Source: an uncultured Oxalobacteraceae bacterium (GTDB lineage Bacteria; Pseudomonadota; Gammaproteobacteria; Burkholderiales; Burkholderiaceae_D). From it: 64,000 nucleotides of DNA. The notes under the pieces are model-generated. The model saw nothing but the letters and a program-made list of their open reading frames with translations, had not been told where the DNA came from and searched no databases. The position numbers and the translations under genes are program-made. Location of the stretch: positions 1 to 64,000 of the forward strand of contig CAITOF010000050.1 in the NCBI GenBank assembly GCA_903893945.1. The letters run 5' to 3'. Positions 1 through 64,000 of the stretch are shown piece by piece (position 1 is the stretch's first letter; every line of letters starts with the position of its first letter).

Positions 1-1
1 C

Positions 2-70
2 GTGAGTCAGGATGACATGATTGAAATTGATACGCGCACCTATGAATTCAAAAAAGTGGTCCGTAACTGA
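2..70 (+). CDS. C-terminal end of an upstream gene, product unknown
   Basis: An open frame enters from the left edge and ends at a TGA at 68-70, giving a 22-residue tail that ends in DTRTYEFKKVVRN. It stops seven bases before the probable ATG of the deacetylase gene, so the two could be cotranscribed. The fragment is too short to assign a family. Confidence 0.4.
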   Translation: MSQDDMIEIDTRTYEFKKVVRN

Positions 71-77
71 TCAGCCG

Positions 78-947
78 ATGTCCGGCAACAACCGAATGCT
101 GCTAGGATTTAGCAGCATTTTTTTCGCCCTTGCACTTCTGGTCACACCGTATGGTGCGGCACAGACCAGCCCGGTACCGATACGATTTTTGCTGACCTTC
201 GATGACGGCCCTGCTGCAAACATCTACAACAATTCGACCGAACAGGTGCTGGATGTTCTGGCACATAACACGGTGCAACCCGGCATAAAGGCGATTTTCT
301 TTACACAGACACGCGCTGTGAATGGTGGTGGTACAGCCATCGGCAGAAAATTGATGCAGCGGGAATGGAGCGAAGGTCACCTGCTGGCCTTTCACACCGC
401 AACACCGCGCCATTCCAATCACCGGTATTTGACTGACCAGGAACTGGCCGAGACGCTGCAGACCGGCATCAGTGACTTAACCGGGATTACCGGCGTGGCG
501 CCCCAGCTGGTACGGCCGCCTTTCTGGAATTACGATCTTCGAACGTTTACGGCCTATCAACAGGCCGGGCTGCACATGTTGCTCACCGATCTGAGCGCCA
601 ATGACGGAAAAATATGGGGTGTGAATTTCAGTTTTCACAAGCACAGCAACCTGCTTAAAATGCTGACGGACTTCAAGCCCCATTGGCTGGCAGGCGAGCT
701 GCCCGTGGTTGACGGTGCGGTACCGGTGATAGTCACCTTCCACGATGTCAATACCTACACCTCGAACCACATTGAAGTCTACTTGCAGATACTGCTGCAA
801 GTCGCTTCGGAACTGGACATGCCCACCACCCGGGAACCGTTTTACAACCAGCGTGATGCCATTGAACGTGCTGCCCTTGCCCGTACGATAAGCGATGGCA
901 GCCATCGAGAGCAGTTGCCCGGTTTCTGGGACTGGTTGTGGCATTGA
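78..947 (+). CDS. Secreted polysaccharide deacetylase, NodB-homology family
   Basis: This is a probable metal-dependent carbohydrate esterase (CE4/NodB fold) removing acetyl groups from a polysaccharide outside the cytoplasm. The frame is open from a TTG at 21, but the ATG at 78 follows the end of the upstream gene and leads to a hydrophobic signal segment (MLLGFSSIFFALALL) with likely cleavage after YGAA. NodB motif 1 is TFDDGP near residue 41 and motif 3 is RPPFW near residue 145. The second metal motif is unusual: HTATPRHSNH replaces the common H-[ST]-x-x-H spacing. A late VTFHD may be the fifth motif. The substrate cannot be read from sequence. It converges with the binding-protein gene that follows. 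Confidence 0.75.
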   Translation: MSGNNRMLLGFSSIFFALALLVTPYGAAQTSPVPIRFLLTFDDGPAANIYNNSTEQVLDVLAHNTVQPGIKAIFFTQTRAVNGGGTAIGRKLMQREWSEGHLLAFHTATPRHSNHRYLTDQELAETLQTGISDLTGITGVAPQLVRPPFWNYDLRTFTAYQQAGLHMLLTDLSANDGKIWGVNFSFHKHSNLLKMLTDFKPHWLAGELPVVDGAVPVIVTFHDVNTYTSNHIEVYLQILLQVASELDMPTTREPFYNQRDAIERAALARTISDGSHREQLPGFWDWLWH

Positions 948-952
948 TGTCA

Positions 953-975
953 CAGGCTTATCGCTTATAAGCCTG
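953..975. terminator. Inverted repeat between convergent genes, possible bidirectional terminator
   Basis: CAGGCTTAT and ATAAGCCTG form a perfect 9-bp stem around a 5-base loop. The hairpin lies just after the deacetylase stop and includes the stop codon of the converging binding-protein gene. There is no T-run on either side, so intrinsic termination is plausible but not certain. Confidence 0.45.
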
Positions 976-2137
976 ACTTGAATTTTGAATACACGCGCGT
1001 TGCCAGTCGTTTGGTTTCCGGTTCCAGTACCTGGATCGTCACCATATTTTTGATGTCCGCATCGCTTAAAAAAAGAGTCTTATCCTCGAGCAGTTCTTTC
1101 CGGATGAATTTTCGACTGGCCAGATTGGGCGAGGCATATGACACCTTGTTGGTCAAGCCGGCCTGCACCTCGGGACGCATAATGTAATTCATCCACAACA
1201 GGGCGTTTTCAGGGTGCGGTGCATCGACCGGGATCGCCATGGCCTCATACGAGAGCACAGCGCCCTTCCTGGGCAGCAGTGTCACGATTTCATGCCCGTT
1301 TTTTGCTGCGATCGCCCTTCGGCGTGCGACATTAATGTCACCGGACCAGCCGATGGCAACACATATTGCGCCATTGGCCAGATCATTGATATATCCGGTA
1401 GTGCTGAACAGGGTGACATAGGACCGGATTTTCAGCAGCAGTTGTTCGGCAAGTGCATAGTCGGACGGCGTGTTGGAAAACGGATTTTTGCCCACATAGC
1501 TCAATGCCGGCGGCAGAATTTCAGATGGTGCATCAAGGAAGGATACGCCGCACGATTTCAGTTTTGAGACGTATTTCTCATCAAATACCAGATCCCAGGG
1601 ATTGTCAGGCATAGGCAACTTGCCGAGCGCGGCCCTGACTTCAGCGGCATTGATGCCTACGGTGGTATAACCCCACAGCCACGGAACCAGATAATCGTTG
1701 CCGGGATCCAGTTTGGCAAGCTGCGATTCAATCGCCGGATCAAGATTGGATAAATTGGGCAACCGGCTTTTATCGATTTTTTTTAACAGCCCGCCTTTGA
1801 TCTGCATGCTGGCCCAATTCGCCGACGGGACCACGATGTCATAGCCGGTTTTTCGAAGTGCCAGTTTTGCATGCAGAATTTCATTGCTGTCAAAGTTGTC
1901 ATAATGCACCTTGATCCCGTATTCTTTTTCAAAATTGCTTATCGTGTCTGAACCTATGTACTCAGACCAGTTATACACATTGAGTATTTTTTCTTCCGGC
2001 GCTACCGTTGCCGCCTCAACCTGCAGTGCCAGGCCATCCATCACCAGCGCGACGCACAGCAGCAGCAAGCCGTGTCGGATCCGGCTTTCGCGCCTGACGG
2101 ATGTTCCGCCTTGATCTTCAGTCCCGCTTTTTTTCAT
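965..2137 (-). CDS. Periplasmic spermidine/putrescine-type binding protein
   Basis: This is a secreted solute-binding protein of the PotD/PotF group, which captures polyamines in the periplasm for an ABC importer. The frame opens further upstream, but the ATG at 2137 is chosen because GGAG lies about eight bases before it. A basic start and hydrophobic segment (LLLLCVALVMDGLAL) form the signal peptide. The mature protein begins with the family hallmark LNVYNWSEYIG. About 390 residues is usual. No ABC permease or ATPase is nearby, so it must use a transporter encoded elsewhere or act otherwise. It lies directly downstream of the TonB receptor gene on the same strand, suggesting cotranscription. 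The ligand could be putrescine, spermidine, agmatine or a related cation. Confidence 0.85.
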   Translation of the reverse strand: MKKSGTEDQGGTSVRRESRIRHGLLLLCVALVMDGLALQVEAATVAPEEKILNVYNWSEYIGSDTISNFEKEYGIKVHYDNFDSNEILHAKLALRKTGYDIVVPSANWASMQIKGGLLKKIDKSRLPNLSNLDPAIESQLAKLDPGNDYLVPWLWGYTTVGINAAEVRAALGKLPMPDNPWDLVFDEKYVSKLKSCGVSFLDAPSEILPPALSYVGKNPFSNTPSDYALAEQLLLKIRSYVTLFSTTGYINDLANGAICVAIGWSGDINVARRRAIAAKNGHEIVTLLPRKGAVLSYEAMAIPVDAPHPENALLWMNYIMRPEVQAGLTNKVSYASPNLASRKFIRKELLEDKTLFLSDADIKNMVTIQVLEPETKRLATRVYSKFKSGL

Positions 2138-2158
2138 GATTCGCTCCAGGGCATGCAA

Positions 2159-4579
2159 TTAAAACTTGGCAGACAGACTTATTCCCAGGGTTCTGGGTTC
2201 AATACGATAGATTTCACCCAGTGTCGACTGCACGATGGGACGCTGAATCACCTGATTATCATTAAGCAGATTTTTCACGAACAACGACACCTCCCATTTG
2301 TCCCAGTTTAACCCGGTACTGGCATCGACGGTGTTGTATTCAGGGCGGTTAAAATCCGGATTGATTGCGCCATTTGGCAGCATGGCAAATCCGCCGTGAC
2401 TGTCTCCGGTCCAATGCACTGCTGCACGGACAAACCCGTAGTAGTCATCACTCAGATTAAAGTCATACTGGCCGGTCAATGCCACGTTAAACCGGGGCAC
2501 ACCGGCAATCGCGGCTCCCGCAACAGCCCCGACAACCCCGGCATCGGCCCCATCGCTGTTGTCCAGGGTTGCGTGTGTCACACCACCGGCCAGGCCGATC
2601 AATACGCTGGAAATCGGCTTCACTTTTAATTCGATCTCAGCGCCATAGGTGGTCGCATCCCCCACATTGACGTCGTAGTCAAAATCACACGGCAACACGA
2701 GATCCTGCTGCATGTTTTTCCATTTTACGTAAAAAAGCGATGCATTCAATGCCACGCGGTTGTTCAGGAAACGGGATTTATCCCCCAACTCGTAACTCCA
2801 CAGCGAGTCAGCGGCATAACTGAGCGGATTCGGTGTTAGCAAATGGCATAACCCCTGTGGAATCGGTGGATTGGTTCCTCCTACCCGGAAGCCTTCCGCG
2901 GCCGATGCAAACAGGGTATCGGTCGGCGTTGCTTCCCAGATCAGCGATAGTTTGGGTGTTGATTTTGAGCCACTGGTACCTGAGCTGTTTTCTGTCGTTC
3001 CACCGTTATAGAACAGGCTCTGGTTGTTGGTAAATTCAGCGTCGGCGCGCACATAGCGCATTCCCATCGTGGCATGCAGTGTCGGCATGAAATAGTAGTT
3101 CAGTTCGCCAAAAATCGATTCCTGCCTGTTGTGATAACTGTAGTTGCCATGATAGGAAACATTGCCCGGAAATCCGATTGGCAGAGCATTGGCCAGTACG
3201 GTCGGATCGGTTGGGCTTACCCCAAACGCAGCGAACGTGGCGTTCAAGCCCAAAATCGGGTCACTCTCGATAATCGTCGTGCTTTCATTGGCATAATAGG
3301 CGCCGACCATCCAGGTGACCGGTGACAGGGATGGATCATAAGGTTTGGACGCAAACCGCAGTTCCTGCGAAAATTGCGCGACCTGGTTTTCCAGTTGCAC
3401 CTGGGAGGGTAACGCCATTATTGCAGCAGATAAGGAAGGATTGTTGATTATGTAGCCGGACAGTTGAACACTGTTGATAAATGAGCCGTCCTGGGTACGA
3501 TCAAAATTGCGTTTGAAATAACTGGACACGGACGTCAGATCACCTTCATTCATTCCATAATTGACCGTCAGACTCGGCACCAGCAGTTTATCGACGCCCG
3601 GCTCGCGGACCTGCTTGTTGGTTTCATATTTATTGAGTGGAATACCGGTTGCTTCACCACTTATCAGTATTTGCGAATACGACACATCGGTATCACCGGT
3701 ACTGACTTTCTGGTAAAACACAGCGGGCGTAATGGTCAGGTCTTTGGTGGGGGACCACTTCAGGGCGAGCCGAATGACCGAATCATCCTGCCAGTTGATC
3801 CCGTAATTCGTGACAGAACCGGTGTCATTGACCTGGTTGATATACCCGCCCTGATGTCCGCCCTGGACGCCAAACCGCAGGGCAAGTTCATTGAGAATCA
3901 ATGGCTCATTGACAACGACATTGGCCGTGTACCCGCCCTCGCCACCCTTGACGCTGGATACCTCGGAATAAAATGAAGTTTCCTGCTCTTTCAGGTTGGG
4001 CTGGTTGGTGATGAACTTGAGCGTTCCGCCCATGGAACTGGCGCCGTATAATGTTCCCTGCGGACCGCGCAATACCTCGACCCGATCCAGATCAAAAAAT
4101 TTCGGTTCCGCGCTTCCCATGCTGTACGCATTGGCGACTGTCAGCGATATATCATCCACATAAATACCCACCGTGGCCGAGCCCGCCGTGGAACTCACAC
4201 CACGAATTTCAATATTGGACAAACCGGGGCCATCGCCGGCATCGCCACCGCCGCCACCGCCAGAAAAGGAGATATTGGGTATTGAACGGGTAATGTCGGC
4301 GTAATCGCCAATATGCTGGGCCGCGAGCTGATCGCCGCCGATGACACTGATGCTGATGGGGACTTTACTGACGTCTTCCTTGCGTTTCTGCGCGGTGACA
4401 ACGACCGACTGAATTTCGGCAGATTTCTCTATCGGCGATTTCGTCACTGTTGCACTGGTCGCATTTGCGCCCGGTGTCGCTGCCTCCTGGGCGCCAGCGC
4501 CAGACGCAGCCACAGATGACAACAGTGTTGATGCTACTGCAAGGACAGCTTTCAGGTGTTGTGGTAGAAAATGCTTCAT
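2159..4579 (-). CDS. TonB-dependent outer membrane receptor
   Basis: This 806-residue protein is a TonB-gated beta-barrel importer. It has an N-terminal signal region (MKHFLPQHLKAVLAVASTLL), then the plug start VVVTAQKRKEDVSKVPISIS, typical of the large receptor group common in sphingomonads and marine proteobacteria. Further plug hallmarks are VEVLRGPQGTLYGASSMGG and IEIRGV. The barrel runs to a C-terminal Phe (LGISLSAKF). The ATG at 4579 follows GAGGAAA at good spacing. It lies between the agmatinase-family gene and the PotF-like gene on one strand, so it probably imports a polyamine or guanidino compound, or a larger molecule containing one. That ligand is inferred from context only. A 95-base gap separates it from the upstream gene. 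Confidence 0.88.
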   Translation of the reverse strand: MKHFLPQHLKAVLAVASTLLSSVAASGAGAQEAATPGANATSATVTKSPIEKSAEIQSVVVTAQKRKEDVSKVPISISVIGGDQLAAQHIGDYADITRSIPNISFSGGGGGGDAGDGPGLSNIEIRGVSSTAGSATVGIYVDDISLTVANAYSMGSAEPKFFDLDRVEVLRGPQGTLYGASSMGGTLKFITNQPNLKEQETSFYSEVSSVKGGEGGYTANVVVNEPLILNELALRFGVQGGHQGGYINQVNDTGSVTNYGINWQDDSVIRLALKWSPTKDLTITPAVFYQKVSTGDTDVSYSQILISGEATGIPLNKYETNKQVREPGVDKLLVPSLTVNYGMNEGDLTSVSSYFKRNFDRTQDGSFINSVQLSGYIINNPSLSAAIMALPSQVQLENQVAQFSQELRFASKPYDPSLSPVTWMVGAYYANESTTIIESDPILGLNATFAAFGVSPTDPTVLANALPIGFPGNVSYHGNYSYHNRQESIFGELNYYFMPTLHATMGMRYVRADAEFTNNQSLFYNGGTTENSSGTSGSKSTPKLSLIWEATPTDTLFASAAEGFRVGGTNPPIPQGLCHLLTPNPLSYAADSLWSYELGDKSRFLNNRVALNASLFYVKWKNMQQDLVLPCDFDYDVNVGDATTYGAEIELKVKPISSVLIGLAGGVTHATLDNSDGADAGVVGAVAGAAIAGVPRFNVALTGQYDFNLSDDYYGFVRAAVHWTGDSHGGFAMLPNGAINPDFNRPEYNTVDASTGLNWDKWEVSLFVKNLLNDNQVIQRPIVQSTLGEIYRIEPRTLGISLSAKF

Positions 4580-4625
4580 GTCGGATTTCCTCGTGCGTTT
4601 GGCAACTTTATGTACAGCTCCGTAA

Positions 4626-4651
4626 GGACGTCATCAACGTCCGGTTTTTTT
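4626..4651 (+). terminator. Hairpin plus T-run facing the plus strand, between two minus-strand genes
   Basis: GGACGT and ACGTCC form a 6-bp stem with a CATCA loop, followed by GG and seven T on the plus strand. This is the shape of an intrinsic terminator for plus-strand (antisense) transcription leaving the receptor gene. Read on the minus strand the stem is followed by TTACGG, so it should terminate the ureohydrolase transcript poorly. Confidence 0.4.
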
Positions 4652-4674
4652 CAGCCACTGAACCCCTGCCACAC

Positions 4675-5643
4675 TTACACTTTTCTGGCGGCACATTTCT
4701 GGTTGCGCAATACACACAGCAGGTCAGCGCCTATGTGCGCCGCTGCCAACGCCGTGATATCGCTTTGATCAAAGGGTGGCGCCACTTCGACGATGTCCAT
4801 ACCCACCAGGTTCACCGGCTGCATGCCGCGAATAATATGCAGGGCCTGTGCCGAACTCAGTCCGCCGGCGACCGGTGTCCCGGTTCCCGGGGCAAACGCC
4901 GGATCCAGGCAATCGATATCAAAGGTTAAATACGACGGTCTGGTACCGACAATCGACAGGATTTTTTCCAGTGTCGCCTGCGCGCCATGCGCATGCACCC
5001 ACGGCGCATCAATAATATGAAGGCCCATAAAGTCGTCATTCCAGGTCCGGATACCCACCTGGACAGAGGTCGCGGGATCAATCAGCCCTTCTTTCACCGC
5101 TTTATAGAACATGGTGCCGTGATTCAGCGAATCCGGGTTATCGTCCGGCCAGGTGTCACAGTGCGCATCAAAGTGAATCAGCGACAGCGGCCGGCCAAAT
5201 TTTTCAGCATGCGCCTTTAATAACGGGTAGGTAATGTAGTGATCACCGCCAAAGGTCAGCATTTTTGCCCCGCTGGCCAAAATGCCGCGAGCGTGTTCCA
5301 CAATGGTATTGCTGATCGTCATGGGATTATGAACGTCGAGCCAGCAGTCGCCGTAGTCGATGACTGACAGTTCATCAAACGGATCAAAACCCCACGGGAA
5401 TGCGCACAATTCGGACAACTGGACGCTGGCGGCCCGAATTGCCGCCGGTCCCAGGCGTGCACCGGGACGAAATGTGGTGGCCAGATCGAGCGGCACGCCC
5501 GAAACGACCACGTCTACCCCGCTCAGATGGCGTGTATAGTTGCGCCTCATGAAACTTAATGCGCCCGCATAGGTATTTTCCGGACAACTTCCATAAGTTG
5601 ACTTGCGCCGGAAAGCGCTATCACCCGAAACGTCTGAATTCAT
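4675..5643 (-). CDS. speB: Agmatinase-family ureohydrolase
   Basis: A binuclear manganese ureohydrolase that splits a guanidino compound into urea and an amine (agmatine to putrescine in true SpeB). Metal motifs are GGDHYITYP, DAHCDTW and TFDIDCLDPAFAPGTGTP, the complete His/Asp set of the family. The ATG at 5643 follows AAGGAG at ideal spacing, giving 322 residues, normal length. Guanidinobutyrase and guanidinopropionase share these motifs, so the substrate is uncertain. Neighbouring PotF-like, TonB receptor and PuuB-like genes support a role in polyamine or guanidino catabolism. Its promoter is bracketed by dyad boxes beside a divergent TetR gene. Confidence 0.85.
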   Translation of the reverse strand: MNSDVSGDSAFRRKSTYGSCPENTYAGALSFMRRNYTRHLSGVDVVVSGVPLDLATTFRPGARLGPAAIRAASVQLSELCAFPWGFDPFDELSVIDYGDCWLDVHNPMTISNTIVEHARGILASGAKMLTFGGDHYITYPLLKAHAEKFGRPLSLIHFDAHCDTWPDDNPDSLNHGTMFYKAVKEGLIDPATSVQVGIRTWNDDFMGLHIIDAPWVHAHGAQATLEKILSIVGTRPSYLTFDIDCLDPAFAPGTGTPVAGGLSSAQALHIIRGMQPVNLVGMDIVEVAPPFDQSDITALAAAHIGADLLCVLRNQKCAARKV

Positions 5644-5674
5644 CTGGTTCTCCTTTGGCGGTTCATTTTTTTGC

Positions 5675-5685
5675 ACAACAGTTGT
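5675..5685. promoter_or_regulatory. Dyad box 1, candidate TetR operator
   Basis: ACAACAGTTGT is a perfect 5-1-5 palindrome immediately downstream of the -10 element of the ureohydrolase promoter, covering the expected transcription start. A related box with the same core CAACAGTT lies at 5710-5719. The divergent TetR-family gene at 5835 is the obvious binder; this is inference. Confidence 0.55.
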
Positions 5686-5714
5686 AATATATAAAAATGA
5701 CGTTATGGTGTCAA
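5686..5714 (-). promoter_or_regulatory. Sigma70-type promoter of the ureohydrolase gene
   Basis: On the minus strand TTGACA (5714-5709) is followed after exactly 17 bases by TATATT (5691-5686). This near-consensus promoter reads toward the ATG at 5643 and probably drives the ureohydrolase, TonB receptor and PotF-like genes. Both flanks carry CAACAGTT-core boxes, as expected for repression. Confidence 0.7.
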
Positions 5715-5719
5715 CAGTT
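5710..5719. promoter_or_regulatory. Dyad-like box 2, candidate TetR operator overlapping the -35
   Basis: GTCAACAGTT shares the core CAACAGTT with the perfect palindrome at 5675-5685 and overlaps the TTGACA -35 element of the minus-strand promoter. The two box centres are about 35 bp apart, between three and four helical turns. Confidence 0.45.
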
Positions 5720-5834
5720 ATTTTTAAAGGTTCGGCCGACCTGTTCAGTGTTATTTTTCTGTTACGTAAAGCGACAAAGCGTGAGTTGCTCAGTTACAAT
5801 ATGTCTGCAATTTTTCTACGGAGATCAAAAAACC

Positions 5835-6449
5835 ATGCCTCGCATCATTGACCACGACGCTGAACGTCGACGCATTGCCAAAGCAACGTGGGAAGTTCTG
5901 CAACAACAGGGGCAGGACGCCCTGACTGTGCGCAATATTGCCAGGCAGGCCGGCTGTACCACCGGCACGCTGTCGCATTATTTCAGGAATCGTGGCGAAC
6001 TGGTTGCGTTTTCCTACGAACTGGTCACCACCGAAATGATAGAAATCATCAACCGGAAAATACCCAAAATAAATCGTGGTCTGGCCCGGTTCCGCGCATT
6101 ACTGGAACTGCTGATTCCCAAAAAACCGAAAAATGACCAGTATGAAATTGCCGTCACCATCTCATCCTGGGTTTTTGCGCTGAGCGACCCCGAGATCGCC
6201 ATACAGCACAGGAAAAATTACGCGCGCCTGCGTGCCATTGCCGCCGGATTTATCAGGGAAGCGATAGAAATAAAAGAGATGTCTCCCGATACGGTTCCTG
6301 AAGACATTGGTGACATGATGATCTCATTTGCCGACGGGTTGTGTGTGGCCATGATGATAGAAAAAAACCTGTTCCCCTACAAGCGGTGCACCCTGCTGAT
6401 CGATCAATTCATGCACGGATTATTGAAATCACCCGTCGACAAAAAATAA
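5835..6449 (+). CDS. TetR/AcrR-family transcriptional regulator, BetI-like
   Basis: A DNA-binding repressor of 204 residues. The N-terminal helix-turn-helix is clear: TVRNIARQAGCTTGTLSHYF near residues 36-55, followed by the usual RGELVAF. The C-terminal ligand domain resembles the BetI-type group. The frame extends upstream, but the ATG at 5835 follows CGGAG and starts the normal domain (MPRIIDHDAERRRIAK). It is divergent from the ureohydrolase gene; the shared region holds two CAACAGTT-core boxes around the opposing promoter. It therefore probably represses the polyamine genes and responds to a polyamine-like ligand, and may regulate itself. The convergent PuuB-like gene follows. Confidence 0.85.
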   Translation: MPRIIDHDAERRRIAKATWEVLQQQGQDALTVRNIARQAGCTTGTLSHYFRNRGELVAFSYELVTTEMIEIINRKIPKINRGLARFRALLELLIPKKPKNDQYEIAVTISSWVFALSDPEIAIQHRKNYARLRAIAAGFIREAIEIKEMSPDTVPEDIGDMMISFADGLCVAMMIEKNLFPYKRCTLLIDQFMHGLLKSPVDKK

Positions 6450-6478
6450 AGCCCGGGCGCAAAACGTCGCCGATACGC

Positions 6479-7774
6479 TTATAAAAAATCGAGTGTGCGG
6501 TAATACAGCATGCCCAGTGCATATAGCGGTTGTCGCAGCCACTTGCCGCCCGGGAAAGGCATGTGGGAGTAGGCCGCAAACATGTCAAGCCGTTCGGGTT
6601 TTCTGTCGACCGCTTCGGCGACTATCTTGCCCATCAGGTGGGTCGGCGCGACACCGTGTCCGGAATAGCCCTGCGCATAAAAAATGTTGTCGGATAATCG
6701 CCCCACCTGCGGGATACGGTTCATGCTGATGCCGATCTGACCGCCCCAGGTGTAATCAATTTTCACATCAGCCAATTGCGGAAACACCCAGAGCATTTTT
6801 TTACGCATGGTTTCTGTAATATCGCCGGGCGCCAGGCCGGTGTAATTGCAGGCACCACCAAACAGCATGCGGCCATCAATCGAAATTCTGAAATAATCGA
6901 GTGCCCAGCGCAGGTCACAGACCGCCAGCGACGAATTCATGACCGTTTTCGCCCGATCACCCAGCGGCTCGGTCGCGATGATAAAACTGGACGCCGGCAG
7001 ATTGCGGCTCGACAGCTCCGGAACCAGATCGCCAAGATAGGCATCGCCGCAGACCACAACGGAATTGGCGCGAACCAGACCCTGTTCGGTGTGCACTTCA
7101 GGTAGCTGTCCGCGCACTATTCGGGTGGCTCTGCTGTGTTCAAAAATTCGGGCACCCAGTCGCGCGGCCGCCGCCGCTTCTCCCACACATAACTTTAACG
7201 GATGCAACTGGCCAAAGCCTTCATTATATAATCCGCCCAGATAGCGATCCGAATGGATCATGGTTCGTAATTCGTCGCGCGGCACCAGCCGCATTTTGTA
7301 CGGATAACCTTTGTCCTGCTGACTCTTCAGGGTTTCGGCAAACGATGTCATATGGCGTGGTTTCAGTGCGACGTCACAATAGCCGAACTGCAGATCACAA
7401 TCGATATGGTATTTTTCGATGCGCTGCTTGACAATTTCAACCGCCTCAACGCCCATGCGCCATGCCGCTGCGACGCCCTCCCTGCCAAACTTTGCTTCGA
7501 ACGTTTCAGGTTCGGTGGACAGACCGCCAATCAGTTGTCCCCCATTTCGACCGGTAGCTCCCCAGCCTATCCGGTTTGCTTCAACCAGAACCACACTGTA
7601 ACCTTTCTCGACCAGATGCAGTGCCGTCGACACGCCGGAAAAACCGCCACCGACCACACACACGTCTGCATCCACGGTATCCTGCAGGGACGGATACACG
7701 GTATGCGTGCCCAGCGTCGCGGCATAATAGGAAGCAGTATGTTCCCGGGTTTCTTTAAGAGGACGTAGTAGCAT
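6479..7774 (-). CDS. puuB: FAD-dependent amine oxidase, gamma-glutamylputrescine oxidase-like
   Basis: A flavoprotein oxidoreductase of the DAO superfamily, 431 residues. The ADP-binding motif VCVVGGGFSGVSTALHLVEKG is near residue 38, followed by the PuuB hallmark GWGATGRNGGQ. The C-terminal YAQGYSGHGVAPTHLMGKI is typical of PuuB/OrdL-like enzymes. In the Puu pathway PuuB oxidises gamma-glutamylputrescine to the aldehyde, but puuA, puuC and puuD are absent here, so it may act on another amine. The ATG at 7774 has only a weak ribosome site. It converges with the TetR gene and is not covered by the dyad boxes seen upstream of the ureohydrolase. Confidence 0.78.
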   Translation of the reverse strand: MLLRPLKETREHTASYYAATLGTHTVYPSLQDTVDADVCVVGGGFSGVSTALHLVEKGYSVVLVEANRIGWGATGRNGGQLIGGLSTEPETFEAKFGREGVAAAWRMGVEAVEIVKQRIEKYHIDCDLQFGYCDVALKPRHMTSFAETLKSQQDKGYPYKMRLVPRDELRTMIHSDRYLGGLYNEGFGQLHPLKLCVGEAAAAARLGARIFEHSRATRIVRGQLPEVHTEQGLVRANSVVVCGDAYLGDLVPELSSRNLPASSFIIATEPLGDRAKTVMNSSLAVCDLRWALDYFRISIDGRMLFGGACNYTGLAPGDITETMRKKMLWVFPQLADVKIDYTWGGQIGISMNRIPQVGRLSDNIFYAQGYSGHGVAPTHLMGKIVAEAVDRKPERLDMFAAYSHMPFPGGKWLRQPLYALGMLYYRTLDFL

Positions 7775-7898
7775 AGGGGTTCAATGCGCTTATTTGAGAA
7801 TAAAATTGACAGCCGGTTATTCAGCTTTTTTTGATTCTAACCGATTTTCATACCGCCAACCATGTCGCCGGATCCGCAAAGTACCCACCCCCACCGGA

Positions 7899-8540
7899 TC
7901 ATACATGCAGAGCCATTGTTTCACAGGTCGGTGTTTCACAGAGCGCCTGCCCTGTCATTAAAACGATCGACAAGGCTGGATGGGGCACGACATAACAAAC
8001 GTCTGAGGCACGATAGGCATGACTTTGCGTGAGCTTGTAACGCGCTTCCCGGGTACTCCACAACTGATAAAACGCACGCACCCTGTTTTCTTCCAGCTGA
8101 CGTTTAAACCATGCATTTTCCTCGGCCGGAAAGGTGTGTTCACTGATCGCCGCCAGATTGCGGTTTGCGTCCAGCCATTCAATATCCAGTCCGACCGGTG
8201 TTGAATGACTCATGGCACAGGCAACCCAGTTGGCTGTATGCGACAGGCTGAAATAGGGTGCGACGGCGACGCCTTCTATGTGTACGAGCGGGGCCTGACC
8301 GGCCCGTTCGGTCAAAATGACCCGGTCCTCGCTGACCAGCAGCGCCCGTGTCAGTAATTGGCGCAGCAGATGCCGACCGACCAGAAATTGTCGTTGCCGC
8401 AGCGGACGCGAAAATCGCTGGTAGCGCAATAATTCAGCCGCAGTCAACCGGGACTCCAGCGCGGCAATCTGTGCCTGGCCAATCAGGTCGATGTCTGCCA
8501 GATAGATTCCTGCCGAATTTCGCACAGTATTTTGATCCAC
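7899..8540 (-). CDS. 4'-phosphopantetheinyl transferase
   Basis: Sfp-type transferase that loads the phosphopantetheine arm from CoA onto carrier proteins, here presumably the two ACPs of the same cluster. The core motifs are FSLSHT near residue 91, VGLDIEWL (metal-binding Asp and Glu) and FYQLWSTREARYKL, which matches the usual W-x-x-K/R-E-A motif. At 213 residues it is of normal size. The start is a GTG at 8540, one base after the TAA of the upstream ketosynthase, implying translational coupling. It is the last gene of the aryl-polyene operon; a 124-base gap follows before the PuuB gene. Confidence 0.88.
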   Translation of the reverse strand: MDQNTVRNSAGIYLADIDLIGQAQIAALESRLTAAELLRYQRFSRPLRQRQFLVGRHLLRQLLTRALLVSEDRVILTERAGQAPLVHIEGVAVAPYFSLSHTANWVACAMSHSTPVGLDIEWLDANRNLAAISEHTFPAEENAWFKRQLEENRVRAFYQLWSTREARYKLTQSHAYRASDVCYVVPHPALSIVLMTGQALCETPTCETMALHV

Positions 8541-8541
8541 A

Positions 8542-9786
8542 TTAATCCAGTTTTTTGAAAATTAATGATGTATTTATGCCACCAAATGCAAAATTATTAC
8601 TCATAATGTAATTGCAGTGCAATTTTCTTGCCTCACCCCTGATGTAATCGAGCTCGCCGCAGGCCGGGTCAATCTGGTCGAGATTGAGCGTTGGTGCAAA
8701 CCAGCCTTCCCGCATCATTTCAATACTGAGCCAGGCCTCAAGGGCACCGCATGCGCCCAGCGTGTGCCCCATGTAACTCTTTAATGAACTGACCGGCACA
8801 TGCGCCCCGAACTGGCTGGCGGTTGCGTGCGATTCAGCAATATCGCCCTGGAGGGTTCCGGTTCCATGCGCATTGACATAGCCGATCGCGGCAGGTGCAA
8901 GGCCGGCGTCGTCCAATGCCAGTTGCATGGCGGCTTTCATGGTCGCCGGATCCGGCTGCGTGACGTGACTGCCGTCGCAATTGGTACCATAACCGACAAC
9001 TTCGGCCAGCATTTTTGCGCCGCGCTGTCTGGCATGATCCATCTCCTCAAGTATCAGACTGCATGCCCCTTCTCCTATGACCAGACCGTCCCGGCCGGCA
9101 TCAAAAGGACTTGGCGTCACGGCGGGCGTATCATTTTTTGTGCTGGTCGCAAAAAGCGTATCAAATACGGCCGCTTCGGTAGCACACAATTCGTCGGCGC
9201 CACCGGCAATCATGGCAATCTGGCGCCCGCTGCTGATGGTTTCATACGCATAACCTATGCCCTGACTGCCCGAGGTGCAGGCGCTTGAGGTCGTGATGAT
9301 GCGTCCGGTAATGCCCAAAAAAACACCGATGTTCACCGGTGTCGTGTGCGACATCATTTTGATATAGGTGGTCGCGTTGATTCCTTTGGTCGAACGCTCC
9401 TCGATCATGCGCCCAAAATCACCGATTGCCGAGGGCGTACCGGTTGATGATCCGTATGAAATGCCCATCTGTCCGCTTTTTATGAGGGGGGAATCAAGCA
9501 GCCCGGCATCCTGCAGGGCCAGTTCACTGGCCCGTGTCGCCATCAATGCGACGCGCCCCATACTGCGCATGGACTTTCGATTGTATTTATCTGATAAGGC
9601 AAAGGGAGCCGCCGGCGCGCCCAGCCGGGTATTCAGTCCGTCGTAACCGGACCAATCCGGCATGGCGACCACCGCATTCTGACGGGCCAGAAGCCGCTCA
9701 CGCACTGTCGGCCAATCGTTGCCGAGTGGGCTGATGCCGGACATGCCCGTCACCACCACCCGACGCCGGGTCAGCCCCCTGTTCAC
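8542..9786 (-). CDS. apeR: Beta-ketoacyl-ACP synthase of the aryl polyene pathway (ApeR-like)
   Basis: A condensing enzyme that extends the acyl chain with malonyl-ACP. It has 414 residues, normal for FabF-type enzymes. The catalytic triad is intact: Cys in SSACTSGSQGIG, His in VNAHGTGT and His in KSYMGHTLGACG. The C-terminal NNFAFGGINTSLIF is typical. The start is GTG at 9786, overlapping the ketoreductase stop by four bases. Its place at the end of the order KS-dehydratase-ketoreductase-KS matches apeO-apeP-apeQ-apeR of the E. coli and Xenorhabdus aryl-polyene clusters, which is why the symbol is used. In those systems ApeR works early as a homodimer. Confidence 0.88.
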   Translation of the reverse strand: MNRGLTRRRVVVTGMSGISPLGNDWPTVRERLLARQNAVVAMPDWSGYDGLNTRLGAPAAPFALSDKYNRKSMRSMGRVALMATRASELALQDAGLLDSPLIKSGQMGISYGSSTGTPSAIGDFGRMIEERSTKGINATTYIKMMSHTTPVNIGVFLGITGRIITTSSACTSGSQGIGYAYETISSGRQIAMIAGGADELCATEAAVFDTLFATSTKNDTPAVTPSPFDAGRDGLVIGEGACSLILEEMDHARQRGAKMLAEVVGYGTNCDGSHVTQPDPATMKAAMQLALDDAGLAPAAIGYVNAHGTGTLQGDIAESHATASQFGAHVPVSSLKSYMGHTLGACGALEAWLSIEMMREGWFAPTLNLDQIDPACGELDYIRGEARKLHCNYIMSNNFAFGGINTSLIFKKLD

Positions 9787-10517
9787 GCCAGACCGCCATT
9801 CACGGAAATGACCTGACGAGTGACATACGCGGCGTCCTGACTCAGTAAAAAGCTGACCACCGCGGCGACCTCTTCCGGTTTTCCGGTACGACGTGCCGGT
9901 ATCAATTTAAGCAGGTCCTCCATCGGTGCGCCAGTCACCATGTCAGTATCAATCAGTCCGGGGGCCACGCAATTGACCGTAATTTCACGGCTGGCCAGCT
10001 CAAGGGCGAGCGCTTTTGTCGCACCAATAATACCGGCCTTGGCAGCACTGTAATTCACCTGGCCCCGGTTACCGACAAGTCCGGAAACCGACGCAAGCGT
10101 TACAATACGCGCAGGCTGCTTGCGGCGCACCATGGGCATGATCAGGGGATTGAGCACATTATAGAATCCGTCAAGATTGGTGTGCAGCACGATGTCCCAA
10201 TCGTCACCCGACATGGCGGGGAAGACATTGTCGCGCACCACCCCCGCATTGCAGACCACCCCATAATAACAACCGTGCTGCTCGACATCAGCCAGCAGCA
10301 CGCCTGACGCGGCATCGCGCTGGCTGATATCGAACTGCAGCACACGACACGAGCGGCCCAGTTCAATGATGCTGCTGGCAACCTGCTCGGCTTGTTCCCG
10401 CTGGGTCCGGCAATGCAGCACGATGTCATAACCATCCCGGGCCAGACGCAACGCAATCGCCTTGCCGATGCCGCGCGATGATCCGGTGATCAATACAGTT
10501 TTACTGGTAGAGGTCAT
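9783..10517 (-). CDS. apeQ: 3-ketoacyl-ACP reductase (ApeQ-like)
   Basis: A short-chain dehydrogenase of the FabG group that reduces the 3-keto group with NADPH after each condensation. The cofactor motif is TGSSRGIGKAIALRLA at the N-terminus. VCNAGVVRDN, the catalytic Ser in TLASVSGLVGNRG and the YSAAKAG motif (Tyr-x-x-x-Lys) follow. The ATG at 10517 gives 244 residues; a TTG at 10529 is an alternative, and neither has a strong ribosome site. Its stop overlaps the start of the next ketosynthase gene by four bases. Position and family match ApeQ. Confidence 0.88.
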   Translation of the reverse strand: MTSTSKTVLITGSSRGIGKAIALRLARDGYDIVLHCRTQREQAEQVASSIIELGRSCRVLQFDISQRDAASGVLLADVEQHGCYYGVVCNAGVVRDNVFPAMSGDDWDIVLHTNLDGFYNVLNPLIMPMVRRKQPARIVTLASVSGLVGNRGQVNYSAAKAGIIGATKALALELASREITVNCVAPGLIDTDMVTGAPMEDLLKLIPARRTGKPEEVAAVVSFLLSQDAAYVTRQVISVNGGLA

Positions 10518-10525
10518 TGTCAGGT

Positions 10526-11047
10526 TCAATCTGTTTCGGGTGGATCTGTCTTCAGGGGGTTATTGTTCCGCAAAAACTGCTGTACATCATCCGGTTGAAA
10601 GGCAGTCAGGGTGGCTGCCGCCAGGACATCATTTTCAGGGGCCCCGGCATGGCAGATTTTACAGTCAAACGCCCCAAGGCCGTTGGCGTGTTTGATGACC
10701 TGGGTGACTGAAATCTGCAACCTGGACCCCAATGGAAAACCGTTACAGTGGCTCTCATAATATCGTGTACCAAGTAAAAAACCCACTTTTACCGGTTTGT
10801 CCTGTGTCCATGCCTGGTAGCCTTCAAATGCCGCCATGGCCTGCGCCATCATTTCAATGCCCACCCACGCCCCCACCGACCGACTGTCGTCGTCGTAAAA
10901 GAGATGGTCTGACCTGATCGTCACCTCGGCACAAAGCGATACCGCATCCACAGAAACAACCCGGTCCAGCAGGGCCATTTTGTCCCGGTGGGGAATAAGG
11001 GATGAGATATCAGGCAACGACTCGCTTTGCGATTCAGTGATGATCAT
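10526..11047 (-). CDS. apeP: Hotdog-fold 3-hydroxyacyl-ACP dehydratase (ApeP-like)
   Basis: A small hotdog protein that, paired with an ApeI-type partner, removes water to create each new double bond of the polyene. The signature SLIPHRDKMALLDRV is near residue 15, and GAWVGIEMMAQAMAAFEG forms the central helix. The ATG at 11047 gives 173 residues and overlaps the preceding ketosynthase reading frame by 14 bases; a longer frame upstream is probably not used. In characterised systems ApeP and ApeI form a heterodimer. Here the ApeI-like domain is fused to the ligase encoded at 19261. Confidence 0.83.
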   Translation of the reverse strand: MIITESQSESLPDISSLIPHRDKMALLDRVVSVDAVSLCAEVTIRSDHLFYDDDSRSVGAWVGIEMMAQAMAAFEGYQAWTQDKPVKVGFLLGTRYYESHCNGFPLGSRLQISVTQVIKHANGLGAFDCKICHAGAPENDVLAAATLTAFQPDDVQQFLRNNNPLKTDPPETD

Positions 11048-12236
11048 GCGTCTTTCCGAAAAGTAGCGCTGCGTTCGATCCGCCAAAAGCAAACGAAGTA
11101 CTTAACACCCATTGCACGGGGCGGTTTAACTGCAATCCATGCTCAACCAGATTCAATACCGGCAAGGCAGGATCATGACAGCCATCCCAGCGGTGAGGCG
11201 GTAATTTCCCCTGGTCGTTTTCCTCCTGCATCACCAGCCAGCACAGTGCCGCTTCGATGGCAGAAGCAGCGCCCAGGGCGTGGCCGGTAAACGGTTTGGT
11301 CGAGCTGACGGCAACCTCAGGACCGAATAAATCATGCAGCACCCGTGACTCCATTGCATCATTCTGTACGGTCGCCGTGCCGTGCATATTGATATAATCA
11401 ACCTGCTGCGGTGCTATCTGGGCCCGTTGCAATGCCTCGGTGATGGCCCTGCGTGCCCCTTTCCCTTCCGGATCCGGTGCCGACATATGATGACCGTCGG
11501 ACGATTCGCCCCAACCGAAAAGGGCAATCGGCGATGAATTTTTCGACATCAGAAACAGGGCCGCACCCTCGCCGATATTAATGCCGTTACGATGGACACT
11601 CAAGGGATTACAGACCTGTGCACTGACTGATTCCAGTGCCGTGAAACCGGCGACCGTAAACGCGCAGAGCGAATCGACCCCGCCACAGATAACGGCATCG
11701 CACAGTCCCATTTTTATCAGTCGTGCGGCACTGGCAAACGATTTGGCACTGGAACAGCAGGCGCTGGAATGGACATACGCGGGTCCGCTGATCTGGAGTT
11801 CCGTGGCCAGCATCAGGGCAGGCGAGCCCATTTCCTGCTGCGCATAATGAAATCCGGCCGGCAGGACACCTTGGTGCAGAAAATGATGGATCGCCCGCTC
11901 CGTGCCGGCTATGCCCGAGGTACTCGTACCAATAATGACGCCAATCCGGTCCCGGCCAAACTGGTCAATCGCCGCATTCACCGCCGGACGAATCTGCGCC
12001 AGTGCTGCCAGGGCCAACTGGTTATTTCTGCTGTTGTGCTGAATTGGCCATTGCTGCATAGCCGGCAATTGCGATTCGGACTGGTCGTCCAGTCTGCCCA
12101 GAGGCAATAGCCGACCCGCTGACCATGCATCCGTCATTTGCACGCCGCTTTGATTGCGGTGCAAGAGTCGATCTCTGACTGCTGCCCGCGAATTTCCCAG
12201 TGCGCAGACAATGCCACATTCGTTCAGGTAAAACAT
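11034..12236 (-). CDS. apeO: Beta-ketoacyl-ACP synthase, chain-extending (ApeO-like)
   Basis: A second condensing enzyme, 400 residues, more divergent than the one at 8542. The active-site Cys lies in HSSACCSSAKS, with His in INMHGTATVQND and His in KPFTGHALGAAS, so it should be catalytic. In known aryl-polyene systems ApeO pairs with the chain-length factor ApeC, and the ApeC-like protein encoded at 22339 would be its partner. Gene order (first of the O-P-Q-R block) supports the call. The ATG at 12236 lies 25 bases after the DUF3261 gene. Confidence 0.85.
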   Translation of the reverse strand: MFYLNECGIVCALGNSRAAVRDRLLHRNQSGVQMTDAWSAGRLLPLGRLDDQSESQLPAMQQWPIQHNSRNNQLALAALAQIRPAVNAAIDQFGRDRIGVIIGTSTSGIAGTERAIHHFLHQGVLPAGFHYAQQEMGSPALMLATELQISGPAYVHSSACCSSAKSFASAARLIKMGLCDAVICGGVDSLCAFTVAGFTALESVSAQVCNPLSVHRNGINIGEGAALFLMSKNSSPIALFGWGESSDGHHMSAPDPEGKGARRAITEALQRAQIAPQQVDYINMHGTATVQNDAMESRVLHDLFGPEVAVSSTKPFTGHALGAASAIEAALCWLVMQEENDQGKLPPHRWDGCHDPALPVLNLVEHGLQLNRPVQWVLSTSFAFGGSNAALLFGKTHDHH

Positions 12237-12261
12237 AAATAGTTATATTATTGCAATAATT

Positions 12262-12825
12262 TCAGTTATCGGGCTGGGATTGGATGGTCAAATCGTAGTG
12301 GTAACGCAAATTGACTAGTTTAACTGTTCCAGACCATCGCGGCATCTCACTGTAGGAAATTTGGCAAATAATCCTGTCGTCCAGACTCACGACACGTTCC
12401 AGTCCGTTATCCTGTATCGACCAACCGGGAGGCAGTGCCCGTCGGATTGATTCGATGGGCCACAAGGTCAGTTGCAGATCCTCCAGAATTTCTTGTTCCC
12501 GAACCTGGGACGGTACCATCACGTGACGCCAGGTCGTCAGATTTTTTCCATCATAATGCAGACTTAAAATACGCTGGCCAAAAGCCAGTCCCACCAGCTG
12601 TAACCGGTTCTCATCAACTTCGAGTGCCGTATCCAGTTCATCCGTTTTGCCGTCGCGATGAATGAGCAGATGCTGCTGCAGCGCGATTGAAGCCCCCAAC
12701 TCGGCCGGCGCCAGACGCAGGCCGGTTCGCGCTCTGCTGTCACCCACCTTGTCGCGCGGCTGCGGCGTTGTCATGCAGGACACCAGCAGCAGCACAATCC
12801 AGATCAGCAGCACTCTCAGGCGCAT
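12262..12825 (-). CDS. DUF3261-type lipoprotein of the aryl polyene cluster
   Basis: A predicted lipoprotein of 187 residues. The ATG at 12825 is chosen because ACGGGG precedes it and a short lipoprotein signal begins there (MRLRVLLIWIVLLLVSC, Cys at residue 17 in a lipobox). The rest is soluble and shows no catalytic motif. DUF3261 proteins are regular members of aryl-polyene clusters, beside the exporter and LolA-like genes. A role in moving or anchoring the glycolipid-like product at the outer membrane is plausible but unproven. Confidence 0.72.
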   Translation of the reverse strand: MRLRVLLIWIVLLLVSCMTTPQPRDKVGDSRARTGLRLAPAELGASIALQQHLLIHRDGKTDELDTALEVDENRLQLVGLAFGQRILSLHYDGKNLTTWRHVMVPSQVREQEILEDLQLTLWPIESIRRALPPGWSIQDNGLERVVSLDDRIICQISYSEMPRWSGTVKLVNLRYHYDLTIQSQPDN

Positions 12826-12879
12826 ACCAACCCCGTCGCAACACGTCGTGCTGCAGTATCTTTCCCGGTAAGACAAATG

Positions 12880-15234
12880 TCAGCGGCAGTCTTCATCTTG
12901 TTTTCTGAATAGCGGTACGATCATCCACACCAGTGCGACACCCATTAACAGAGTCAACCCGAACGCATGCAGCGCCGGTGTCTGGCTCAGCCCCAGCAAG
13001 CCAAACGACAGCAGGGTATTGACGGCGGACAGGCCAATCGCAAGCCAGGCGGTTTCCGGTCTGCCCTGCTTTTTTTCCTGCATGAAAATCCCATAATCAA
13101 CCCCGATACCCAGCAGCAGCATGAAGGCCAGCACATGAAACAGCTGTATGGGCTGATGCAACACGCCCAGCAGCGCCAGCGCAAGGCAACTGGCCAGCGC
13201 CGTGGGCGCCAGTATGCGCCAGGTGTCACGCCGGTAGCGCAGAAACAGCACGGCAAAAATAATGCCATAGGCACCTGTCAGCACCCAGCCCATGGTGATC
13301 CGGTATTGACGCAGAACGGCGGAAATTTCCGCCACTTTGTCAACCCACAGAACACCTTCCAGCGCATCGCCCGCATGCTGCACAGAGCTCAGCCCGGCCT
13401 GCGACAATCCGCGCAATGCGACGATACTGGCGTAACCTCCATTCACCGTGCCCAACCACAGATAACGCCACGGTTCACCGGCAGGTGAAGCGAGAAACTG
13501 GTCAACGGACAGAGGTTGCGCATACCGGTTTAAATCGTCGCGGGTTCTCGACACCCAATCGTTGTCTTCCCCTATCTGCTGAGCCAACTGGGTCAGTGCC
13601 GCGCCATCCCTGAACAATTTATCGTCCACCAGCTGACGGCGACGCTGTTGTGTCCGGTCAGACGGAACCCAATTGCTGATGGCCTGGTACCCCGTCATTT
13701 TCTGCTGCGCCACTAACGGATTCAGTCGCTGCTTGAGCAGCTCTTCCCGTTCCAGTACGCCCTGACGTGTTGCGGCGCGCACCAGATAAAACTGCACCGG
13801 TGTCGGCGCATCCAGAATTTTACCCAGTCTGATCTGATCGGCGATTAATCGTGGTGGTGAATTTTGCAGCAACCGTATATCGTCGTCCGATGTCAACTGC
13901 ACCAGGCCCAGCATGGTCACAAGCGCGGCAACCACCAGGACGAAAGCACTTCGTTTATCCGCCCCGGGCACCGGCCATCCGGACAGCGTGCCCTCATACC
14001 AGTGCACCAGCATTCCGCTTTTTAAAGGCACACGATCTGCCCATAACGGGAACCAGCACAGGACCGTCAACCAGGCGAAGATCAGGCCCAATGCCGAGAA
14101 TACCGCCATGCTGCGCAATCCGGGAAAAGGCGTAAAAGCCAGTCCGAGGTAGCCGATCACCGCCGCGAGCAGGGTTAGCGCCAGCGACGGCAGCAGGCGG
14201 CTTAGCAACTGGCGCGAACTGATCTGTTCATCGGCATTCAATCGGTGACACAGAAAAAAGATGCCGTAATCCTGCGCAACCCCGATCAGGCTGGCACCAA
14301 ACACCAGCGTCAACAGGTGTATCCGTTCAAACAGCAGCCAGCAGAGCGACAGCGAACCGAGGCATCCGATCACGATCGAAACAAAAATGAACAGTATCGG
14401 TTTCACGGAATGAAATGTCGCCCACATCAGCAGGATGATGCCGAGCAATGAACCCAGCCCGATCGTCCACACCTCCCCGCTGGCCTGCTCTGCGGCGGCG
14501 GCCGCGTGCAGCAGCACGCCCGCCGCAATGACATCGACATCGCTGCCCGCTGTCATCGCCCTGTTGCGCGCGGAATCCAGCACCCCGATGACCGCCTTCT
14601 GCGTCGGCATGGCAAACACGGAATCATGAATGACCAGCGACAGCAGCACGTAATGCCGCTCTCCATCATCCACAAACAACACGCCGTCACGCGGGCGTAC
14701 CGGTGACTCTTGCGAACGCTCCTGCACCCAGGAGGAAAACAGGCCAAACGGATCATCACGCCACAAGCCGGTCTTTGGTCCGGCAAACGGGCTGTACAAT
14801 TGTCGCAATGCTGTATCGACCCAGGCGGATGCGGGCAGGTTCTGCAGCCTGTCCTCCTGGTCACTCGCGATCAAATTCAACCTGTGCGGCTGAAATACGC
14901 CAAGCCAGTCCTGCTGCGTTTGCCCGGTCAGCGATGCAGCGCGGAGCAGTTCCGGGCGCATCGCCACGACGTCACCATATTCTGTCGCGGCCTGTCTGGC
15001 GACCGCCCAGTCTTTCGAACCAATCAGGACGATCACGCGCTGTTGTGCCGTGTCAACCATGTGTGTGAACGCCTGCTGCATTACCGGATCGAGCTTCTGC
15101 ACCGGCAGCAGCGCCATGATATCGGTATCGGGGGCGATTCGCTTGATCAGCCACAGATAGGCATTATGTCCGACTATCAGGCAAACAACCAGCGTCCATG
15201 CCATGGCGATCCGGTAGCTGGCGCGCTTGTCCAT
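12880..15234 (-). CDS. MMPL-family (RND superfamily) exporter
   Basis: A large inner-membrane protein of 784 residues with the duplicated RND layout: one membrane segment near the N-terminus, a periplasmic loop to about residue 250, five helices, then the pattern repeated. Each half carries a helix with an acidic motif (GVAQDYGIFFLCHR and GIGVDYGIFMQEKKQG), the proton-relay signature of MMPL proteins. Such exporters are constant members of aryl-polyene clusters and are thought to carry the lipid-linked polyene from the inner membrane toward the outer membrane. The ATG at 15234 follows the LolA-like gene by 11 bases. Confidence 0.85.
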   Translation of the reverse strand: MDKRASYRIAMAWTLVVCLIVGHNAYLWLIKRIAPDTDIMALLPVQKLDPVMQQAFTHMVDTAQQRVIVLIGSKDWAVARQAATEYGDVVAMRPELLRAASLTGQTQQDWLGVFQPHRLNLIASDQEDRLQNLPASAWVDTALRQLYSPFAGPKTGLWRDDPFGLFSSWVQERSQESPVRPRDGVLFVDDGERHYVLLSLVIHDSVFAMPTQKAVIGVLDSARNRAMTAGSDVDVIAAGVLLHAAAAAEQASGEVWTIGLGSLLGIILLMWATFHSVKPILFIFVSIVIGCLGSLSLCWLLFERIHLLTLVFGASLIGVAQDYGIFFLCHRLNADEQISSRQLLSRLLPSLALTLLAAVIGYLGLAFTPFPGLRSMAVFSALGLIFAWLTVLCWFPLWADRVPLKSGMLVHWYEGTLSGWPVPGADKRSAFVLVVAALVTMLGLVQLTSDDDIRLLQNSPPRLIADQIRLGKILDAPTPVQFYLVRAATRQGVLEREELLKQRLNPLVAQQKMTGYQAISNWVPSDRTQQRRRQLVDDKLFRDGAALTQLAQQIGEDNDWVSRTRDDLNRYAQPLSVDQFLASPAGEPWRYLWLGTVNGGYASIVALRGLSQAGLSSVQHAGDALEGVLWVDKVAEISAVLRQYRITMGWVLTGAYGIIFAVLFLRYRRDTWRILAPTALASCLALALLGVLHQPIQLFHVLAFMLLLGIGVDYGIFMQEKKQGRPETAWLAIGLSAVNTLLSFGLLGLSQTPALHAFGLTLLMGVALVWMIVPLFRKQDEDCR

Positions 15235-15245
15235 TTGAGCCCGAC

Positions 15246-15905
15246 TTAAAATAATGCGGCATCCTCGGCCTGCATCGCCGAGTTGCCAGTCTGAATTTCT
15301 GAAAACCGGATCGCGGTATGATCGCCGCCGGCGTCGTCCATCTGTATCGATGTCACGAAATTGCTGCCGTCCAGACTGATGGTGCCGATTGCCTTTTCCA
15401 GGCTGGCCTCACGTGCTTTCAGGACGACATGCCAACCACCGCTGATCACCTTACCCTCGACGACAAACAGCGGATCCAGCTGCGTCAGATCACCCGCAAG
15501 CAGGGCAAACAGGACACTGTTAATCATGCGCACGGTCGGTTCCTGCTTCGCCTCCAGGCGCATCGCAACGCGATCGCCCTGGTAATTGACTATTTCATCG
15601 GGTGTCAGACGCAAGGTGGCGGGGAACGGCTTGACCGTGCGCCACACCACACCCTTGCCCGGCACCACGCAGAAACGACCGTTTGAGAGCAGGGGTTTCT
15701 TCAACCCGCTGAGCAGTTTGGTCTGGTCAAACCGCCCACACAGCACGGCCGGCTTTTCCAGCATGGACTGAATCTGGCTGACCACGGGTGCCTTCGCCTG
15801 TGCCACAGCGGACTTTTCCTGCGCGGCACCTGACATCATCAGCACGCACAGGGTGACCCCCAGCAGGCGTCGCCCCGAGGCGCCGCGTTCAGTTTCTTTA
15901 TTCAT
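15246..15905 (-). CDS. LolA-like outer membrane lipoprotein carrier protein
   Basis: A periplasmic protein of 219 residues resembling LolA, which ferries lipidated cargo across the periplasm. The ATG at 15905 overlaps the ammonia-lyase stop by eight bases (ATGAATAA); longer upstream frames run inside that gene. A signal segment (RRLLGVTLCVLMMSGAA) is followed by the LolA-like features GRFDQTKLLSGLKKPLLSNG and a later VVWRTVKPFPATL. In aryl-polyene clusters this family sits beside the MMPL exporter and probably hands the product to the outer membrane. Confidence 0.78.
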   Translation of the reverse strand: MNKETERGASGRRLLGVTLCVLMMSGAAQEKSAVAQAKAPVVSQIQSMLEKPAVLCGRFDQTKLLSGLKKPLLSNGRFCVVPGKGVVWRTVKPFPATLRLTPDEIVNYQGDRVAMRLEAKQEPTVRMINSVLFALLAGDLTQLDPLFVVEGKVISGGWHVVLKAREASLEKAIGTISLDGSNFVTSIQMDDAGGDHTAIRFSEIQTGNSAMQAEDAALF

Positions 15906-17454
15906 ACAATGTCCAGTATTGTTGCCGGATCCGTTCCAGTAGCAGTCGCAGGTCCGGTTCAAGTCGCCGGTCTTCAATGATTTCGGCCACATCCCTGGCA
16001 AGGGCATCCACCATCCGCTGCAGCGAAAGCTGAGGTTGCAGTTCTGTAGTCTGGCGACAACGCAGCCACACACCCTGTCGCACCGCAATCAGCATGGCAG
16101 CCGCGACCTGCTCGGTCAGCTCCAGCACCCGGACACAGTCCCGTGCGGCGATGGTACCCATGCTCACCTTATCCTGGTTGTGGCATTCCGTCGAGCGCGA
16201 AAATACCGAAGCAGGCATGGTGAGCTTCAGTGCTTCCGCAGTCCACGCGGAAACACTGATCTGCAGCGCTTTCAGTCCGTGATTAATGGTGGCACGCTCG
16301 CCGATTGCACCGGACAGATTGGCTGGCAGGCCATGGTTATAGCGCGTATCGACCAGCAGGGCCATCTGTCTGTCCAGCAGGTCGGCGATGTTGGCGACCG
16401 CGTTTTTCATTCCATCCATGGCAAACGCAATATGCCCGCCATAAAAATGTCCGCCATGCAGCACATGTTCCCCGTCCGCGTCTATGATGGGGTTATCATT
16501 GGCGCTGTTGAGTTCGTTTTCAATCGCGGTTCGGAAGAATGGCAGCGCATCAGCCAATACGCCAATCACGTGCGGCGCGCAACGAATCGAGTAACGGTCC
16601 TGCAGGCGTCTGCCATTCCGTTCCACCTCAGGGCAGTGCAGATCCTGACGCAACCATTCGGCCACTTTCTGCATACCCTGATGCGGCTTCACTGAAAACA
16701 GCACTTCATCAAAATGCTGCGGGTTGCCGTCCAGTGTGAAAGACGCCATTGCCGTAATTCGCGTTGCCAAACGGGTTAGATAGGCGGCGCGGTCATAAGC
16801 AAGGCAGGCCAGGGCGGTCATCACGGCCGTGCCATTCATAATGGCCAGCCCTTCTTTGGGACGCAGGGTCAGCGGGGTGAGTCCTGACAGACTGAAGGCC
16901 TGAGCGGTCGACATGGTCTGACCCCGGTAAGTGACCTCACGTTCGCCACACAGCACGGCCGCCAGATACGAAAGTGGCGTCAGGTCGCCACTGGCGCCGA
17001 CCGAGCCTTCCGACGGAATCAGGGGCAGCATATCCTCATTCAACAGACGCGTCATCTGTTCCAGCAATCCCGTTGAAACACCGGAATAGCCCTTGCACAA
17101 CGACGCCAGACGAGTCAGCAGGATCGCCCGCGTCTGCACAGGCGTAAAAACTTCACCTAACCCGCAGCCATGGTAGGTGTACAAATGGTGTGGCAATTCA
17201 CCGATCAGGCTGGCCGGCACGACCACCGTGCACGAATCACCGTATCCGGTGGTCACGCCATAGATTATGCCATCCTCGGCCAGCAGGCGATCCAGGAAAT
17301 CGGCGCCTCGTGCGATGGCAGCCCGAAATCCAGGATCATCCGACAACACCACGGGGGCCATCCTGTTTGCCGCCAATACGATATCCTCGATGCGCAGGCG
17401 CGTCTGGTCCACGACGATGGGCCCGGTTTGATCCTGGTACGGTTTTTCAGTCAT
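15898..17454 (-). CDS. HAL/PAL/TAL-family aromatic amino acid ammonia lyase
   Basis: An ammonia lyase of 518 residues that should make the aryl starter acid (for example 4-coumarate from tyrosine) for the polyene. The self-formed MIO cofactor derives from Ala-Ser-Gly in GSVGASGDLTPLSYLA near residue 154. YGVTTGYGD carries the catalytic Tyr loop. The selectivity site reads LYTYHGCGLG, so the positions that are His-Leu in tyrosine lyases and Ser-His in histidases are Tyr-His here. Substrate is therefore uncertain, although the context argues for an aromatic acid. The ATG at 17454 lies 27 bases after the acyltransferase gene. Confidence 0.87.
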   Translation of the reverse strand: MTEKPYQDQTGPIVVDQTRLRIEDIVLAANRMAPVVLSDDPGFRAAIARGADFLDRLLAEDGIIYGVTTGYGDSCTVVVPASLIGELPHHLYTYHGCGLGEVFTPVQTRAILLTRLASLCKGYSGVSTGLLEQMTRLLNEDMLPLIPSEGSVGASGDLTPLSYLAAVLCGEREVTYRGQTMSTAQAFSLSGLTPLTLRPKEGLAIMNGTAVMTALACLAYDRAAYLTRLATRITAMASFTLDGNPQHFDEVLFSVKPHQGMQKVAEWLRQDLHCPEVERNGRRLQDRYSIRCAPHVIGVLADALPFFRTAIENELNSANDNPIIDADGEHVLHGGHFYGGHIAFAMDGMKNAVANIADLLDRQMALLVDTRYNHGLPANLSGAIGERATINHGLKALQISVSAWTAEALKLTMPASVFSRSTECHNQDKVSMGTIAARDCVRVLELTEQVAAAMLIAVRQGVWLRCRQTTELQPQLSLQRMVDALARDVAEIIEDRRLEPDLRLLLERIRQQYWTLYE

Positions 17455-17481
17455 TTTTCTGCCCGATATGTCAGTCGAATT

Positions 17482-18519
17482 TCACTTGTTGCCCCGGCCA
17501 TCGGCGCTCGCCGGATCGAAGGCCGGCAGCTGCCAGTAATCATAAAAATTAAACCATTGCAATGGCGACTGCAGACAATGGCTTTCCAGGTGACGTGCAT
17601 AGTCCGCCACCAGTCGAACCAGCTGCTCGTCCCGGTTGTTGCGCGGCAAGCGCACCGATTCACGCAACAGTTCAACCTGCACGACGACCCGGTCCGCGAT
17701 TTTCGCGGAAAATAACATGTAAAGCGGGCACTGCAGCACGCTGGCCAGCACATACGGTCCGACCGGAAAGGGCGCAGGCTCGCCCAAAAATTCCGCCATG
17801 ACGACCCGGGGCTCAGGCGCCACAGGAATCCGATCGCCCGCGATCATGATAAATTCACCGTCAGCGACTTTCGTTGCCAGCATCATCGCTGTGTCGGGAG
17901 TCATTTCTGTGACTTGCACTACATTCAGCTGACTCAGCGGATTCATTGCAGACAGCAGCTGATTGAACATCCTTGCATGCTTGGTATGGGCCAGAATGGT
18001 TATCTGTGAACGATGATTCCCGGACAGTATCCGGCTGAAATCGGCATTGCCCAGATGTGAGCAAATAAAGACCGCACCGCGCTTTTCAGCGATAAGCTGT
18101 TCAATCAGTTCGGTCCCCGCGGTGCAGATCGACGCTGGATCGACGCTGCCGCTCCACAGCAGCATTTTATCCAGCATCATTTCCGCGAACGCAGCAAAAT
18201 GGGCGATGACCTTGACAAGGTCCGTGCGGATCGCCTGGCGACGGTTCACATGGCGCAAATAGATCTGCGAAGCGTGCCGGGCCGACGGCCTGAACAGCAG
18301 GTACCAAAACAGCACGGGGTAAAGTATCAGCCGGAACGGCCAGCGCCCGATCTTTTTATAAAGCCAGAACAGCAACTTCATTCCTGCCACGAAGCCGAAT
18401 TCATGCACGGATGCCCAGTGGAGCGCCGTATTTTTGGTCGATGCCGTCATCAACTCCGTGCCCGGTTCTGCTCCCGCCGCAACCGGATGGCGGCTGTTGT
18501 CAGCGTTCTGCTGTCTCAT
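17482..18519 (-). CDS. LpxL/HtrB-like lysophospholipid acyltransferase
   Basis: A membrane-associated acyltransferase of 345 residues in the lauroyl/myristoyl transferase group. The catalytic HX4D motif is SHLGNADF near residue 166. A hydrophobic N-terminal stretch (FRLILYPVLFWYLLF) anchors it. The ATG at 18519 overlaps the stop of the glycosyltransferase gene as ATGA; the longer upstream frame lies inside that gene. Some aryl-polyene clusters carry a glycosyltransferase and an acyltransferase joined in one protein (ApeJ-like, from memory). Here they are separate but translationally coupled, which suggests they act on the same lipid intermediate. Confidence 0.8.
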   Translation of the reverse strand: MRQQNADNSRHPVAAGAEPGTELMTASTKNTALHWASVHEFGFVAGMKLLFWLYKKIGRWPFRLILYPVLFWYLLFRPSARHASQIYLRHVNRRQAIRTDLVKVIAHFAAFAEMMLDKMLLWSGSVDPASICTAGTELIEQLIAEKRGAVFICSHLGNADFSRILSGNHRSQITILAHTKHARMFNQLLSAMNPLSQLNVVQVTEMTPDTAMMLATKVADGEFIMIAGDRIPVAPEPRVVMAEFLGEPAPFPVGPYVLASVLQCPLYMLFSAKIADRVVVQVELLRESVRLPRNNRDEQLVRLVADYARHLESHCLQSPLQWFNFYDYWQLPAFDPASADGRGNK

Positions 18520-19268
18520 CGTTTTGTCAACTTTCTGGTCAACAACAAGGGTAAGCGCAGCACCATGCCAATCAGATGCTGGCAATGCATGCGGGTAATC
18601 AGGAGATTGTCGAACCATAAGCGAAAATGTGACACTCCGTCGGCTGGATAGGTCACGCGGGTGGGTAGATTAATGACTTGCACCCCCTGCCAGTGCAACC
18701 GGACCAGAATATCCGTATCAAAATTCATCCTGCGCCCAATCCGCTGATGTGCTAGCAGGGCCATCACCCGATCGAGCGGATAGAGTCGAAAGCCGCACAT
18801 CGAATCCCTGATATCAAAGGACAGCGTATTGAGCCAGACGAAAACATGGGTCAGGTACCTTGAATAGAATCGTATTGCCGGTATCGAATCATCAAACACC
18901 GGCTGACCAGTCACAATGGCACGCGGATGTACGGTGGCGACCTGAATAAATCGCGGAATATCGTCGGTGGCATGTTGGCCGTCCGCATCAATCTGCAGCG
19001 CATGGGTGTAACCTTTGTCGCAAGCCGCCTTGAAACCTGCAATCACGGCCGCGCCTTTTCCCTGATTTTCCTGGAGGCGCACAAGTGAAATCTGCTCCGG
19101 CGCGGCCAACGCCAGCGCAGTCAGTCGGTCGGCGCACGGGGCAGAACTGCCGTCATCAACAAGTATGCACGGCAGCTGGTGCCGGAGCACGGCATCGACA
19201 ACGGCAGCAATGGCGTGTTCATGATCAAACACAGGGATAATTACGCAGCAATTCACGGGATTATGCAC
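18516..19268 (-). CDS. Family 2 glycosyltransferase
   Basis: A GT-A fold transferase of 250 residues using a nucleotide-sugar donor. Visible motifs are CVIIPVFDHEHAI at the N-terminus, ILVDDGSS, LQENQGKGAAVIAGF and the metal-binding DXD-type ALQIDADGQH. MCGFRLY is typical of dolichol-phosphate-mannose-synthase-like members. The start is a GTG at 19268, preceded by AAGGAG at six bases and overlapping the ligase stop (GTGCATAA). It lies in the aryl-polyene operon and probably glycosylates the polyene or its lipid anchor. Confidence 0.85.
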   Translation of the reverse strand: MHNPVNCCVIIPVFDHEHAIAAVVDAVLRHQLPCILVDDGSSAPCADRLTALALAAPEQISLVRLQENQGKGAAVIAGFKAACDKGYTHALQIDADGQHATDDIPRFIQVATVHPRAIVTGQPVFDDSIPAIRFYSRYLTHVFVWLNTLSFDIRDSMCGFRLYPLDRVMALLAHQRIGRRMNFDTDILVRLHWQGVQVINLPTRVTYPADGVSHFRLWFDNLLITRMHCQHLIGMVLRLPLLLTRKLTKR

Positions 19269-21000
19269 CGGCGGCTCCTTCGTTTTTCTGTGCGAAGCAG
19301 ATACGACCACCTGACAATGTCCTGCCCGCGGCGAAATAGGAGAAGGTCAGCGATTCCTTTTCTGTATCGTAATAAAGTGTCAGTGTCGTCATGCTGTCCG
19401 GACGAATAACATGGTAAAACTTGAGTGCACGCATTGCGCAAAAAAATGCCGGCAAGTCAAAAATCTGTCGGGCAATTCTTATCGCCCAGTGTACCTGCGC
19501 AACACCCGGCAACACCGGTGCGTCCGGAAAATGGCCTTCAAAGCAGGAAAAATCGCTCGGCCAGTACACGTTGAAACGGGCATGAAAATCCTCATTAAGC
19601 AGCAACGATACCACAGGACCCGACGACTTTTTGCCGCGTTCACCCAGAAACAGTGCTTCGAGCAATGTAACCGGCGTTTTACCCTGTTCATTGACAGGAA
19701 AATGATCCACATAACGCCAGCGCCGCGGTATGGCAACCGGCTCAATCTGATGTTTGAGCAGGGAGCGCAACTGCCGACTCAACGCCGCCTTGCCGTGATC
19801 ACCTGAGAACTGCTTTCCCGTCGCCGTCAGTTGCACCACCGCGGCAAGGTGCTGGCGCCGCAGCGGCGTCTGATCGTCATTAATAAATACCAGCTTCACA
19901 TCTGACACCAGCGCGGATGAACGCAGACACTGTTCGACCGACTCAATGGAAATTCGCTTCTCTTCAATCTTGACAATGCGGTCCTGGCGACCTGTCAGCA
20001 GGAAGCGGTCCTGTCCCACTTTCTGGATTCGGTCGGATGTTTTCAGCCATTGATCGTTGACCAGGTGCGGCGATTTCACTTCAATCAGATCATCGCCCGG
20101 CGAGACGCGCCACGCTACACCAGGCATGGGCTGCCACGACTCATCGGATGTGTCGCCACGCTCCCGCCATGCCATTCCGCCGGTTTCAGAGCTGCCATAC
20201 ACTTCAACAGGTGTCTTCCCCAACAGCACTGAACATGACAGAGCAGCATCAGCAGGCAATACCCCGCCAGAGCAAAACACCGCGTGCACATGCTCTTTTG
20301 CCCAGGTCAGATGGTCCGGAAGGCGTTTCAGATGGGCCGGGCTGGCAATGAGAATACAGTCACGTGTCAGAAGCAGTTGCGCAATCTGTTCAGGATACTT
20401 TAACGTGTGCGCATGAAATGACCGGCCAAAGGCAATGGGCCACAGCACTTTGAACAACAACCCATAAATATGATGGTGGGAGACGGTGGAAATGATCTCG
20501 GCGTGCCCGCAACGGCTACCAAACAGCTGTTCCAATGTGTCAATTTCAGCCCGCAACTGCGACAATTTTTTGGGTATGGATTGCGGCGCACCCGTGGTAC
20601 CGGAGGTCTGCACCACCAGTACCACGTCATTCTCGCTGACCGGGTTCAGCGTCCAAACCCGGTCCACCGCATGGGTTGGCAGCATCAGGGGTTGGCATGA
20701 AGCGGGAAACTCGCCAATGAAACCGTCAACCTTGCCTGCGAGCGCCAGACAACTGGGCTCAAGCGTATCGGCCGATAACCAGACCGTCTTTCCTGCCTGC
20801 CATGCACCCAGAAGAGCTGCACAGAACTCTATGCTGTCATCAATAAACAGCGCATAATCCTGACCGGACAGGGAAGACAGTAATGCCGACCACCCTGACA
20901 TCCGTGCAACGAATTCATCGCGCAGAACCGGTACGCCATGACGCCAGCCGACAATGTGGCTGGCGTCTTTCTGCGTTACACTGTAGAGTGAAAGGTTCAT
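19261..21000 (-). CDS. Fused acyl/aryl-ACP ligase (AMP-binding) and hotdog dehydratase, ApeH-ApeI type
   Basis: A two-domain protein of 579 residues. Residues about 1-450 form an adenylating ligase: VQTSGTTGAPQSIPKK (phosphate loop), YGSSETGG, LTGRQDRIVKIEEKR and a late catalytic Lys in VNEQGKTPV. This domain would activate the aryl acid and load it on an ACP. Residues about 470-579 form a hotdog domain with FEGHFPDAPVLPGVAQVHWA, the FabZ/ApeI-type active-site signature. In E. coli and Xenorhabdus these are separate genes, apeH and apeI. The ATG at 21000 lies 28 bases after the ACP gene, and the stop overlaps the glycosyltransferase start. Confidence 0.85.
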   Translation of the reverse strand: MNLSLYSVTQKDASHIVGWRHGVPVLRDEFVARMSGWSALLSSLSGQDYALFIDDSIEFCAALLGAWQAGKTVWLSADTLEPSCLALAGKVDGFIGEFPASCQPLMLPTHAVDRVWTLNPVSENDVVLVVQTSGTTGAPQSIPKKLSQLRAEIDTLEQLFGSRCGHAEIISTVSHHHIYGLLFKVLWPIAFGRSFHAHTLKYPEQIAQLLLTRDCILIASPAHLKRLPDHLTWAKEHVHAVFCSGGVLPADAALSCSVLLGKTPVEVYGSSETGGMAWRERGDTSDESWQPMPGVAWRVSPGDDLIEVKSPHLVNDQWLKTSDRIQKVGQDRFLLTGRQDRIVKIEEKRISIESVEQCLRSSALVSDVKLVFINDDQTPLRRQHLAAVVQLTATGKQFSGDHGKAALSRQLRSLLKHQIEPVAIPRRWRYVDHFPVNEQGKTPVTLLEALFLGERGKKSSGPVVSLLLNEDFHARFNVYWPSDFSCFEGHFPDAPVLPGVAQVHWAIRIARQIFDLPAFFCAMRALKFYHVIRPDSMTTLTLYYDTEKESLTFSYFAAGRTLSGGRICFAQKNEGAAGA

Positions 21001-21028
21001 GATTCAGGGCGGGCTTTGTACAGCACGT

Positions 21029-21313
21029 TCAGGGTCGCCTGGCATTGTCATTCAGGGGCTCAGCAAGATTCGCCAGTGCCGCCACGACATCGCCTATTGT
21101 ACGTATTTCCTTGAACACATCCGGCGACAGACGCTTGCCGGTGCGCTGTTTTAACTGAACGGCCAGATCCACGGCATCAATACTGTCAATATCCAGATCT
21201 TCAACCAGGCGGGATTGCAAGGTAAGATTTTCTTTGTCCAGCTCAAACATCTGGACTAGCAAATCGACTACACATTGAAACAGCTGTTCCCGGTTCATTT
21301 CGCTTATCATCAT
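21029..21313 (-). CDS. apeF: Acyl carrier protein, ApeF-like
   Basis: A 94-residue carrier protein. The phosphopantetheine Ser lies in EDLDIDSIDAVDLAVQL near residue 44. Helix I (NREQLFQCVVDLLVQMFEL) fits the ACP fold. The tandem ATGs at 21313 and 21310 follow a GGAA site, so the true start may be either. It sits beside a second ACP gene, matching the apeE-apeF pair that carries the growing polyene; which ACP corresponds to which is assigned by order only. Confidence 0.85.
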   Translation of the reverse strand: MMISEMNREQLFQCVVDLLVQMFELDKENLTLQSRLVEDLDIDSIDAVDLAVQLKQRTGKRLSPDVFKEIRTIGDVVAALANLAEPLNDNARRP

Positions 21314-21325
21314 GATAAAAATTCC

Positions 21326-21580
21326 TTACTTTGTCCTGTTTTTTTCTATCAGTTCAGCGAGCGTGCGTACCGACGAAAAGTGCCGCCGGGTAGTGTCCGA
21401 ATCGGCCGACAGCGTGATACCGTAGCGCTTCTGAATAGCCACACCCAGTTCCAGTGCGTCTATTGAATCCAGCCCCAGACCGTCACCAAAGAGTGGCGCA
21501 TCGGTTTCGATGTCGGCGACGCTGACATCGTCAAGCTGCAGCGATTCAATAATCAGAGTTTTTACTTCCTGTATAAGCAT
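21326..21580 (-). CDS. apeE: Acyl carrier protein, ApeE-like
   Basis: An 84-residue carrier protein with the attachment Ser in FGDGLGLDSIDALELGVAI near residue 38. The ATG at 21580 (MLIQEVKTLIIESL) gives the normal helix I start; the longer frame upstream is discarded. The start lies inside the end of the acyltransferase gene, a 35-base overlap, so translation is probably coupled. A 12-base gap leads to the second ACP gene. Confidence 0.85.
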   Translation of the reverse strand: MLIQEVKTLIIESLQLDDVSVADIETDAPLFGDGLGLDSIDALELGVAIQKRYGITLSADSDTTRRHFSSVRTLAELIEKNRTK

Positions 21581-22346
21581 GACCTTGTACTTTCTCAATA
21601 AAATAAGCCTGCAGAAAAGCAGATAATTCACGCACTGCTTTCACTTCACTGACCGCACCTTCAATAAATGGACCAACCGGTATATCGTCACATACCTCAA
21701 TCCGAAACCGTGCAATGCTGACCGGAATGTGCCACCATTTTGCGCCTTTTCCCAATGTGCGCGGCTGACACCGGATAACGACCGGGGTAAGGTCGCGCCG
21801 GGCCCTGACAGCGATATTGGCTGCCCCGCGTTTGAAAACCAGCTGTCCATTTTGCGGGGAACGGGTTCCTTCCGGGAAAATGATCAGGTTGCATCCCTGC
21901 TGCAGGGTGTCAACACAGTCCGCTATCAGGCCCGCACCCTGATTATTCACGATGTAACCCGCCGCCCGGACCACCCCCCGGGTAAACGGATTCGACTGCA
22001 ACTCCGTTTTCAATACACAATTCGCCTGCTTTAGCAATGCCATCAGAAACACCGTGTCAATTAATGACGGATGATTGGCGATAACCAGCAATCCTTTCCT
22101 GTCCAGACGCTGCCGCTGTTCTACTTCATAGCGCAACACACACAATGCCTGCATCAGGCTGATAAAACACTGAAATGCACTCTGAATGGTTGCCCGTGCC
22201 AGATCGATGCGCTCTTTTTTATCCCGGACAAACATGCGGATGACAGGAAAATACAACCCGCACAAAATCAGGCTTCCCACGCCAAAAACAGCAAAACAGA
22301 ATCCCGTTGCCACGATCCGCCAGCCAAATAAGAACCGCTCAGCCAT
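21546..22346 (-). CDS. apeD: 1-acylglycerol-phosphate acyltransferase-like protein (ApeD-like)
   Basis: A PlsC-type acyltransferase of 266 residues. An N-terminal membrane segment (FCFAVFGVGSLILCGLYFPV) precedes the catalytic HX4D motif NHPSLID near residue 91 and the substrate motif FPEGTRS near residue 156. The ATG at 22346 overlaps the stop of the chain-length-factor gene by eight bases and follows GGTGGAG; the frame continues upstream but inside that gene. In aryl-polyene clusters an enzyme of this type precedes the ACPs and is thought to place the polyene on a lipid; the symbol is by position. Confidence 0.82.
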   Translation of the reverse strand: MAERFLFGWRIVATGFCFAVFGVGSLILCGLYFPVIRMFVRDKKERIDLARATIQSAFQCFISLMQALCVLRYEVEQRQRLDRKGLLVIANHPSLIDTVFLMALLKQANCVLKTELQSNPFTRGVVRAAGYIVNNQGAGLIADCVDTLQQGCNLIIFPEGTRSPQNGQLVFKRGAANIAVRARRDLTPVVIRCQPRTLGKGAKWWHIPVSIARFRIEVCDDIPVGPFIEGAVSEVKAVRELSAFLQAYFIEKVQGHAYTGSKNSDY

Positions 22347-23082
22347 GCTTGCTCCACCGCCATTGGCGCTGCGGTGTGTTATTTTCATAGACCTGCTCAT
22401 CACTCACATAAAATTTCCAGACTGCCAGGCTGCGCGGCATGCTGTCGTACCGGTCAGCGCCGGCGGATTCTGCGGGTGACCAGTTGAGCCGGATCCGGTT
22501 GGCTTCTCTGGCCGGCTCGATCAACCAGGCCCAGGCATGAGGTTGCTCCTGACAATCCAGGTACGCCTGATAAAAGGCCGGCAGGCAGTTATCATAGGCC
22601 ACCACTAAAACGGCTGGCGCACCGTCGGCAAGCAGTCCACAGGCTTCGATCAGTGCGTGCTCTATCGTGCTCTGACCTGCAGCAATCGCAATGTGACTGG
22701 CCAGATCATGGCGCGCAATGGAAAACAGTCCGGCCGAGGCGTTATGCACCGCCAGTCCGAATTGGGTTGGCGACAGGGGTTCATGCTGCGCCAGACTGCT
22801 CACCAGTTCAGTGGCGCGCCCTACATCACCGTGCCTGGAACAGAACACTGCCGGAATATTTTTTCTTCCGTCCATGCATTGATAGGCAACTTCAAGCGCC
22901 ATCTTGCCCAGAAACCCGGCACGTCGTCGCAACATCGACGGCATGGCGGCGACCGCAGGTTCGTCATCCCCTGTGATTACAAAGGGTGCTTTGGCCCACG
23001 CACACCAGGCCTGGTATGTTGTAAGATTGGGCGCCCAGGCGGCATGAGATACAACAGAAAACTGAACCTGATTGGATTGCAT
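22339..23082 (-). CDS. apeC: Ketosynthase-like chain-length factor (ApeC-like)
   Basis: A 247-residue protein matching the short beta-ketoacyl-synthase-like family of aryl-polyene clusters. It lacks the catalytic Cys: the equivalent region reads FGLAVHNASAGLFSIA, and the two active-site His motifs of full ketosynthases are missing. In characterised systems ApeC pairs with the ketosynthase ApeO and sets chain length. It is the first gene of the minus-strand operon. The ATG at 23082 is preceded by an AT-rich leader with a TATAAT element about 65 bases upstream. Confidence 0.82.
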   Translation of the reverse strand: MQSNQVQFSVVSHAAWAPNLTTYQAWCAWAKAPFVITGDDEPAVAAMPSMLRRRAGFLGKMALEVAYQCMDGRKNIPAVFCSRHGDVGRATELVSSLAQHEPLSPTQFGLAVHNASAGLFSIARHDLASHIAIAAGQSTIEHALIEACGLLADGAPAVLVVAYDNCLPAFYQAYLDCQEQPHAWAWLIEPAREANRIRLNWSPAESAGADRYDSMPRSLAVWKFYVSDEQVYENNTPQRQWRWSKHG

Positions 23083-23148
23083 GAAGTCACAATTCGTACA
23101 AGAGAAAATAAAAAAAACGGCGCCATTCAGAAAGAAAAATGCGGTTGA

Positions 23149-23154
23149 ATTATA
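23149..23154 (-). promoter_or_regulatory. Candidate -10 element of the aryl polyene operon
   Basis: TATAAT is perfect on the minus strand, about 65 bases upstream of the first pigment gene. No good -35 is found 16-18 bases before it (ACTTTT at 17), so an activator may be needed. No other pigment gene has room for a strong promoter. Confidence 0.45.
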
Positions 23155-23320
23155 GCGTAATGCTTGCAGAAAAAAGTTCGATTAATTGCCTTATTAATAA
23201 GATAGTGCCACTAACTCTGTGGCAAATCAGGCTGTCGCGCTGAACAAATCGTTTTTAATTATAAAAAAACAAACTTGAAGCGCTGTGGTACGTTGCCCTG
23301 CGCCGACCTGTGGGCTCCAT

Positions 23321-23335
23321 TGGTAAATTTACCTA
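23321..23335. promoter_or_regulatory. GGTAAATTTACC dyad, candidate response-regulator site
   Basis: TGGTAAATTTACCTA contains a perfect 12-base palindrome. The same element, with one base changed, lies at 30261-30275 before the ABC transporter operon. In both places the dyad ends 18 bases before TCAGGATTG and is centred near -65. The FixJ-type regulator encoded between the two sites is the likely binder. Confidence 0.6.
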
Positions 23336-23357
23336 GATGCCACGGTATATCTCAGGA

Positions 23358-23386
23358 TTGATGTGAATTATTGTCTATATCACTAT
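23358..23386 (+). promoter_or_regulatory. Candidate activator-dependent promoter of the TonB receptor gene
   Basis: TTGATG and CACTAT are separated by 17 bases. Position relative to the upstream dyad is identical to the promoter at 30298-30326. It would give a leader of about 110 bases before the ATG at 23504. Confidence 0.45.
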
Positions 23387-23503
23387 GCTCATGCACCCAA
23401 CGCCGATGGTCCGGGTGAGGCTGTTTTATTTCACAATATGCAATTAACGGATACCGAGCCCACGCAGGTTTGCTGATGCGCGGCACACAAAAGGGGATTA
23501 GGA

Positions 23504-26254
23504 ATGAAGCTACAACGAACACGCATCGCCATTGCACTGACCGTGGCATTTACTGGCAGTGTGATGATGCCGGCACATGCCCAACTGGCCGAACCCGATC
23601 AAAAGACGGCCGTCGCACAAAACAGCGCAACACAGACTGCGGTAACCAGCACCACTGACAGCTCGACACCCACTCAGGTGGTTGTTACCGGTATCCGCGC
23701 CTCACGTGAACAGTCTCTCAAGCAGAAACGTGATGCCGACTCGGTCATGGACGTGGTCAGTGCCGAGGATATAGGCAAGCTGCCCGACAAAAACGTGGCT
23801 GACGCCGTGGAACGCATACCCGGTGTCAACATCAGTTCCGGTTCCGGTGGTCAGGGCGGTTTTTCGGAAAATGACCGGGTCAGTATTCGCGGTACCAATC
23901 CAAGTCTGACACAGACCACCATCAACGGGCATACCGTTTCAACCGGTGACTGGTACATCGGTGACCAGCAGGGCACTGTGGGACGTAGCGTGAGCTTCAC
24001 TTTACTACCATCAGAAATTGTCGGTTCGGTTGAAGTGCAGAAGAGTTCACAGGCCGATTATATTGAGGGGGGTACGGTCGGGAACGTGAATATTGTCACG
24101 CGGCTTCCGCTTGAGTTCACCAAACAGCTGACTGTCGAAATGACAGGACAGGCACTGTATGCTGATTTACCCGGCAAGACTGCCCCGCAGTTGAACGGTC
24201 TGATAAACTGGAAAAATGACGCGAACACTCTGGGCGTTCTGGTCCAGTCGTTTTATGAAAAGCGCTATGAACGCCGCGACGGACAGGAATTATTTCTGCT
24301 GGGATCGGGTTCAATCGGTGCGGTTGGATCCGATCCGGTTGCGACCGCCCATCCGGATCTGGCCGGCGTACAGTACCCCGCACAGATAGGATCAGCGGCC
24401 TTTTCCATGACCAGCGAACGTACCGGAGGATTGTTTGACGTCCAGATGAAGCCCGTGTCCGGGTTGACACTGGATGTCAACGGGTTTTATTCGCAGTTCA
24501 AAACCGATGAATTCGATACAAATTTCATGGCGAGTCCGTTTAACCTGCTTAACGCAGGCATTTCGCCCACGACGTACACGGTAAAAAACAACACCCTGGT
24601 TGCGGCGACTTTCCCGCAGGTCGTCACCAATCTTAATGATCCTCAACTTGGCAATGAACCATTCCCGGGTGTGCGCGATTCGATATACCGGCCTGGCGCC
24701 AATTCATCGGCCGGTTACCTCGATTTCGACGCAAAATACCGGGTTAGCGATACCCTGACACTGACCTCGAAAGTCGGCTTCACCAAGGGCATCGGACAGA
24801 CCCCGCACGATTTTGGCTATGAAGCCTATCTGATCAACACGCCGATGAGTTATGTACTGAATGGCAATCGCGGTCCTGCCATGGTGTCCTTCCCGAACAT
24901 GGATACAACCAACTTTGACAGTGCTAACGTGGTCAATGGTGGCAGCTGGTCCCAGTCTGCCACTGTCGTTGACCAGGAAACCTACGCACAGGCTGACGCT
25001 TTAATGACGCTGGATAGCGGTTATTTTGAAAGCGTCAAATTCGGTGCGCGTTTGTCGGACCACAAACGTAGCGCCTATGATGTCAATTATTCCTGTGGAG
25101 CAGGTTATCAGCCGGCCTGCTCAAACAATCTGTACCTGTTCGCACCCAAACCAAACTGGAGCGGCACAGAATCGCCTGGTAATTTTGGCAGTGGTATCGG
25201 TTTTGGACCCGGGTTCCTGCAGCATTTCTGGGTGTTGAATGTAAGCGATATAGAAGCCTGGGAATTAAAATACAACAATGTCAATGATGGTGCCGCCTAT
25301 CAGAACAATTTCACCATTGAAGAAAAAGACAGCGCAGCCTATGCCATGACCAATCTGGTCGGTGAAGGATGGCGTGGTAATGCAGGTGTGCGTCTGGTCG
25401 ATACCCGGCAAACCGGCACGGCTTACGCTTCGGACGGCAACGGCGGCTTTTTCCCGGTCAATTCGTCGCACAATTACGTCGACGTGCTTCCCAGCGCCAA
25501 TCTGAAATTTGACCTCACAAAAGATCTTGTCGGACGTCTTGCGGCCTCGAGAACCATGTCGCGCCCCGATTATTCATCGATGTCGCCGGCGGTGGTACTG
25601 AACAATCTGGACCAGACCGGCTCGGGTGGTAACGCCAATCTGAAGGCCGTCAAGTCAAACAACCTGGACGCGTCGCTTGAGTGGTATTTTGCGCCGCAGT
25701 CCATCGTGTCAGCCGGACTGTTTTACATGGACATGCCTTCCTATGTGGGTGCCGGTGTTACCACGGGCAATTACCTGAACACCACCACCGGAACGCTGGC
25801 ACCGTTTACCATCAACGTCCCGGTGAACGATTCCGCCAAAAATGAAGGGGTGGAACTGGCATGGCAACAGTCGTTCGGCAGTGGTTTTGGCGGACTGGTC
25901 AACTTCACCGTTGCCAACGGTCGTGACAATAACGGCATGGCGCTGGTAGGTTCATCCAAGGATACCGGAAACTGGGAAATCTACTATGAAAACGACAAGC
26001 TGAGCACCCGACTGGCTTACACCTACCGTTCTGAATTTCTGGTCGGCATGGCCAATGTAACCGAGCAGTATATGGGAGGGTATGGTTCACTGGCCGCATC
26101 GGTCAATTATAAACTGACCAATAACCTGACTCTGACCTTTGATGGACTCAATCTGAATAATCCCACGTTGAAATATTATTCCAATCCGGAGCAACCCCAG
26201 GCGTTTTACACCAACGGTCGTCAGTTCTACCTGGGTGTCAGGATGTCACTGTAA
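23504..26254 (+). CDS. TonB-dependent receptor, TonB-Xanth-Caul type, probable oligosaccharide importer
   Basis: A 916-residue outer membrane importer. The signal peptide ends near PAHAQ (residue 27). The plug begins TQVVVTGIRASREQSLKQKR, then SVMDVVSAEDIGKLPDKNVA and AVERIPGVNI, hallmarks of the TIGR01782-type receptors that often import carbohydrates. The barrel ends in YLGVRMSL. The ATG at 23504 follows AAAGGGGATTAGGA. A terminator hairpin follows at 26311. The genes downstream encode a sugar kinase, two-component system, ABC importer, GH9 enzyme and SIS deaminase, so a glucosamine-containing oligosaccharide is the suggested cargo. It shares its promoter module with the ABC operon. Confidence 0.88.
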   Translation: MKLQRTRIAIALTVAFTGSVMMPAHAQLAEPDQKTAVAQNSATQTAVTSTTDSSTPTQVVVTGIRASREQSLKQKRDADSVMDVVSAEDIGKLPDKNVADAVERIPGVNISSGSGGQGGFSENDRVSIRGTNPSLTQTTINGHTVSTGDWYIGDQQGTVGRSVSFTLLPSEIVGSVEVQKSSQADYIEGGTVGNVNIVTRLPLEFTKQLTVEMTGQALYADLPGKTAPQLNGLINWKNDANTLGVLVQSFYEKRYERRDGQELFLLGSGSIGAVGSDPVATAHPDLAGVQYPAQIGSAAFSMTSERTGGLFDVQMKPVSGLTLDVNGFYSQFKTDEFDTNFMASPFNLLNAGISPTTYTVKNNTLVAATFPQVVTNLNDPQLGNEPFPGVRDSIYRPGANSSAGYLDFDAKYRVSDTLTLTSKVGFTKGIGQTPHDFGYEAYLINTPMSYVLNGNRGPAMVSFPNMDTTNFDSANVVNGGSWSQSATVVDQETYAQADALMTLDSGYFESVKFGARLSDHKRSAYDVNYSCGAGYQPACSNNLYLFAPKPNWSGTESPGNFGSGIGFGPGFLQHFWVLNVSDIEAWELKYNNVNDGAAYQNNFTIEEKDSAAYAMTNLVGEGWRGNAGVRLVDTRQTGTAYASDGNGGFFPVNSSHNYVDVLPSANLKFDLTKDLVGRLAASRTMSRPDYSSMSPAVVLNNLDQTGSGGNANLKAVKSNNLDASLEWYFAPQSIVSAGLFYMDMPSYVGAGVTTGNYLNTTTGTLAPFTINVPVNDSAKNEGVELAWQQSFGSGFGGLVNFTVANGRDNNGMALVGSSKDTGNWEIYYENDKLSTRLAYTYRSEFLVGMANVTEQYMGGYGSLAASVNYKLTNNLTLTFDGLNLNNPTLKYYSNPEQPQAFYTNGRQFYLGVRMSL

Positions 26255-26310
26255 TCCATTCCGGTGATTTTTGAACATTAAGTCGATCCTCGCGAATTAA
26301 TGTCTTTTGG

Positions 26311-26347
26311 CGGCTGACCGGACCACAATCCAGCTCAGCCGTTTTTT
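26311..26347 (+). terminator. Rho-independent terminator after the TonB receptor gene
   Basis: CGGCTGA and TCAGCCG form a 7-bp stem with a 17-base loop, followed directly by six T. It ends 13 bases before the ATG of the ROK kinase gene, so receptor and kinase levels may be uncoupled by it, with partial read-through supplying the kinase. Confidence 0.6.
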
Positions 26348-26360
26348 ATTCAGGCCGCAG

Positions 26361-27212
26361 ATGAAGAAAACCATAGTATTTGATATCGGTGGGACCCAAA
26401 GCCGCATTGCACTGTTTGAGAACGGGCAGATTGTCTGGCGCAAACAGATCACAACCCCCAGCCAGGCAGGGCCCGACGCCACGGTCGATGTCATGGCACA
26501 GTTATTTTTTGCTTCAAATGTGGCGGGCCATACCGACTTGGCTATCGGCGCCGCGGTCACAGGACATATTGTCGATGGTTGCGTTACCGCGCATAATCCC
26601 GACATTCTGCGGGACTGGCAACGTTATCCGTTGCAGCACCGTCTGGCCGAACGGATAAACCATCCAGTCCGCTTGTTTAACGATGCACGCGCAGCGGCGT
26701 GGGGCGAATATCGCTTTGGCACCGGACAGGGCTTTGATGAATTTCTGTTTCTAACGGTGTCAACCGGCGTTGGCGCAGGCCTGATTCTGGGCAAGCGCTT
26801 ACATATCGCCAAAAACGGGTTCGATGCCGAGATCGGTGAAATGAAAACGGACAATGGTCAGACCCTGGAAAATCGGGCATCGGGTACGGCGCTGGGACTG
26901 CTGGCCATGCAACAGGGCTACGAAAACGCTAAAGCGTTGTGTGATGCGGCTGACCAGGGTGACGAAAATGCAGACCGGATTTATCAGGCCAGTATCCGGG
27001 AAATTGCCAGGAAATTGGCGGACCTGGCTGTCATGCTCGGCATTCAGCGTGTCGCCTTGGGCGGCAGCGTCGGACTCCGGTCCGGTTATCTGCAGCGACT
27101 AAGGCAGGAAATGGCCAGCTATCCCGGTATTTACCAGATTGACATTGTCGCCGCGCAGTTGGGCCATGATGCCGGCTTGGTGGGAGTTGCTGACTTGGTT
27201 ATAACAGATTAA
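26361..27212 (+). CDS. ROK-family sugar kinase, lacking the usual zinc motif
   Basis: A cytoplasmic kinase of 283 residues. The phosphate loop VFDIGGTQSRIALF is at the N-terminus, the catalytic Asp lies in LFNDARAAAWGE near residue 106, and VSTGVGAGLILGK follows. The Cys-rich zinc motif (CxCGxxGCxE type) normal in ROK kinases is missing; the region reads DAEIGEMKTDNGQTLENRA. It could be a glucosamine, N-acetylhexosamine or other hexose kinase. Context with a GH9 enzyme and a GlcN-6-P deaminase-like gene favours glucosamine. The ATG at 26361 is used; the upstream frame lies in the terminator. Confidence 0.75.
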   Translation: MKKTIVFDIGGTQSRIALFENGQIVWRKQITTPSQAGPDATVDVMAQLFFASNVAGHTDLAIGAAVTGHIVDGCVTAHNPDILRDWQRYPLQHRLAERINHPVRLFNDARAAAWGEYRFGTGQGFDEFLFLTVSTGVGAGLILGKRLHIAKNGFDAEIGEMKTDNGQTLENRASGTALGLLAMQQGYENAKALCDAADQGDENADRIYQASIREIARKLADLAVMLGIQRVALGGSVGLRSGYLQRLRQEMASYPGIYQIDIVAAQLGHDAGLVGVADLVITD

Positions 27213-27231
27213 AGTCTGACTTACTCCAATA

Positions 27232-29541
27232 ATGCCGTCAGACGGGGAAACAGTCTTGCCATATACCCTACAAAAACTGGTTCAAAGCCGTTGGCCGTGG
27301 TTGGCATTATCGCTGATTCTGACGATCAGTCTGTTTGTATCCACCACCGTCGGCTGGCTATGGTACGTCGACCAGCGCGACAGCACCGCCCGGGAGTTAT
27401 CCCTCGATCTGCTGTGGCTGGAGCAGAATATCACCCAATCGCTCGACATTAACCAGCACATGCTCGACAACTGGGCGCATGACCTGCAAAGGCCCACTGA
27501 ACACGCGACGGCAGAATTTCTGTCACTGGCCGACGGTTTGATGAAAGAGAACCCGGCCCTGATCTCAATTGATTATCTGGACAGATCGGGCCATCGATTG
27601 GCTGGCTTACCCAACTATTCAGAACGACCCCAGAAATTGCCGCCCATTTCCGACCCGCTGGTCAACGAAGCCATACAGCGCAGTTACACGTTAAAAAAGG
27701 CGGCCTACAGCAGGGTCATTGAACAATACGCACCCCTCTGGGTCATCGCCATCCCGATATTCGATGACGAAACCAGTACCGGAGTGGTACTGGCCACTTA
27801 CGATCTGGATCAGCTCATGGCCGAGCAGGTACCGTGGTGGTTTGTGCAGCGCTATGATTTGAGCCTGGTCGATCGCGACAACAAGCAGCTCTCACCGCAC
27901 GACAGTGTCGTGGTTGACCCGGGCAAGGATATTCATAAACTGAACTTTGGGCCGGACAATAGCGGCCTGTCACTTCGGGCCAGTTCGCATTCCACGGGAC
28001 ATTCTGAAAAACCCGTTATCTGGCTGTCGGCAGCCGTGATTGCCTTTGGCGTACTGGTTATCTGGTTACTGCGCCTGCTCCAGCGCTGGCTAAAGGAACG
28101 ACAGGCTGCACAGCAGGCGCTGTCGGATGAATTGCAGTTCCGGGCTGCCATGGAACACTCACTCATCACCGGCCTGCTGGCTTTTGACGCGCAGGGCAGA
28201 ATCATCTATGTCAATCCGGCCTTGTGCCAGATGCTGGGATTTTCGTCGGACGCGCTGATCGGCTCAACGGCACCATTCAAATTCTGGGCTGCTGACAATG
28301 TCGATGAATGCAATCAGGCCCACGAGGCCATGCTGCGCGGTGACAATCCTGAAAATGGCCGCCGGCTGAATCTGGTCGACGCTAACGGCAACAGACTCTC
28401 GGTGCGTTTATTCGCCTCGCCACTGATCACCGGGAACAGCACACCAAAAGGGTGGATGGTATCGCTCTACGACACCACCGAATTGCAGAAGGAACGCGAA
28501 GCACTGGCATCTTCCCGGGAGCAGCTCTACGCCGTGTTGTCCGGACTGGATGCCGCCGTCAGCGTCAGCAATATCTGCGACGGCAGGCTGCTTTTTAAAA
28601 ATCGCCACCACGCCGACTTATTCCGGTTTGATGCCCAGGGCGACTGCTGTCTGGCCTGCTGGCCCGGCATGACACACGACACCACGCAGACGGCGACGGA
28701 TTTTTTTGACCGGCAAAGCAGCCAGTGGTATCACCTGGAACGACGCACGATAGTCTGGGTCGACAGTTCGACCGTGTTCCTCGATATTACCACCAACATC
28801 ACTGCACAGCGCGAAGCCGCCAATACCGCCAGGGAACGTGATGAGTTATTGCAGCACACGGCGCGCCTTGCCAACCTGGCCGAGTTTGCATCGGGGATTG
28901 CACACGAACTGAACCAGCCGCTGGCCGCGATTACCAATTATTCGGCGGTTGCCGACACGTATCTGGAATCAAATCCGCTGCAGATTGACAAAATTCATGA
29001 GGCGGTTCGGCATATGGGCGACGAATCGCGTCGCGCCGGAAAAATCATCCGCAGCATGCGCAGCTTCATCCAGAAAAGAACCATACACCATGAGCTGCAA
29101 TCGCTCTCGGATCTGCTTTCTGAGCCCCTGGTATTACTTGCACCGCTGTCACAACGATGCCAGGTTGATATTATTGTTGATCCTGTCGATCAGAACCTCC
29201 GGATAGAATGTGACGCCGTCATGATAGAGCAGGTGATTTTCAACCTGATCAGGAACGGTATCGAAGCCGTCGCCGGATTACCCGGTCCGCACCCGGCGGT
29301 CCTGGTCAGAGTGACACGGGAACAGGACAACGTGATTGTCAGTGTGATTGACCGCGGTGCGGGTATTCAGGATCCCGACAAACTTTTCCAGCCATTTTAT
29401 ACCACCAAAAGCGAAGGCATGGGATTGGGGTTGGCGATCTGCCGTACAGTAATAGAAAGTCACGGCGGCCGACTATGGGCTGAAGCCCATCCTGCCGGTG
29501 GCGCCCAGTTCAATTTTAAAATACGATGTCTACCAGTGTGA
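27232..29541 (+). CDS. Membrane sensor histidine kinase with PAS domain
   Basis: A 769-residue sensor. Helices at about residues 22-44 and 264-284 flank a periplasmic sensing domain of about 220 residues. A PAS domain follows (about 305-425: FDAQGRIIYVNPALCQMLGF), then a second PAS-like region and the kinase core: H-box ASGIAHELNQPLAAITNY, N-box NLIRNGIEAV, DRGAGI and GMGLGLAICRTVIESHGG. This resembles the DctB/FixL group. The ATG at 27232 has a poor ribosome site; a TTG at 27256 after GGGGA is an alternative. The cognate regulator gene begins 10 bases downstream. The periplasmic domain could sense sugar oligomers or a loaded binding protein. Confidence 0.88.
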   Translation: MPSDGETVLPYTLQKLVQSRWPWLALSLILTISLFVSTTVGWLWYVDQRDSTARELSLDLLWLEQNITQSLDINQHMLDNWAHDLQRPTEHATAEFLSLADGLMKENPALISIDYLDRSGHRLAGLPNYSERPQKLPPISDPLVNEAIQRSYTLKKAAYSRVIEQYAPLWVIAIPIFDDETSTGVVLATYDLDQLMAEQVPWWFVQRYDLSLVDRDNKQLSPHDSVVVDPGKDIHKLNFGPDNSGLSLRASSHSTGHSEKPVIWLSAAVIAFGVLVIWLLRLLQRWLKERQAAQQALSDELQFRAAMEHSLITGLLAFDAQGRIIYVNPALCQMLGFSSDALIGSTAPFKFWAADNVDECNQAHEAMLRGDNPENGRRLNLVDANGNRLSVRLFASPLITGNSTPKGWMVSLYDTTELQKEREALASSREQLYAVLSGLDAAVSVSNICDGRLLFKNRHHADLFRFDAQGDCCLACWPGMTHDTTQTATDFFDRQSSQWYHLERRTIVWVDSSTVFLDITTNITAQREAANTARERDELLQHTARLANLAEFASGIAHELNQPLAAITNYSAVADTYLESNPLQIDKIHEAVRHMGDESRRAGKIIRSMRSFIQKRTIHHELQSLSDLLSEPLVLLAPLSQRCQVDIIVDPVDQNLRIECDAVMIEQVIFNLIRNGIEAVAGLPGPHPAVLVRVTREQDNVIVSVIDRGAGIQDPDKLFQPFYTTKSEGMGLGLAICRTVIESHGGRLWAEAHPAGGAQFNFKIRCLPV

Positions 29542-29551
29542 GATTATACCC

Positions 29552-30211
29552 ATGAGCAAACCATCAATCGCCATTCCGGCCATTCCGGCCATCGCCATCA
29601 TAGACGATGATGCCGGTGTTCGTCATTCGCTCGGCATGCTGCTTGAAACCAAAAGCTGGGCCTATACCGAATTTGAGCGGTCCGGCGACTTCCTTGACAA
29701 GGCCAATCCGGCCGATTTTAACTGTTTGCTGATCGACGTTCGCATTCCTGACATGAGCGGACTGGAACTGGTTGACGAATTGCAGAGCCGCTGCAGGGAC
29801 GACCATGGCTACTTACCGCCGGTCCTGTTCTTGAGTGGCCACGGCGACATACCCATGGTGGTGAAAGCACTGCGCCAGGGCGCCAGCGATTTTCTGGAAA
29901 AGCCGGCCGACCACCGCACCTTGATCGATGCGATACAGCGCGCCCTCATCAATGACAGGACAGCGCGCACCACCCACCATGCACAACGCCAGCTCATTCG
30001 GGAAATTGCCGAACTCACTTTAAGGGAACGCGAAGTCCTGACCGAAATCGTTGGCGGCTATTTGAGCAAACAGATTGCCGAACACCTGAACATCAGTACC
30101 AAAACCGTCGAAGCCCATCGCTTGCGGATTTGTCAGAAATTCAACATTCGCACCAGCATGGAACTCGCCGCCAAATTGCGCGACGTGTCACCCAGTCTGT
30201 GGCAAAAGTGA
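29552..30211 (+). CDS. FixJ/NarL-type response regulator
   Basis: A DNA-binding regulator of 219 residues. The receiver domain has AIIDDDAGVRHSLGMLL, the phosphoacceptor Asp in LLIDVRIPDMSGLEL, FLSGHGDIP and the conserved Lys in FLEKPAD. The C-terminal LuxR helix-turn-helix reads LTLREREVLTEIVGG and KQIAEHLNISTKTVEAHR. The ATG at 29552 is chosen; the longer frame overlaps the kinase gene. It is the likely binder of the GGTAAATYTACC dyads before the receptor gene and the ABC operon, which flank this two-component pair. Confidence 0.9.
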   Translation: MSKPSIAIPAIPAIAIIDDDAGVRHSLGMLLETKSWAYTEFERSGDFLDKANPADFNCLLIDVRIPDMSGLELVDELQSRCRDDHGYLPPVLFLSGHGDIPMVVKALRQGASDFLEKPADHRTLIDAIQRALINDRTARTTHHAQRQLIREIAELTLREREVLTEIVGGYLSKQIAEHLNISTKTVEAHRLRICQKFNIRTSMELAAKLRDVSPSLWQK

Positions 30212-30260
30212 ATTCGGACACGTTATTCTTTGAAGATGACTGAGACACCGGGACGTTTAT

Positions 30261-30275
30261 TGGTAAATCTACCTA
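30261..30275. promoter_or_regulatory. GGTAAATCTACC dyad, candidate response-regulator site
   Basis: TGGTAAATCTACCTA repeats the element at 23321-23335 with one change. It ends 18 bases before TCAGGATTG, exactly as upstream of the TonB receptor gene, and is centred about 65 bases before the predicted start of transcription. Confidence 0.6.
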
Positions 30276-30297
30276 CAGGCAGAAGTACATTTCAGGA

Positions 30298-30326
30298 TTG
30301 TTGTCACTTCGACGTCATTTTAGAAT
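30298..30326 (+). promoter_or_regulatory. Promoter of the ABC transporter operon
   Basis: TTGTTG and TAGAAT are separated by 17 bases. The -10 is close to consensus and the -35 is moderate, consistent with help from an activator bound at the dyad upstream. The leader to the ATG at 30361 would be about 28 bases. Confidence 0.6.
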
Positions 30327-30360
30327 CAAATCAGGAACAAATTAACCAAGTGGAATTGCG

Positions 30361-31698
30361 ATGAATACATCGGGTACGAAACAACGTCGAATCGGCAGGT
30401 TATTGCTTGCTGCGTCAATCGGCATTTTCAGCCAATTGACAACTGCGGCCGAGTTGAACGTCTGGGTCATGTCAACCACCGCACAACAGCAACAGGACAT
30501 GAAAGAGCTGATGCGGCCGTACCTGGCCAAAAATCCCAGTTTACGCGTGAACGTGACGGTACTGAACTGGGAATCGGCCTGGAGCAAGATCACCGCCGCA
30601 GCGGCGTCCGGACAGGGTCCCGACATACTGGAACTGGGCACCACCTGGGTGGCGGCAATTTCATCAATGAACGCACTGGAACCGATCAGTATCCAGCAGC
30701 AGAACGAGGTGGGCGGTGCCAACGTGTTCATTCCCGCTGTCTGGGGCTCCACCCACGCTTACAATGACACCAGGATTTACGCCCTCCCGTGGTATGCCGA
30801 CGCGCGCGCCGCTTTCTATCGCACCGATGTATTCAGGAAGGCCGGTGTCAACCCGAAAGAAGCCTTCAGTAACTGGACCAGCTTTAAACAGGCCATGCAG
30901 AAAATTAATGGCCAGACTGTCGACGGCAAGAAGATCTACGCACTGGGCTACCCGGGGAAAAATGACTGGAATGTCATCCATAATCTGGCGCCCTGGATCT
31001 GGAATGCCGGCGGCGACTTTTTAACTGCTGACAAAAAACACTCGGCGATTAATTCACCGGAAGCCTTGCAGGCCATCACCTACTACACCAGTTTTGCCGC
31101 TGAAGGTCTGGTACCCTCCTCCGCGCTGGAAAAAGACTCCACACAGATTGAAGCCGGATTTTTCAATGGGCAGTATGCCGTCATTTTCAGCGGATCGTGG
31201 ATACTGAAGCAGCTTGCCCTGCCCAAGGCAAAAGGCGGACAGATGGACAGCGTTGCGGCACACAATTTTGGTGTCGAAGCCTATCCGGCCGGCTTAAAGG
31301 GCAATCAGACCCTGTTCTCCGGTTCCGATCTGGCCATCATGAAATCGTCCAAGAACAAGGACGAAGCCTGGAAGCTTCTGTCCTACCTGACCTCGCGTGA
31401 AGCAGAAATCAGCTATAGCAAAATGTCAGCGATGTTGCCAGCACGTCTGGACGCCATCAATGATCCGGGTCTGCAGGCCGAACCGCATTACGCCGAATTT
31501 GTCGCACAGGTAAAAAGTGGCCGGCATTACCCGTCCATTGCGGGTTGGGGTCCGCTGGAATCGGTGTACCTGAAAAATATTGGCAATATGTTTGATATTG
31601 TCGCCGGGGTTAAAGGCAAATATTCGCCTCAAGCCATCAAGCAGGCACTGGATGTGACCGCCAATGAGGCCAATGACGTACTTGACGAATCGCGCTGA
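30361..31698 (+). CDS. ABC transporter sugar-binding protein, family 1
   Basis: A periplasmic binding protein of 445 residues in the MalE/UgpB group. A signal peptide (RLLLAASIGIFSQLTTAA) precedes ELNVWVMSTTAQQQQDM, a usual start of oligosaccharide-binding family 1 proteins. GQGPDILELGTTWVAAIS and YALPWYADARAAFYR are typical ligand-cleft segments. It heads a CUT1-type operon of two permeases and an ATPase. The cargo is predicted, from context, to be glucosamine oligomers such as chitosan disaccharide. Confidence 0.9.
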   Translation: MNTSGTKQRRIGRLLLAASIGIFSQLTTAAELNVWVMSTTAQQQQDMKELMRPYLAKNPSLRVNVTVLNWESAWSKITAAAASGQGPDILELGTTWVAAISSMNALEPISIQQQNEVGGANVFIPAVWGSTHAYNDTRIYALPWYADARAAFYRTDVFRKAGVNPKEAFSNWTSFKQAMQKINGQTVDGKKIYALGYPGKNDWNVIHNLAPWIWNAGGDFLTADKKHSAINSPEALQAITYYTSFAAEGLVPSSALEKDSTQIEAGFFNGQYAVIFSGSWILKQLALPKAKGGQMDSVAAHNFGVEAYPAGLKGNQTLFSGSDLAIMKSSKNKDEAWKLLSYLTSREAEISYSKMSAMLPARLDAINDPGLQAEPHYAEFVAQVKSGRHYPSIAGWGPLESVYLKNIGNMFDIVAGVKGKYSPQAIKQALDVTANEANDVLDESR

Positions 31699-31710
31699 GC
31701 TTTTGCGGCC

Positions 31711-32667
31711 ATGAACCGTCCATCCCCACTTTCAGGAAACCCCGTGCGCAAAAAGAAGTTGGAATTATTTCCCTATCTGCTCCTGATGCCCGCCATCCTG
31801 ATGATGGTGATCGTCAATGTCACGCCGATAATTCAGGGATTCTACATGTCCCTGCTCAAACTGAACCAGTACACGCTGAACCAGTATCTGGACGCGCCAT
31901 TTATCGGGCTGGAAAATTATCGGCGTGTCCTGTTTGAGGATCACAGTCCGATCCGGGCCGGCCTGGGTCTTGCCTTGCGCAACACGCTGCTCTATACCGT
32001 GCTGGTTTCAGTGTTTGCCATTGTCATCGGCCTGGGTGTCGCGGTTCTCCTGAACCGCGATTTCCCCGGCAAGAGCCTGGCTCGCACCCTGTTGTTGTTA
32101 CCCTGGATCGTGCCTTCCTACGTTGTCGGCACCTTATGGGGTTTCATGTGGCAAAAGGACGTCGGCCTGATCAACATGATACTGGTTGACTGGTTACATC
32201 TTTTCAGTGAACGCCCGTTCTGGCTGCTGGGGTCCAACAGCTTCTGGGCCATCGTCATTCCGACGGTATGGCGCGCATGGCCGGTAATGATGCTGATTTT
32301 TCTGGCGGCCCTGCAGGCCATACCGGAAGACCAGTACGAAGCGGCAACGCTGGACGGTGTCGGAAAATGGAAGCAGTTTTTCCACATCACACTGCCCCTG
32401 CTAAAGCCGGTGATCATCATTCAATTCATGTTCCAGGTCATCGACAATATCTACTCATACAATATCGTTTCCATGATGTTCGGTAATGGAGCAGGACATC
32501 CCGGTGAATGGGCAGATCTGCTCATGCCACTGCTGACCCGGCAATCATTCAGTTACTGGCTGTTCGGACAGGGCGCTGCGGTGTCGTTCATCATGATGAT
32601 CATCATGCTGGTCTTCGTCGGCGTCTGGATGAAATCATTCAAGCGGAGTATGACCAGCGATGATTAA
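31711..32667 (+). CDS. ABC sugar permease, MalF/UgpA type
   Basis: An inner-membrane permease of 318 residues with six predicted helices (first FPYLLLMPAILMMVIVNV). The EAA loop that contacts the ATPase reads EDQYEAATLDGVGKWKQFFH. The ATG at 31711 has a weak ribosome site; a GTG at 31744 after AGGAAA is an alternative and would begin just before the first helix. The stop overlaps the next permease start by eight bases. Confidence 0.88.
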   Translation: MNRPSPLSGNPVRKKKLELFPYLLLMPAILMMVIVNVTPIIQGFYMSLLKLNQYTLNQYLDAPFIGLENYRRVLFEDHSPIRAGLGLALRNTLLYTVLVSVFAIVIGLGVAVLLNRDFPGKSLARTLLLLPWIVPSYVVGTLWGFMWQKDVGLINMILVDWLHLFSERPFWLLGSNSFWAIVIPTVWRAWPVMMLIFLAALQAIPEDQYEAATLDGVGKWKQFFHITLPLLKPVIIIQFMFQVIDNIYSYNIVSMMFGNGAGHPGEWADLLMPLLTRQSFSYWLFGQGAAVSFIMMIIMLVFVGVWMKSFKRSMTSDD

Positions 32668-33520
32668 AGTATCCCGTCAAAAGAAGCTGAACAACTGGCT
32701 GCTCAACCTGCTGACCTGGTCGATCGTATTCCTGACATTGCTGCCGATTTTCTGGATGGTGCTGTCATCGCTGCGAAATTACAGTGACATCACCGACGGT
32801 GATCAACTGAATGCCGGACTGCCATTTCAATGGCAGAACTACATCGACATGTGGGTTAACGTCGATTTTTTCAATTTTTTCAAAAACAGCCTGATCATCT
32901 GCAGCGTGACAACCGTTCTGGCAACCCTGTCCGCCACCTGTGCAGCGTACGCACTGGCGCGTTTCAGGTTTCGCGGCTCCAACAGCATCAGTATCGGCAT
33001 TACCATTACCCAGGTTATACCGGGCATGCTTTTTTTCCTGCCACTGTACATGCTGTACCGGAAAATCGGTGAGTCGTGGGGCATACCCATGCTCGATACC
33101 TATCAGGGCCTGATTTTTCTGTACGTGGCCCTGTTTACACCCGCCAGTATCTGGATTATGCGCGGTTTTTTCATTTCGATTCCGCGTGAACTCGAAGACG
33201 CAGCCATCATCGACGGCTGCTCCCGCTTCGGGGCCTTCGTGCGCATCGTGTTGCCCATCAGTGCACCGGGAATTATCGCCACCGCCACATTCATTTTTTT
33301 ACTGGCATGGGATGAACTGTTTTTTGCCTGGACGCTCACCAGCTCCTCTTCGGTTCAAACCATACCTGTAGGCATCAGGTTGTTCATTGGCCAGTACCAG
33401 CATCGCTACGATCTGATGATGGCTGCAGCAACCGTATCCACGCTACCGGTACTGATTGCGTTCTTTGCCTGTCAGCGCTTTTTTATTAAAGGTCTGGCGG
33501 CAGGCGCGGTTAAAGGCTAA
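32660..33520 (+). CDS. ABC sugar permease, MalG/UgpE type
   Basis: The second permease of the importer, 286 residues with six helices (first LTWSIVFLTLLPIFWMVL). The EAA motif is PRELEDAAIIDGCSRFGAFV. The ATG at 32660 lies inside the end of the preceding gene (ATGATTAA overlap), so the two permeases are made in step. It forms a heterodimeric channel with the MalF-type partner. Confidence 0.9.
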   Translation: MIKVSRQKKLNNWLLNLLTWSIVFLTLLPIFWMVLSSLRNYSDITDGDQLNAGLPFQWQNYIDMWVNVDFFNFFKNSLIICSVTTVLATLSATCAAYALARFRFRGSNSISIGITITQVIPGMLFFLPLYMLYRKIGESWGIPMLDTYQGLIFLYVALFTPASIWIMRGFFISIPRELEDAAIIDGCSRFGAFVRIVLPISAPGIIATATFIFLLAWDELFFAWTLTSSSSVQTIPVGIRLFIGQYQHRYDLMMAAATVSTLPVLIAFFACQRFFIKGLAAGAVKG

Positions 33521-33540
33521 CTCTTCAGGAATAAAAAATT

Positions 33541-34647
33541 ATGGCGTCAGTCAGTTTTAGAAATATCTCCAAACACTACACCAGCGACGAAGGCGTCATA
33601 AAAGGTGTTGACTTTGACATCAATGACGGAGAATTCATCGTTTTTGTTGGCCCCTCCGGCTGCGGCAAATCAACACTGCTGCGCATGGTGGCCGGCCTGG
33701 AAGACATAACCGGCGGTGAAATCTTTATCGACAACGTCCGGGCCAATGATCTGCATGCCTCAAAACGCGGTGTGGCCATGGTGTTCCAGTCCTATGCCCT
33801 GTACCCGCATATGACAGTCCGGCAGAATATGGGGTTTGCCCTCAAAATGGCGAACGCCCCCAAAACGGAGATACTGGCGCGGGTCAACAAGGCCGCTGAC
33901 ATTTTGCAGATTACCCATTTACTGGACAGAAAACCCAAGGCACTGTCTGGCGGCCAGCGCCAGCGTGTGGCAATAGGGCGCGCTATCGTTCGACAACCCA
34001 AGGTGTTTCTGTTTGATGAACCGCTCTCCAATCTGGACGCGTCATTACGCCAGAACATGCGGATTGAACTCTCCAAGCTGCACCACGAGTTGGGTACGAC
34101 CATGATTTATGTCACCCATGACCAGGTTGAAGCAATGACCCTGGCAGACCGTATCGTCGTATTCAATGCCGGCGTGGTACAACAGATTGGCACTCCACTG
34201 GATCTGTATGACAATCCGGCCAATCAGTTCGTGGCCGGATTCCTGGGTGCACCAAAAATGAATTTTCTGCAGGGTCGGCTGGTCGGCAACCAGAGTGCCA
34301 TGATGACACTGCCCGGGGGACAGCATCTGCACGCTGCGGTTGATGCGGCACAGGGGCGCGCCGGCGATGCGGTCACTCTGGGCATCCGCCCTGAACATGT
34401 GAAACTGACCGCGGATAACGACGCACACGCGATCCTGGCCCATATCGTCCTGGTGGAACATTTAGGGGATCAGATACTGGCCTACATCCGCATCGCGGGT
34501 CTGGACAGCGAACTGTGCATGAAATTACTCGGTCATTCCAGTCAATTAAGGTATGGCGACACGCTGCATATCGCCCTGCCCCACGAGCATTGCATGCTCT
34601 TTGACGACACTGGCAACGCTTTTCAACGAATCAGACAGACGCACTGA
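33541..34647 (+). CDS. ABC transporter ATPase, MalK/UgpC type
   Basis: The ATP-hydrolysing subunit, 368 residues. Walker A is GPSGCGKST, the signature is [15 protein letters not shown], Walker B is [12 protein letters not shown] and the switch His is in [14 protein letters not shown]. The C-terminal third (from [12 protein letters not shown]) is the MalK regulatory TOBE region. Such ATPases may serve several sugar importers. The gene begins 20 bases after the second permease. Confidence 0.92.
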
Positions 34648-34652
34648 CGACT

Positions 34653-36326
34653 ATGAACCTACTCCACAATCATCTCGGCTACCCGTGCAACGGAAAAAAA
34701 ATAGCGCTGGTCAGGCACGACATGCCACCGGCAGGAAAAACCTTCACTGTGTATGACGCGACCACGCGAGCGGCAATTTATAACGGCACATTAGGCCTGC
34801 GTCAATCAAGCTGGCGTGGCTGGCAGTTCTGGGAGGCTGATTTCAGCAGCGTGCAGACTGAAGGACACTATTTTCTGGCTATTGACGAATTCAGTCCGCC
34901 ACTGGTGACCCCGTCCTTTCAGATTCATGCGAACCTGTATGACAGTCAGCTCATTTCAGATCTGGTGCATTATTTGAAATCGCAGCGCTGCACCGGTATT
35001 TTTGACCAGGCTGACCGCCATTGTCCCAAACTGGGAAGCAGTGAGCGTGTTGACGTTCACGGCGGATGGTATGACGCGTCCGGCGATGCCTCAAAATACC
35101 TGTCCCACATGTCCTACGCCAATTTCATGAATCCGCAACAGATTCCCCAGGTCGTCTGGAACCTGATCGACGGGCGTTCGCGCATGCCCGAACAATCCGT
35201 CTGGCTCAATGAGCGTATGGTCGATGAAGCGCTGCATGGCGCCGATTTTCTGGTACGCATGCTGGATCCGGAAGGGTATTTTTACATGACCATCTTCGAT
35301 CGCTGGAGCAAAGATGTCGACCAGCGCGAGATATGCAGCTATACCACCCAGCAGGGTCACAAATTCGATACGTATCAGGCGGGCTATCGTCAGGGAGCAG
35401 GCATTGCGATTGCCGCACTTGCGCGCGCCGGCAGTTTGCCACGCGACGGTGACTATTCCCGTGCCAGGTACCTGGAGTCCGCAGAAAAAGGCTTTGCCCA
35501 CCTGGAGCAGAATAACCGGCATTACCTGGACGACGGCACTGAAAACATCATCGACGATTATTGCGCGCTGCTCGCGGCGGTCGAATTGTATGCGGCGACC
35601 AGGAAACCGGATTACGTCAAAGCCGCTGAATTCCGCGCACGCCGACTGACACAACGTCAGACAGGCGCGGGCTGGTTCTGGGCCGATGACGCCATGACTC
35701 GCAGCTATTTCCATGCGGCCGAAGCCGGATTGCCTTATCTTGCACTGATGCGCTTCATGGAAGTGCTGCCCGATTCACAGATCACAGACGCCTGTCGCGC
35801 CTGCGTCAGATCCGGTCTGAACAACGAACTTCACATGACATTGGATGGTGATGTCAATCCATTCTGTTATCCGCGCCAGTATGTGCAGATGCCAGGCAAG
35901 TCGGGCGCGGTACAATTTTTTATTCCACACGCCAATGAAAGTGGCTATTGGTGGCAAGGCGAGAACGCGCGGATTGCCTCACTCGCGTCGGCCGCGTTTG
36001 CAGCACTGCCATTTTTTGCCGGGGATGGGGCTTTCTGCGCCGATCTGAACCAGTACGCGCAGTCCAATCTGGACTGGATTTTCGGATTCAATCCCTTTGA
36101 CACCTGCATGATGCAAGGCCATGGCCGGAATAATCCGCGTTATGAAAAGGGCTTCAGAAACGCTCCGGGCGGCGTTTGCAACGGCATCACATCAGGCCTT
36201 GACAATGAAAACGATATCGATTTTCGTCGCCCGGATGAAACGGTCCCCACTCACTCGTGGCGCTGGACTGAACAATGGCTGTTGCATGGTCTTTGGCTTT
36301 TTCACGCATTATCCAGAAAACAGTAA
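34653..36326 (+). CDS. Family 9 glycoside hydrolase, probable exo-beta-glucosaminidase
   Basis: A 557-residue enzyme with no signal peptide, so it acts in the cytoplasm. Residues about 1-90 form the Ig-like N-domain (MNLLHNHLGYPCNGKKIALV). The (alpha/alpha)6 catalytic domain has GGWYDASGDASKYLSHMSYA, where the Asp pair is the GH9 base, and a C-terminal Glu in THSWRWTEQWLLHG as probable acid. The phrase YDASGDxSKYLSH recalls the Vibrio/Photobacterium GH9 exo-beta-D-glucosaminidases rather than secreted cellulases. With the ABC importer and SIS deaminase beside it, cleavage of glucosamine oligomers to glucosamine is proposed. A cello-oligosaccharide substrate is the main alternative. Confidence 0.8.
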   Translation: MNLLHNHLGYPCNGKKIALVRHDMPPAGKTFTVYDATTRAAIYNGTLGLRQSSWRGWQFWEADFSSVQTEGHYFLAIDEFSPPLVTPSFQIHANLYDSQLISDLVHYLKSQRCTGIFDQADRHCPKLGSSERVDVHGGWYDASGDASKYLSHMSYANFMNPQQIPQVVWNLIDGRSRMPEQSVWLNERMVDEALHGADFLVRMLDPEGYFYMTIFDRWSKDVDQREICSYTTQQGHKFDTYQAGYRQGAGIAIAALARAGSLPRDGDYSRARYLESAEKGFAHLEQNNRHYLDDGTENIIDDYCALLAAVELYAATRKPDYVKAAEFRARRLTQRQTGAGWFWADDAMTRSYFHAAEAGLPYLALMRFMEVLPDSQITDACRACVRSGLNNELHMTLDGDVNPFCYPRQYVQMPGKSGAVQFFIPHANESGYWWQGENARIASLASAAFAALPFFAGDGAFCADLNQYAQSNLDWIFGFNPFDTCMMQGHGRNNPRYEKGFRNAPGGVCNGITSGLDNENDIDFRRPDETVPTHSWRWTEQWLLHGLWLFHALSRKQ

Positions 36327-36336
36327 AGGACAGGCC

Positions 36337-37359
36337 TTGACCTCATTGATGCAGAAAGAAGCACGTTCCTCCGCCGAATTTGTCCAGATCCAGCTGGACA
36401 CCGAGCGTGACCGGTTTGCCGAACTCGGTGAACGGTTGCGTGCCAGACCACCTCATCTGGCACTGACCATCGCGCGCGGCAGTTCTGATCATGCCGCTGC
36501 GTATGCCGCCTATCTGATCATGGCACGCCTGGGTCGGATTGTGGCTTCATTACCCATGTCCCTGGTCACCTTGATGAATGCGCCACTGGTTGCCAGCGAT
36601 ACGCTGGCGATTGCCATTTCACAATCAGGCCAGAGTCCCGATGTCATTGAACCGCTGCAGTATTTTAAAAAGGGCGGCGCCACGACAGTTGCCCTGGTTA
36701 ACGATACCGGGTCGCCGCTGGCCGCCTCCGCCGAATGGTGCATGCCGTTACATGCGGGCGCAGAATTAAGTGTGGCCGCGACAAAAAGTTTTATTGCCAG
36801 CCTGGTGGCAGGCGCACAACTGGCCGGCCACTGGCAGAATGACGTGAACTTTCTGGCCGCACTGACTGATTTACCTGCCTGTCTTGAGGCAGCCACCGAA
36901 CACGACTGGTCAGAGGCCATAGACACACTCACGCCTGCCAACAACATCATGGTTGTCAGCCGCGGCATCAGTTTTCCGATTGCCCTGGAAGCAGCCCTGA
37001 AGCTGAAAGAAACATCGGTTCTTCAGGCTGAAGCGTTCAGCGGTGCCGAAATCAAACACGGTCCCATGGCTCTGGTCGAGGACGGGTATCCCCTGTTGAT
37101 TTTTGCGCCACGCGGTCCGGCCCAGTCCGGACTGATCAAGCTCGCAGAAGAAATGCGTCAGCGCGGTGCCCGGGTACTGCTGGCTGCGCCACTGGATGTT
37201 CGTAGTCGTAACCTGACCCTGCCAACCTCACCCACCGCCGATCTGGATCCGATTGTGGCGATCCAGACTTTTTACATGATGGCAGCCAGACTGTCGCTGG
37301 CCCGGGGATGCCATCCGGACCTGCCCCGTCATTTGAGCAAGGTCACCAAAACCAGTTGA
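36337..37359 (+). CDS. SIS-domain glucosamine-6-phosphate deaminase, NagB-II/AgaS-like
   Basis: A tandem SIS protein of 340 residues related to the isomerase half of GlmS. Motifs are IARGSSDHAAAYAAYL and ISQSGQSPDV (sugar-phosphate loops), ELSVAATKSFIAS, LKLKETSVLQAEAFSGAEIKHGPMAL. NagB-II enzymes convert glucosamine-6-phosphate to fructose-6-phosphate and ammonia, which would finish the pathway of this operon. The TTG at 36337 is preferred because AAGGA lies six bases before it and the resulting start resembles family members; the ATG at 36349 is the alternative. No GlcNAc-6-P deacetylase gene is present nearby. Confidence 0.82.
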   Translation: MTSLMQKEARSSAEFVQIQLDTERDRFAELGERLRARPPHLALTIARGSSDHAAAYAAYLIMARLGRIVASLPMSLVTLMNAPLVASDTLAIAISQSGQSPDVIEPLQYFKKGGATTVALVNDTGSPLAASAEWCMPLHAGAELSVAATKSFIASLVAGAQLAGHWQNDVNFLAALTDLPACLEAATEHDWSEAIDTLTPANNIMVVSRGISFPIALEAALKLKETSVLQAEAFSGAEIKHGPMALVEDGYPLLIFAPRGPAQSGLIKLAEEMRQRGARVLLAAPLDVRSRNLTLPTSPTADLDPIVAIQTFYMMAARLSLARGCHPDLPRHLSKVTKTS

Positions 37360-37375
37360 GCAGACCATCAAAACT

Positions 37376-37393
37376 GGCCGGGTTCACCCGGTC
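37376..37393. terminator. Hairpin between convergent genes
   Basis: CCGGGT and ACCCGG form a 6-bp GC-rich stem with a TC loop between the converging SIS and phosphatase genes. No T-run follows on either strand. It may still end both transcripts. Confidence 0.4.
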
Positions 37394-37407
37394 GGAGACT
37401 CACTCCA

Positions 37408-38103
37408 TCAGGCCAGTGTATATGCCTGCGACTGTATAAACGGCTCCAGCAGCGGCAGCAGGTTATCGATGATGCGGTCGGGCTGGCAATCTTCAACACG
37501 CTGGTTCATGTTGTAGCCATAGGTGAGTAACCACACCGGCACACCGGCGTTTTTTGCCGTTGCCGCGTCAATTGAAGAATCACCAATAAACAGGGCATGC
37601 TGTTTCTCAACATCATGAAAACTCAGACATTGATTCACGCCGGCCGGATCGGGCTTCTTGGTCGGCAGACTGTCACCGCCAATCACGATTTCAAACAGAT
37701 CCGCCAGTTGGTGGGCATTGAGCACCGTACTGGTGTAACGCATTTCCTTGTTGGTCACGACGGCCAGTTTGACGCCGCGTCCTGACAATTCCGTCAGCAC
37801 CTGGCGCACGTGAGGATAAAGCCGGCTGGTCGTGCCGCAATGATGCTGGTAATTTCGGTCAAACTGCTGTTTAATTGACGCCAGCTGCGCGCTTGCGCGC
37901 ACCTCATCGACGCTTCGCTGTGTCGCAAACGACAGGGCCTGGATCAGCAATTCCAGTGTGCCGTAACCGATCCAGCCATTGACCTGTTCCTGGGAGACCC
38001 CGGCATAGTCAAACTGGGTGAGTGTGTCATTGACGGCATGCCGGATCTCGGTCCCGGTTTCAACCAGGGTCCCATCAAGATCGAACATGACTAGTTTAAG
38101 CAT
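37408..38103 (-). CDS. gph: Phosphoglycolate phosphatase (HAD family)
   Basis: A HAD-family phosphatase of 231 residues that removes phosphate from 2-phosphoglycolate, the by-product of RuBisCO oxygenation. The nucleophile motif FDLDGTLVETG is near the start; VVTNKEM and FIGDSSIDAATAKNAGVP are HAD motifs II-IV. It is the last gene of the Calvin operon, where it is often called cbbZ. The ATG at 38103 is used, but a TTG at 38109 lies six bases after AGGAG and is a real alternative. It starts 15 bases after the phosphoribulokinase gene. Confidence 0.9.
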   Translation of the reverse strand: MLKLVMFDLDGTLVETGTEIRHAVNDTLTQFDYAGVSQEQVNGWIGYGTLELLIQALSFATQRSVDEVRASAQLASIKQQFDRNYQHHCGTTSRLYPHVRQVLTELSGRGVKLAVVTNKEMRYTSTVLNAHQLADLFEIVIGGDSLPTKKPDPAGVNQCLSFHDVEKQHALFIGDSSIDAATAKNAGVPVWLLTYGYNMNQRVEDCQPDRIIDNLLPLLEPFIQSQAYTLA

Positions 38104-38118
38104 CGACAAGATCAGCTC

Positions 38119-39003
38119 CTATAAATTATGGATAACGCGCTTCCTGCGCTCCATCATGCGCCACACGAACGGTGTAAAAATGAGCTGCATGGCCAGCTCC
38201 ATTTTACCACCGGGAATTACAATGGTATTGGCGCGCGACATGTAACTGTCGTCAATCATGTTGCGAAGGTATTGAAAATCTATGCCTTTGGGATTGGCAA
38301 ATCGGATCACAACCATGCTTTCATCGGCTGACGGGATGTCCCGCGCAATAAACGGGTTGGAGGTGTCCACCATGGGTACGCGCTGAAAGTTGACGTGGGT
38401 GTGGGTGAATTGCGGACAGATGTAGTGCAGGTAATCGGGCATCCGGCGCAGGATCGTATCGGTCACCGCCTCGGTACTGTAACCCCGCTGGTTCTTGTCG
38501 CGCCACAGCTTCTGTATCCACTCCAGATTAATCACCGGCACGACGCCAATCAACAGGTCGGGATATTGTGCAATATTGTGCTCAGGCGTAACCACCGCGC
38601 CGTGCAATCCTTCGTAAAACAGCATGTCGGTCTCGCCGGGCAGATTTTCCCAGGCAGTAAACGTGCCCGGATCCTGGCCATACGGTTCTGCTTCCTGCGT
38701 GCTGTGCAGATACTTGCGTGACCGGCCCTGACCGGATTCGGAATACGTCCGAAACAGGTTTTCAAGGTCTTGAAACAGATTATTTTCAGGTCCAAAGTGA
38801 CTAAAGTGTTTATTGCCGGCCTGGTCTGCTTCAGAGAGCTTCTGCTGCATTTCCCTGCGGTTGAAACGATGAAAGCTATCGCCTTCAATAATGGCTGCCT
38901 CGACATTTTCACGACGGAATATGGTCGAGAAAGTGCGGGTCACGGTCGAGGTGCCGGCCCCTGAGGAACCGGTAATGGCGATGATGGGATGACGCTCTGA
39001 CAT
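38119..39003 (-). CDS. prkB: Phosphoribulokinase
   Basis: The Calvin-cycle kinase that phosphorylates ribulose-5-phosphate to RuBP, 294 residues, the length of the bacterial octameric form. The P-loop is ITGSSGAGTSTVTRTF; IIEGDSFHRF carries the catalytic Asp and sugar contacts, and MLFYEGLHGAV is the Walker B region. It lies between fbp and gph genes in the cbb operon, 21 bases after fbp. Confidence 0.93.
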   Translation of the reverse strand: MSERHPIIAITGSSGAGTSTVTRTFSTIFRRENVEAAIIEGDSFHRFNRREMQQKLSEADQAGNKHFSHFGPENNLFQDLENLFRTYSESGQGRSRKYLHSTQEAEPYGQDPGTFTAWENLPGETDMLFYEGLHGAVVTPEHNIAQYPDLLIGVVPVINLEWIQKLWRDKNQRGYSTEAVTDTILRRMPDYLHYICPQFTHTHVNFQRVPMVDTSNPFIARDIPSADESMVVIRFANPKGIDFQYLRNMIDDSYMSRANTIVIPGGKMELAMQLIFTPFVWRMMERRKRVIHNL

Positions 39004-39024
39004 AAAAATCCTTAAAACGGTAAA

Positions 39025-40107
39025 TCAACTGCGAAACAGACTGCGTTCTGCAAATAAGGGATTGCCGGTTTCCAGCCCCAGTGGTTCGGCGTGATAACGT
39101 TCAATTCGTTCCACTTCATTTTTTGAACCAAATACCAGACCAACGCGCTGGTGCAGCGAGGTCGGCTGCACCTGCAGGACCGGCTGTCGCCCGGTACTGG
39201 CGCGCCCGCCGGCCTGTTCAATGATGAACCCGATCGGGTTTGCTTCATACAGCAGACGCAAGCGCCCCTGTCGTGCCGGCTCTTTGGTATCACAGGGGTA
39301 CATAAACACGCCGCCGCGCATCAGTATGCGATGCGCTTCCGCCACCATGGACGCAATCCAGCGCATGTTGAAATCTTTTCCGCGCCGTCCGGTTTTGCCG
39401 GCCAGGCATTCATCGACATAGCGTTTCACCGGTGCTTCCCAGAAACGGCTGTTGGACGCATTGATCGCGAATTCCTGCGTATCCTCAGGAATTTCAAGAT
39501 TTGGATGAGTCAGGAAAAACTCACTTAAATTGGGGTCGAGCGTAAACCCGTTCACACCGTTGCCCACGGTCAGCATAAACATGGTGGTTGGCCCGTACAG
39601 CGCATACCCGGCAGCCACCTGTCGGGTGCCCTGGGCAAGAAAGTTGAACTCGGCGACCTCGGAAGTTGTTTCCGGCGCCCGCAAGACACTGAAAATGCTG
39701 CCGACAGAGACATTGACGTCAATGTTGGACGAGCCGTCCAGCGGGTCGAACACCAGCAGATACTTACCACGCGGGAAACGTGCCGGAATCTGGTAGGGCT
39801 GTTCCATTTCTTCTGACGCCATGCCAGCCAGATGACCACCCCATTCATTCATGCGCAGAAAAATGTCATTACTGATGACATCCATTTTTTTCTGAATTTC
39901 GCCCTGTACATTGGTACTGTCAGCCGCATTGGCCGCATGATTGCCGAGAACACCTCCCAATTCGCCAAACGCGACCGTGCGTGCAATGGCTTTACAGGCA
40001 AGCGCCACATCCAGAATCAAGCCGTTAAAGTCGCCACTGGCATCGGGAAATCGACGACGTTCTTCGATCAGAAATTGTGTCAGTGTGGTGCGTTGTGTCA
40101 TGGGCAT
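39025..40107 (-). CDS. fbp: Fructose-1,6-bisphosphatase, class I
   Basis: Hydrolyses fructose-1,6-bisphosphate in the Calvin cycle and gluconeogenesis. At 360 residues it is the long bacterial class I form. The metal site [13 protein letters not shown] is near residue 116, and [19 protein letters not shown] and AGGRAS are conserved substrate regions. ATGs at 40107 and 40101 are both possible; neither has a strong ribosome site. It lies in the cbb operon between cbbY and the kinase gene. Confidence 0.93.
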
Positions 40108-40153
40108 GATGGTTCAGTCAGTAAGGTAAGCAGGATCTAGTCAGTGATATTGT

Positions 40154-40897
40154 TCAGGCATGCAAAACGGATCGTTCCGCGCTTGCCTGTCGATGCCAGT
40201 CCATCAGGTCGTGCAGACTGACATTGGCCAGATCGGGAACAACCGCCATCGCGCCCGAAAAATCATGATCATCGGTAAAACGGTTCGGTGTAATTACTGT
40301 CAGCAGGTGCGCTGCGCTTGCCGCCTTCAGACCGTTGAACGAATCTTCAATCACCAGGCAGTCGCTACTGACCATACCCAGCCGATAAAGCGTCTGCAAA
40401 TACACCTGCGGATGGGGCTTTTTTCGCTCCGCGGTCGAGGCATCTTCGATAACGTCAAAATAAAGGCGCCAGCGTGAACCCAGGGCGCTACCCAGCAAGG
40501 CACTGACGTTGGCCGGCGAGGTGGTGGTTGCAATCGCCAGTTTCAGCCCGGCGTCACGGGCCGACTCAAGCAACGCGAGCACACCGGGACGCAGGGTCAC
40601 CTGGCCTTCCCTGACCGCCTTTTCGTAATGCAGCGTTTTGATTTCATGAATCCGGTTGATACGGTCATGCAGTGCAGCTCCATCAATGGTGCGCAGGTTC
40701 TGCACTTGCATATAATGCCGGATACGTTCCTTACCACCGGATACCGACAGCAGTTGTCTGTATAACGGCACATCCCATCGCCAGTCCAGACCCGCTTCCG
40801 CAAAAGCACTGTTAAATGCGGCAAGGTGCGCCATTTCCGTATCTGCCAGTGTGCCATCCACGTCAAAGATTAAGGCATTCAATAATGTATTTTTCAT
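40154..40897 (-). CDS. cbbY: HAD-family phosphatase CbbY
   Basis: A HAD phosphatase of 247 residues. In phototrophs and chemoautotrophs CbbY degrades xylulose-1,5-bisphosphate, an inhibitor of RuBisCO. Motif I is IFDVDGTLADTEMAH, motif II lies in LAIATTTSPAN and motif IV in CLVIEDSFNGLKAA. The gene starts 15 bases after cbbM, the usual partner position. Family and context agree well. Confidence 0.9.
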   Translation of the reverse strand: MKNTLLNALIFDVDGTLADTEMAHLAAFNSAFAEAGLDWRWDVPLYRQLLSVSGGKERIRHYMQVQNLRTIDGAALHDRINRIHEIKTLHYEKAVREGQVTLRPGVLALLESARDAGLKLAIATTTSPANVSALLGSALGSRWRLYFDVIEDASTAERKKPHPQVYLQTLYRLGMVSSDCLVIEDSFNGLKAASAAHLLTVITPNRFTDDHDFSGAMAVVPDLANVSLHDLMDWHRQASAERSVLHA

Positions 40898-40912
40898 GAT
40901 GTCATTTTTCGC

Positions 40913-42319
40913 TCATGCAGCCTGTTCAAACACATTGACGGACAGGTAATCACGCAATTTGTCGCGCCATCCCGGATAAAGTCTGTCGGCATCCTGTGGA
41001 AACGATTCAAAGGCACGGGCAAATTCCCGATGTTCTTTGGCCCATTCAATCGGATCGGCTCGCGCTTTCCAGCACTCGTAAGCCTGGCGGAGCGAGATGG
41101 CACCCGCGGCGGGACTGTCCAGATGTCCATACGATCCGCCACCGGCCGTATTGATGACATTGCCGTGCCCCAGATTTTCGAAAAAGCCCGGCAGGCGCAG
41201 CGCGTTCATACCGCCGGATACAATCGGTGCAGTCGGTTTCATTCCCAGCCACTCCTGGTGATACACCGGTCCCTGATAACTGTCCCGTTCGATGATGTAG
41301 GCAATGCCCCGGTCATCGGCTTCTCCCTCCATTTTTCCGTGCCCCATCGTTCCGACATGAATACCCGATGCCCCCTGGAGCCGCGCCATTTTTGCCAGCA
41401 CATAGGCGGTATAACCGCGTTTGGCGCTCGGGCTGGTCACCGCGCCGTGTCCGGCGCGGTGGTAATGCAGGAATTGATTCGGAAAATTCCGTCGGGCCGT
41501 GGTGATCGTGCCGGGGCCACCCACATAACCATCGACCAGAAAGGCAACCTTGTCAGCGTCCGGCCCAAACGCTGACAGGACGTAATCCCCGCGCGCCAGC
41601 ATTTCATAATGGTCGTCAGCGGTAATATTGGCGGAAAATAATTTCGCCTGCCCTGTTTCATCCATGGCGCGCTTCATCGCGTCATAGACCAGCGGAATCG
41701 TTTGCTTCATTGGCGAAAATACCTGGTTGCCCTGCGGTTCATCGTTCTTGATGAAATCACCGCCCAGCCAGAACTGGTACGCGGCCCTGGCAAACGGTTC
41801 AGGGCGCAGCCCCAGTTTGGGTTTGATGATGGTGCCCGTGATAAAGCCACCGTCCTGCACCGGCCGACCGAGTATCCGCCACAAATCCGAAATGTCCTTG
41901 GACGGTCCGTCAAACAGCTGAATCGCTTTCGGTGGCACATAAAAATCATACAGCTTGGCGTGGTCAATATCCCCCATACCCTGGTTGTTGCCGATGACCA
42001 GCGTCAGAAACGAGACCAGCATCATCCGGCCGTCGGTGATATTCCGGTCAAACAGGTCCAGCGGATAGGCAATGCGCATTTCGCTGGTTGCTTCGTCGAT
42101 CAGATACACCAGTGCATCCACCCCGCGTGTGAAATCATCCGTTGTTGACACATCAACATTGGTGCCGGTCGACGATTCAGCGGCGAAATGGGCGGCGGCC
42201 GCGAGATAATCCATGCCACCCTTGGGTTTCATTTTGTAGGCGCACAGAATATGTTTTCCGCCCTTGATCAATTCCTGCTCAGTCAGGTTCAGGGCAGCAT
42301 AGCGATTAGATTGGTCCAT
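40913..42319 (-). CDS. cbbM: Ribulose-bisphosphate carboxylase, form II
   Basis: Form II RuBisCO, 468 residues, needing no small subunit. Active-site segments are intact: [13 protein letters not shown] (catalytic Lys), [14 protein letters not shown] (carbamylated Lys plus magnesium ligands), HYHRAGHGA (His), [10 protein letters not shown] (loop 6 Lys) and [12 protein letters not shown]. The start at 42319 follows GAGGAAAGTT. Form II enzymes suit high CO2 and low O2. It is the first gene of the operon; cbbR is divergent, and no form I genes are in the window. Confidence 0.97.
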
Positions 42320-42417
42320 AACTTTCCTCGGTTTAACTAATTAACAACGTAATACGGATGAGTCAGACTTTAAATTTTTTTTCAAATAAGGTAAATTCAC
42401 AAATTATTCACTTTCAA

Positions 42418-42433
42418 TTAAGTAAATACTTAA
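42418..42433. promoter_or_regulatory. TTAAGTA-AA-TACTTAA dyad, candidate CbbR operator
   Basis: A perfect 7-2-7 inverted repeat in the 231-base divergent region between cbbM and the LysR gene. LysR regulators bind such AT-rich dyads near the promoters they control. The region is very AT-rich. Binding is inferred from position and symmetry only. Confidence 0.5.
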
Positions 42434-42550
42434 CTATCATGCCTAAAATGGCTGATTATCTGATGTAAATATTTTTTTGATAACACCCATTCAACCTGCA
42501 ACCGCTCCGATTGATAGAGTAATAAAGATAAACCCAACCCTCGCTCAACG

Positions 42551-43495
42551 ATGAAAAACGCCACCTTCCGCCAGCTCCGTGTCTTTTGTGAAGTGGCCAA
42601 AACCCTCAGTTTTGCCCGTGCAGCCGAAAATCTGCATCTTTCGCCCCCGGCCATCACCATGCAGATCAAGGAACTGGAAGGTCACGTCGGTATGACACTG
42701 TTTCAGCGCGAGGGGAAAAAGGTCAGCCTGACCACGGCCGGCGAATACATGCTGGTTTATGCACGAAAAATCCTGGCGACCATCAAGGATGCCGAAGATG
42801 TAGCCGCAAAATTACAACGGGCTGAAATAGGTGTGCTGACGATAGGAATGGTCAGCACGGCGAAATATTTTCTGATGAAACTGCTGGCCGAATTTCGTGA
42901 AAAACATCATGGGGTGGAATTAAAACTGGCGACGGGAAATCGCGATCAGCTGGTGAAAATGCTGCACTCCAATGAAGTCGACATTGCCATCATGGGTCGA
43001 CCGCCCAAAGAACTGCACACCCGGGCAGAGCCGTTTGCTGCACATCCCCACGTTTTTGTTGCGGCCCCCCATCATCCGCTGAACCAGCGCGGACGATTAA
43101 CGGTCGAAGATCTGCGTCCCTACGATTTTATTGTGCGCGAGCACGGCTCCGGCACGCGCGCAGCGATGGAACAGTTTTTCCTCGAGACCCATGTGGACCC
43201 GCGGCTCAAACTGCAGTTGCACAGTAACGAAACACTGAAGCAGGCAGTCATGGCCGGATTGGGACTGGGATTCGTCTCGCTGCACACGATAGGACTGGAA
43301 CTGGATAACCGGCTCATCAGCATGCTCGACGTGAACGGCGCACCGGTATTTCGTGCCTGGAACGTGGTGCACACCTTATCCAAGATGCTGTCGCCTGCCG
43401 CCGAGTCGTTTCGTTACTTCATACTTGAACACGGTGAGTCGTATCTTGCACAGCAGTTTGGACATCATCTGCCGGTCAATGAAGCCGGGCTCTAG
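42551..43495 (+). CDS. cbbR: LysR-type regulator of the Calvin operon, CbbR
   Basis: A LysR-family activator of 314 residues. The N-terminal helix-turn-helix is TLSFARAAENLHLSPPAITMQIKELE; the effector domain follows (VLTIGMVSTAKYFLMKLLAEF). It is divergent from cbbM, the classic cbbR arrangement, and should activate the cbb operon when metabolites such as NADPH or RuBP signal a need for carbon fixation. A 16-base dyad lies in the shared region. Confidence 0.9.
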   Translation: MKNATFRQLRVFCEVAKTLSFARAAENLHLSPPAITMQIKELEGHVGMTLFQREGKKVSLTTAGEYMLVYARKILATIKDAEDVAAKLQRAEIGVLTIGMVSTAKYFLMKLLAEFREKHHGVELKLATGNRDQLVKMLHSNEVDIAIMGRPPKELHTRAEPFAAHPHVFVAAPHHPLNQRGRLTVEDLRPYDFIVREHGSGTRAAMEQFFLETHVDPRLKLQLHSNETLKQAVMAGLGLGFVSLHTIGLELDNRLISMLDVNGAPVFRAWNVVHTLSKMLSPAAESFRYFILEHGESYLAQQFGHHLPVNEAGL

Positions 43496-43500
43496 CCGCC

Positions 43501-44046
43501 TCACCGTACAGTCTGGCTACCCGCGGCACTTCTGGAAAGCACCAGTACCGGGTGGTCCTTATAGATACCCTCGGCGATTTTTCTGAACCCGAGCTTATCC
43601 GCCAGTTTTAGCGAGCGATGATTGTCCGGGTCGATGATGCAGGTATATGGCATCGCAGGGAACGTTGCGGCTGCCCATTGCAGCGCAGCGGCGACTGCCT
43701 CAGCCGCATAACCCTTGCCCTGAAATTCGGGCGATATTATCCAGCCGGTTTCGAGAGTGCCTTCCAGGGTAGGCACAATCGCACGGCGCAACTCGAGAAA
43801 ACCCACTTCACCGATCAAGGTGCCGCTGGCTTTTTCTTGCACGGCAAAAAAGCCAAAACCGAGATGATGCCAGTGTCCTGCTGAACGCAGCATGCGCGCC
43901 CAGGTCGTTTCCCGGTCCGATGCAGCACCGGTCGTATAACGCACAACCTCTTCATTTCGCCATAATTCAAAGTAGGCCTCAAAGTCGGCGGGCACCAGTG
44001 CGCGCAGCAGCAGGCGTTCCGTTTCCAGTGTAGGGATAGTCGTCAT
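43501..44046 (-). CDS. GNAT-family acetyltransferase, RimJ/RimL-like
   Basis: An acetyl-CoA-dependent N-acetyltransferase of 181 residues. It starts TLETERLLLRALVPADFEAY, typical of the RimJ/RimL group, and the acetyl-CoA motif A reads ISPEFQGKGYAAEAV. Substrate is unknown; ribosomal proteins or small amines are possible. Its start lies 11 bases after the cyclic-nucleotide-binding gene, suggesting a shared transcript. It converges with cbbR. Confidence 0.85.
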   Translation of the reverse strand: MTTIPTLETERLLLRALVPADFEAYFELWRNEEVVRYTTGAASDRETTWARMLRSAGHWHHLGFGFFAVQEKASGTLIGEVGFLELRRAIVPTLEGTLETGWIISPEFQGKGYAAEAVAAALQWAAATFPAMPYTCIIDPDNHRSLKLADKLGFRKIAEGIYKDHPVLVLSRSAAGSQTVR

Positions 44047-44057
44047 GGATCGTCAGG

Positions 44058-44492
44058 TCATTGAGTCATACTGGCGAACAGCCGGGCAAGTTTTTGCGCA
44101 ATGCAGCGATAGATTTCAGGGTATATATTGGCCAGACGTTCCAGTTTTTCACCGGTCAGTTTCGCCACATGGCCACCCTGTGTGACGATGATATGCGCTG
44201 ACCGGTAGGGCGTTGCACCGAGGGTGGCAAGTTCACCCACATGATCGCCTGCCTGGCATTGGCTGACAACACGTCCATTAATCACCACATCAGCCTGACC
44301 TGAAAATAACAAGTAGACATCTTTATCAATTCCACCCTGCTCAATCAGGATATCACCGACATCCACCTGCAGCCATTCAATCTGGTCGGCCATTTCATTG
44401 GCCAGGGCAAGATTGTTACCTACCAGTTTCTGCCTCAGCAAAGACTCAATGATCTGCGGCCGCTCTTTGTCATCGATAACTTTATTTAACAT
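44058..44492 (-). CDS. Single cyclic-nucleotide-binding-domain protein
   Basis: A 144-residue protein with one CNB (Crp-like) fold: DVGDILIEQGGIDKDVYLLFSG then AGDHVGELATLGATPYRSAHI, which resembles the phosphate-binding cassette. It has no DNA-binding or output domain. It could sense a nucleotide and act on a partner protein; no partner is obvious. The ATG at 44492 follows GGAG at eight bases. Confidence 0.8.
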   Translation of the reverse strand: MLNKVIDDKERPQIIESLLRQKLVGNNLALANEMADQIEWLQVDVGDILIEQGGIDKDVYLLFSGQADVVINGRVVSQCQAGDHVGELATLGATPYRSAHIIVTQGGHVAKLTGEKLERLANIYPEIYRCIAQKLARLFASMTQ

Positions 44493-44698
44493 TTTCCTGC
44501 TCCATGAATGTTAACGTCGCAGTGGGTCGTATCTGCGCCCCGATCGGGAGGTGACCAGTCGCGTCACTCATTGCGACCAGAACATTTTTAGCACCTGCAG
44601 GCATTGACCAACGTGTCTATACAAGTTCAGTTGAATTGTGTCGTTGTATAATAGCGCACTTCCCGTCATTCAATCCGGGTTTTTATCAGGTTGGTCCC

Positions 44699-45946
44699 AT
44701 GCCTTTCATCGTCAAGTTTGCCCGGCTGAACCGTCAGACACTCCTTTTCCCCCTGGCATTGGTGCTGTTCGAATTTGCTGTCTATATCGGCAACGATATG
44801 GCGCAACCTGCCATGCTGTTTGCGACCCGGGAATTTGGCGTCAGCATGTCCTGGGTGCCGATTTCCATGACAGCCTATCTGGTGGGTGGCGCTACACTGT
44901 CCTGGTTTACCGGTCCCTTGTCCGACCGCGTGGGGCGTCGTCCGGTGCTGTTAGGCGGCGTTTTATTTTTTCTGCTGTCCTGTCTGGCAACCTATTTTGT
45001 TTTCAGCATTGAAGCCTTCATTGCACTGCGCGTGTTGCAGGGACTTGGTTTATGCTTTATTGGCTCGGTCGGTTACGCCGTGGTGCAGGAGACCTTTGAT
45101 GAAATCAATGCCGTAAAAGTCACCGCACTGATGGCCAATGTGGCCCTGATCGCCCCCATGGTGGGACCGCTGGCCGGTGCTGCTTTGGCCGGCATGGCGC
45201 CGTGGCGCACCTGTTTTCTGGTGATAGCGGCCATTTCACTGGTGTCGCTGATCGGGCTCTGGAAGAAAATGCCGGAAACGGTCAATCCGGATACCGGCAA
45301 ACCGCCGTATTCGCAGATCATTCATGACTACATCGCGCTGTTCAGCCAAGCGCGCTTTGTGCATTCCTCGCTGTCGATGGCATTGATCAGCATGGCGCTG
45401 ATCGGGTGGATCGCCATGTCACCGGTGCTGCTGGTGAATGATTTCGGGTTAACCCTGTTTGACTACGGCTTATGGCAACTGCCTGTGTTTTTAAGTCTGG
45501 TGGCCGGTAACGTCGTGGTATTCTTCATCGCCGATCGCTGGCCGCTCGGGCATTCGATATTGATCGGCTTCTGGCCCATGCTCATGGGCATGGTAGTTGC
45601 CTTTACCGGACTATTTGTGCATCTGCGTTCACCCCTATTCCTGGTAACGGGTATCAGCCTGATGGCGTTTGCCGAGGGCCTGTCGATATCCGTGCTTTAT
45701 CGTTTTGCCCTGATGTCTTCCGAAAAAGCCAAAGGTATCGTCTCGGCCGGCATGTCGATGCTAGCGATGGTCTGCTATGCAATCGGCATCGAAATTACCC
45801 GTGTCGCCTATGTGGCGTGGGGTTTAAACGGCTTTACGCTGTCCGTTATCGCGCTGGGCTGCTGTTACATCCTCATCACCCGGCCGCGTATTCACGCTGA
45901 AATGACACTGCGCAGCAGCACAGAATTCAGCACGGCGCCAGACTGA
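44699..45946 (+). CDS. MFS multidrug transporter, MdfA-like
   Basis: A 12-helix major facilitator of 415 residues. Helix 1 contains LALVLFEFAVYIGNDMAQPAM, with an acidic residue in the membrane as in MdfA-type drug/proton antiporters. Motif A is GPLSDRVGRRPVLLGG and motif C-like ALIAPMVGPLAGAAL follows. The ATG at 44699 is chosen over the upstream frame. A TATAAT at 44647-44652 may be its -10, with a poor -35. It probably exports cationic or neutral drugs. Confidence 0.85.
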   Translation: MPFIVKFARLNRQTLLFPLALVLFEFAVYIGNDMAQPAMLFATREFGVSMSWVPISMTAYLVGGATLSWFTGPLSDRVGRRPVLLGGVLFFLLSCLATYFVFSIEAFIALRVLQGLGLCFIGSVGYAVVQETFDEINAVKVTALMANVALIAPMVGPLAGAALAGMAPWRTCFLVIAAISLVSLIGLWKKMPETVNPDTGKPPYSQIIHDYIALFSQARFVHSSLSMALISMALIGWIAMSPVLLVNDFGLTLFDYGLWQLPVFLSLVAGNVVVFFIADRWPLGHSILIGFWPMLMGMVVAFTGLFVHLRSPLFLVTGISLMAFAEGLSISVLYRFALMSSEKAKGIVSAGMSMLAMVCYAIGIEITRVAYVAWGLNGFTLSVIALGCCYILITRPRIHAEMTLRSSTEFSTAPD

Positions 45947-45963
45947 AAAAGTGCCCTGCCGGA

Positions 45964-46548
45964 TCACTGCGTTGCCTGTACTTCATACTGCACGCACATA
46001 ACGCCTGACGGGAAAATTTTACTGTTCACCAGCCTGAGTGCCGTTTTTTGCTGAATGTGCCGGAATAAGGGTATACCCTGCCCCAGCAGAACCGGATTGA
46101 TGAATAGCCAATATTCGTCGATCAGATTTTCCGCCATCAACGCATGTGTGGCAGTGGGGCTGCCGAACAGTAAAATATCGCCGCCCTCGCTGTGCCTGAG
46201 CCGGTTGATTTCTTCATTTAAATTGCTGCCGATGATTTGCGTGTTGGCAGCATGATTCGCCGGAAGGGTGGTCGACAGCACCACCTTGCGGGCGGATGCA
46301 TACCAGCGCGCGTGCGCACGATCATGGTCGCTGGCATTGGGTTGCTGTGCCGCCGTGGGCCAGTACGACTCCATCATCTGGTACGTCAGGCGACCGTACA
46401 GGGCCGTATCAGTCTGCCCGATGCGCTGCTCCACATACCGGAACAGATCCTCGGTGAAACTGATCCAGCCGAGGCTGTGCACCCCCTCTGCCGTGGACGC
46501 CACAAAACCATCCAGTGACACATGAGCAAACGAAACGATTTTCCGCAT
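45964..46548 (-). CDS. Dihydrofolate-reductase-like (RibD C-terminal) protein
   Basis: A reductase-fold protein of 194 residues. The N-terminus MRKIVSFAHVSLDGFVAS and later GGDILLFGSPTATHALM match the RibD C-terminal/DHFR-like family, whose members are often of unknown substrate and bind NADPH. The ATG at 46548 follows AAAGGAGAA at ideal spacing; the longer frame is rejected. It is divergent from yebC and converges with the MFS gene. Confidence 0.85.
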   Translation of the reverse strand: MRKIVSFAHVSLDGFVASTAEGVHSLGWISFTEDLFRYVEQRIGQTDTALYGRLTYQMMESYWPTAAQQPNASDHDRAHARWYASARKVVLSTTLPANHAANTQIIGSNLNEEINRLRHSEGGDILLFGSPTATHALMAENLIDEYWLFINPVLLGQGIPLFRHIQQKTALRLVNSKIFPSGVMCVQYEVQATQ

Positions 46549-46686
46549 GAAGTTCTCCTTTATTGCCATGTGACTGCCTACCCTGCCATCGACACGGCGG
46601 TTTGTATCCCGCCATCCATCGAAACGCGCCTGTGCGCCATCATACTGCGATATGGGTTGATTTAATAGCCAATTAACAACAAAATC

Positions 46687-46715
46687 TTGTCGAAATTGGC
46701 GATTTCCACTATGGT
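46687..46715 (+). promoter_or_regulatory. Candidate promoter of yebC
   Basis: TTGTCG and TATGGT are spaced by 17 bases in the gap before yebC, giving a short leader of about 45 bases. Both elements are imperfect, so the call is tentative. Confidence 0.35.
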
Positions 46716-46766
46716 AAAATAGCCGGCTAAAAAACAGAAAATCAAACTCAACAGGAAGCAATTACC

Positions 46767-47492
46767 ATGGCTGGACACAGTAAATGGGCCAATATCAAAC
46801 ACAAAAAAGCGGCCACTGACGCAAAACGCGGCAAGATCTGGACACGTATTATCAAAGAAATCACAGTTGCCGCACGGATGGGCGGGGGCGATCTGAGCGC
46901 CAATCCGCGCCTGCGGTTATCGGTCGAAAAAGCCGCCGAAGCCAATATGCCCAAGGAAAATGTGCAACGTGCAATACAACGTGGTAGTGGAAATCTGGAA
47001 GGCGCCAATTACGAGGAGGTTCGCTACGAGGGTTACGGCATTAATGGCGCTGCCATCATTGTTGACTGCCTGACCGACAACCGGGTGCGCACCGTCGCGG
47101 AGGTGCGGCATGTGTTCTCCAAATACGGCGGAAATATGGGGACCGAGGGTTCCGTGGCATTCATGTTCAAGCATTGCGGTCAACTTTTTTTTGCCCCCGG
47201 CACCAGCGAAGACCGGTTAATGGAGGCGGCCTTGAATGCCGGTGCTGAAGATATCATCAGTGACGATGAAGGCGGCTTTGAAGTCATTTGTCCGCCGCAC
47301 GATTTTGCGGGCATCAAGCAGCAACTCGAAGCGGCCGGTTTTAAAGCGGAAATGGCCGAAGTCGTGATGAAACCGGATACAGAAACGTTATTCGAAGGTG
47401 ACAATGCCATCAAAATGCAGAAATTACTGGACGCGCTCGAAAATCTGGACGACGTGCAGGAAGTGTTTACCAATGCGGTCATCGAAAACTGA
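46767..47492 (+). CDS. yebC: YebC/PmpR-family protein
   Basis: A conserved cytoplasmic protein of 241 residues, beginning [20 protein letters not shown], the invariant family start. Members act as transcription regulators or, as shown recently for some, as translation factors that help ribosomes at proline-rich stretches. [15 protein letters not shown] and [17 protein letters not shown] are further conserved parts. It starts the housekeeping run to rng; AACAGGAAGC precedes the ATG. Confidence 0.95.
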
Positions 47493-47548
47493 CCGTCGAA
47501 TTTCCCGGAAAATACAAGACAGACACTAGTTTTAAACCCTAAAAAAAT

Positions 47549-48826
47549 ATGAAAATATTGGTAGTCGGATCAGGCGGCCGCGAACACGCTCTGGCATGGA
47601 AACTGGCTCAGTCGGAGCGCATCCAGACGGTGTATGTTGCGCCAGGCAATGGCGGCACGGCCTGCGATAATCGATTGAAAAATGTCCCCATCACTGACCT
47701 GAACGCACTGGCCGAATTCGTGCAAAAGGAACATGTCGGCCTGACCGTGGTCGGCCCTGAAGTGCCGTTAGCGGCCGGCATAGTCGACCTGTTCCGCGAA
47801 CAGGGCCTGAAAATTTTTGGCCCGACCCGGGAAGCGGCACAACTGGAAAGTTCCAAGGATTTTGCCAAAGCCTTTATGCAACGGCACGGTATTCCTACTG
47901 CAGCCTATCAGACTTTTTCAGACGCCGCACTGGCTCATGCCTATATTGAGGCCCAGGGGGCACCGATAGTCATCAAGGCAGACGGTCTGGCCGCGGGTAA
48001 AGGCGTCGTGGTTGCGATGAACCTGCAGGAAGCGCATGATGCGGTTGAGTCGATGCTGGCCGGGAACCTGTTGGGTGACGCCGGTGCGCGTATCGTCATT
48101 GAAGAATTTCTGGCCGGTGAAGAAGCGAGCTTTATCGTGATGGTCGACGGCAAAAACATCCTGCCTCTGGCGACCAGCCAGGATCACAAGCGGCTGCTGG
48201 ATAACGATCAGGGCCCCAACACCGGCGGTATGGGTGCGTACTCGCCCGCGCCCATTATTACGCCGGAACTGCATGCACGGGTAATTCGTGAAATCATTCA
48301 ACCGACTGTGCAGGGCATGGCCAGAGATGGTATCGTGTTCACCGGATTTTTGTACGCCGGTTTGATGATCGACGCCAAAGGCAACCCGAAGACACTGGAA
48401 TTTAATTGCCGCATGGGTGACCCGGAGACACAACCTATCATGGCGCGCCTGAAAACAGATTTTGTCAGCGTACTGGAACACGCCATTTCAGGCCAACTGG
48501 ACAGCATCGAACTGGAATGGGACCGACGAACCGCACTGGGCGTCGTCATGGCAGCCCAGGGCTATCCGGACGCACCCGTTAAAGGTGCGCACATTACCGG
48601 CATACCGGCAGAGACAGCCGATTGCATCGTGTTCCATGCCGGTACCCATTCGGATCACGGAACTTTCAGCGTCAGCGGTGGTCGGGTGCTGTGCGCGGTC
48701 GGCCTGGGTGACAACATCAAGGTCGCCCAGAAGCATGCCTACGAAGCCGTCGATGCCATCAAGTTTGATGGCGCACAGGCACGTCGGGATATTGGCTGGC
48801 GTGCCTTGAAAAAACCGGTCAGATAA
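47549..48826 (+). CDS. purD: Phosphoribosylamine-glycine ligase
   Basis: GAR synthetase, the second step of purine synthesis, 425 residues. [20 protein letters not shown] begins the N domain; the ATP-grasp core has [14 protein letters not shown] and [31 protein letters not shown] is the family signature. It follows yebC by 56 bases and precedes hemF by four, as in many betaproteobacteria. Confidence 0.96.
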
Positions 48827-48830
48827 AATC

Positions 48831-49736
48831 ATGTCCATGACCACCAGCGCTGTCAAAAACTATTTCCTGACATTACAGTCGAACATCGTCACTTCCCTGG
48901 AAGGCATCGATGGACACGCCTTTCTGGTCGACAGCTGGGCGCGACCCGAAGGGGGCGGTGGCATTTCACGCGTGCTGGAACAGGGATTGATTTTTGAACG
49001 TGCGGGCGTCAACTTCTCTCATGTGCAGGGCTCAAACCTGCCGCCTTCGGCAGCGGCAAGCCGGCCCGAACTGGCCGGACGCAGTTGGGAGGCGATGGGC
49101 GTATCGCTCGTATTGCATCCGCGAAATCCCTACACGCCGACGGTGCACATGAACGTGCGTTTTTTCAGTACGCATGCTGAAGGCAGCGAACCGGTCTGGT
49201 GGTTTGGCGGCGGCATGGATTTAACGCCCTATTATGGATTTCACGACGATGCCCGCCATTTTCACCAAACCTGTCACGACGCACTCAGCCCATACGGTGA
49301 CCATCTCTACCCTGAATTCAAGGCCTGGTGCGACAGCTACTTTTATCTGAAGCACCGTAAAGAGCCGCGCGGGATCGGTGGCATATTTTTTGACGACTTC
49401 AATCATCTGCCGTTCGATGACAGCTTTTCGATGGTGCAATCGGTCGGTAACGCATTTATTCCGGCCTATGCCCCGATTGTGGAACGAACCCGGCACCACG
49501 CGTACGGCGAACGCGAGCGCGATTTTCAGGCCTATCGTCGCGGTCGTTATGTTGAATTCAACCTGGTATTTGATCGCGGCACCCTGTTTGGCCTCCAATC
49601 CGGTGGTCGCACCGAATCGATACTGATGTCCATGCCGCCTTCGGTCGTCTGGCGCTATAACTGGCAACCGGGCGCCGGAACGCCCGAGGCGCAACTTTAT
49701 AGCGAGTTCCTGATTCACCGTAACTGGCTGGCATGA
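48831..49736 (+). CDS. hemF: Oxygen-dependent coproporphyrinogen III oxidase
   Basis: Converts coproporphyrinogen III to protoporphyrinogen IX with O2 in haem synthesis. It has 301 residues, the usual size. Signatures are [42 protein letters not shown] and [23 protein letters not shown] (split across the active site). Starts at 48831 or 48837 are possible. Its stop overlaps nadD as ATGA. Confidence 0.96.
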
Positions 49737-50404
49737 CATTGCCCCCGCGCCCTGACCAGACCGCAGCGCACCCGCGTATTGTCATTTTCGGTGGCAGCTT
49801 TGACCCTGTCCACAGTGGGCACGTCGCCATTGCTGAATTAATGAATAGTTTGCTCAATCCTACCCAGTTGCGTATCATACCGACTGGTTGGTCCCTGCAG
49901 AAAAATGCATTCCATGCCAATTCGACACATCGTCTTGCCATGTTGGCACTGGCTTTTAAGGAACTTGCCGGAAAAGTACCGGTTGTCATCGACGAACAGG
50001 AAATCAAACGGGCCGAACTGGGCATGCCGAGTTACAGCGTGGAAACGTTAACCCACCTGCGCAATGAATATGGGAATGATGCTTCCCTCGTGTTTCTCAT
50101 CGGTGCGGACCAGCTTCAACAACTGCAGCACTGGAAAAACTGGACAAATTTATTCAACCTGGCTCATATCGTCATCATACAGCGGCCCGGTTTTGACCCG
50201 AATATGCTCGACAGGTCAGTCGCAAATGAAATTTCCGGGCGAACTGGCAGTCTGGATCAGCTTCGAACCCAGCCTTTCGGATGCACTTTTACCTGTACCG
50301 ATCTGAACATCGACATCTCATCGACGCAGATTCGGAACAGAAATAACTTGTCGGCAGTACCTGTCGATGTACTAAACTACATACAACAACATCAACTTTA
50401 TTAA
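49733..50404 (+). CDS. nadD: Nicotinate-nucleotide adenylyltransferase
   Basis: Joins ATP and nicotinate mononucleotide in NAD synthesis, 223 residues. The nucleotidyl-transferase motif is [17 protein letters not shown], and ISSTQIRNR is the second active-site motif. The ATG overlaps the hemF stop (ATGA) and the rsfS gene follows by five bases, the classic nadD-rsfS-rlmH group. Confidence 0.95.
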
Positions 50405-50409
50405 AAATC

Positions 50410-51099
50410 ATGGATATTAAAAAATTACAAACACTCGTCGTTGATGCATTAGAAGATGTAAAAGCACAGGACATCAAAGTCTACGACACCACCCATCTAA
50501 CCAGCCTGTTTGACCGGATCTGCATTGCATCCGGCACCTCGAACCGCCAGACCAAGGCGCTGGCCTCGTCAGTACGCGAAAAAGTGAAGGAAAACGGCGG
50601 CCATGTTGTCGGTATTGAAGGTGACGACATCGGCGAATGGGTACTGGTCGATCTGGGTGACATGGTCGTGCACATCATGCAACCGGTGATTCGTGGCTAT
50701 TACCGTCTCGAAGAGCTGTGGGGTGACAAAGAAGTCAAGTTTGGCGCTGCCAGGCGCATCAGCAAGCGTAGCGCGGACACCGTCGCTGAACAACCGCGTG
50801 TTCGGAGCAATATCAATCAGGCGACACAGGCCACCCTGGATGACGCCCCCAAAAAGCCGGTTCGCAAGACAGAGCCCAAACCAGGCAAGGCACCCGCAGT
50901 CGCCGTTGGCGATGAAGCCAGACCGAAACGTGCTGCTCGCGCCCGGTCAACCACAGCAGAGCCCGCCAAAAAGCCGGCAGCGCCGCGCAAAAAAGCAATA
51001 GGTACTACGGTAAAAGTGGCGGCCAGCAAAACCGCCATTGCATCCGCGAAACAGGCCGCCGCCAAACGCACCACGACAAAACGTAAAGCCACTGCCTGA
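50410..51099 (+). CDS. rsfS: Ribosomal silencing factor RsfS with long basic tail
   Basis: The N-terminal 115 residues are a normal RsfS (Iojap) domain: [40 protein letters not shown] and [12 protein letters not shown]. RsfS binds ribosomal protein uL14 and blocks subunit joining in starvation. The remaining 110 residues are a low-complexity tail rich in Ala, Lys, Arg, Pro and Thr ([12 protein letters not shown]), like histone H1 tails. RsfS is normally about 105-130 residues, so the tail is an addition; it could bind rRNA or DNA. Confidence 0.93.
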
Positions 51100-51104
51100 T
51101 TTTT

Positions 51105-51575
51105 ATGCAGCTCATTATCGCCGCAGTCGGTCATAAAATGCCTGCCTGGATTGAAGCCGGCTTTAATGAATACAGCAGGCGCATGCCGGCAGACTGCCGG
51201 ATAGTGCTCAAAGAAATCAAACCGGTGGAACGCTCCGGCAGCAAAACAGCACAAACAGTCATGGCTCTCGAGCGCAGCAAAATTGAGGCCGCTCTGCCGA
51301 AACAGGGCCGCCTCATCGCGCTGGACGAGCATGGCAGGGATATCACCACCGTACAACTGGCCGACCTGCTGACTCAATGGCAACAGGCCGGCGGGGACAC
51401 CTGCTTCGTCATTGGCGGTGCCGACGGTCTGGATGCCGACTTCAAGGCCCGTGCCCAACTGAAAATACGGCTGTCCAGTTTAACCCTGCCGCACGGCATG
51501 GTACGTGTCCTGCTGGCTGAACAACTCTATCGCGCCTGGTCGATTACACAAAATCATCCCTATCACCGCGTTTAA
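51105..51575 (+). CDS. rlmH: 23S rRNA pseudouridine-1915 N3-methyltransferase
   Basis: A SPOUT-fold methyltransferase of 156 residues acting on assembled ribosomes. The knot region has [11 protein letters not shown] and [21 protein letters not shown], ending in NHPYHRV, the conserved C-terminus. It starts five bases after rsfS. Confidence 0.96.
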
Positions 51576-51652
51576 TAAGTTACGATAATGCGTATCTGAA
51601 CCGTTGCTGCCCGCACCAGAGAATAATTGTCCAATTACAAAGATTAATCACC

Positions 51653-52273
51653 ATGAAGTTGCATGACAATAAAATCTATTTGGCCTCCAAAAGCCCACGG
51701 CGCAGGGAGTTGCTGCGCCAGATCGGCGTACATTTTGAGATTTTACTGTTGCGCGATGGCGGCAACCGGCCCACCGATGTCTGCGAGGACGTGCTGCCGG
51801 ACGAACTGCCCCTCGACTACGTACAGCGTATCGCCAATGAAAAGGCGCTCGCCGCATGGAATATGGTGTTAATGCGGAAATTGCCACTACGTCCGGTTTT
51901 GTCGGCCGATACAACCGTGGTCCAGAATGGCGTTATTTTCGGCAAGCCGGCCACCCGCAAAGAAGCACATGCAATGCTGACTCAACTGTCCGGACAGACA
52001 CATCAGGTATTTACCAGCATTGCCGTCCACTTCCACGAACAGCATCTGAAATCCACCCAGATTTCCGACGTCACCTTCTGCGCACTCAGCAAGCAGCAGA
52101 TCGACAGCTATTGCGACACGCAGGAACCGTATGACAAGGCGGGAGGCTACGGCATACAGGGAAATGCGGCACAATTCATTTCACATATCAACGGCAGTTA
52201 TTCAGGCATCATGGGATTACCCTTGTACGACACAGCAAAACTATTAACTGAATCTGGAATTATCCTCACATGA
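51653..52273 (+). CDS. maf: Maf-family nucleoside triphosphate pyrophosphatase
   Basis: Hydrolyses non-canonical or pyrimidine nucleoside triphosphates, 206 residues. ASKSPRRRELLRQIG is the family N-terminus, SADTTVVQNG the catalytic region and YDKAGGYGIQG the C-terminal motif. It is the YhdE-like branch by gene order. Its stop overlaps rng as ATGA. Confidence 0.94.
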   Translation: MKLHDNKIYLASKSPRRRELLRQIGVHFEILLLRDGGNRPTDVCEDVLPDELPLDYVQRIANEKALAAWNMVLMRKLPLRPVLSADTTVVQNGVIFGKPATRKEAHAMLTQLSGQTHQVFTSIAVHFHEQHLKSTQISDVTFCALSKQQIDSYCDTQEPYDKAGGYGIQGNAAQFISHINGSYSGIMGLPLYDTAKLLTESGIILT

Positions 52274-53727
52274 GCGAAAATATTTTAATCAACATCACAC
52301 CACAGGAAACCCGCGTCGCCATTATTTTTCAGGGTGCTGTCCAGGAATTGCATATTGAGCGCACGATGTCGCGCGGACTGGTCGGCAATATTTATCTGGG
52401 CAAAGTTGTGCGGGTGTTGCCCGGTATGCAGTCGGCATTTATCGACATCGGTCTGGAACGGGCCGCTTTCCTGCACGTCGCCGACATCTGGGATTCGCGC
52501 ACGCCGGAAAATGCCGCCCCTCTGCCGATTGAAAAAATGCTTTTCGACGGCCAGTCGATTATGGTGCAGGTCATCAAAGACCCCATCGGCACCAAAGGCG
52601 CGCGCCTTTCCACGCAAATTTCCATTGCCGGCCGCATGCTGGTTTTTTTACCGCAGGATACGCATATCGGTATTTCGCAAAAAATCGGTAACGAAGAGGA
52701 TCGTGAACAATTGCGTGCGATGGTCCAGAAATTACTGGCGCCTGATGAGAAAGGCGGATTTATTGTGCGCACCATGGCCGAAGACGCAAGCGAAGCAGAA
52801 CTTCAGATGGATGTCGACTACCTGCGCAAAACCTGGGCCAATATCTGTCTGCTCGCGAAAAGCAGGCCGCCAACCAGCCTGCTGCATCAGGATCTGAACC
52901 TGGCGCAACGTGTCTTGCGTGATTTTGTGAATCCCGAAACCGATGGCATACAGGTCGATTCCCGGGAAAACTATCTGAAACTGCTCGAATTTGCAGAAAG
53001 TTATACCCCTGCCGTGATTCCCAAACTGATCCACTATACAGGGGAAAGGCCGCTGTTCGACCTGAACGGCGTTGAGGAAGAAATTGAACGTGCCCTGGGA
53101 CGGCGTGTCGATCTCAAGTCGGGCGGCTATCTGATCGTTGAGCAGACCGAAGCCATGACCACCATTGATGTCAACACCGGCAGTTTTGTTGCAGGACGAA
53201 ATTTTGCCGATACCATATTCAAAACCAATCTTGAAGCCGCGCACGCCATTGCCCGGCAGCTCCGATTGCGCAATCTCGGCGGCATGATCATACTCGACCT
53301 GATCGACATGGAAAATCCGGAACACAAGGCTGCCGTGCTGTCCGAACTGAATAAAGCGTTCTCCCGCGACCGCACCAAACTGTCCGCATCGGGTTTTTCA
53401 GCGTTGGGCCTGGTGGAAGTAACCCGCAAGCGTACCCGCGAATCGCTGGCCCATGTTCTGTGCGAAACCTGCCCGGCCTGTGGCGGCAAAGGTCAGGTGA
53501 AAACCGCCCGTACGATCTGCTATGAAATTTTGCGCGAATTATTACGCGAGGCAAAACAGTTTAACCCGCGCGAGTTCCGGATTCTTGCCTCACAGCTGGT
53601 GGTCGATCTTTTTCTCGAAGAAGAATCCCAGCACCTTGCCATGCTAGGCGACTTTATCGGCAAGCCCATTTCGCTGCAGGTGGAAAGCACCTACCACCAG
53701 GAGCAGTACGACGTTATTCTCATGTGA
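52270..53727 (+). CDS. rng: Ribonuclease G
   Basis: An endoribonuclease of the RNase E/G family that matures 16S rRNA and decays mRNA, 485 residues. The S1 domain lies in GNIYLGKVVRVLPGMQSAFI; the catalytic DNase-I-like part has TTIDVNTGSFV with its metal Asp; the zinc link is CETCPACGGKG. There is no long RNase E-type C-terminal scaffold. The ATG overlaps the maf stop. Confidence 0.96.
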   Translation: MSENILINITPQETRVAIIFQGAVQELHIERTMSRGLVGNIYLGKVVRVLPGMQSAFIDIGLERAAFLHVADIWDSRTPENAAPLPIEKMLFDGQSIMVQVIKDPIGTKGARLSTQISIAGRMLVFLPQDTHIGISQKIGNEEDREQLRAMVQKLLAPDEKGGFIVRTMAEDASEAELQMDVDYLRKTWANICLLAKSRPPTSLLHQDLNLAQRVLRDFVNPETDGIQVDSRENYLKLLEFAESYTPAVIPKLIHYTGERPLFDLNGVEEEIERALGRRVDLKSGGYLIVEQTEAMTTIDVNTGSFVAGRNFADTIFKTNLEAAHAIARQLRLRNLGGMIILDLIDMENPEHKAAVLSELNKAFSRDRTKLSASGFSALGLVEVTRKRTRESLAHVLCETCPACGGKGQVKTARTICYEILRELLREAKQFNPREFRILASQLVVDLFLEEESQHLAMLGDFIGKPISLQVESTYHQEQYDVILM

Positions 53728-53817
53728 CAACTCAGTGCCGCTGTTTCAGGCATTGATTGAGGCACCATGTCATCGTACCTAAGTTGAAGTCAATTTTTCA
53801 GGATTCAGCCGATTGAT

Positions 53818-54579
53818 ATGCATATAAAATCATTGTTACTTGCCGTACTTATGCCATTGAACTGCGCCATGGCCGCAAACCCCGACTGGTCGATCTATAC
53901 CCACAATGTCGAGAATCAGGCGACGATGGTTAACGGGAGTCTGGTGGGTGTGGCGCATGCCGGGAAGCGCGCCTATTTCATTGAAGTGGTACGATCACTC
54001 ATGCAAGAATTGGGGATTAAGGCGAACATAGTCGAAGTCCCCTATGCACGCGGCATGCTGTACGTCACCAGCAGCGACGGCGTGGTTTTTTTTAATATAA
54101 GTCGCATACCGGAACGAGAAAACCAGGTCGCCTGGGTGGGCCCGGTACTCTCGGAAACAAGTTACCTGTATGAACTGGCGAACAATCCGGTCCACGCAGA
54201 AACCCTCGATGACGTCCGGCACAAAGCGGTCTGTGTACTGAATAAAAATGTCCACGATATACAGCTGACAGCACTCGGCTTCACAGACCTGCACCGTGCA
54301 AATACCTACAGCGAGTGTTTTCGCCGGCTGGTTGGCAAACAGGTCGAGTTTGTCGCATCGGGCGGAATCGGCCTGCAGCAAAAATTGCAAATGGCGAAAA
54401 TTGATGCCCATGTGGTACGGCGAACGCCAATAATCATTGGCCAGGACGACAGTTATATTGCGCTTTCCAAAGGCACACCCAAAGAGGAAACAGAGCGATG
54501 GGAAAGTGCATTCAAAAAACTGAAAGATCACGGCAAAATTGCAGCGCTGCATAAGCAGTTCATCCCGCCCGATGACTAG
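53818..54579 (+). CDS. Periplasmic solute-binding protein, family 3 type
   Basis: A secreted protein of 253 residues. The signal peptide is MHIKSLLLAVLMPLNCAMAA. The rest resembles the short amino-acid-binding fold: YFIEVVRSLMQELGIKANIV, PYARGMLYV and GKQVEFVASGGIGLQQKL. No transporter genes adjoin, so it may serve as a sensor or an orphan receptor. It stands alone, 90 bases after rng, and converges with the HPP-CBS gene. Confidence 0.78.
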   Translation: MHIKSLLLAVLMPLNCAMAANPDWSIYTHNVENQATMVNGSLVGVAHAGKRAYFIEVVRSLMQELGIKANIVEVPYARGMLYVTSSDGVVFFNISRIPERENQVAWVGPVLSETSYLYELANNPVHAETLDDVRHKAVCVLNKNVHDIQLTALGFTDLHRANTYSECFRRLVGKQVEFVASGGIGLQQKLQMAKIDAHVVRRTPIIIGQDDSYIALSKGTPKEETERWESAFKKLKDHGKIAALHKQFIPPDD

Positions 54580-54630
54580 ATTCACCCCTGTGTGCGGCAC
54601 CGTCCGTTCAGCCAACCAGCCGAATTCCGT

Positions 54631-55803
54631 TTATTCCTGAGCCGTCCCGGCCAGACGACCCCGGTAAAGCCCTGCAATCAGGTCGGAGTTGGTGACCATA
54701 CCGACCAGACAGCGTTGTGCATTAATGACCGGGATATGCCTGTGACCGTGGGCAAACATCAGTTCAGTCAGTTCGGTAATAAACATCGTCTCTGCGGCGA
54801 CGCACACGCCCGCCGACATGATTTCACCCACCACCACCGGCCTGCCGGCGTGCCGGTGCGTCACCCTGACCAGTACATCATGTAATTTTGACACAACTCC
54901 CTTGAGCGTTTCATGGGTCGCATAGTCGACAAAATCGGTCAGGGTAACGATACCAATCACATGGCGTGCCGCATCAATGACCGGTAACGCTTTAATATGA
55001 TGACGATGCAGCAGATTCCAGGCATCTGGCAACGTTGTGCCGGCTTCCACGCTGAGCACATCGTACGACATGATATCGGCACATTTTATTTCGCCAAAAC
55101 GGCGCCGGTAGGCGTGCATTTCGGTCTGGACCAGTAACGATTCCAGCTCGTCACGGCTGACGTCGGGCACCTGATTGTAGCGGGTCAGCACATAGTCCAG
55201 ATCGTCCGTCGTAAAACCCACTCTGTCAAAGGACGGCCGATCTGCCGTCTGATGCGGATTCGCATGGCCGATCACCTGGTGTGGATAGCGACGCCGGGTT
55301 GCATTGTTGTATACCAGCGCCACAACCAGCAGCAGTGCTGAATTAAGCCCGATGGGAACCAGCAGAAAATGATAACCCAGCGAGTGAATCAACGGCCCGC
55401 CCAGAACCGCGGTGAGCGCCACCGCGCCGCCGGGCGGATGCAGGCAGCGCAAACTCAGCATGACAGCGATCGCAGCAGCGACCGCGACGGCGGCGGCCAG
55501 CATCGGGTTCGTCATCCACTGCGCGCAGGTCACACCCACTGCCGCTGAAAACATGTTCCCGCCCATAATCGACCATGGCTGCGCCACAGGACTCGACGGC
55601 ATTGCAAACAGCAGCACGGCCGATGCGCCGATAGGCGCAACCAGCAACGGCAACGACAGGTCGGCACCCACCACCCAGCTGCAGACCAGCCCGGTCAAAA
55701 AAATTCCCAGCAACGCACCGATGCCGGCACGCAGGCGCTCAGTGTAGTTGACAGTAATTGATTCAGGTACAAAGCTGCGCAACCAGTTGACATAGCTGTT
55801 CAT
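54631..55803 (-). CDS. HPP-family membrane protein with two CBS domains
   Basis: A 390-residue protein. Residues about 20-170 hold the HPP membrane domain of four to five helices, with the marker MPSSPVAQPWSIMGGNMFSA and LHPPGGAVALTAVLGG. Residues about 240-380 hold a CBS pair (MSYDVLSVEAGTTLPDAW; INAQRCLVGMVTNSDLI) that would bind an adenine nucleotide. HPP proteins have been linked to nitrite transport in chloroplasts and cyanobacteria; the cargo here is unknown. Confidence 0.88.
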   Translation of the reverse strand: MNSYVNWLRSFVPESITVNYTERLRAGIGALLGIFLTGLVCSWVVGADLSLPLLVAPIGASAVLLFAMPSSPVAQPWSIMGGNMFSAAVGVTCAQWMTNPMLAAAVAVAAAIAVMLSLRCLHPPGGAVALTAVLGGPLIHSLGYHFLLVPIGLNSALLLVVALVYNNATRRRYPHQVIGHANPHQTADRPSFDRVGFTTDDLDYVLTRYNQVPDVSRDELESLLVQTEMHAYRRRFGEIKCADIMSYDVLSVEAGTTLPDAWNLLHRHHIKALPVIDAARHVIGIVTLTDFVDYATHETLKGVVSKLHDVLVRVTHRHAGRPVVVGEIMSAGVCVAAETMFITELTELMFAHGHRHIPVINAQRCLVGMVTNSDLIAGLYRGRLAGTAQE

Positions 55804-55841
55804 TCAATTCATTCCAAAGTTGGGGTATCCGTATTCCGTGA

Positions 55842-56093
55842 TTAACATATCTTAAAAGCTATTGAACCAGATAAAACATCGTCGCCTTCGATACCAAGGA
55901 TTTTCTTGGCCGTATAACTTGGTTGGATGGTTTGCCTGAGGCCCGCTGAAAATAAACGGGCACCAACCGCCCAAAATACATACCAATGCCCGGCCAGTGA
56001 GATTGTCATTGCCTGATGATTCAAACCGGCATCCCAGCCAATCGAAATCAAAGGAAACAACAACATAAATCCTGCGACGGCGATGAAATACAT
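55842..56093 (-). CDS. Small membrane protein, conserved-looking, function unknown
   Basis: An 83-residue protein with two hydrophobic segments (IAVAGFMLLFPLISIGW and AGHWYVFWAVGARLFSAGL) and a C-terminal part LRQTIQPSYTAKKILGI. AAAGGAG lies at ideal spacing before the ATG at 56093, so it is probably expressed. The pattern recalls small inner-membrane proteins of unknown role. It sits before the HPP-CBS gene on the same strand, 38 bases away, and may be cotranscribed. Confidence 0.65.
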   Translation of the reverse strand: MYFIAVAGFMLLFPLISIGWDAGLNHQAMTISLAGHWYVFWAVGARLFSAGLRQTIQPSYTAKKILGIEGDDVLSGSIAFKIC

Positions 56094-56773
<680 letters not shown>

Positions 56774-57178
56774 ATGTCGGTTGGCTGCGTCTCGTCCTGT
56801 TCGGCTTATCCGGTATCCAGCGGAGGCAGCGCAACGGCATCAGCCAGTAAATCACAATTGGCAGCCTTACAAGCCCAACTTGCCCAGTTAGAACAACAGT
56901 TAATCAAAACACAATGCAAGCAGACCCAAAGTCTTATTACCCAGCAGATTAGCTCTGTGCAAGCAAGTATTAGCGCCGTGCAGGCGAACGCCAGCAGTCA
57001 GCCCAGCTCCGCCAACAGTAATCCTGCGGCGTCGGGCGTAACGGCTGTGTCGCCCACCGCACTCGTGCAGGCCCCGTCGGCGACGGACAGGACGTCAGCA
57101 AATTCAGGCTCCGGCGCATCCACGTCCAATAACGGCACCACTGCAACGCGCGGAAATACCATCAATATTCTCGCCTGA
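56774..57178 (+). CDS. Small coiled-coil protein, possibly FlxA-like
   Basis: A 134-residue protein. The ATG at 56774 follows GGGAG at good spacing. Residues about 25-75 are a coiled coil rich in Gln, Leu and Ala (QLAALQAQLAQLEQQL). The rest is low-complexity Ser, Ala, Asn and Thr. Proteins of the FlxA-like family have this layout and, in E. coli, flagellar regulation; that link is weak here. There is no signal peptide or enzyme motif. Confidence 0.55.
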   Translation: MSVGCVSSCSAYPVSSGGSATASASKSQLAALQAQLAQLEQQLIKTQCKQTQSLITQQISSVQASISAVQANASSQPSSANSNPAASGVTAVSPTALVQAPSATDRTSANSGSGASTSNNGTTATRGNTINILA

Positions 57179-57217
57179 ATTCAGACGGAGGTTGCAACTG
57201 ACCCGGTATGGCGTACC

Positions 57218-58198
57218 TTATGCCAGTTTCACCCGGCACTTTTCAAACAGGTATCGGCCAAACCACTTTGCCGCCTGACCATAGTGTTTTTGACGGGTCA
57301 GAAAACGCACATACATGCGCATTTCCTTGTAATTTTTGGGCGGGTCCAGAACGGCGTCGCGCCAGGGAGTCAGATTCTGGTAATGCAAAAACAGGTCTTT
57401 TGAATCGTGCAGATTCCAGTTCAACCAGGGTTTGACCGGTCCGGTGAAATGCAAAAAAACACCCTCGCCTGTCCAGACATGGGCTTGCCCCTTCTTGCGC
57501 AGCATAATTTCCAGGTTGTAGCGCAGATTCCAGCGCTCATCAATATAAACCACCGTATCACCCAATACCAGATTCAGCGCATCCTGGTCAGGATGCAGAA
57601 AACTGCGCTGGCTGTTTTTTAAGACGGTAAACACCTGCTTTGTCACATCGGCTGCCAGCCAGTTCGAAATATTGATCAGCATGACGCCGGAATTAAAGTA
57701 CCGACCACTTTGAATATTTAGCGCAGCACACCTGTTTTTAACCGTCGTTTCCCGTTCATCGCTGACGGCGGCCAGTACCTGATCACGCATATCCACCCGT
57801 CTCAGATCAGCAATACTTCCGGCACAAATAATATCGGCATCAAGATACAGTACCGTGTCTGCGATACCGCGCAAGGTTGCCGGAATCATCAGTCGGGTAA
57901 ATATCGCGGGCGAGTACTGGGAGGACGATGAAAATTCATAGAGATCCCTGAAGATGCCGAGATCCGGAAGATGAAATTCAATGATTGTGTTATAGGCTCT
58001 TTCCAGCTCAACGAACCGGTTGCGCACACTGTCTGTGACATGTTCAGTCAGCACATGAAAGTGTATGACCTGATCCCGGTTGTTTTCCAGTATCGATACT
58101 ATCGTAATGGCGACATAGCGGAAATAATTCGCGTCAATTCCGAATGCAATGTGAAAAGGTACTTCCTTAGCAGGTTCCACTGCGCCTTGATCTGCCAT
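57218..58198 (-). CDS. Family 8 glycosyltransferase, LPS-core type
   Basis: A GT-A fold transferase of 326 residues, like the LPS glucosyl/galactosyltransferases WaaI/WaaJ. It begins FHIAFGIDANYFRYVAITIV; the DXD metal site is VLYLDADIICAGS near residue 118; FNSGVMLINISNW and HPDQDALNLVLGD follow, with FLHFTGPVKPW near the end. AAGGAAAAAAC precedes the ATG. It resembles the family 8 enzyme encoded at 60791. It is divergent from the O-antigen-ligase-like gene. Confidence 0.88.
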   Translation of the reverse strand: MADQGAVEPAKEVPFHIAFGIDANYFRYVAITIVSILENNRDQVIHFHVLTEHVTDSVRNRFVELERAYNTIIEFHLPDLGIFRDLYEFSSSSQYSPAIFTRLMIPATLRGIADTVLYLDADIICAGSIADLRRVDMRDQVLAAVSDERETTVKNRCAALNIQSGRYFNSGVMLINISNWLAADVTKQVFTVLKNSQRSFLHPDQDALNLVLGDTVVYIDERWNLRYNLEIMLRKKGQAHVWTGEGVFLHFTGPVKPWLNWNLHDSKDLFLHYQNLTPWRDAVLDPPKNYKEMRMYVRFLTRQKHYGQAAKWFGRYLFEKCRVKLA

Positions 58199-58433
58199 GT
58201 TTTTTCCTTGCGTTAAGCATAAATGTCCCGGACAAAAATCTGCTGCAAGCCGCCATTATAGAAGAAGTGTTAGCAGTACGCTAATATCATTCGCGACCAC
58301 TCTGTGTGCCCGCCGGCACCGGGTTCGAACAGTGCCTGCGGCGGGTTGGGATGAGCGAACTTTTCATGGTTCCACAGCGGTTTATGGTTATAATGTCGCG
58401 TTATTTACTGTTACCTTTCATATAAGCTTAACC

Positions 58434-59678
58434 ATGAAGTTCATTGCAAATGGGGTCGAAAAACAAAATAATGTGGTTCTTCTGTTACTTTTCGCGCTAT
58501 TCGGCTTGGGACTCACCGCTCACGTACAGAATCTGAGTTATTTCCTGTTGCTCATCGCCGCGTTAGCCGCACTGCTCAACAAATCTGCGGATGACACCTC
58601 GTTTTACGACCTGTACCGGGCCTACCGTCCCCTGCATTGGGCCATGGCATCGCTGTTGCTGGCGTTAGTTCTGACGCAAACCTGTCACGGTTATATTGAC
58701 TTGTCACCCTACAACCCCCTTGCAAGATTAGCCACATTTCTGCCGCTGCTGTGGACGATCCGGAAGCTGCAGATTGATAAGTTACGTCTGCTGAAATGGT
58801 CGTGGGTAGCGGGTGCTGCCCTGTGCGCAATACAGATCTATTTTTACCCGAAATTTGACGATCGGCCTGACATCGAAAACTGGTATGTGGCGCTGGCCAG
58901 CTTACTCGGGATCTTTTCCATTTTATCGCTGGCCCTGGAAGACCGGCCCACGGTACTGTCCAGGCTAGCGCACCTGGGCGGCGGTGCAGGTGGTTTGTAC
59001 GTCATCTATGTATGTCAGACACGTGACGTCTGGATTGCACTGCCGTTATTCGTGATGGCGGCCTATCTGACATTTGTCAACAACCCTTTCAGTGTTAAAA
59101 AAATCGTCCTGTTCCTGTCCGGCGTGCTGCTGTCCGGCGCATTGTTTTTCAGTACCGATCTGGTGCAGCGCCGTGTGCAACAGGCCGAACACGATATCCG
59201 GGTCTATTCCATCAACAAAAATGCCGATACCTCGATAGGTACACGCTTTCAGTTATGGGAAGCGTCATGGATTATGATCAAGGAACATCCACTAATCGGC
59301 GTTGGGACCGGCGCGCACTACAAGGAAGCGGTTCGCGAAATGGTAGATCGCCAGATTCTTCCGACTTACTACAACGGCGCACATTCGCACAATGAAATTC
59401 TGTTCAGTACCGCGACGATGGGCATACCCGGCCTGATCGCGTTGCTGCTGACCTACCTGGTGCCGGGACATTATTTCGCGCGACACCTGCTTGACCCGGA
59501 TCGTCAGGTCCGGGCAGCGGCAGCAATTGGATTCTGTACCTGCATCGGTTTCCTGATTTTCGGGGTGGCAGATGTCCTGTTCAAATACAAGGAGTGCGAG
59601 GTTTTTTATTGCGTTGCCTGTGCAGCAGCGTTTGCCCTGATGACCAACCGAAAAAAACAGCTGGCCGGACTATCATGA
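58434..59678 (+). CDS. O-antigen ligase-like membrane protein (WaaL family)
   Basis: A polytopic membrane protein of 414 residues with about ten helices. The WaaL/RfaL-type large periplasmic loop is marked by GTRFQLWEASWIMIKEHPLIGVG and NGAHSHNEILFSTATMG, the His being the family's key residue. It would join O-antigen to lipid A-core. The ATG at 58434 is chosen over a much longer frame with no support. Its stop overlaps the next gene as ATGA. A TATAAT at 58389-58394 may be its -10. Confidence 0.82.
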   Translation: MKFIANGVEKQNNVVLLLLFALFGLGLTAHVQNLSYFLLLIAALAALLNKSADDTSFYDLYRAYRPLHWAMASLLLALVLTQTCHGYIDLSPYNPLARLATFLPLLWTIRKLQIDKLRLLKWSWVAGAALCAIQIYFYPKFDDRPDIENWYVALASLLGIFSILSLALEDRPTVLSRLAHLGGGAGGLYVIYVCQTRDVWIALPLFVMAAYLTFVNNPFSVKKIVLFLSGVLLSGALFFSTDLVQRRVQQAEHDIRVYSINKNADTSIGTRFQLWEASWIMIKEHPLIGVGTGAHYKEAVREMVDRQILPTYYNGAHSHNEILFSTATMGIPGLIALLLTYLVPGHYFARHLLDPDRQVRAAAAIGFCTCIGFLIFGVADVLFKYKECEVFYCVACAAAFALMTNRKKQLAGLS

Positions 59679-60772
59679 CGCTGATACCTGAACCGGTTCT
59701 GGAAAAACCCGGAAAGATCCTGTTTATCACCCATCTGGCGATCGGCGATTTCACCTATCTGCAAAATTTTTTCACCCTCTTCAGTCAGTCCTATCCGCAT
59801 ATCGAAATCGATCTGTGGATCGATGAAGTCCGTTGCACGGCGGATCCGGAAAAGTGGCCTTTTCTGAAAAATTATTCACTTTATGACTGGACTGAAAACT
59901 GCCCGTGTTTCAGAAAAATCTACCGGCGCACCTACAGTCCGCAGTTGCGTCGGGAATCGATTGACGAGGCGCAGCGGGAAAATTATCCTGTCGTCGTTTC
60001 CATAGCCACACTGCGCCCGCATCAGTACGCCACGCTGGCGCGCCAGATTGCACCGACCGGTCTGGTCATCGGCATCCAGAAGAAAATCCCATGGTATGCG
60101 CCATGGCAGTCCGGTGACTATAAAAAGCTCAGCGTCAGTTTTGCCCCCTTCAGAACGCCGGAAGGGGGCTACCATGTCACCGACATCTATGCGGACTGGT
60201 TCAATCAGCTCGCGGGTCTGAACGTCGACCTGGCGCGGCGATTTCCGTTTGTCGACATACCACCCCAATGGACTGCCTGGGCCGATCAGCAACTGCTCGA
60301 CTGGGGTGCCGCGCCGGAGCGGACAGGCCACAAGCGCGTTTTCATCAACACATTTGCCAAAACCAGAAAACGCTGCTGGCCCCTGTCCAGCGCCGCACAG
60401 CTTATCAGCACCATGCGCCAGCTCCCGGACTGGCGCAGCACCACGTTCATCATCAATGCGGTGCCTCAGGAAATCGGCCGGGCCAGACAGACACTGGCCG
60501 AATACGACCTAAAAGATGTACACCTGTTCAGCGCAGACCAGAATTTTTTCCAGCTTCCAGCCATGCTGCAGCGCTGCGACCTGATTATTTCAGTGGAAAC
60601 GGCCGTCATGCATCTCGCGAACGCCGTGCACGTTCCGGTCATTGCGCTGATGCGCCAGAAAAATCCCGAATGGGTTCCGATTGACCGCGCCAACAGCAAA
60701 GTCATTACAACGTTAAAGCGCAGCGACTGGGTCAGCGCCATTGCCGTGCAACAGGTTGCCGATGCACTCTAG
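59675..60772 (+). CDS. Family 9 glycosyltransferase (heptosyltransferase-like), copy 1
   Basis: A GT-B fold protein of 365 residues. KILFITHLAIGDFTYLQNFF starts the acceptor domain; the donor domain has FINTFAKTRKRCWPLSSAAQLI and VETAVMHLANAVHVPVIALM, the conserved nucleotide-sugar site. Family 9 enzymes add heptose or related sugars to the LPS core. It overlaps the ligase stop (ATGA). A paralogue lies at 61793. Confidence 0.85.
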   Translation: MTLIPEPVLEKPGKILFITHLAIGDFTYLQNFFTLFSQSYPHIEIDLWIDEVRCTADPEKWPFLKNYSLYDWTENCPCFRKIYRRTYSPQLRRESIDEAQRENYPVVVSIATLRPHQYATLARQIAPTGLVIGIQKKIPWYAPWQSGDYKKLSVSFAPFRTPEGGYHVTDIYADWFNQLAGLNVDLARRFPFVDIPPQWTAWADQQLLDWGAAPERTGHKRVFINTFAKTRKRCWPLSSAAQLISTMRQLPDWRSTTFIINAVPQEIGRARQTLAEYDLKDVHLFSADQNFFQLPAMLQRCDLIISVETAVMHLANAVHVPVIALMRQKNPEWVPIDRANSKVITTLKRSDWVSAIAVQQVADAL

Positions 60773-60790
60773 CCTATCAGGAATATTCCC

Positions 60791-61768
60791 ATGACGCCCG
60801 ACAACACCCAGACAGCGCAGAACACCGAGTCGTTCCATATCGCGTTCTGTGTGGACAACCATTATTTCCGCAGCATGGGCGCAACCATAATGTCGATTCT
60901 GGACAATAATCCGGGCGTGCATTTCACGTTTCATGTGCTTTCATTCTCGGTGTCGGAACAGCATCGGGCCCGTTTGCAGCAGCTTGAAGCGGGTCGCCCG
61001 GTGAAGACCCACATCCACCTGGTCGACCCGAAACAGTTCAGCCAGTTCGCGCACTTTATTGCGTCGACATACTACTCGCCGGCCATATTCACGCGCCTTG
61101 CCATCCCCGACATCCTGAAAGACTACACCGACAAGGTGTTATATCTGGATGCTGACATACTGTGCGTCGGCCAACTCGATGAATTAATGCATCTGCCCAT
61201 GGAAGGTAAAATCGCGTATGTTGTCGCCGATGCAGATGCGACCACCGTACGCCGGGCCGCAGCGCTCAAGCTGTCGCAGGTCAAATACTTCAATTCGGGT
61301 GTGCTTTACATGAACATCACCGAGTGGCTGGCACAACACATGACCGACGCGACCATCAACGCCCTGCTGAACGCGGGACCCGATTTCCGGTTTCCGGATC
61401 AGGATGCCCTGAATGTGGCGCTGGACGGACGCGCGACCTACATGCCGAAACGCTACAACCATCTGTACGGCCTGATTGGCGATCTCGAAAATAACCGCTA
61501 TGCCATGAACGATGTCGGTGATGCCGTGTTCATTCATTTCGCCGGCGCGGTCAAACCGTGGGCCGAATGGTGCCTGCACGATTCCAGACACCTGTTCGCC
61601 CGATATCACCGCCTTTCACCGTGGGCCGACATGCCGATGGATATTGCACCGCTGAATTACAAGGAAATGCGCATGCATTCGCGCTTTCTGTTCAGGCGCG
61701 GCGAGTATCGTGCCAGCCTGAAATGGTTTCTGAACTACCTGTCCGCCAGACCCAGTCGTTTTAAATAA
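60791..61768 (+). CDS. Family 8 glycosyltransferase, second copy
   Basis: A 325-residue paralogue of the enzyme at 57218, with FHIAFCVDNHYFRSMGATIM, KVLYLDADILCVGQ (DXD), FNSGVLYMNITEW, PDQDALNVALDG and FIHFAGAVKPW. It would add a hexose to the LPS core. It lies between the two family 9 genes with gaps of 18 and 24 bases, so it is part of the plus-strand operon. Confidence 0.88.
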   Translation: MTPDNTQTAQNTESFHIAFCVDNHYFRSMGATIMSILDNNPGVHFTFHVLSFSVSEQHRARLQQLEAGRPVKTHIHLVDPKQFSQFAHFIASTYYSPAIFTRLAIPDILKDYTDKVLYLDADILCVGQLDELMHLPMEGKIAYVVADADATTVRRAAALKLSQVKYFNSGVLYMNITEWLAQHMTDATINALLNAGPDFRFPDQDALNVALDGRATYMPKRYNHLYGLIGDLENNRYAMNDVGDAVFIHFAGAVKPWAEWCLHDSRHLFARYHRLSPWADMPMDIAPLNYKEMRMHSRFLFRRGEYRASLKWFLNYLSARPSRFK

Positions 61769-61792
61769 TGCAGTGATCCACCGAGGTTAAAA

Positions 61793-62914
61793 ATGACATC
61801 ACAACTTGTGCCGGACGAACTCTTACAGAAGTCGACCAAGATATTATTTGTTGCCCATCTGGCGCTGGGCGATTTTACCTACCTGCAGAACTGTTTCAGG
61901 GCCTTCGCCAACGCGTTTCCACATATCAAAATGCATTTGTGGGTGGACGAACTGCGTCGCACTCCGGATGAGCGTCAATGGGAACATTTGAGAAAATATT
62001 CACTGTACGACTGGGTCACGACCTGCGGATTATTTGAAAAGGTGTACACAAAAACCTACAGCCCGTCGCTGTTCAGGGAATCGATTGCCGAAGCACGGGC
62101 TGAAAGTTATCCCATCGTTGTCTCGTTTGCGGTTTTGCACCGCCACAATTACGTCAACCTGATGCGCGAATTGAGTCCCCGGGGATTTATCGTCGGCCAA
62201 AAAAAGCGCGTACGCCTCTGGGATATCCGCAAACACCTGATTTACCGCAAGCTCAATGCGCATATCCCGGCCTACAAAATTACCCGTTCGCACCAGTCAG
62301 GCGCCCACGCCGTGAAACACATCAGTGCCATTTATGCGGACTGGTTTCAACAACTGTTCAACCTCAACATTTCCAACGACGACCGGCTGCCCTTTGTCAA
62401 CATTCCGGCACCATGGCTGGAATGGGCAAGGCAGCAATTCACGCTCTGGAAATTTAATCCTGACAACCCGACGGTATTTCTGAACGGGTTTTCCAAATCG
62501 CCGGAACGAAGCTGGGAATTGCAGCGCGTGGTGCAGTTAGCCAATGCGATGCGGCAAACCGCGACATGGCGCAACGCCAATTTCATCATCAATGTCATTC
62601 CGGAAAAACTGCAGGACGCCAGAACACTGTTTGCCGGAACCGACCATCAGCACTTCCAGTTGTTCAGCGCCGACGAAGATTTTTACCAGCTTCCTGCGGT
62701 ACTCAGTTTATGCAAGCTGATCGTATCCGTGGAAACAGCCATCATGCATCTGGCGAATGCGGTTCACGTTCCGGTTATCGCATTGATGCGCCAGACCTCA
62801 CCCGAATGGACGCCGATCAACAGCGCCATCTCCACGATTATCAAAACCAGGGGCCGCAAGGACTGGGTCGACCAGATTGGTGTTGACGAGGTGCTCGCAT
62901 CGATTCAGCATTAG
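61793..62914 (+). CDS. Family 9 glycosyltransferase (heptosyltransferase-like), copy 2
   Basis: A 373-residue paralogue of the protein at 59675. KILFVAHLALGDFTYLQNCF, KYSLYDWVTTCGLFEKVY and VETAIMHLANAVHVPVIALM are nearly shared with copy 1. It is the last gene of the LPS operon; a strong hairpin begins directly after its stop codon. Confidence 0.86.
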   Translation: MTSQLVPDELLQKSTKILFVAHLALGDFTYLQNCFRAFANAFPHIKMHLWVDELRRTPDERQWEHLRKYSLYDWVTTCGLFEKVYTKTYSPSLFRESIAEARAESYPIVVSFAVLHRHNYVNLMRELSPRGFIVGQKKRVRLWDIRKHLIYRKLNAHIPAYKITRSHQSGAHAVKHISAIYADWFQQLFNLNISNDDRLPFVNIPAPWLEWARQQFTLWKFNPDNPTVFLNGFSKSPERSWELQRVVQLANAMRQTATWRNANFIINVIPEKLQDARTLFAGTDHQHFQLFSADEDFYQLPAVLSLCKLIVSVETAIMHLANAVHVPVIALMRQTSPEWTPINSAISTIIKTRGRKDWVDQIGVDEVLASIQH

Positions 62915-62945
62915 GCAAAGCGAGCGGTTCCACCCGCCGCTTTGC
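62915..62945 (+). terminator. Strong stem-loop after the LPS operon
   Basis: GCAAAGCG pairs with CGCTTTGC and GCGG with CCGC, giving a 12-bp stem with one bulged A and a 6-base loop. No T-run follows, so it may stop transcription only partly or protect the 3' end. Confidence 0.5.
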
Positions 62946-62986
62946 TGCTTTGCCGCTCTGCCGCGACGTCAGGCCAGGAGATTTTA

Positions 62987-63067
62987 ATGAGCGTAAAATC
63001 ACACTATTCCTTGTCCCATCGCGTTAAGCGCGCCCGGTGGTATCGGACAAACCGCTTGACCATTTGA
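62987..63067 (+). CDS. Possible very small basic protein
   Basis: A 26-codon frame with AGGAG at ideal spacing before its ATG. The peptide is strongly basic (SHRVKRARWYRTNRL). It ends 20 bases before the next gene and could be a leader peptide. Only the ribosome site supports it. Confidence 0.3.
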   Translation: MSVKSHYSLSHRVKRARWYRTNRLTI

Positions 63068-63087
63068 CGACATAATTGACAGCAGCC

Positions 63088-64000
63088 ATGCCAAAAATCG
63101 AACATATCCAGTACGACATTCCCGAACCTGCGTTTGCACTGCTGGTGGCCGTGGCATTGTGGGAGATGCCAATTTCACAAAGCAAGCTGCTGGATTTCTG
63201 CTATTTCGCGTCCAGCGCAGGATTCAGTTCATTCAGCGCCGAGCTTAAATACAATCCGTCCAGCATCCGATCCGCCCTGTCTGAGCTGAACCGGTCCGGA
63301 TGCATCGATTCAGTATCCGGTATCGGCTTTCAGATCACGCCCGAAGCTCACCATGCCGTTCTGTTGCACCTGCACCATGAAAACCATCTAAAAATCTGGA
63401 TTCATTACATGCAGGAATTTTTGGCAAAGAACAGGGAATATTCGACCTGGTCGACACCGTCCAGCCAGTTTTGTCAGCGCGAAATGTTATTCGCCGCCCT
63501 GAGTGACGATTTGCCCCGGCTAGGACACTGGCGCGCACAATTTTTCTCGTTTTCAAACCGGTTTGAACATTTGCCGGCCCAGAAATTATTTGCAACGCCG
63601 GCGGGGATACCGCTTTTCGCGACGATGAATCCGGTCATTCAGGGTATTCTGCTGTTCGATCTGCTGTCGGCCGCCAACTGGGTACTTGAAAAATGCACGG
63701 TGGCATATGACTATGCCAAAACCAATGTCGAGGATCTGTTCGGCAGGGACGCCATGCTAATCGAGTTGATTGCCATACAGGCGATACTACGTGGCGAATT
63801 CGATACCGTTGTGCACCTCCTGACCTATTTGCCGGGTCAGCAATCCTACCCACTGGCCATGGTTAGCCTGGCCAAGGGCGACGCCTACGCCAGTGCCGAT
63901 ATTTTCAACCGCATCCACACAGATTACAAAATAAAGGCAGGAAAACGCAAGGTCTTCATCTCGGAGCTTCCTGGCCTGTTCTATACCATTGCACAACTGG
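63088..64000 (+). CDS. N-terminal part of a large unidentified protein
   Basis: An open frame from an ATG at 63088 runs off the window after 304 residues. Residues about 25-85 look like a winged helix (SSIRSALSELNRSGCIDSVS). The rest is helical, and the last visible stretch is KAGKRKVFISELPGLFYTIA. This layout recalls the N-terminal part of some large SNF2-type helicases of proteobacteria, but no helicase motif is in the window. There is no signal peptide. Function is unassigned. Confidence 0.6.
   Translation, partial: MPKIEHIQYDIPEPAFALLVAVALWEMPISQSKLLDFCYFASSAGFSSFSAELKYNPSSIRSALSELNRSGCIDSVSGIGFQITPEAHHAVLLHLHHENHLKIWIHYMQEFLAKNREYSTWSTPSSQFCQREMLFAALSDDLPRLGHWRAQFFSFSNRFEHLPAQKLFATPAGIPLFATMNPVIQGILLFDLLSAANWVLEKCTVAYDYAKTNVEDLFGRDAMLIELIAIQAILRGEFDTVVHLLTYLPGQQSYPLAMVSLAKGDAYASADIFNRIHTDYKIKAGKRKVFISELPGLFYTIAQL

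Follow-up and report, generated by a model that had tools for sequence, protein, structure and literature searches.

We propose, at about even confidence, that a group of genes near the start of the 64,000-nucleotide stretch of DNA analysed here (the window) is an operon that, on induction, imports agmatine or a closely related guanidino-polyamine with TonB energy and degrades it. The source bacterium is a relative of the soil genus Collimonas. At this locus, the gene for a TonB-dependent receptor (TBDT) is flanked on its own strand by those for an enzyme of the agmatinase family and a PotF-like binding protein, and a BetI-like TetR gene is divergent from them. The TBDT would draw its ligand through the outer membrane on TonB energy, and the PotF-like protein would bind it in the periplasm and probably pass it to a PotGHI permease whose genes lie on another contig. 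The agmatinase would then convert agmatine to putrescine and urea, and putrescine would be degraded by the Puu, SpuC-like and Gab enzymes of two other contigs.

Gene content and operon-like layout of the locus

All five genes of the locus (positions 965-7774) were intact ORFs, and the gene order described in the original prediction was borne out, with the agmatinase-family gene, the TonB receptor gene and the PotF-like gene following each other on the minus strand. The agmatinase-family ureohydrolase gene lies at 4675..5643 (ORF 4675-5676, likely ATG start 5643), the TonB-dependent outer-membrane receptor gene at 2159..4579 and the gene for the PotF-like periplasmic binding protein at 965..2137 (ORF 965-2158, likely ATG 2137). 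The spacing was 95 nt between the agmatinase and TBDT ORFs and almost 0 between the TBDT and PotF ORFs, an operon-like layout in which the three genes may be co-transcribed. The TetR regulator gene, encoding a BetI-type C-terminal domain, lies on the plus strand (5835..6449; ORF from 5697, likely start 5835). The starts at 5643, 2137 and 5835 were chosen by eye as in-frame ATGs with ribosome-binding sites.

The PuuB-like FAD-dependent oxidoreductase gene (6479..7774, minus strand; PF01266 (DAO), 241.6 bits, cut-off 27.9) is convergent with the TetR gene and is therefore a neighbour only, in a different transcription unit. The earlier description of a PuuB-like oxidase alongside thus holds in that the gene adjoins the locus and has both context and 44% identity to the oxidase of contig C113 in its favour, but it belongs to a separate unit; none of the NCBIfam models shown reached its cut-off for this protein.

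Upstream of the agmatinase gene, a promoter-like site (TTGACA-17-TATATT, 11/12 consensus matches) was found at 5686..5714 on the minus strand. It was the best of 9 such sites in 900-8000, a count not clearly higher than in shuffles (mean 6.6, sd 2.6). The palindrome ACAACAGTTGT (5675..5685), directly past the -10, is a candidate TetR operator, and a related half of it, CAACAGTT, is present at 5712-5719. Between the convergent ends of a deacetylase gene and the PotF-like gene, a 9-pair hairpin (953..975, plus strand) was terminator-like by score on the plus strand only; such sites overall numbered 11, against 8.1 in shuffles.

The receptor and its polyamine neighbours

The window TBDT scored above the Pfam cut-offs for the plug (PF07715, 66 bits, cut-off 23.9) and the barrel (TonB_dep_Rec_b-barrel, PF00593, 103.3 bits, cut-off 27), and a TonB-box-like VVVTA stretch was recognised by eye. 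Its AlphaFold2 model (5-row alignment, L005 left out) had a pLDDT of 25.2 and was unusable. TBDT gates are best known for iron compounds, and the window TBDT resembles siderophore TBDTs in having a plug and a barrel and in the similarity of its plug to those of FyuA, PhuR, Cir and FhuA. We consider it quite improbable, however, that it is a receptor for iron or another nutrient that lies here by chance. The siderophore-receptor model TIGR01783 was its best NCBIfam subfamily match, though at 124.2 bits this fell below the cut-off of 223.5 bits. None of the five genes of the locus is an iron gene, and no match to the Fur consensus (19-bp, ≤3 mismatches) was found in the window, a weak test that used the E. 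coli consensus.

The gene neighbourhoods also argue against a chance placement. The clade of the window TBDT comprised 7 rows, all from the host genus, and 7/7 lay near polyamine genes. Five of these seven TBDTs lead gabT-gabD-puuA-like-spuC-like genes, so that the nearest context is putrescine/GABA and not a guanidino enzyme, which counts against agmatine as the ligand. In the sister genome G004 (contig C12), the gene order is aguA, aguB, TBDT, PotF, compared with agmatinase, TBDT, PotF in the window; the nearest TBDT is thus accompanied there, in the same position, by an agmatine route of unrelated enzymes. The two TBDT-PotF pairs were rejected as orthologous, since their PotFs fall in different clades. 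Across two genomes, a polyamine gene lay within 6 kb of 8/15 family TBDTs, compared with 1/44 other TBDTs examined (p=2.3e-5); in the same-genome control using markers from the window and C113 only, the counts were 5/15 and 1/44 (p=0.003). These results support well, for the host genus, the earlier claim that the receptor is tied to polyamine/guanidino catabolism.

In the wider family, 60 of the 77 sampled TBDTs had no polyamine marker within 8 kb, and some adjoined housekeeping genes (argS in L094, glyA in L004), which favours a chance association. Outside the host genus, polyamine neighbours were found for 7/58 sampled homologues, not above the control (p=0.67). The receptor therefore does occur elsewhere without these neighbours, which the original prediction had counted against itself, but this applies to the wider family and not to the window's clade; the samples do not support polyamines as ligands throughout the family. 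TBDT-polyamine operons were nevertheless present in other genera: in G388, G354 and G041, TBDT genes form co-directional operons together with potFGHI and puu genes, and in G399 a family TBDT is divergent from genes for a guanidinobutyrase, an aldehyde dehydrogenase, a PuuB-like oxidase and potF/G/H. Pairing of AguA with a TBDT was rejected as a general rule, since TBDT-like sequence was detected at 1/60 AguA loci (1.5 kb flanks; queried with family TBDTs and our own plug model, which other TBDT types may escape). Among 21 longer AguA stretches (L181-L201), a Plug domain was found in one, L200, where some 3.6 kb separate it from AguA.

Binding pocket, enzyme and the remaining pathway

The window PotF-like protein matched SBP_bac_8 (PF13416, 81.3 bits, cut-off 27) and scored below the NCBIfam PotF equivalog cut-off (369 vs 636 bits). 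Alignment with PotF and SpuD (44% and 46% identity) revealed that W37, S38, S85, E185, W244, D247 and R254 are shared, whereas D39E, S87N, R91M, E184S, S226T, F276S, F277Y, D278E and L348I are changed. The acidic set D39/E185/D247/D278 is thus retained at E185 and D247 and altered at positions 39 and 278; among the polyamine binding proteins compared in PMC8666671, conservation is 96% or more at both D39 and D278. The E39/S276/E278 pocket occurred in 2/42 distinct genome PotFs (the comparison excluded L058 6-413, a partial PotF cut off by the end of its contig), namely the window's and that of G399, whose gene has a TBDT and a guanidinobutyrase nearby. The two were not sisters in the PotF tree. 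The aguAB-linked PotFs retain F276 and D278, indicating that these changes do not mark agmatine binding in general.

The usual assumption is that polyamines enter through porins in the outer membrane, and agmatine is small enough for these, which counts against the need for a TBDT. The agu operon of Pseudomonas aeruginosa has genes for a polyamine-binding protein and a porin as neighbours. The ligands of TBDTs are usually large or scarce, which favours the import of a larger agmatine or polyamine conjugate, such as a plant hydroxycinnamoyl-agmatine, with periplasmic or cytoplasmic hydrolysis freeing agmatine for the agmatinase. Amidohydrolase-related proteins with export-like N-termini, as judged by eye, were found near several family TBDTs, including in the polyamine operons of G388, G354 and G003, and F276S could widen the PotF pocket. 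However, no amidohydrolase-type gene is present at the window locus, and structurally solved PotF-type proteins, by their structure names, bind free polyamines. We therefore regard the larger conjugate of the original prediction as possible but unlikely, since nothing in the window directly supports it or requires a larger ligand.

The window agmatinase-family enzyme matched PF00491 (Arginase; 297.6 bits, cut-off 22) and passed the NCBIfam agmatinase models NF002564 (462.3 bits, cut-off 302) and TIGR01230 (232.7 bits, cut-off 174.3). The guanidinobutyrase-like protein of G399 also exceeded both agmatinase cut-offs, so the models are no proof of agmatine specificity. It is conceivable, though again rather doubtful, that the ligand of the TBDT is a different short amine or guanidino compound (putrescine, 4-guanidinobutyrate or homoagmatine), agmatine being just one of several substrates of the module. 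The 5/7 clade members leading gabT-gabD-puuA-like-spuC-like genes, the pairing of a guanidinobutyrase with a family TBDT in G399 and the pocket changes that set the window PotF apart from 40/42 compared are consistent with this. Against it stand the agmatine deiminase of the G004 locus and the best solved relative of the window enzyme, 4dz4, which is named agmatinase (570 bits, vs 199 bits for the guanidinobutyrase 3nio). More broadly, and somewhat short of even confidence, we suggest a TBDT clade for free small polyamines (agmatine, putrescine and related compounds) that has been joined time and again to the enzymes degrading them (agmatinase, AguA/AguB, guanidinobutyrase or SpuC/Gab) and, in two guanidino cases, to binding proteins with pockets convergent on E39/S276/E278.

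The rest of the proposed agmatine route could be supplied from other contigs of the same genome. Contig C113 carries potF-potG-potH-potI-puuC-puuB-puuD-agmatinase, and contig C98 carries gabT-gabD-puuA-like-spuC-like genes behind two sister TBDTs, as well as aguA-aguB-potF. The puuA-like family of C98, scored via the copy in G002, reached 185 bits against a cut-off of 650 bits. At the window locus, neither aguA nor aguB was found, and of puuA, puuB, puuC and puuD only a PuuB-like gene. The reported absence of an ABC permease, puuA, puuC and puuD is accordingly correct for the window region and incorrect for the genome, where they lie on C113 (puuA-like on C98). The idea that standard genes are missing was rejected, and the claim that the pathway is not the standard one falls at the genome level.

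Regulation, known systems and significance

The window TetR matched TetR_N (PF00440, 43.7 bits, cut-off 24) and TetR_C_6 (PF13977, 48.1 bits, cut-off 27) and scored below the BetI equivalog cut-offs (51.8 vs 118 and 50.2 vs 201 bits). Aligned with the BetI-like TetRs by other TBDT-PotF pairs, it was 18% identical across 196 residues or 28% across 54, indicating that it is not the same regulator; a regulator shared between the window and these pairs was rejected. The divergent TetR may act as a repressor that ligand relieves, in the manner of AguR in P. aeruginosa, where the agmatine-to-putrescine enzymes of aguR-aguBA lie beside a TetR-family repressor released by agmatine (PMC4287709). The window likewise has an agmatine-to-putrescine enzyme adjoining a TetR-family gene. 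The P. aeruginosa operon, as outlined in PMC4287709, encodes agmatine deiminase and N-carbamoylputrescine amidohydrolase with no TBDT described there, whereas the window encodes an agmatinase and a TBDT.

TBDTs have been predicted in the HypR (hydroxyproline) and HutC (histidine) regulons, where a shared catabolic regulon was the ground for proposing a small nitrogenous ligand for a TBDT (PMC5343134). Those TBDTs have other ligands and occur in other taxa. Titles and abstract openings of the best matches in the open-access literature on TonB with polyamine or agmatine, which covers few subscription journals, contained no such receptor. If correct, an agmatine-type polyamine TBDT clade would add small cations to the substrates that TonB energy brings into the cell, provide a ligand class for orphan TBDTs, and hint at how such bacteria compete for the trace polyamines of plants, fungi and other bacteria.

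Gene layout of the receptor locus and its counterparts

All five genes named in the original prediction proved to be intact ORFs with clear family assignments by ORF reading and domain and family models. An agmatinase-type ureohydrolase, the TonB-dependent receptor (TBDT; 2159-4579) and a PotF-like binding protein followed each other on the minus strand from 5643 down to 965, with 95 nt between the agmatinase and TBDT ORFs and the TBDT and PotF-like ORFs nearly abutting; a BetI-like TetR gene was divergent from this row. The PuuB-like oxidase (6479-7774, minus strand) was present alongside as predicted, but formed its own convergent unit apart from the row. A sigma-70-like site (TTGACA-17-TATATT, 11/12 matches) lay upstream of the agmatinase at 5714-5686 (minus strand), with the palindrome ACAACAGTTGT at 5675-5685 after its -10 element; the nine sigma-70-like sites in 900-8000 were not clearly in excess of shuffles (mean 6.6, sd 2.6). 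We infer that the row is co-transcribed, under regulation. On one side, a polysaccharide deacetylase gene (PF01522; 21-947, plus strand) was convergent with the PotF-like gene; a hairpin at 953-975, between the ends of these two genes, scored as terminator-like on the plus strand only, with 11 such sites overall against 8.1 in shuffles. On the other, at 7899-15234 (minus strand), a phosphopantetheinyl transferase gene led into ketosynthase-like and reductase-like ORFs and one for a large membrane protein; this set, in which the domain scan covered the transferase alone, presumably resembles an aryl-polyene cluster.

The strongest observation came from comparing this row with that of another host-genus genome, G004. 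On one strand of its contig C12, the order was aguA, aguB, TBDT, PotF, against agmatinase, TBDT, PotF in the window. Agmatine is converted to putrescine by two distinct routes, agmatine deiminase plus N-carbamoylputrescine amidohydrolase, or agmatinase. The two TBDTs shared 68-69% identity and, because the PotFs fall in different clades, the receptor is the element most clearly common to both rows. In a different genus (G399), a homologue of the window TBDT (a family TBDT; 48% identity) was divergent from genes for a guanidinobutyrase, aldehyde dehydrogenase and PuuB-like oxidase and from potF/potG/potH; the guanidinobutyrase-like protein, which scored 513 bits to 3nio versus 209 bits to the nearest agmatinase, also passed the agmatinase models. 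Two more agmatine-deiminase-like genes (PF04371) lay beside TBDTs in the stretch read around G004 contig C12 (L038, 6983-8185 and 15687-16850); their N-termini appeared export-like by eye (twin-arginine, lipoprotein-like), and one of the two proteins fell under the agmatine-deiminase cut-offs.

Polyamine genes around the receptor family

We counted polyamine markers, that is, neighbour genes matching reference polyamine or guanidino proteins. The Plug model detected 31 TBDTs in the window's genome. A marker lay within 6 kb of the plug for 5/10 of the best ten homologues of the window TBDT and 1/21 of the remaining TBDTs (Fisher P = 0.0075), the PotF of this lone positive being counted also for a family TBDT on contig C42, and the PotF on C81 being close to the 35% marker threshold. 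Weaker family members may hide among these controls, because all ten scored homologues matched. In G004, 3/5 family TBDTs had a marker and other TBDTs 0/23 (23 examined of 34). Pooled counts were 8/15 versus 1/44 (P = 2.3e-5) with the full marker set, some of whose members (GabT, GabD, PuuA-like, SpuC-like, AguA and AguB) derived from family TBDT neighbourhoods, and 5/15 versus 1/44 (P = 0.003, hand count) with markers from the window and contig C113 only; contig ends clipped some stretches in family and control groups alike. The second TBDT of the window, a Plug match at 23726-24076 (plus strand), had no marker within 6 kb.

Homologues of the window TBDT occurred in at least 16 of 99 relatives (E ≤ 1e-30) and at least 99 of 392 genomes drawn from the family (E ≤ 1e-60). 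Collimonas belongs to the host's family, and the TBDT of G225, from the same family, was identical to that of C. humicola. Stretches of up to ~22 kb were read around 77 TBDTs, the window's included, and a polyamine label was given for a marker of ≥35% identity over at least half of the reference within 8 kb. In a quick tree (LG+G4), with SH-aLRT as the sole measure of support and a number of long branches flagged, the label required 9 changes versus a shuffled mean of 15.5, and 0/500 shuffles were so low. The window clade (support 100) held seven rows from four genomes, all host genus, with agmatinase and PotF beside the window TBDT, aguA, aguB and PotF beside that of G004 C12, and gabT-gabD-puuA-like-spuC-like beside the remainder (contig C98 of the window's genome, twice; G002 C8; G003 C25; G004 C1). 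Receptors lacking polyamine neighbours, which the original prediction had named as counter-evidence, were found in the wider family (label on 17/77), but the window's own clade was spared (7/7 labelled).

Among family TBDTs outside the host genus, 7/58 had a marker, with no excess over control (P = 0.67), which argues against the polyamine reading. Some polyamine rows there were striking, with co-directional TBDT-potFGHI-puuB-amidohydrolase-puuA-like in G388, TBDT-puuD-puuA-like-spuC-like-potFGHI in G041, and puuA-like-spuC-like-potFGHI-puuC-TBDT-amidohydrolase-puuA-like in G354, whose TBDT was merely 31% identical. Seen from the enzyme side, the pairing was rare. Of 60 AguA loci, one had TBDT-like sequence no more than 1.5 kb away, as did 2 of the 30 closest PotF loci, one of these two being the window. 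In four host-genus genomes (L044, L046, L047, L049), family TBDTs lay near uvrB and an AspAT-type gene, with an adjoining APC-type amino-acid transporter in the first three; these contexts suggest a different small nitrogen ligand.

Binding protein and the remaining pathway

The window lies on C50, one of 125 contigs of its genome. Contig C113 carried potF-potG-potH-potI-puuC-puuB-puuD-agmatinase, this second agmatinase being 80-81% identical to the window's, and C98 carried two sister TBDTs ahead of gabT, gabD, puuA-like and spuC-like genes, with aguA-aguB-potF further along. The earlier view of a non-standard pathway lacking an ABC permease, puuA, puuC and puuD was true of the window region but did not hold at genome level, as potFGHI, puuC, puuB and puuD are encoded on C113 and a puuA-like gene on C98. 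The catabolic genes are therefore encoded by this genome, to which the window locus adds a further module equipped with a receptor.

Aligned with E. coli PotF (numbering verified against PMC8666671), the window protein retained W37, S38, S85, E185, W244, D247 and R254 and carried D39E, S87N, R91M, E184S, S226T, F276S, F277Y, D278E and L348I. According to that paper, D39, D247, D278, E185 and R254 are at least 96% conserved across the PotFs it compared. E39 together with E278 occurred in two of the 42 distinct genome PotFs compared here (14 from loci read, 28 more among the closest), those of the window and G399. The window PotF paired with that of G237 (100/99) and was not sister to the G399 PotF; the two formed one group in 0/200 bootstrap trees. 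As two cases spotted post hoc, the shared residues may be taken as suggestive, not as proof. The aguAB-linked PotFs retained F276 and D278. Near some family TBDTs the PotFs were of another type, carrying D185 and W276, with position 278 occupied by T or V (L052 3800-6442; L056 4085-5978; L057 4303-6174; L053 11023-12159), with an adjoining BetI-like TetR in L052, L056 and L057.

Candidate ligand and uptake route

The best reading of these gene arrangements, which we consider an even call, is TBDT-driven uptake and breakdown of agmatine or a close guanidino-amine. The TBDT would concentrate this ligand across the outer membrane, and the PotF-like protein would capture it and pass it to a PotGHI permease encoded elsewhere; agmatinase would then cut it, its products feeding Puu, SpuC-like and Gab enzymes. 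Agmatine would release the TetR repressor, a step with a direct parallel in AguR, a TetR repressor released by agmatine (PMC4287709). It is also possible that the TBDT takes up a larger agmatine- or polyamine-containing molecule. Seven distinct amidohydrolase-related proteins (reference protein, Pfam Amidohydro_3) with N-termini export-like by eye, encoded near other family TBDTs, are a possible hint of such conjugate import (L040 13832-15580; L041 11425-13251; L053 17756-19558, the same gene in L065; L064 7016-8797; L066 7357-9147; L093 16183-17943; L112 10626-12425), and three of the genes lie in polyamine gene neighbourhoods (L040, L093, L112), whereas the window locus has none.

In the open-access literature searched, as far as its texts were accessible, we found no description of a polyamine or agmatine TBDT. 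TBDTs are predicted for small nitrogen compounds in the HypR and HutC regulons (PMC5343134), and receptors of this kind are therefore already known. Within that kind, we rate an agmatine-type ligand, as predicted here from gene context, as one that would be new.
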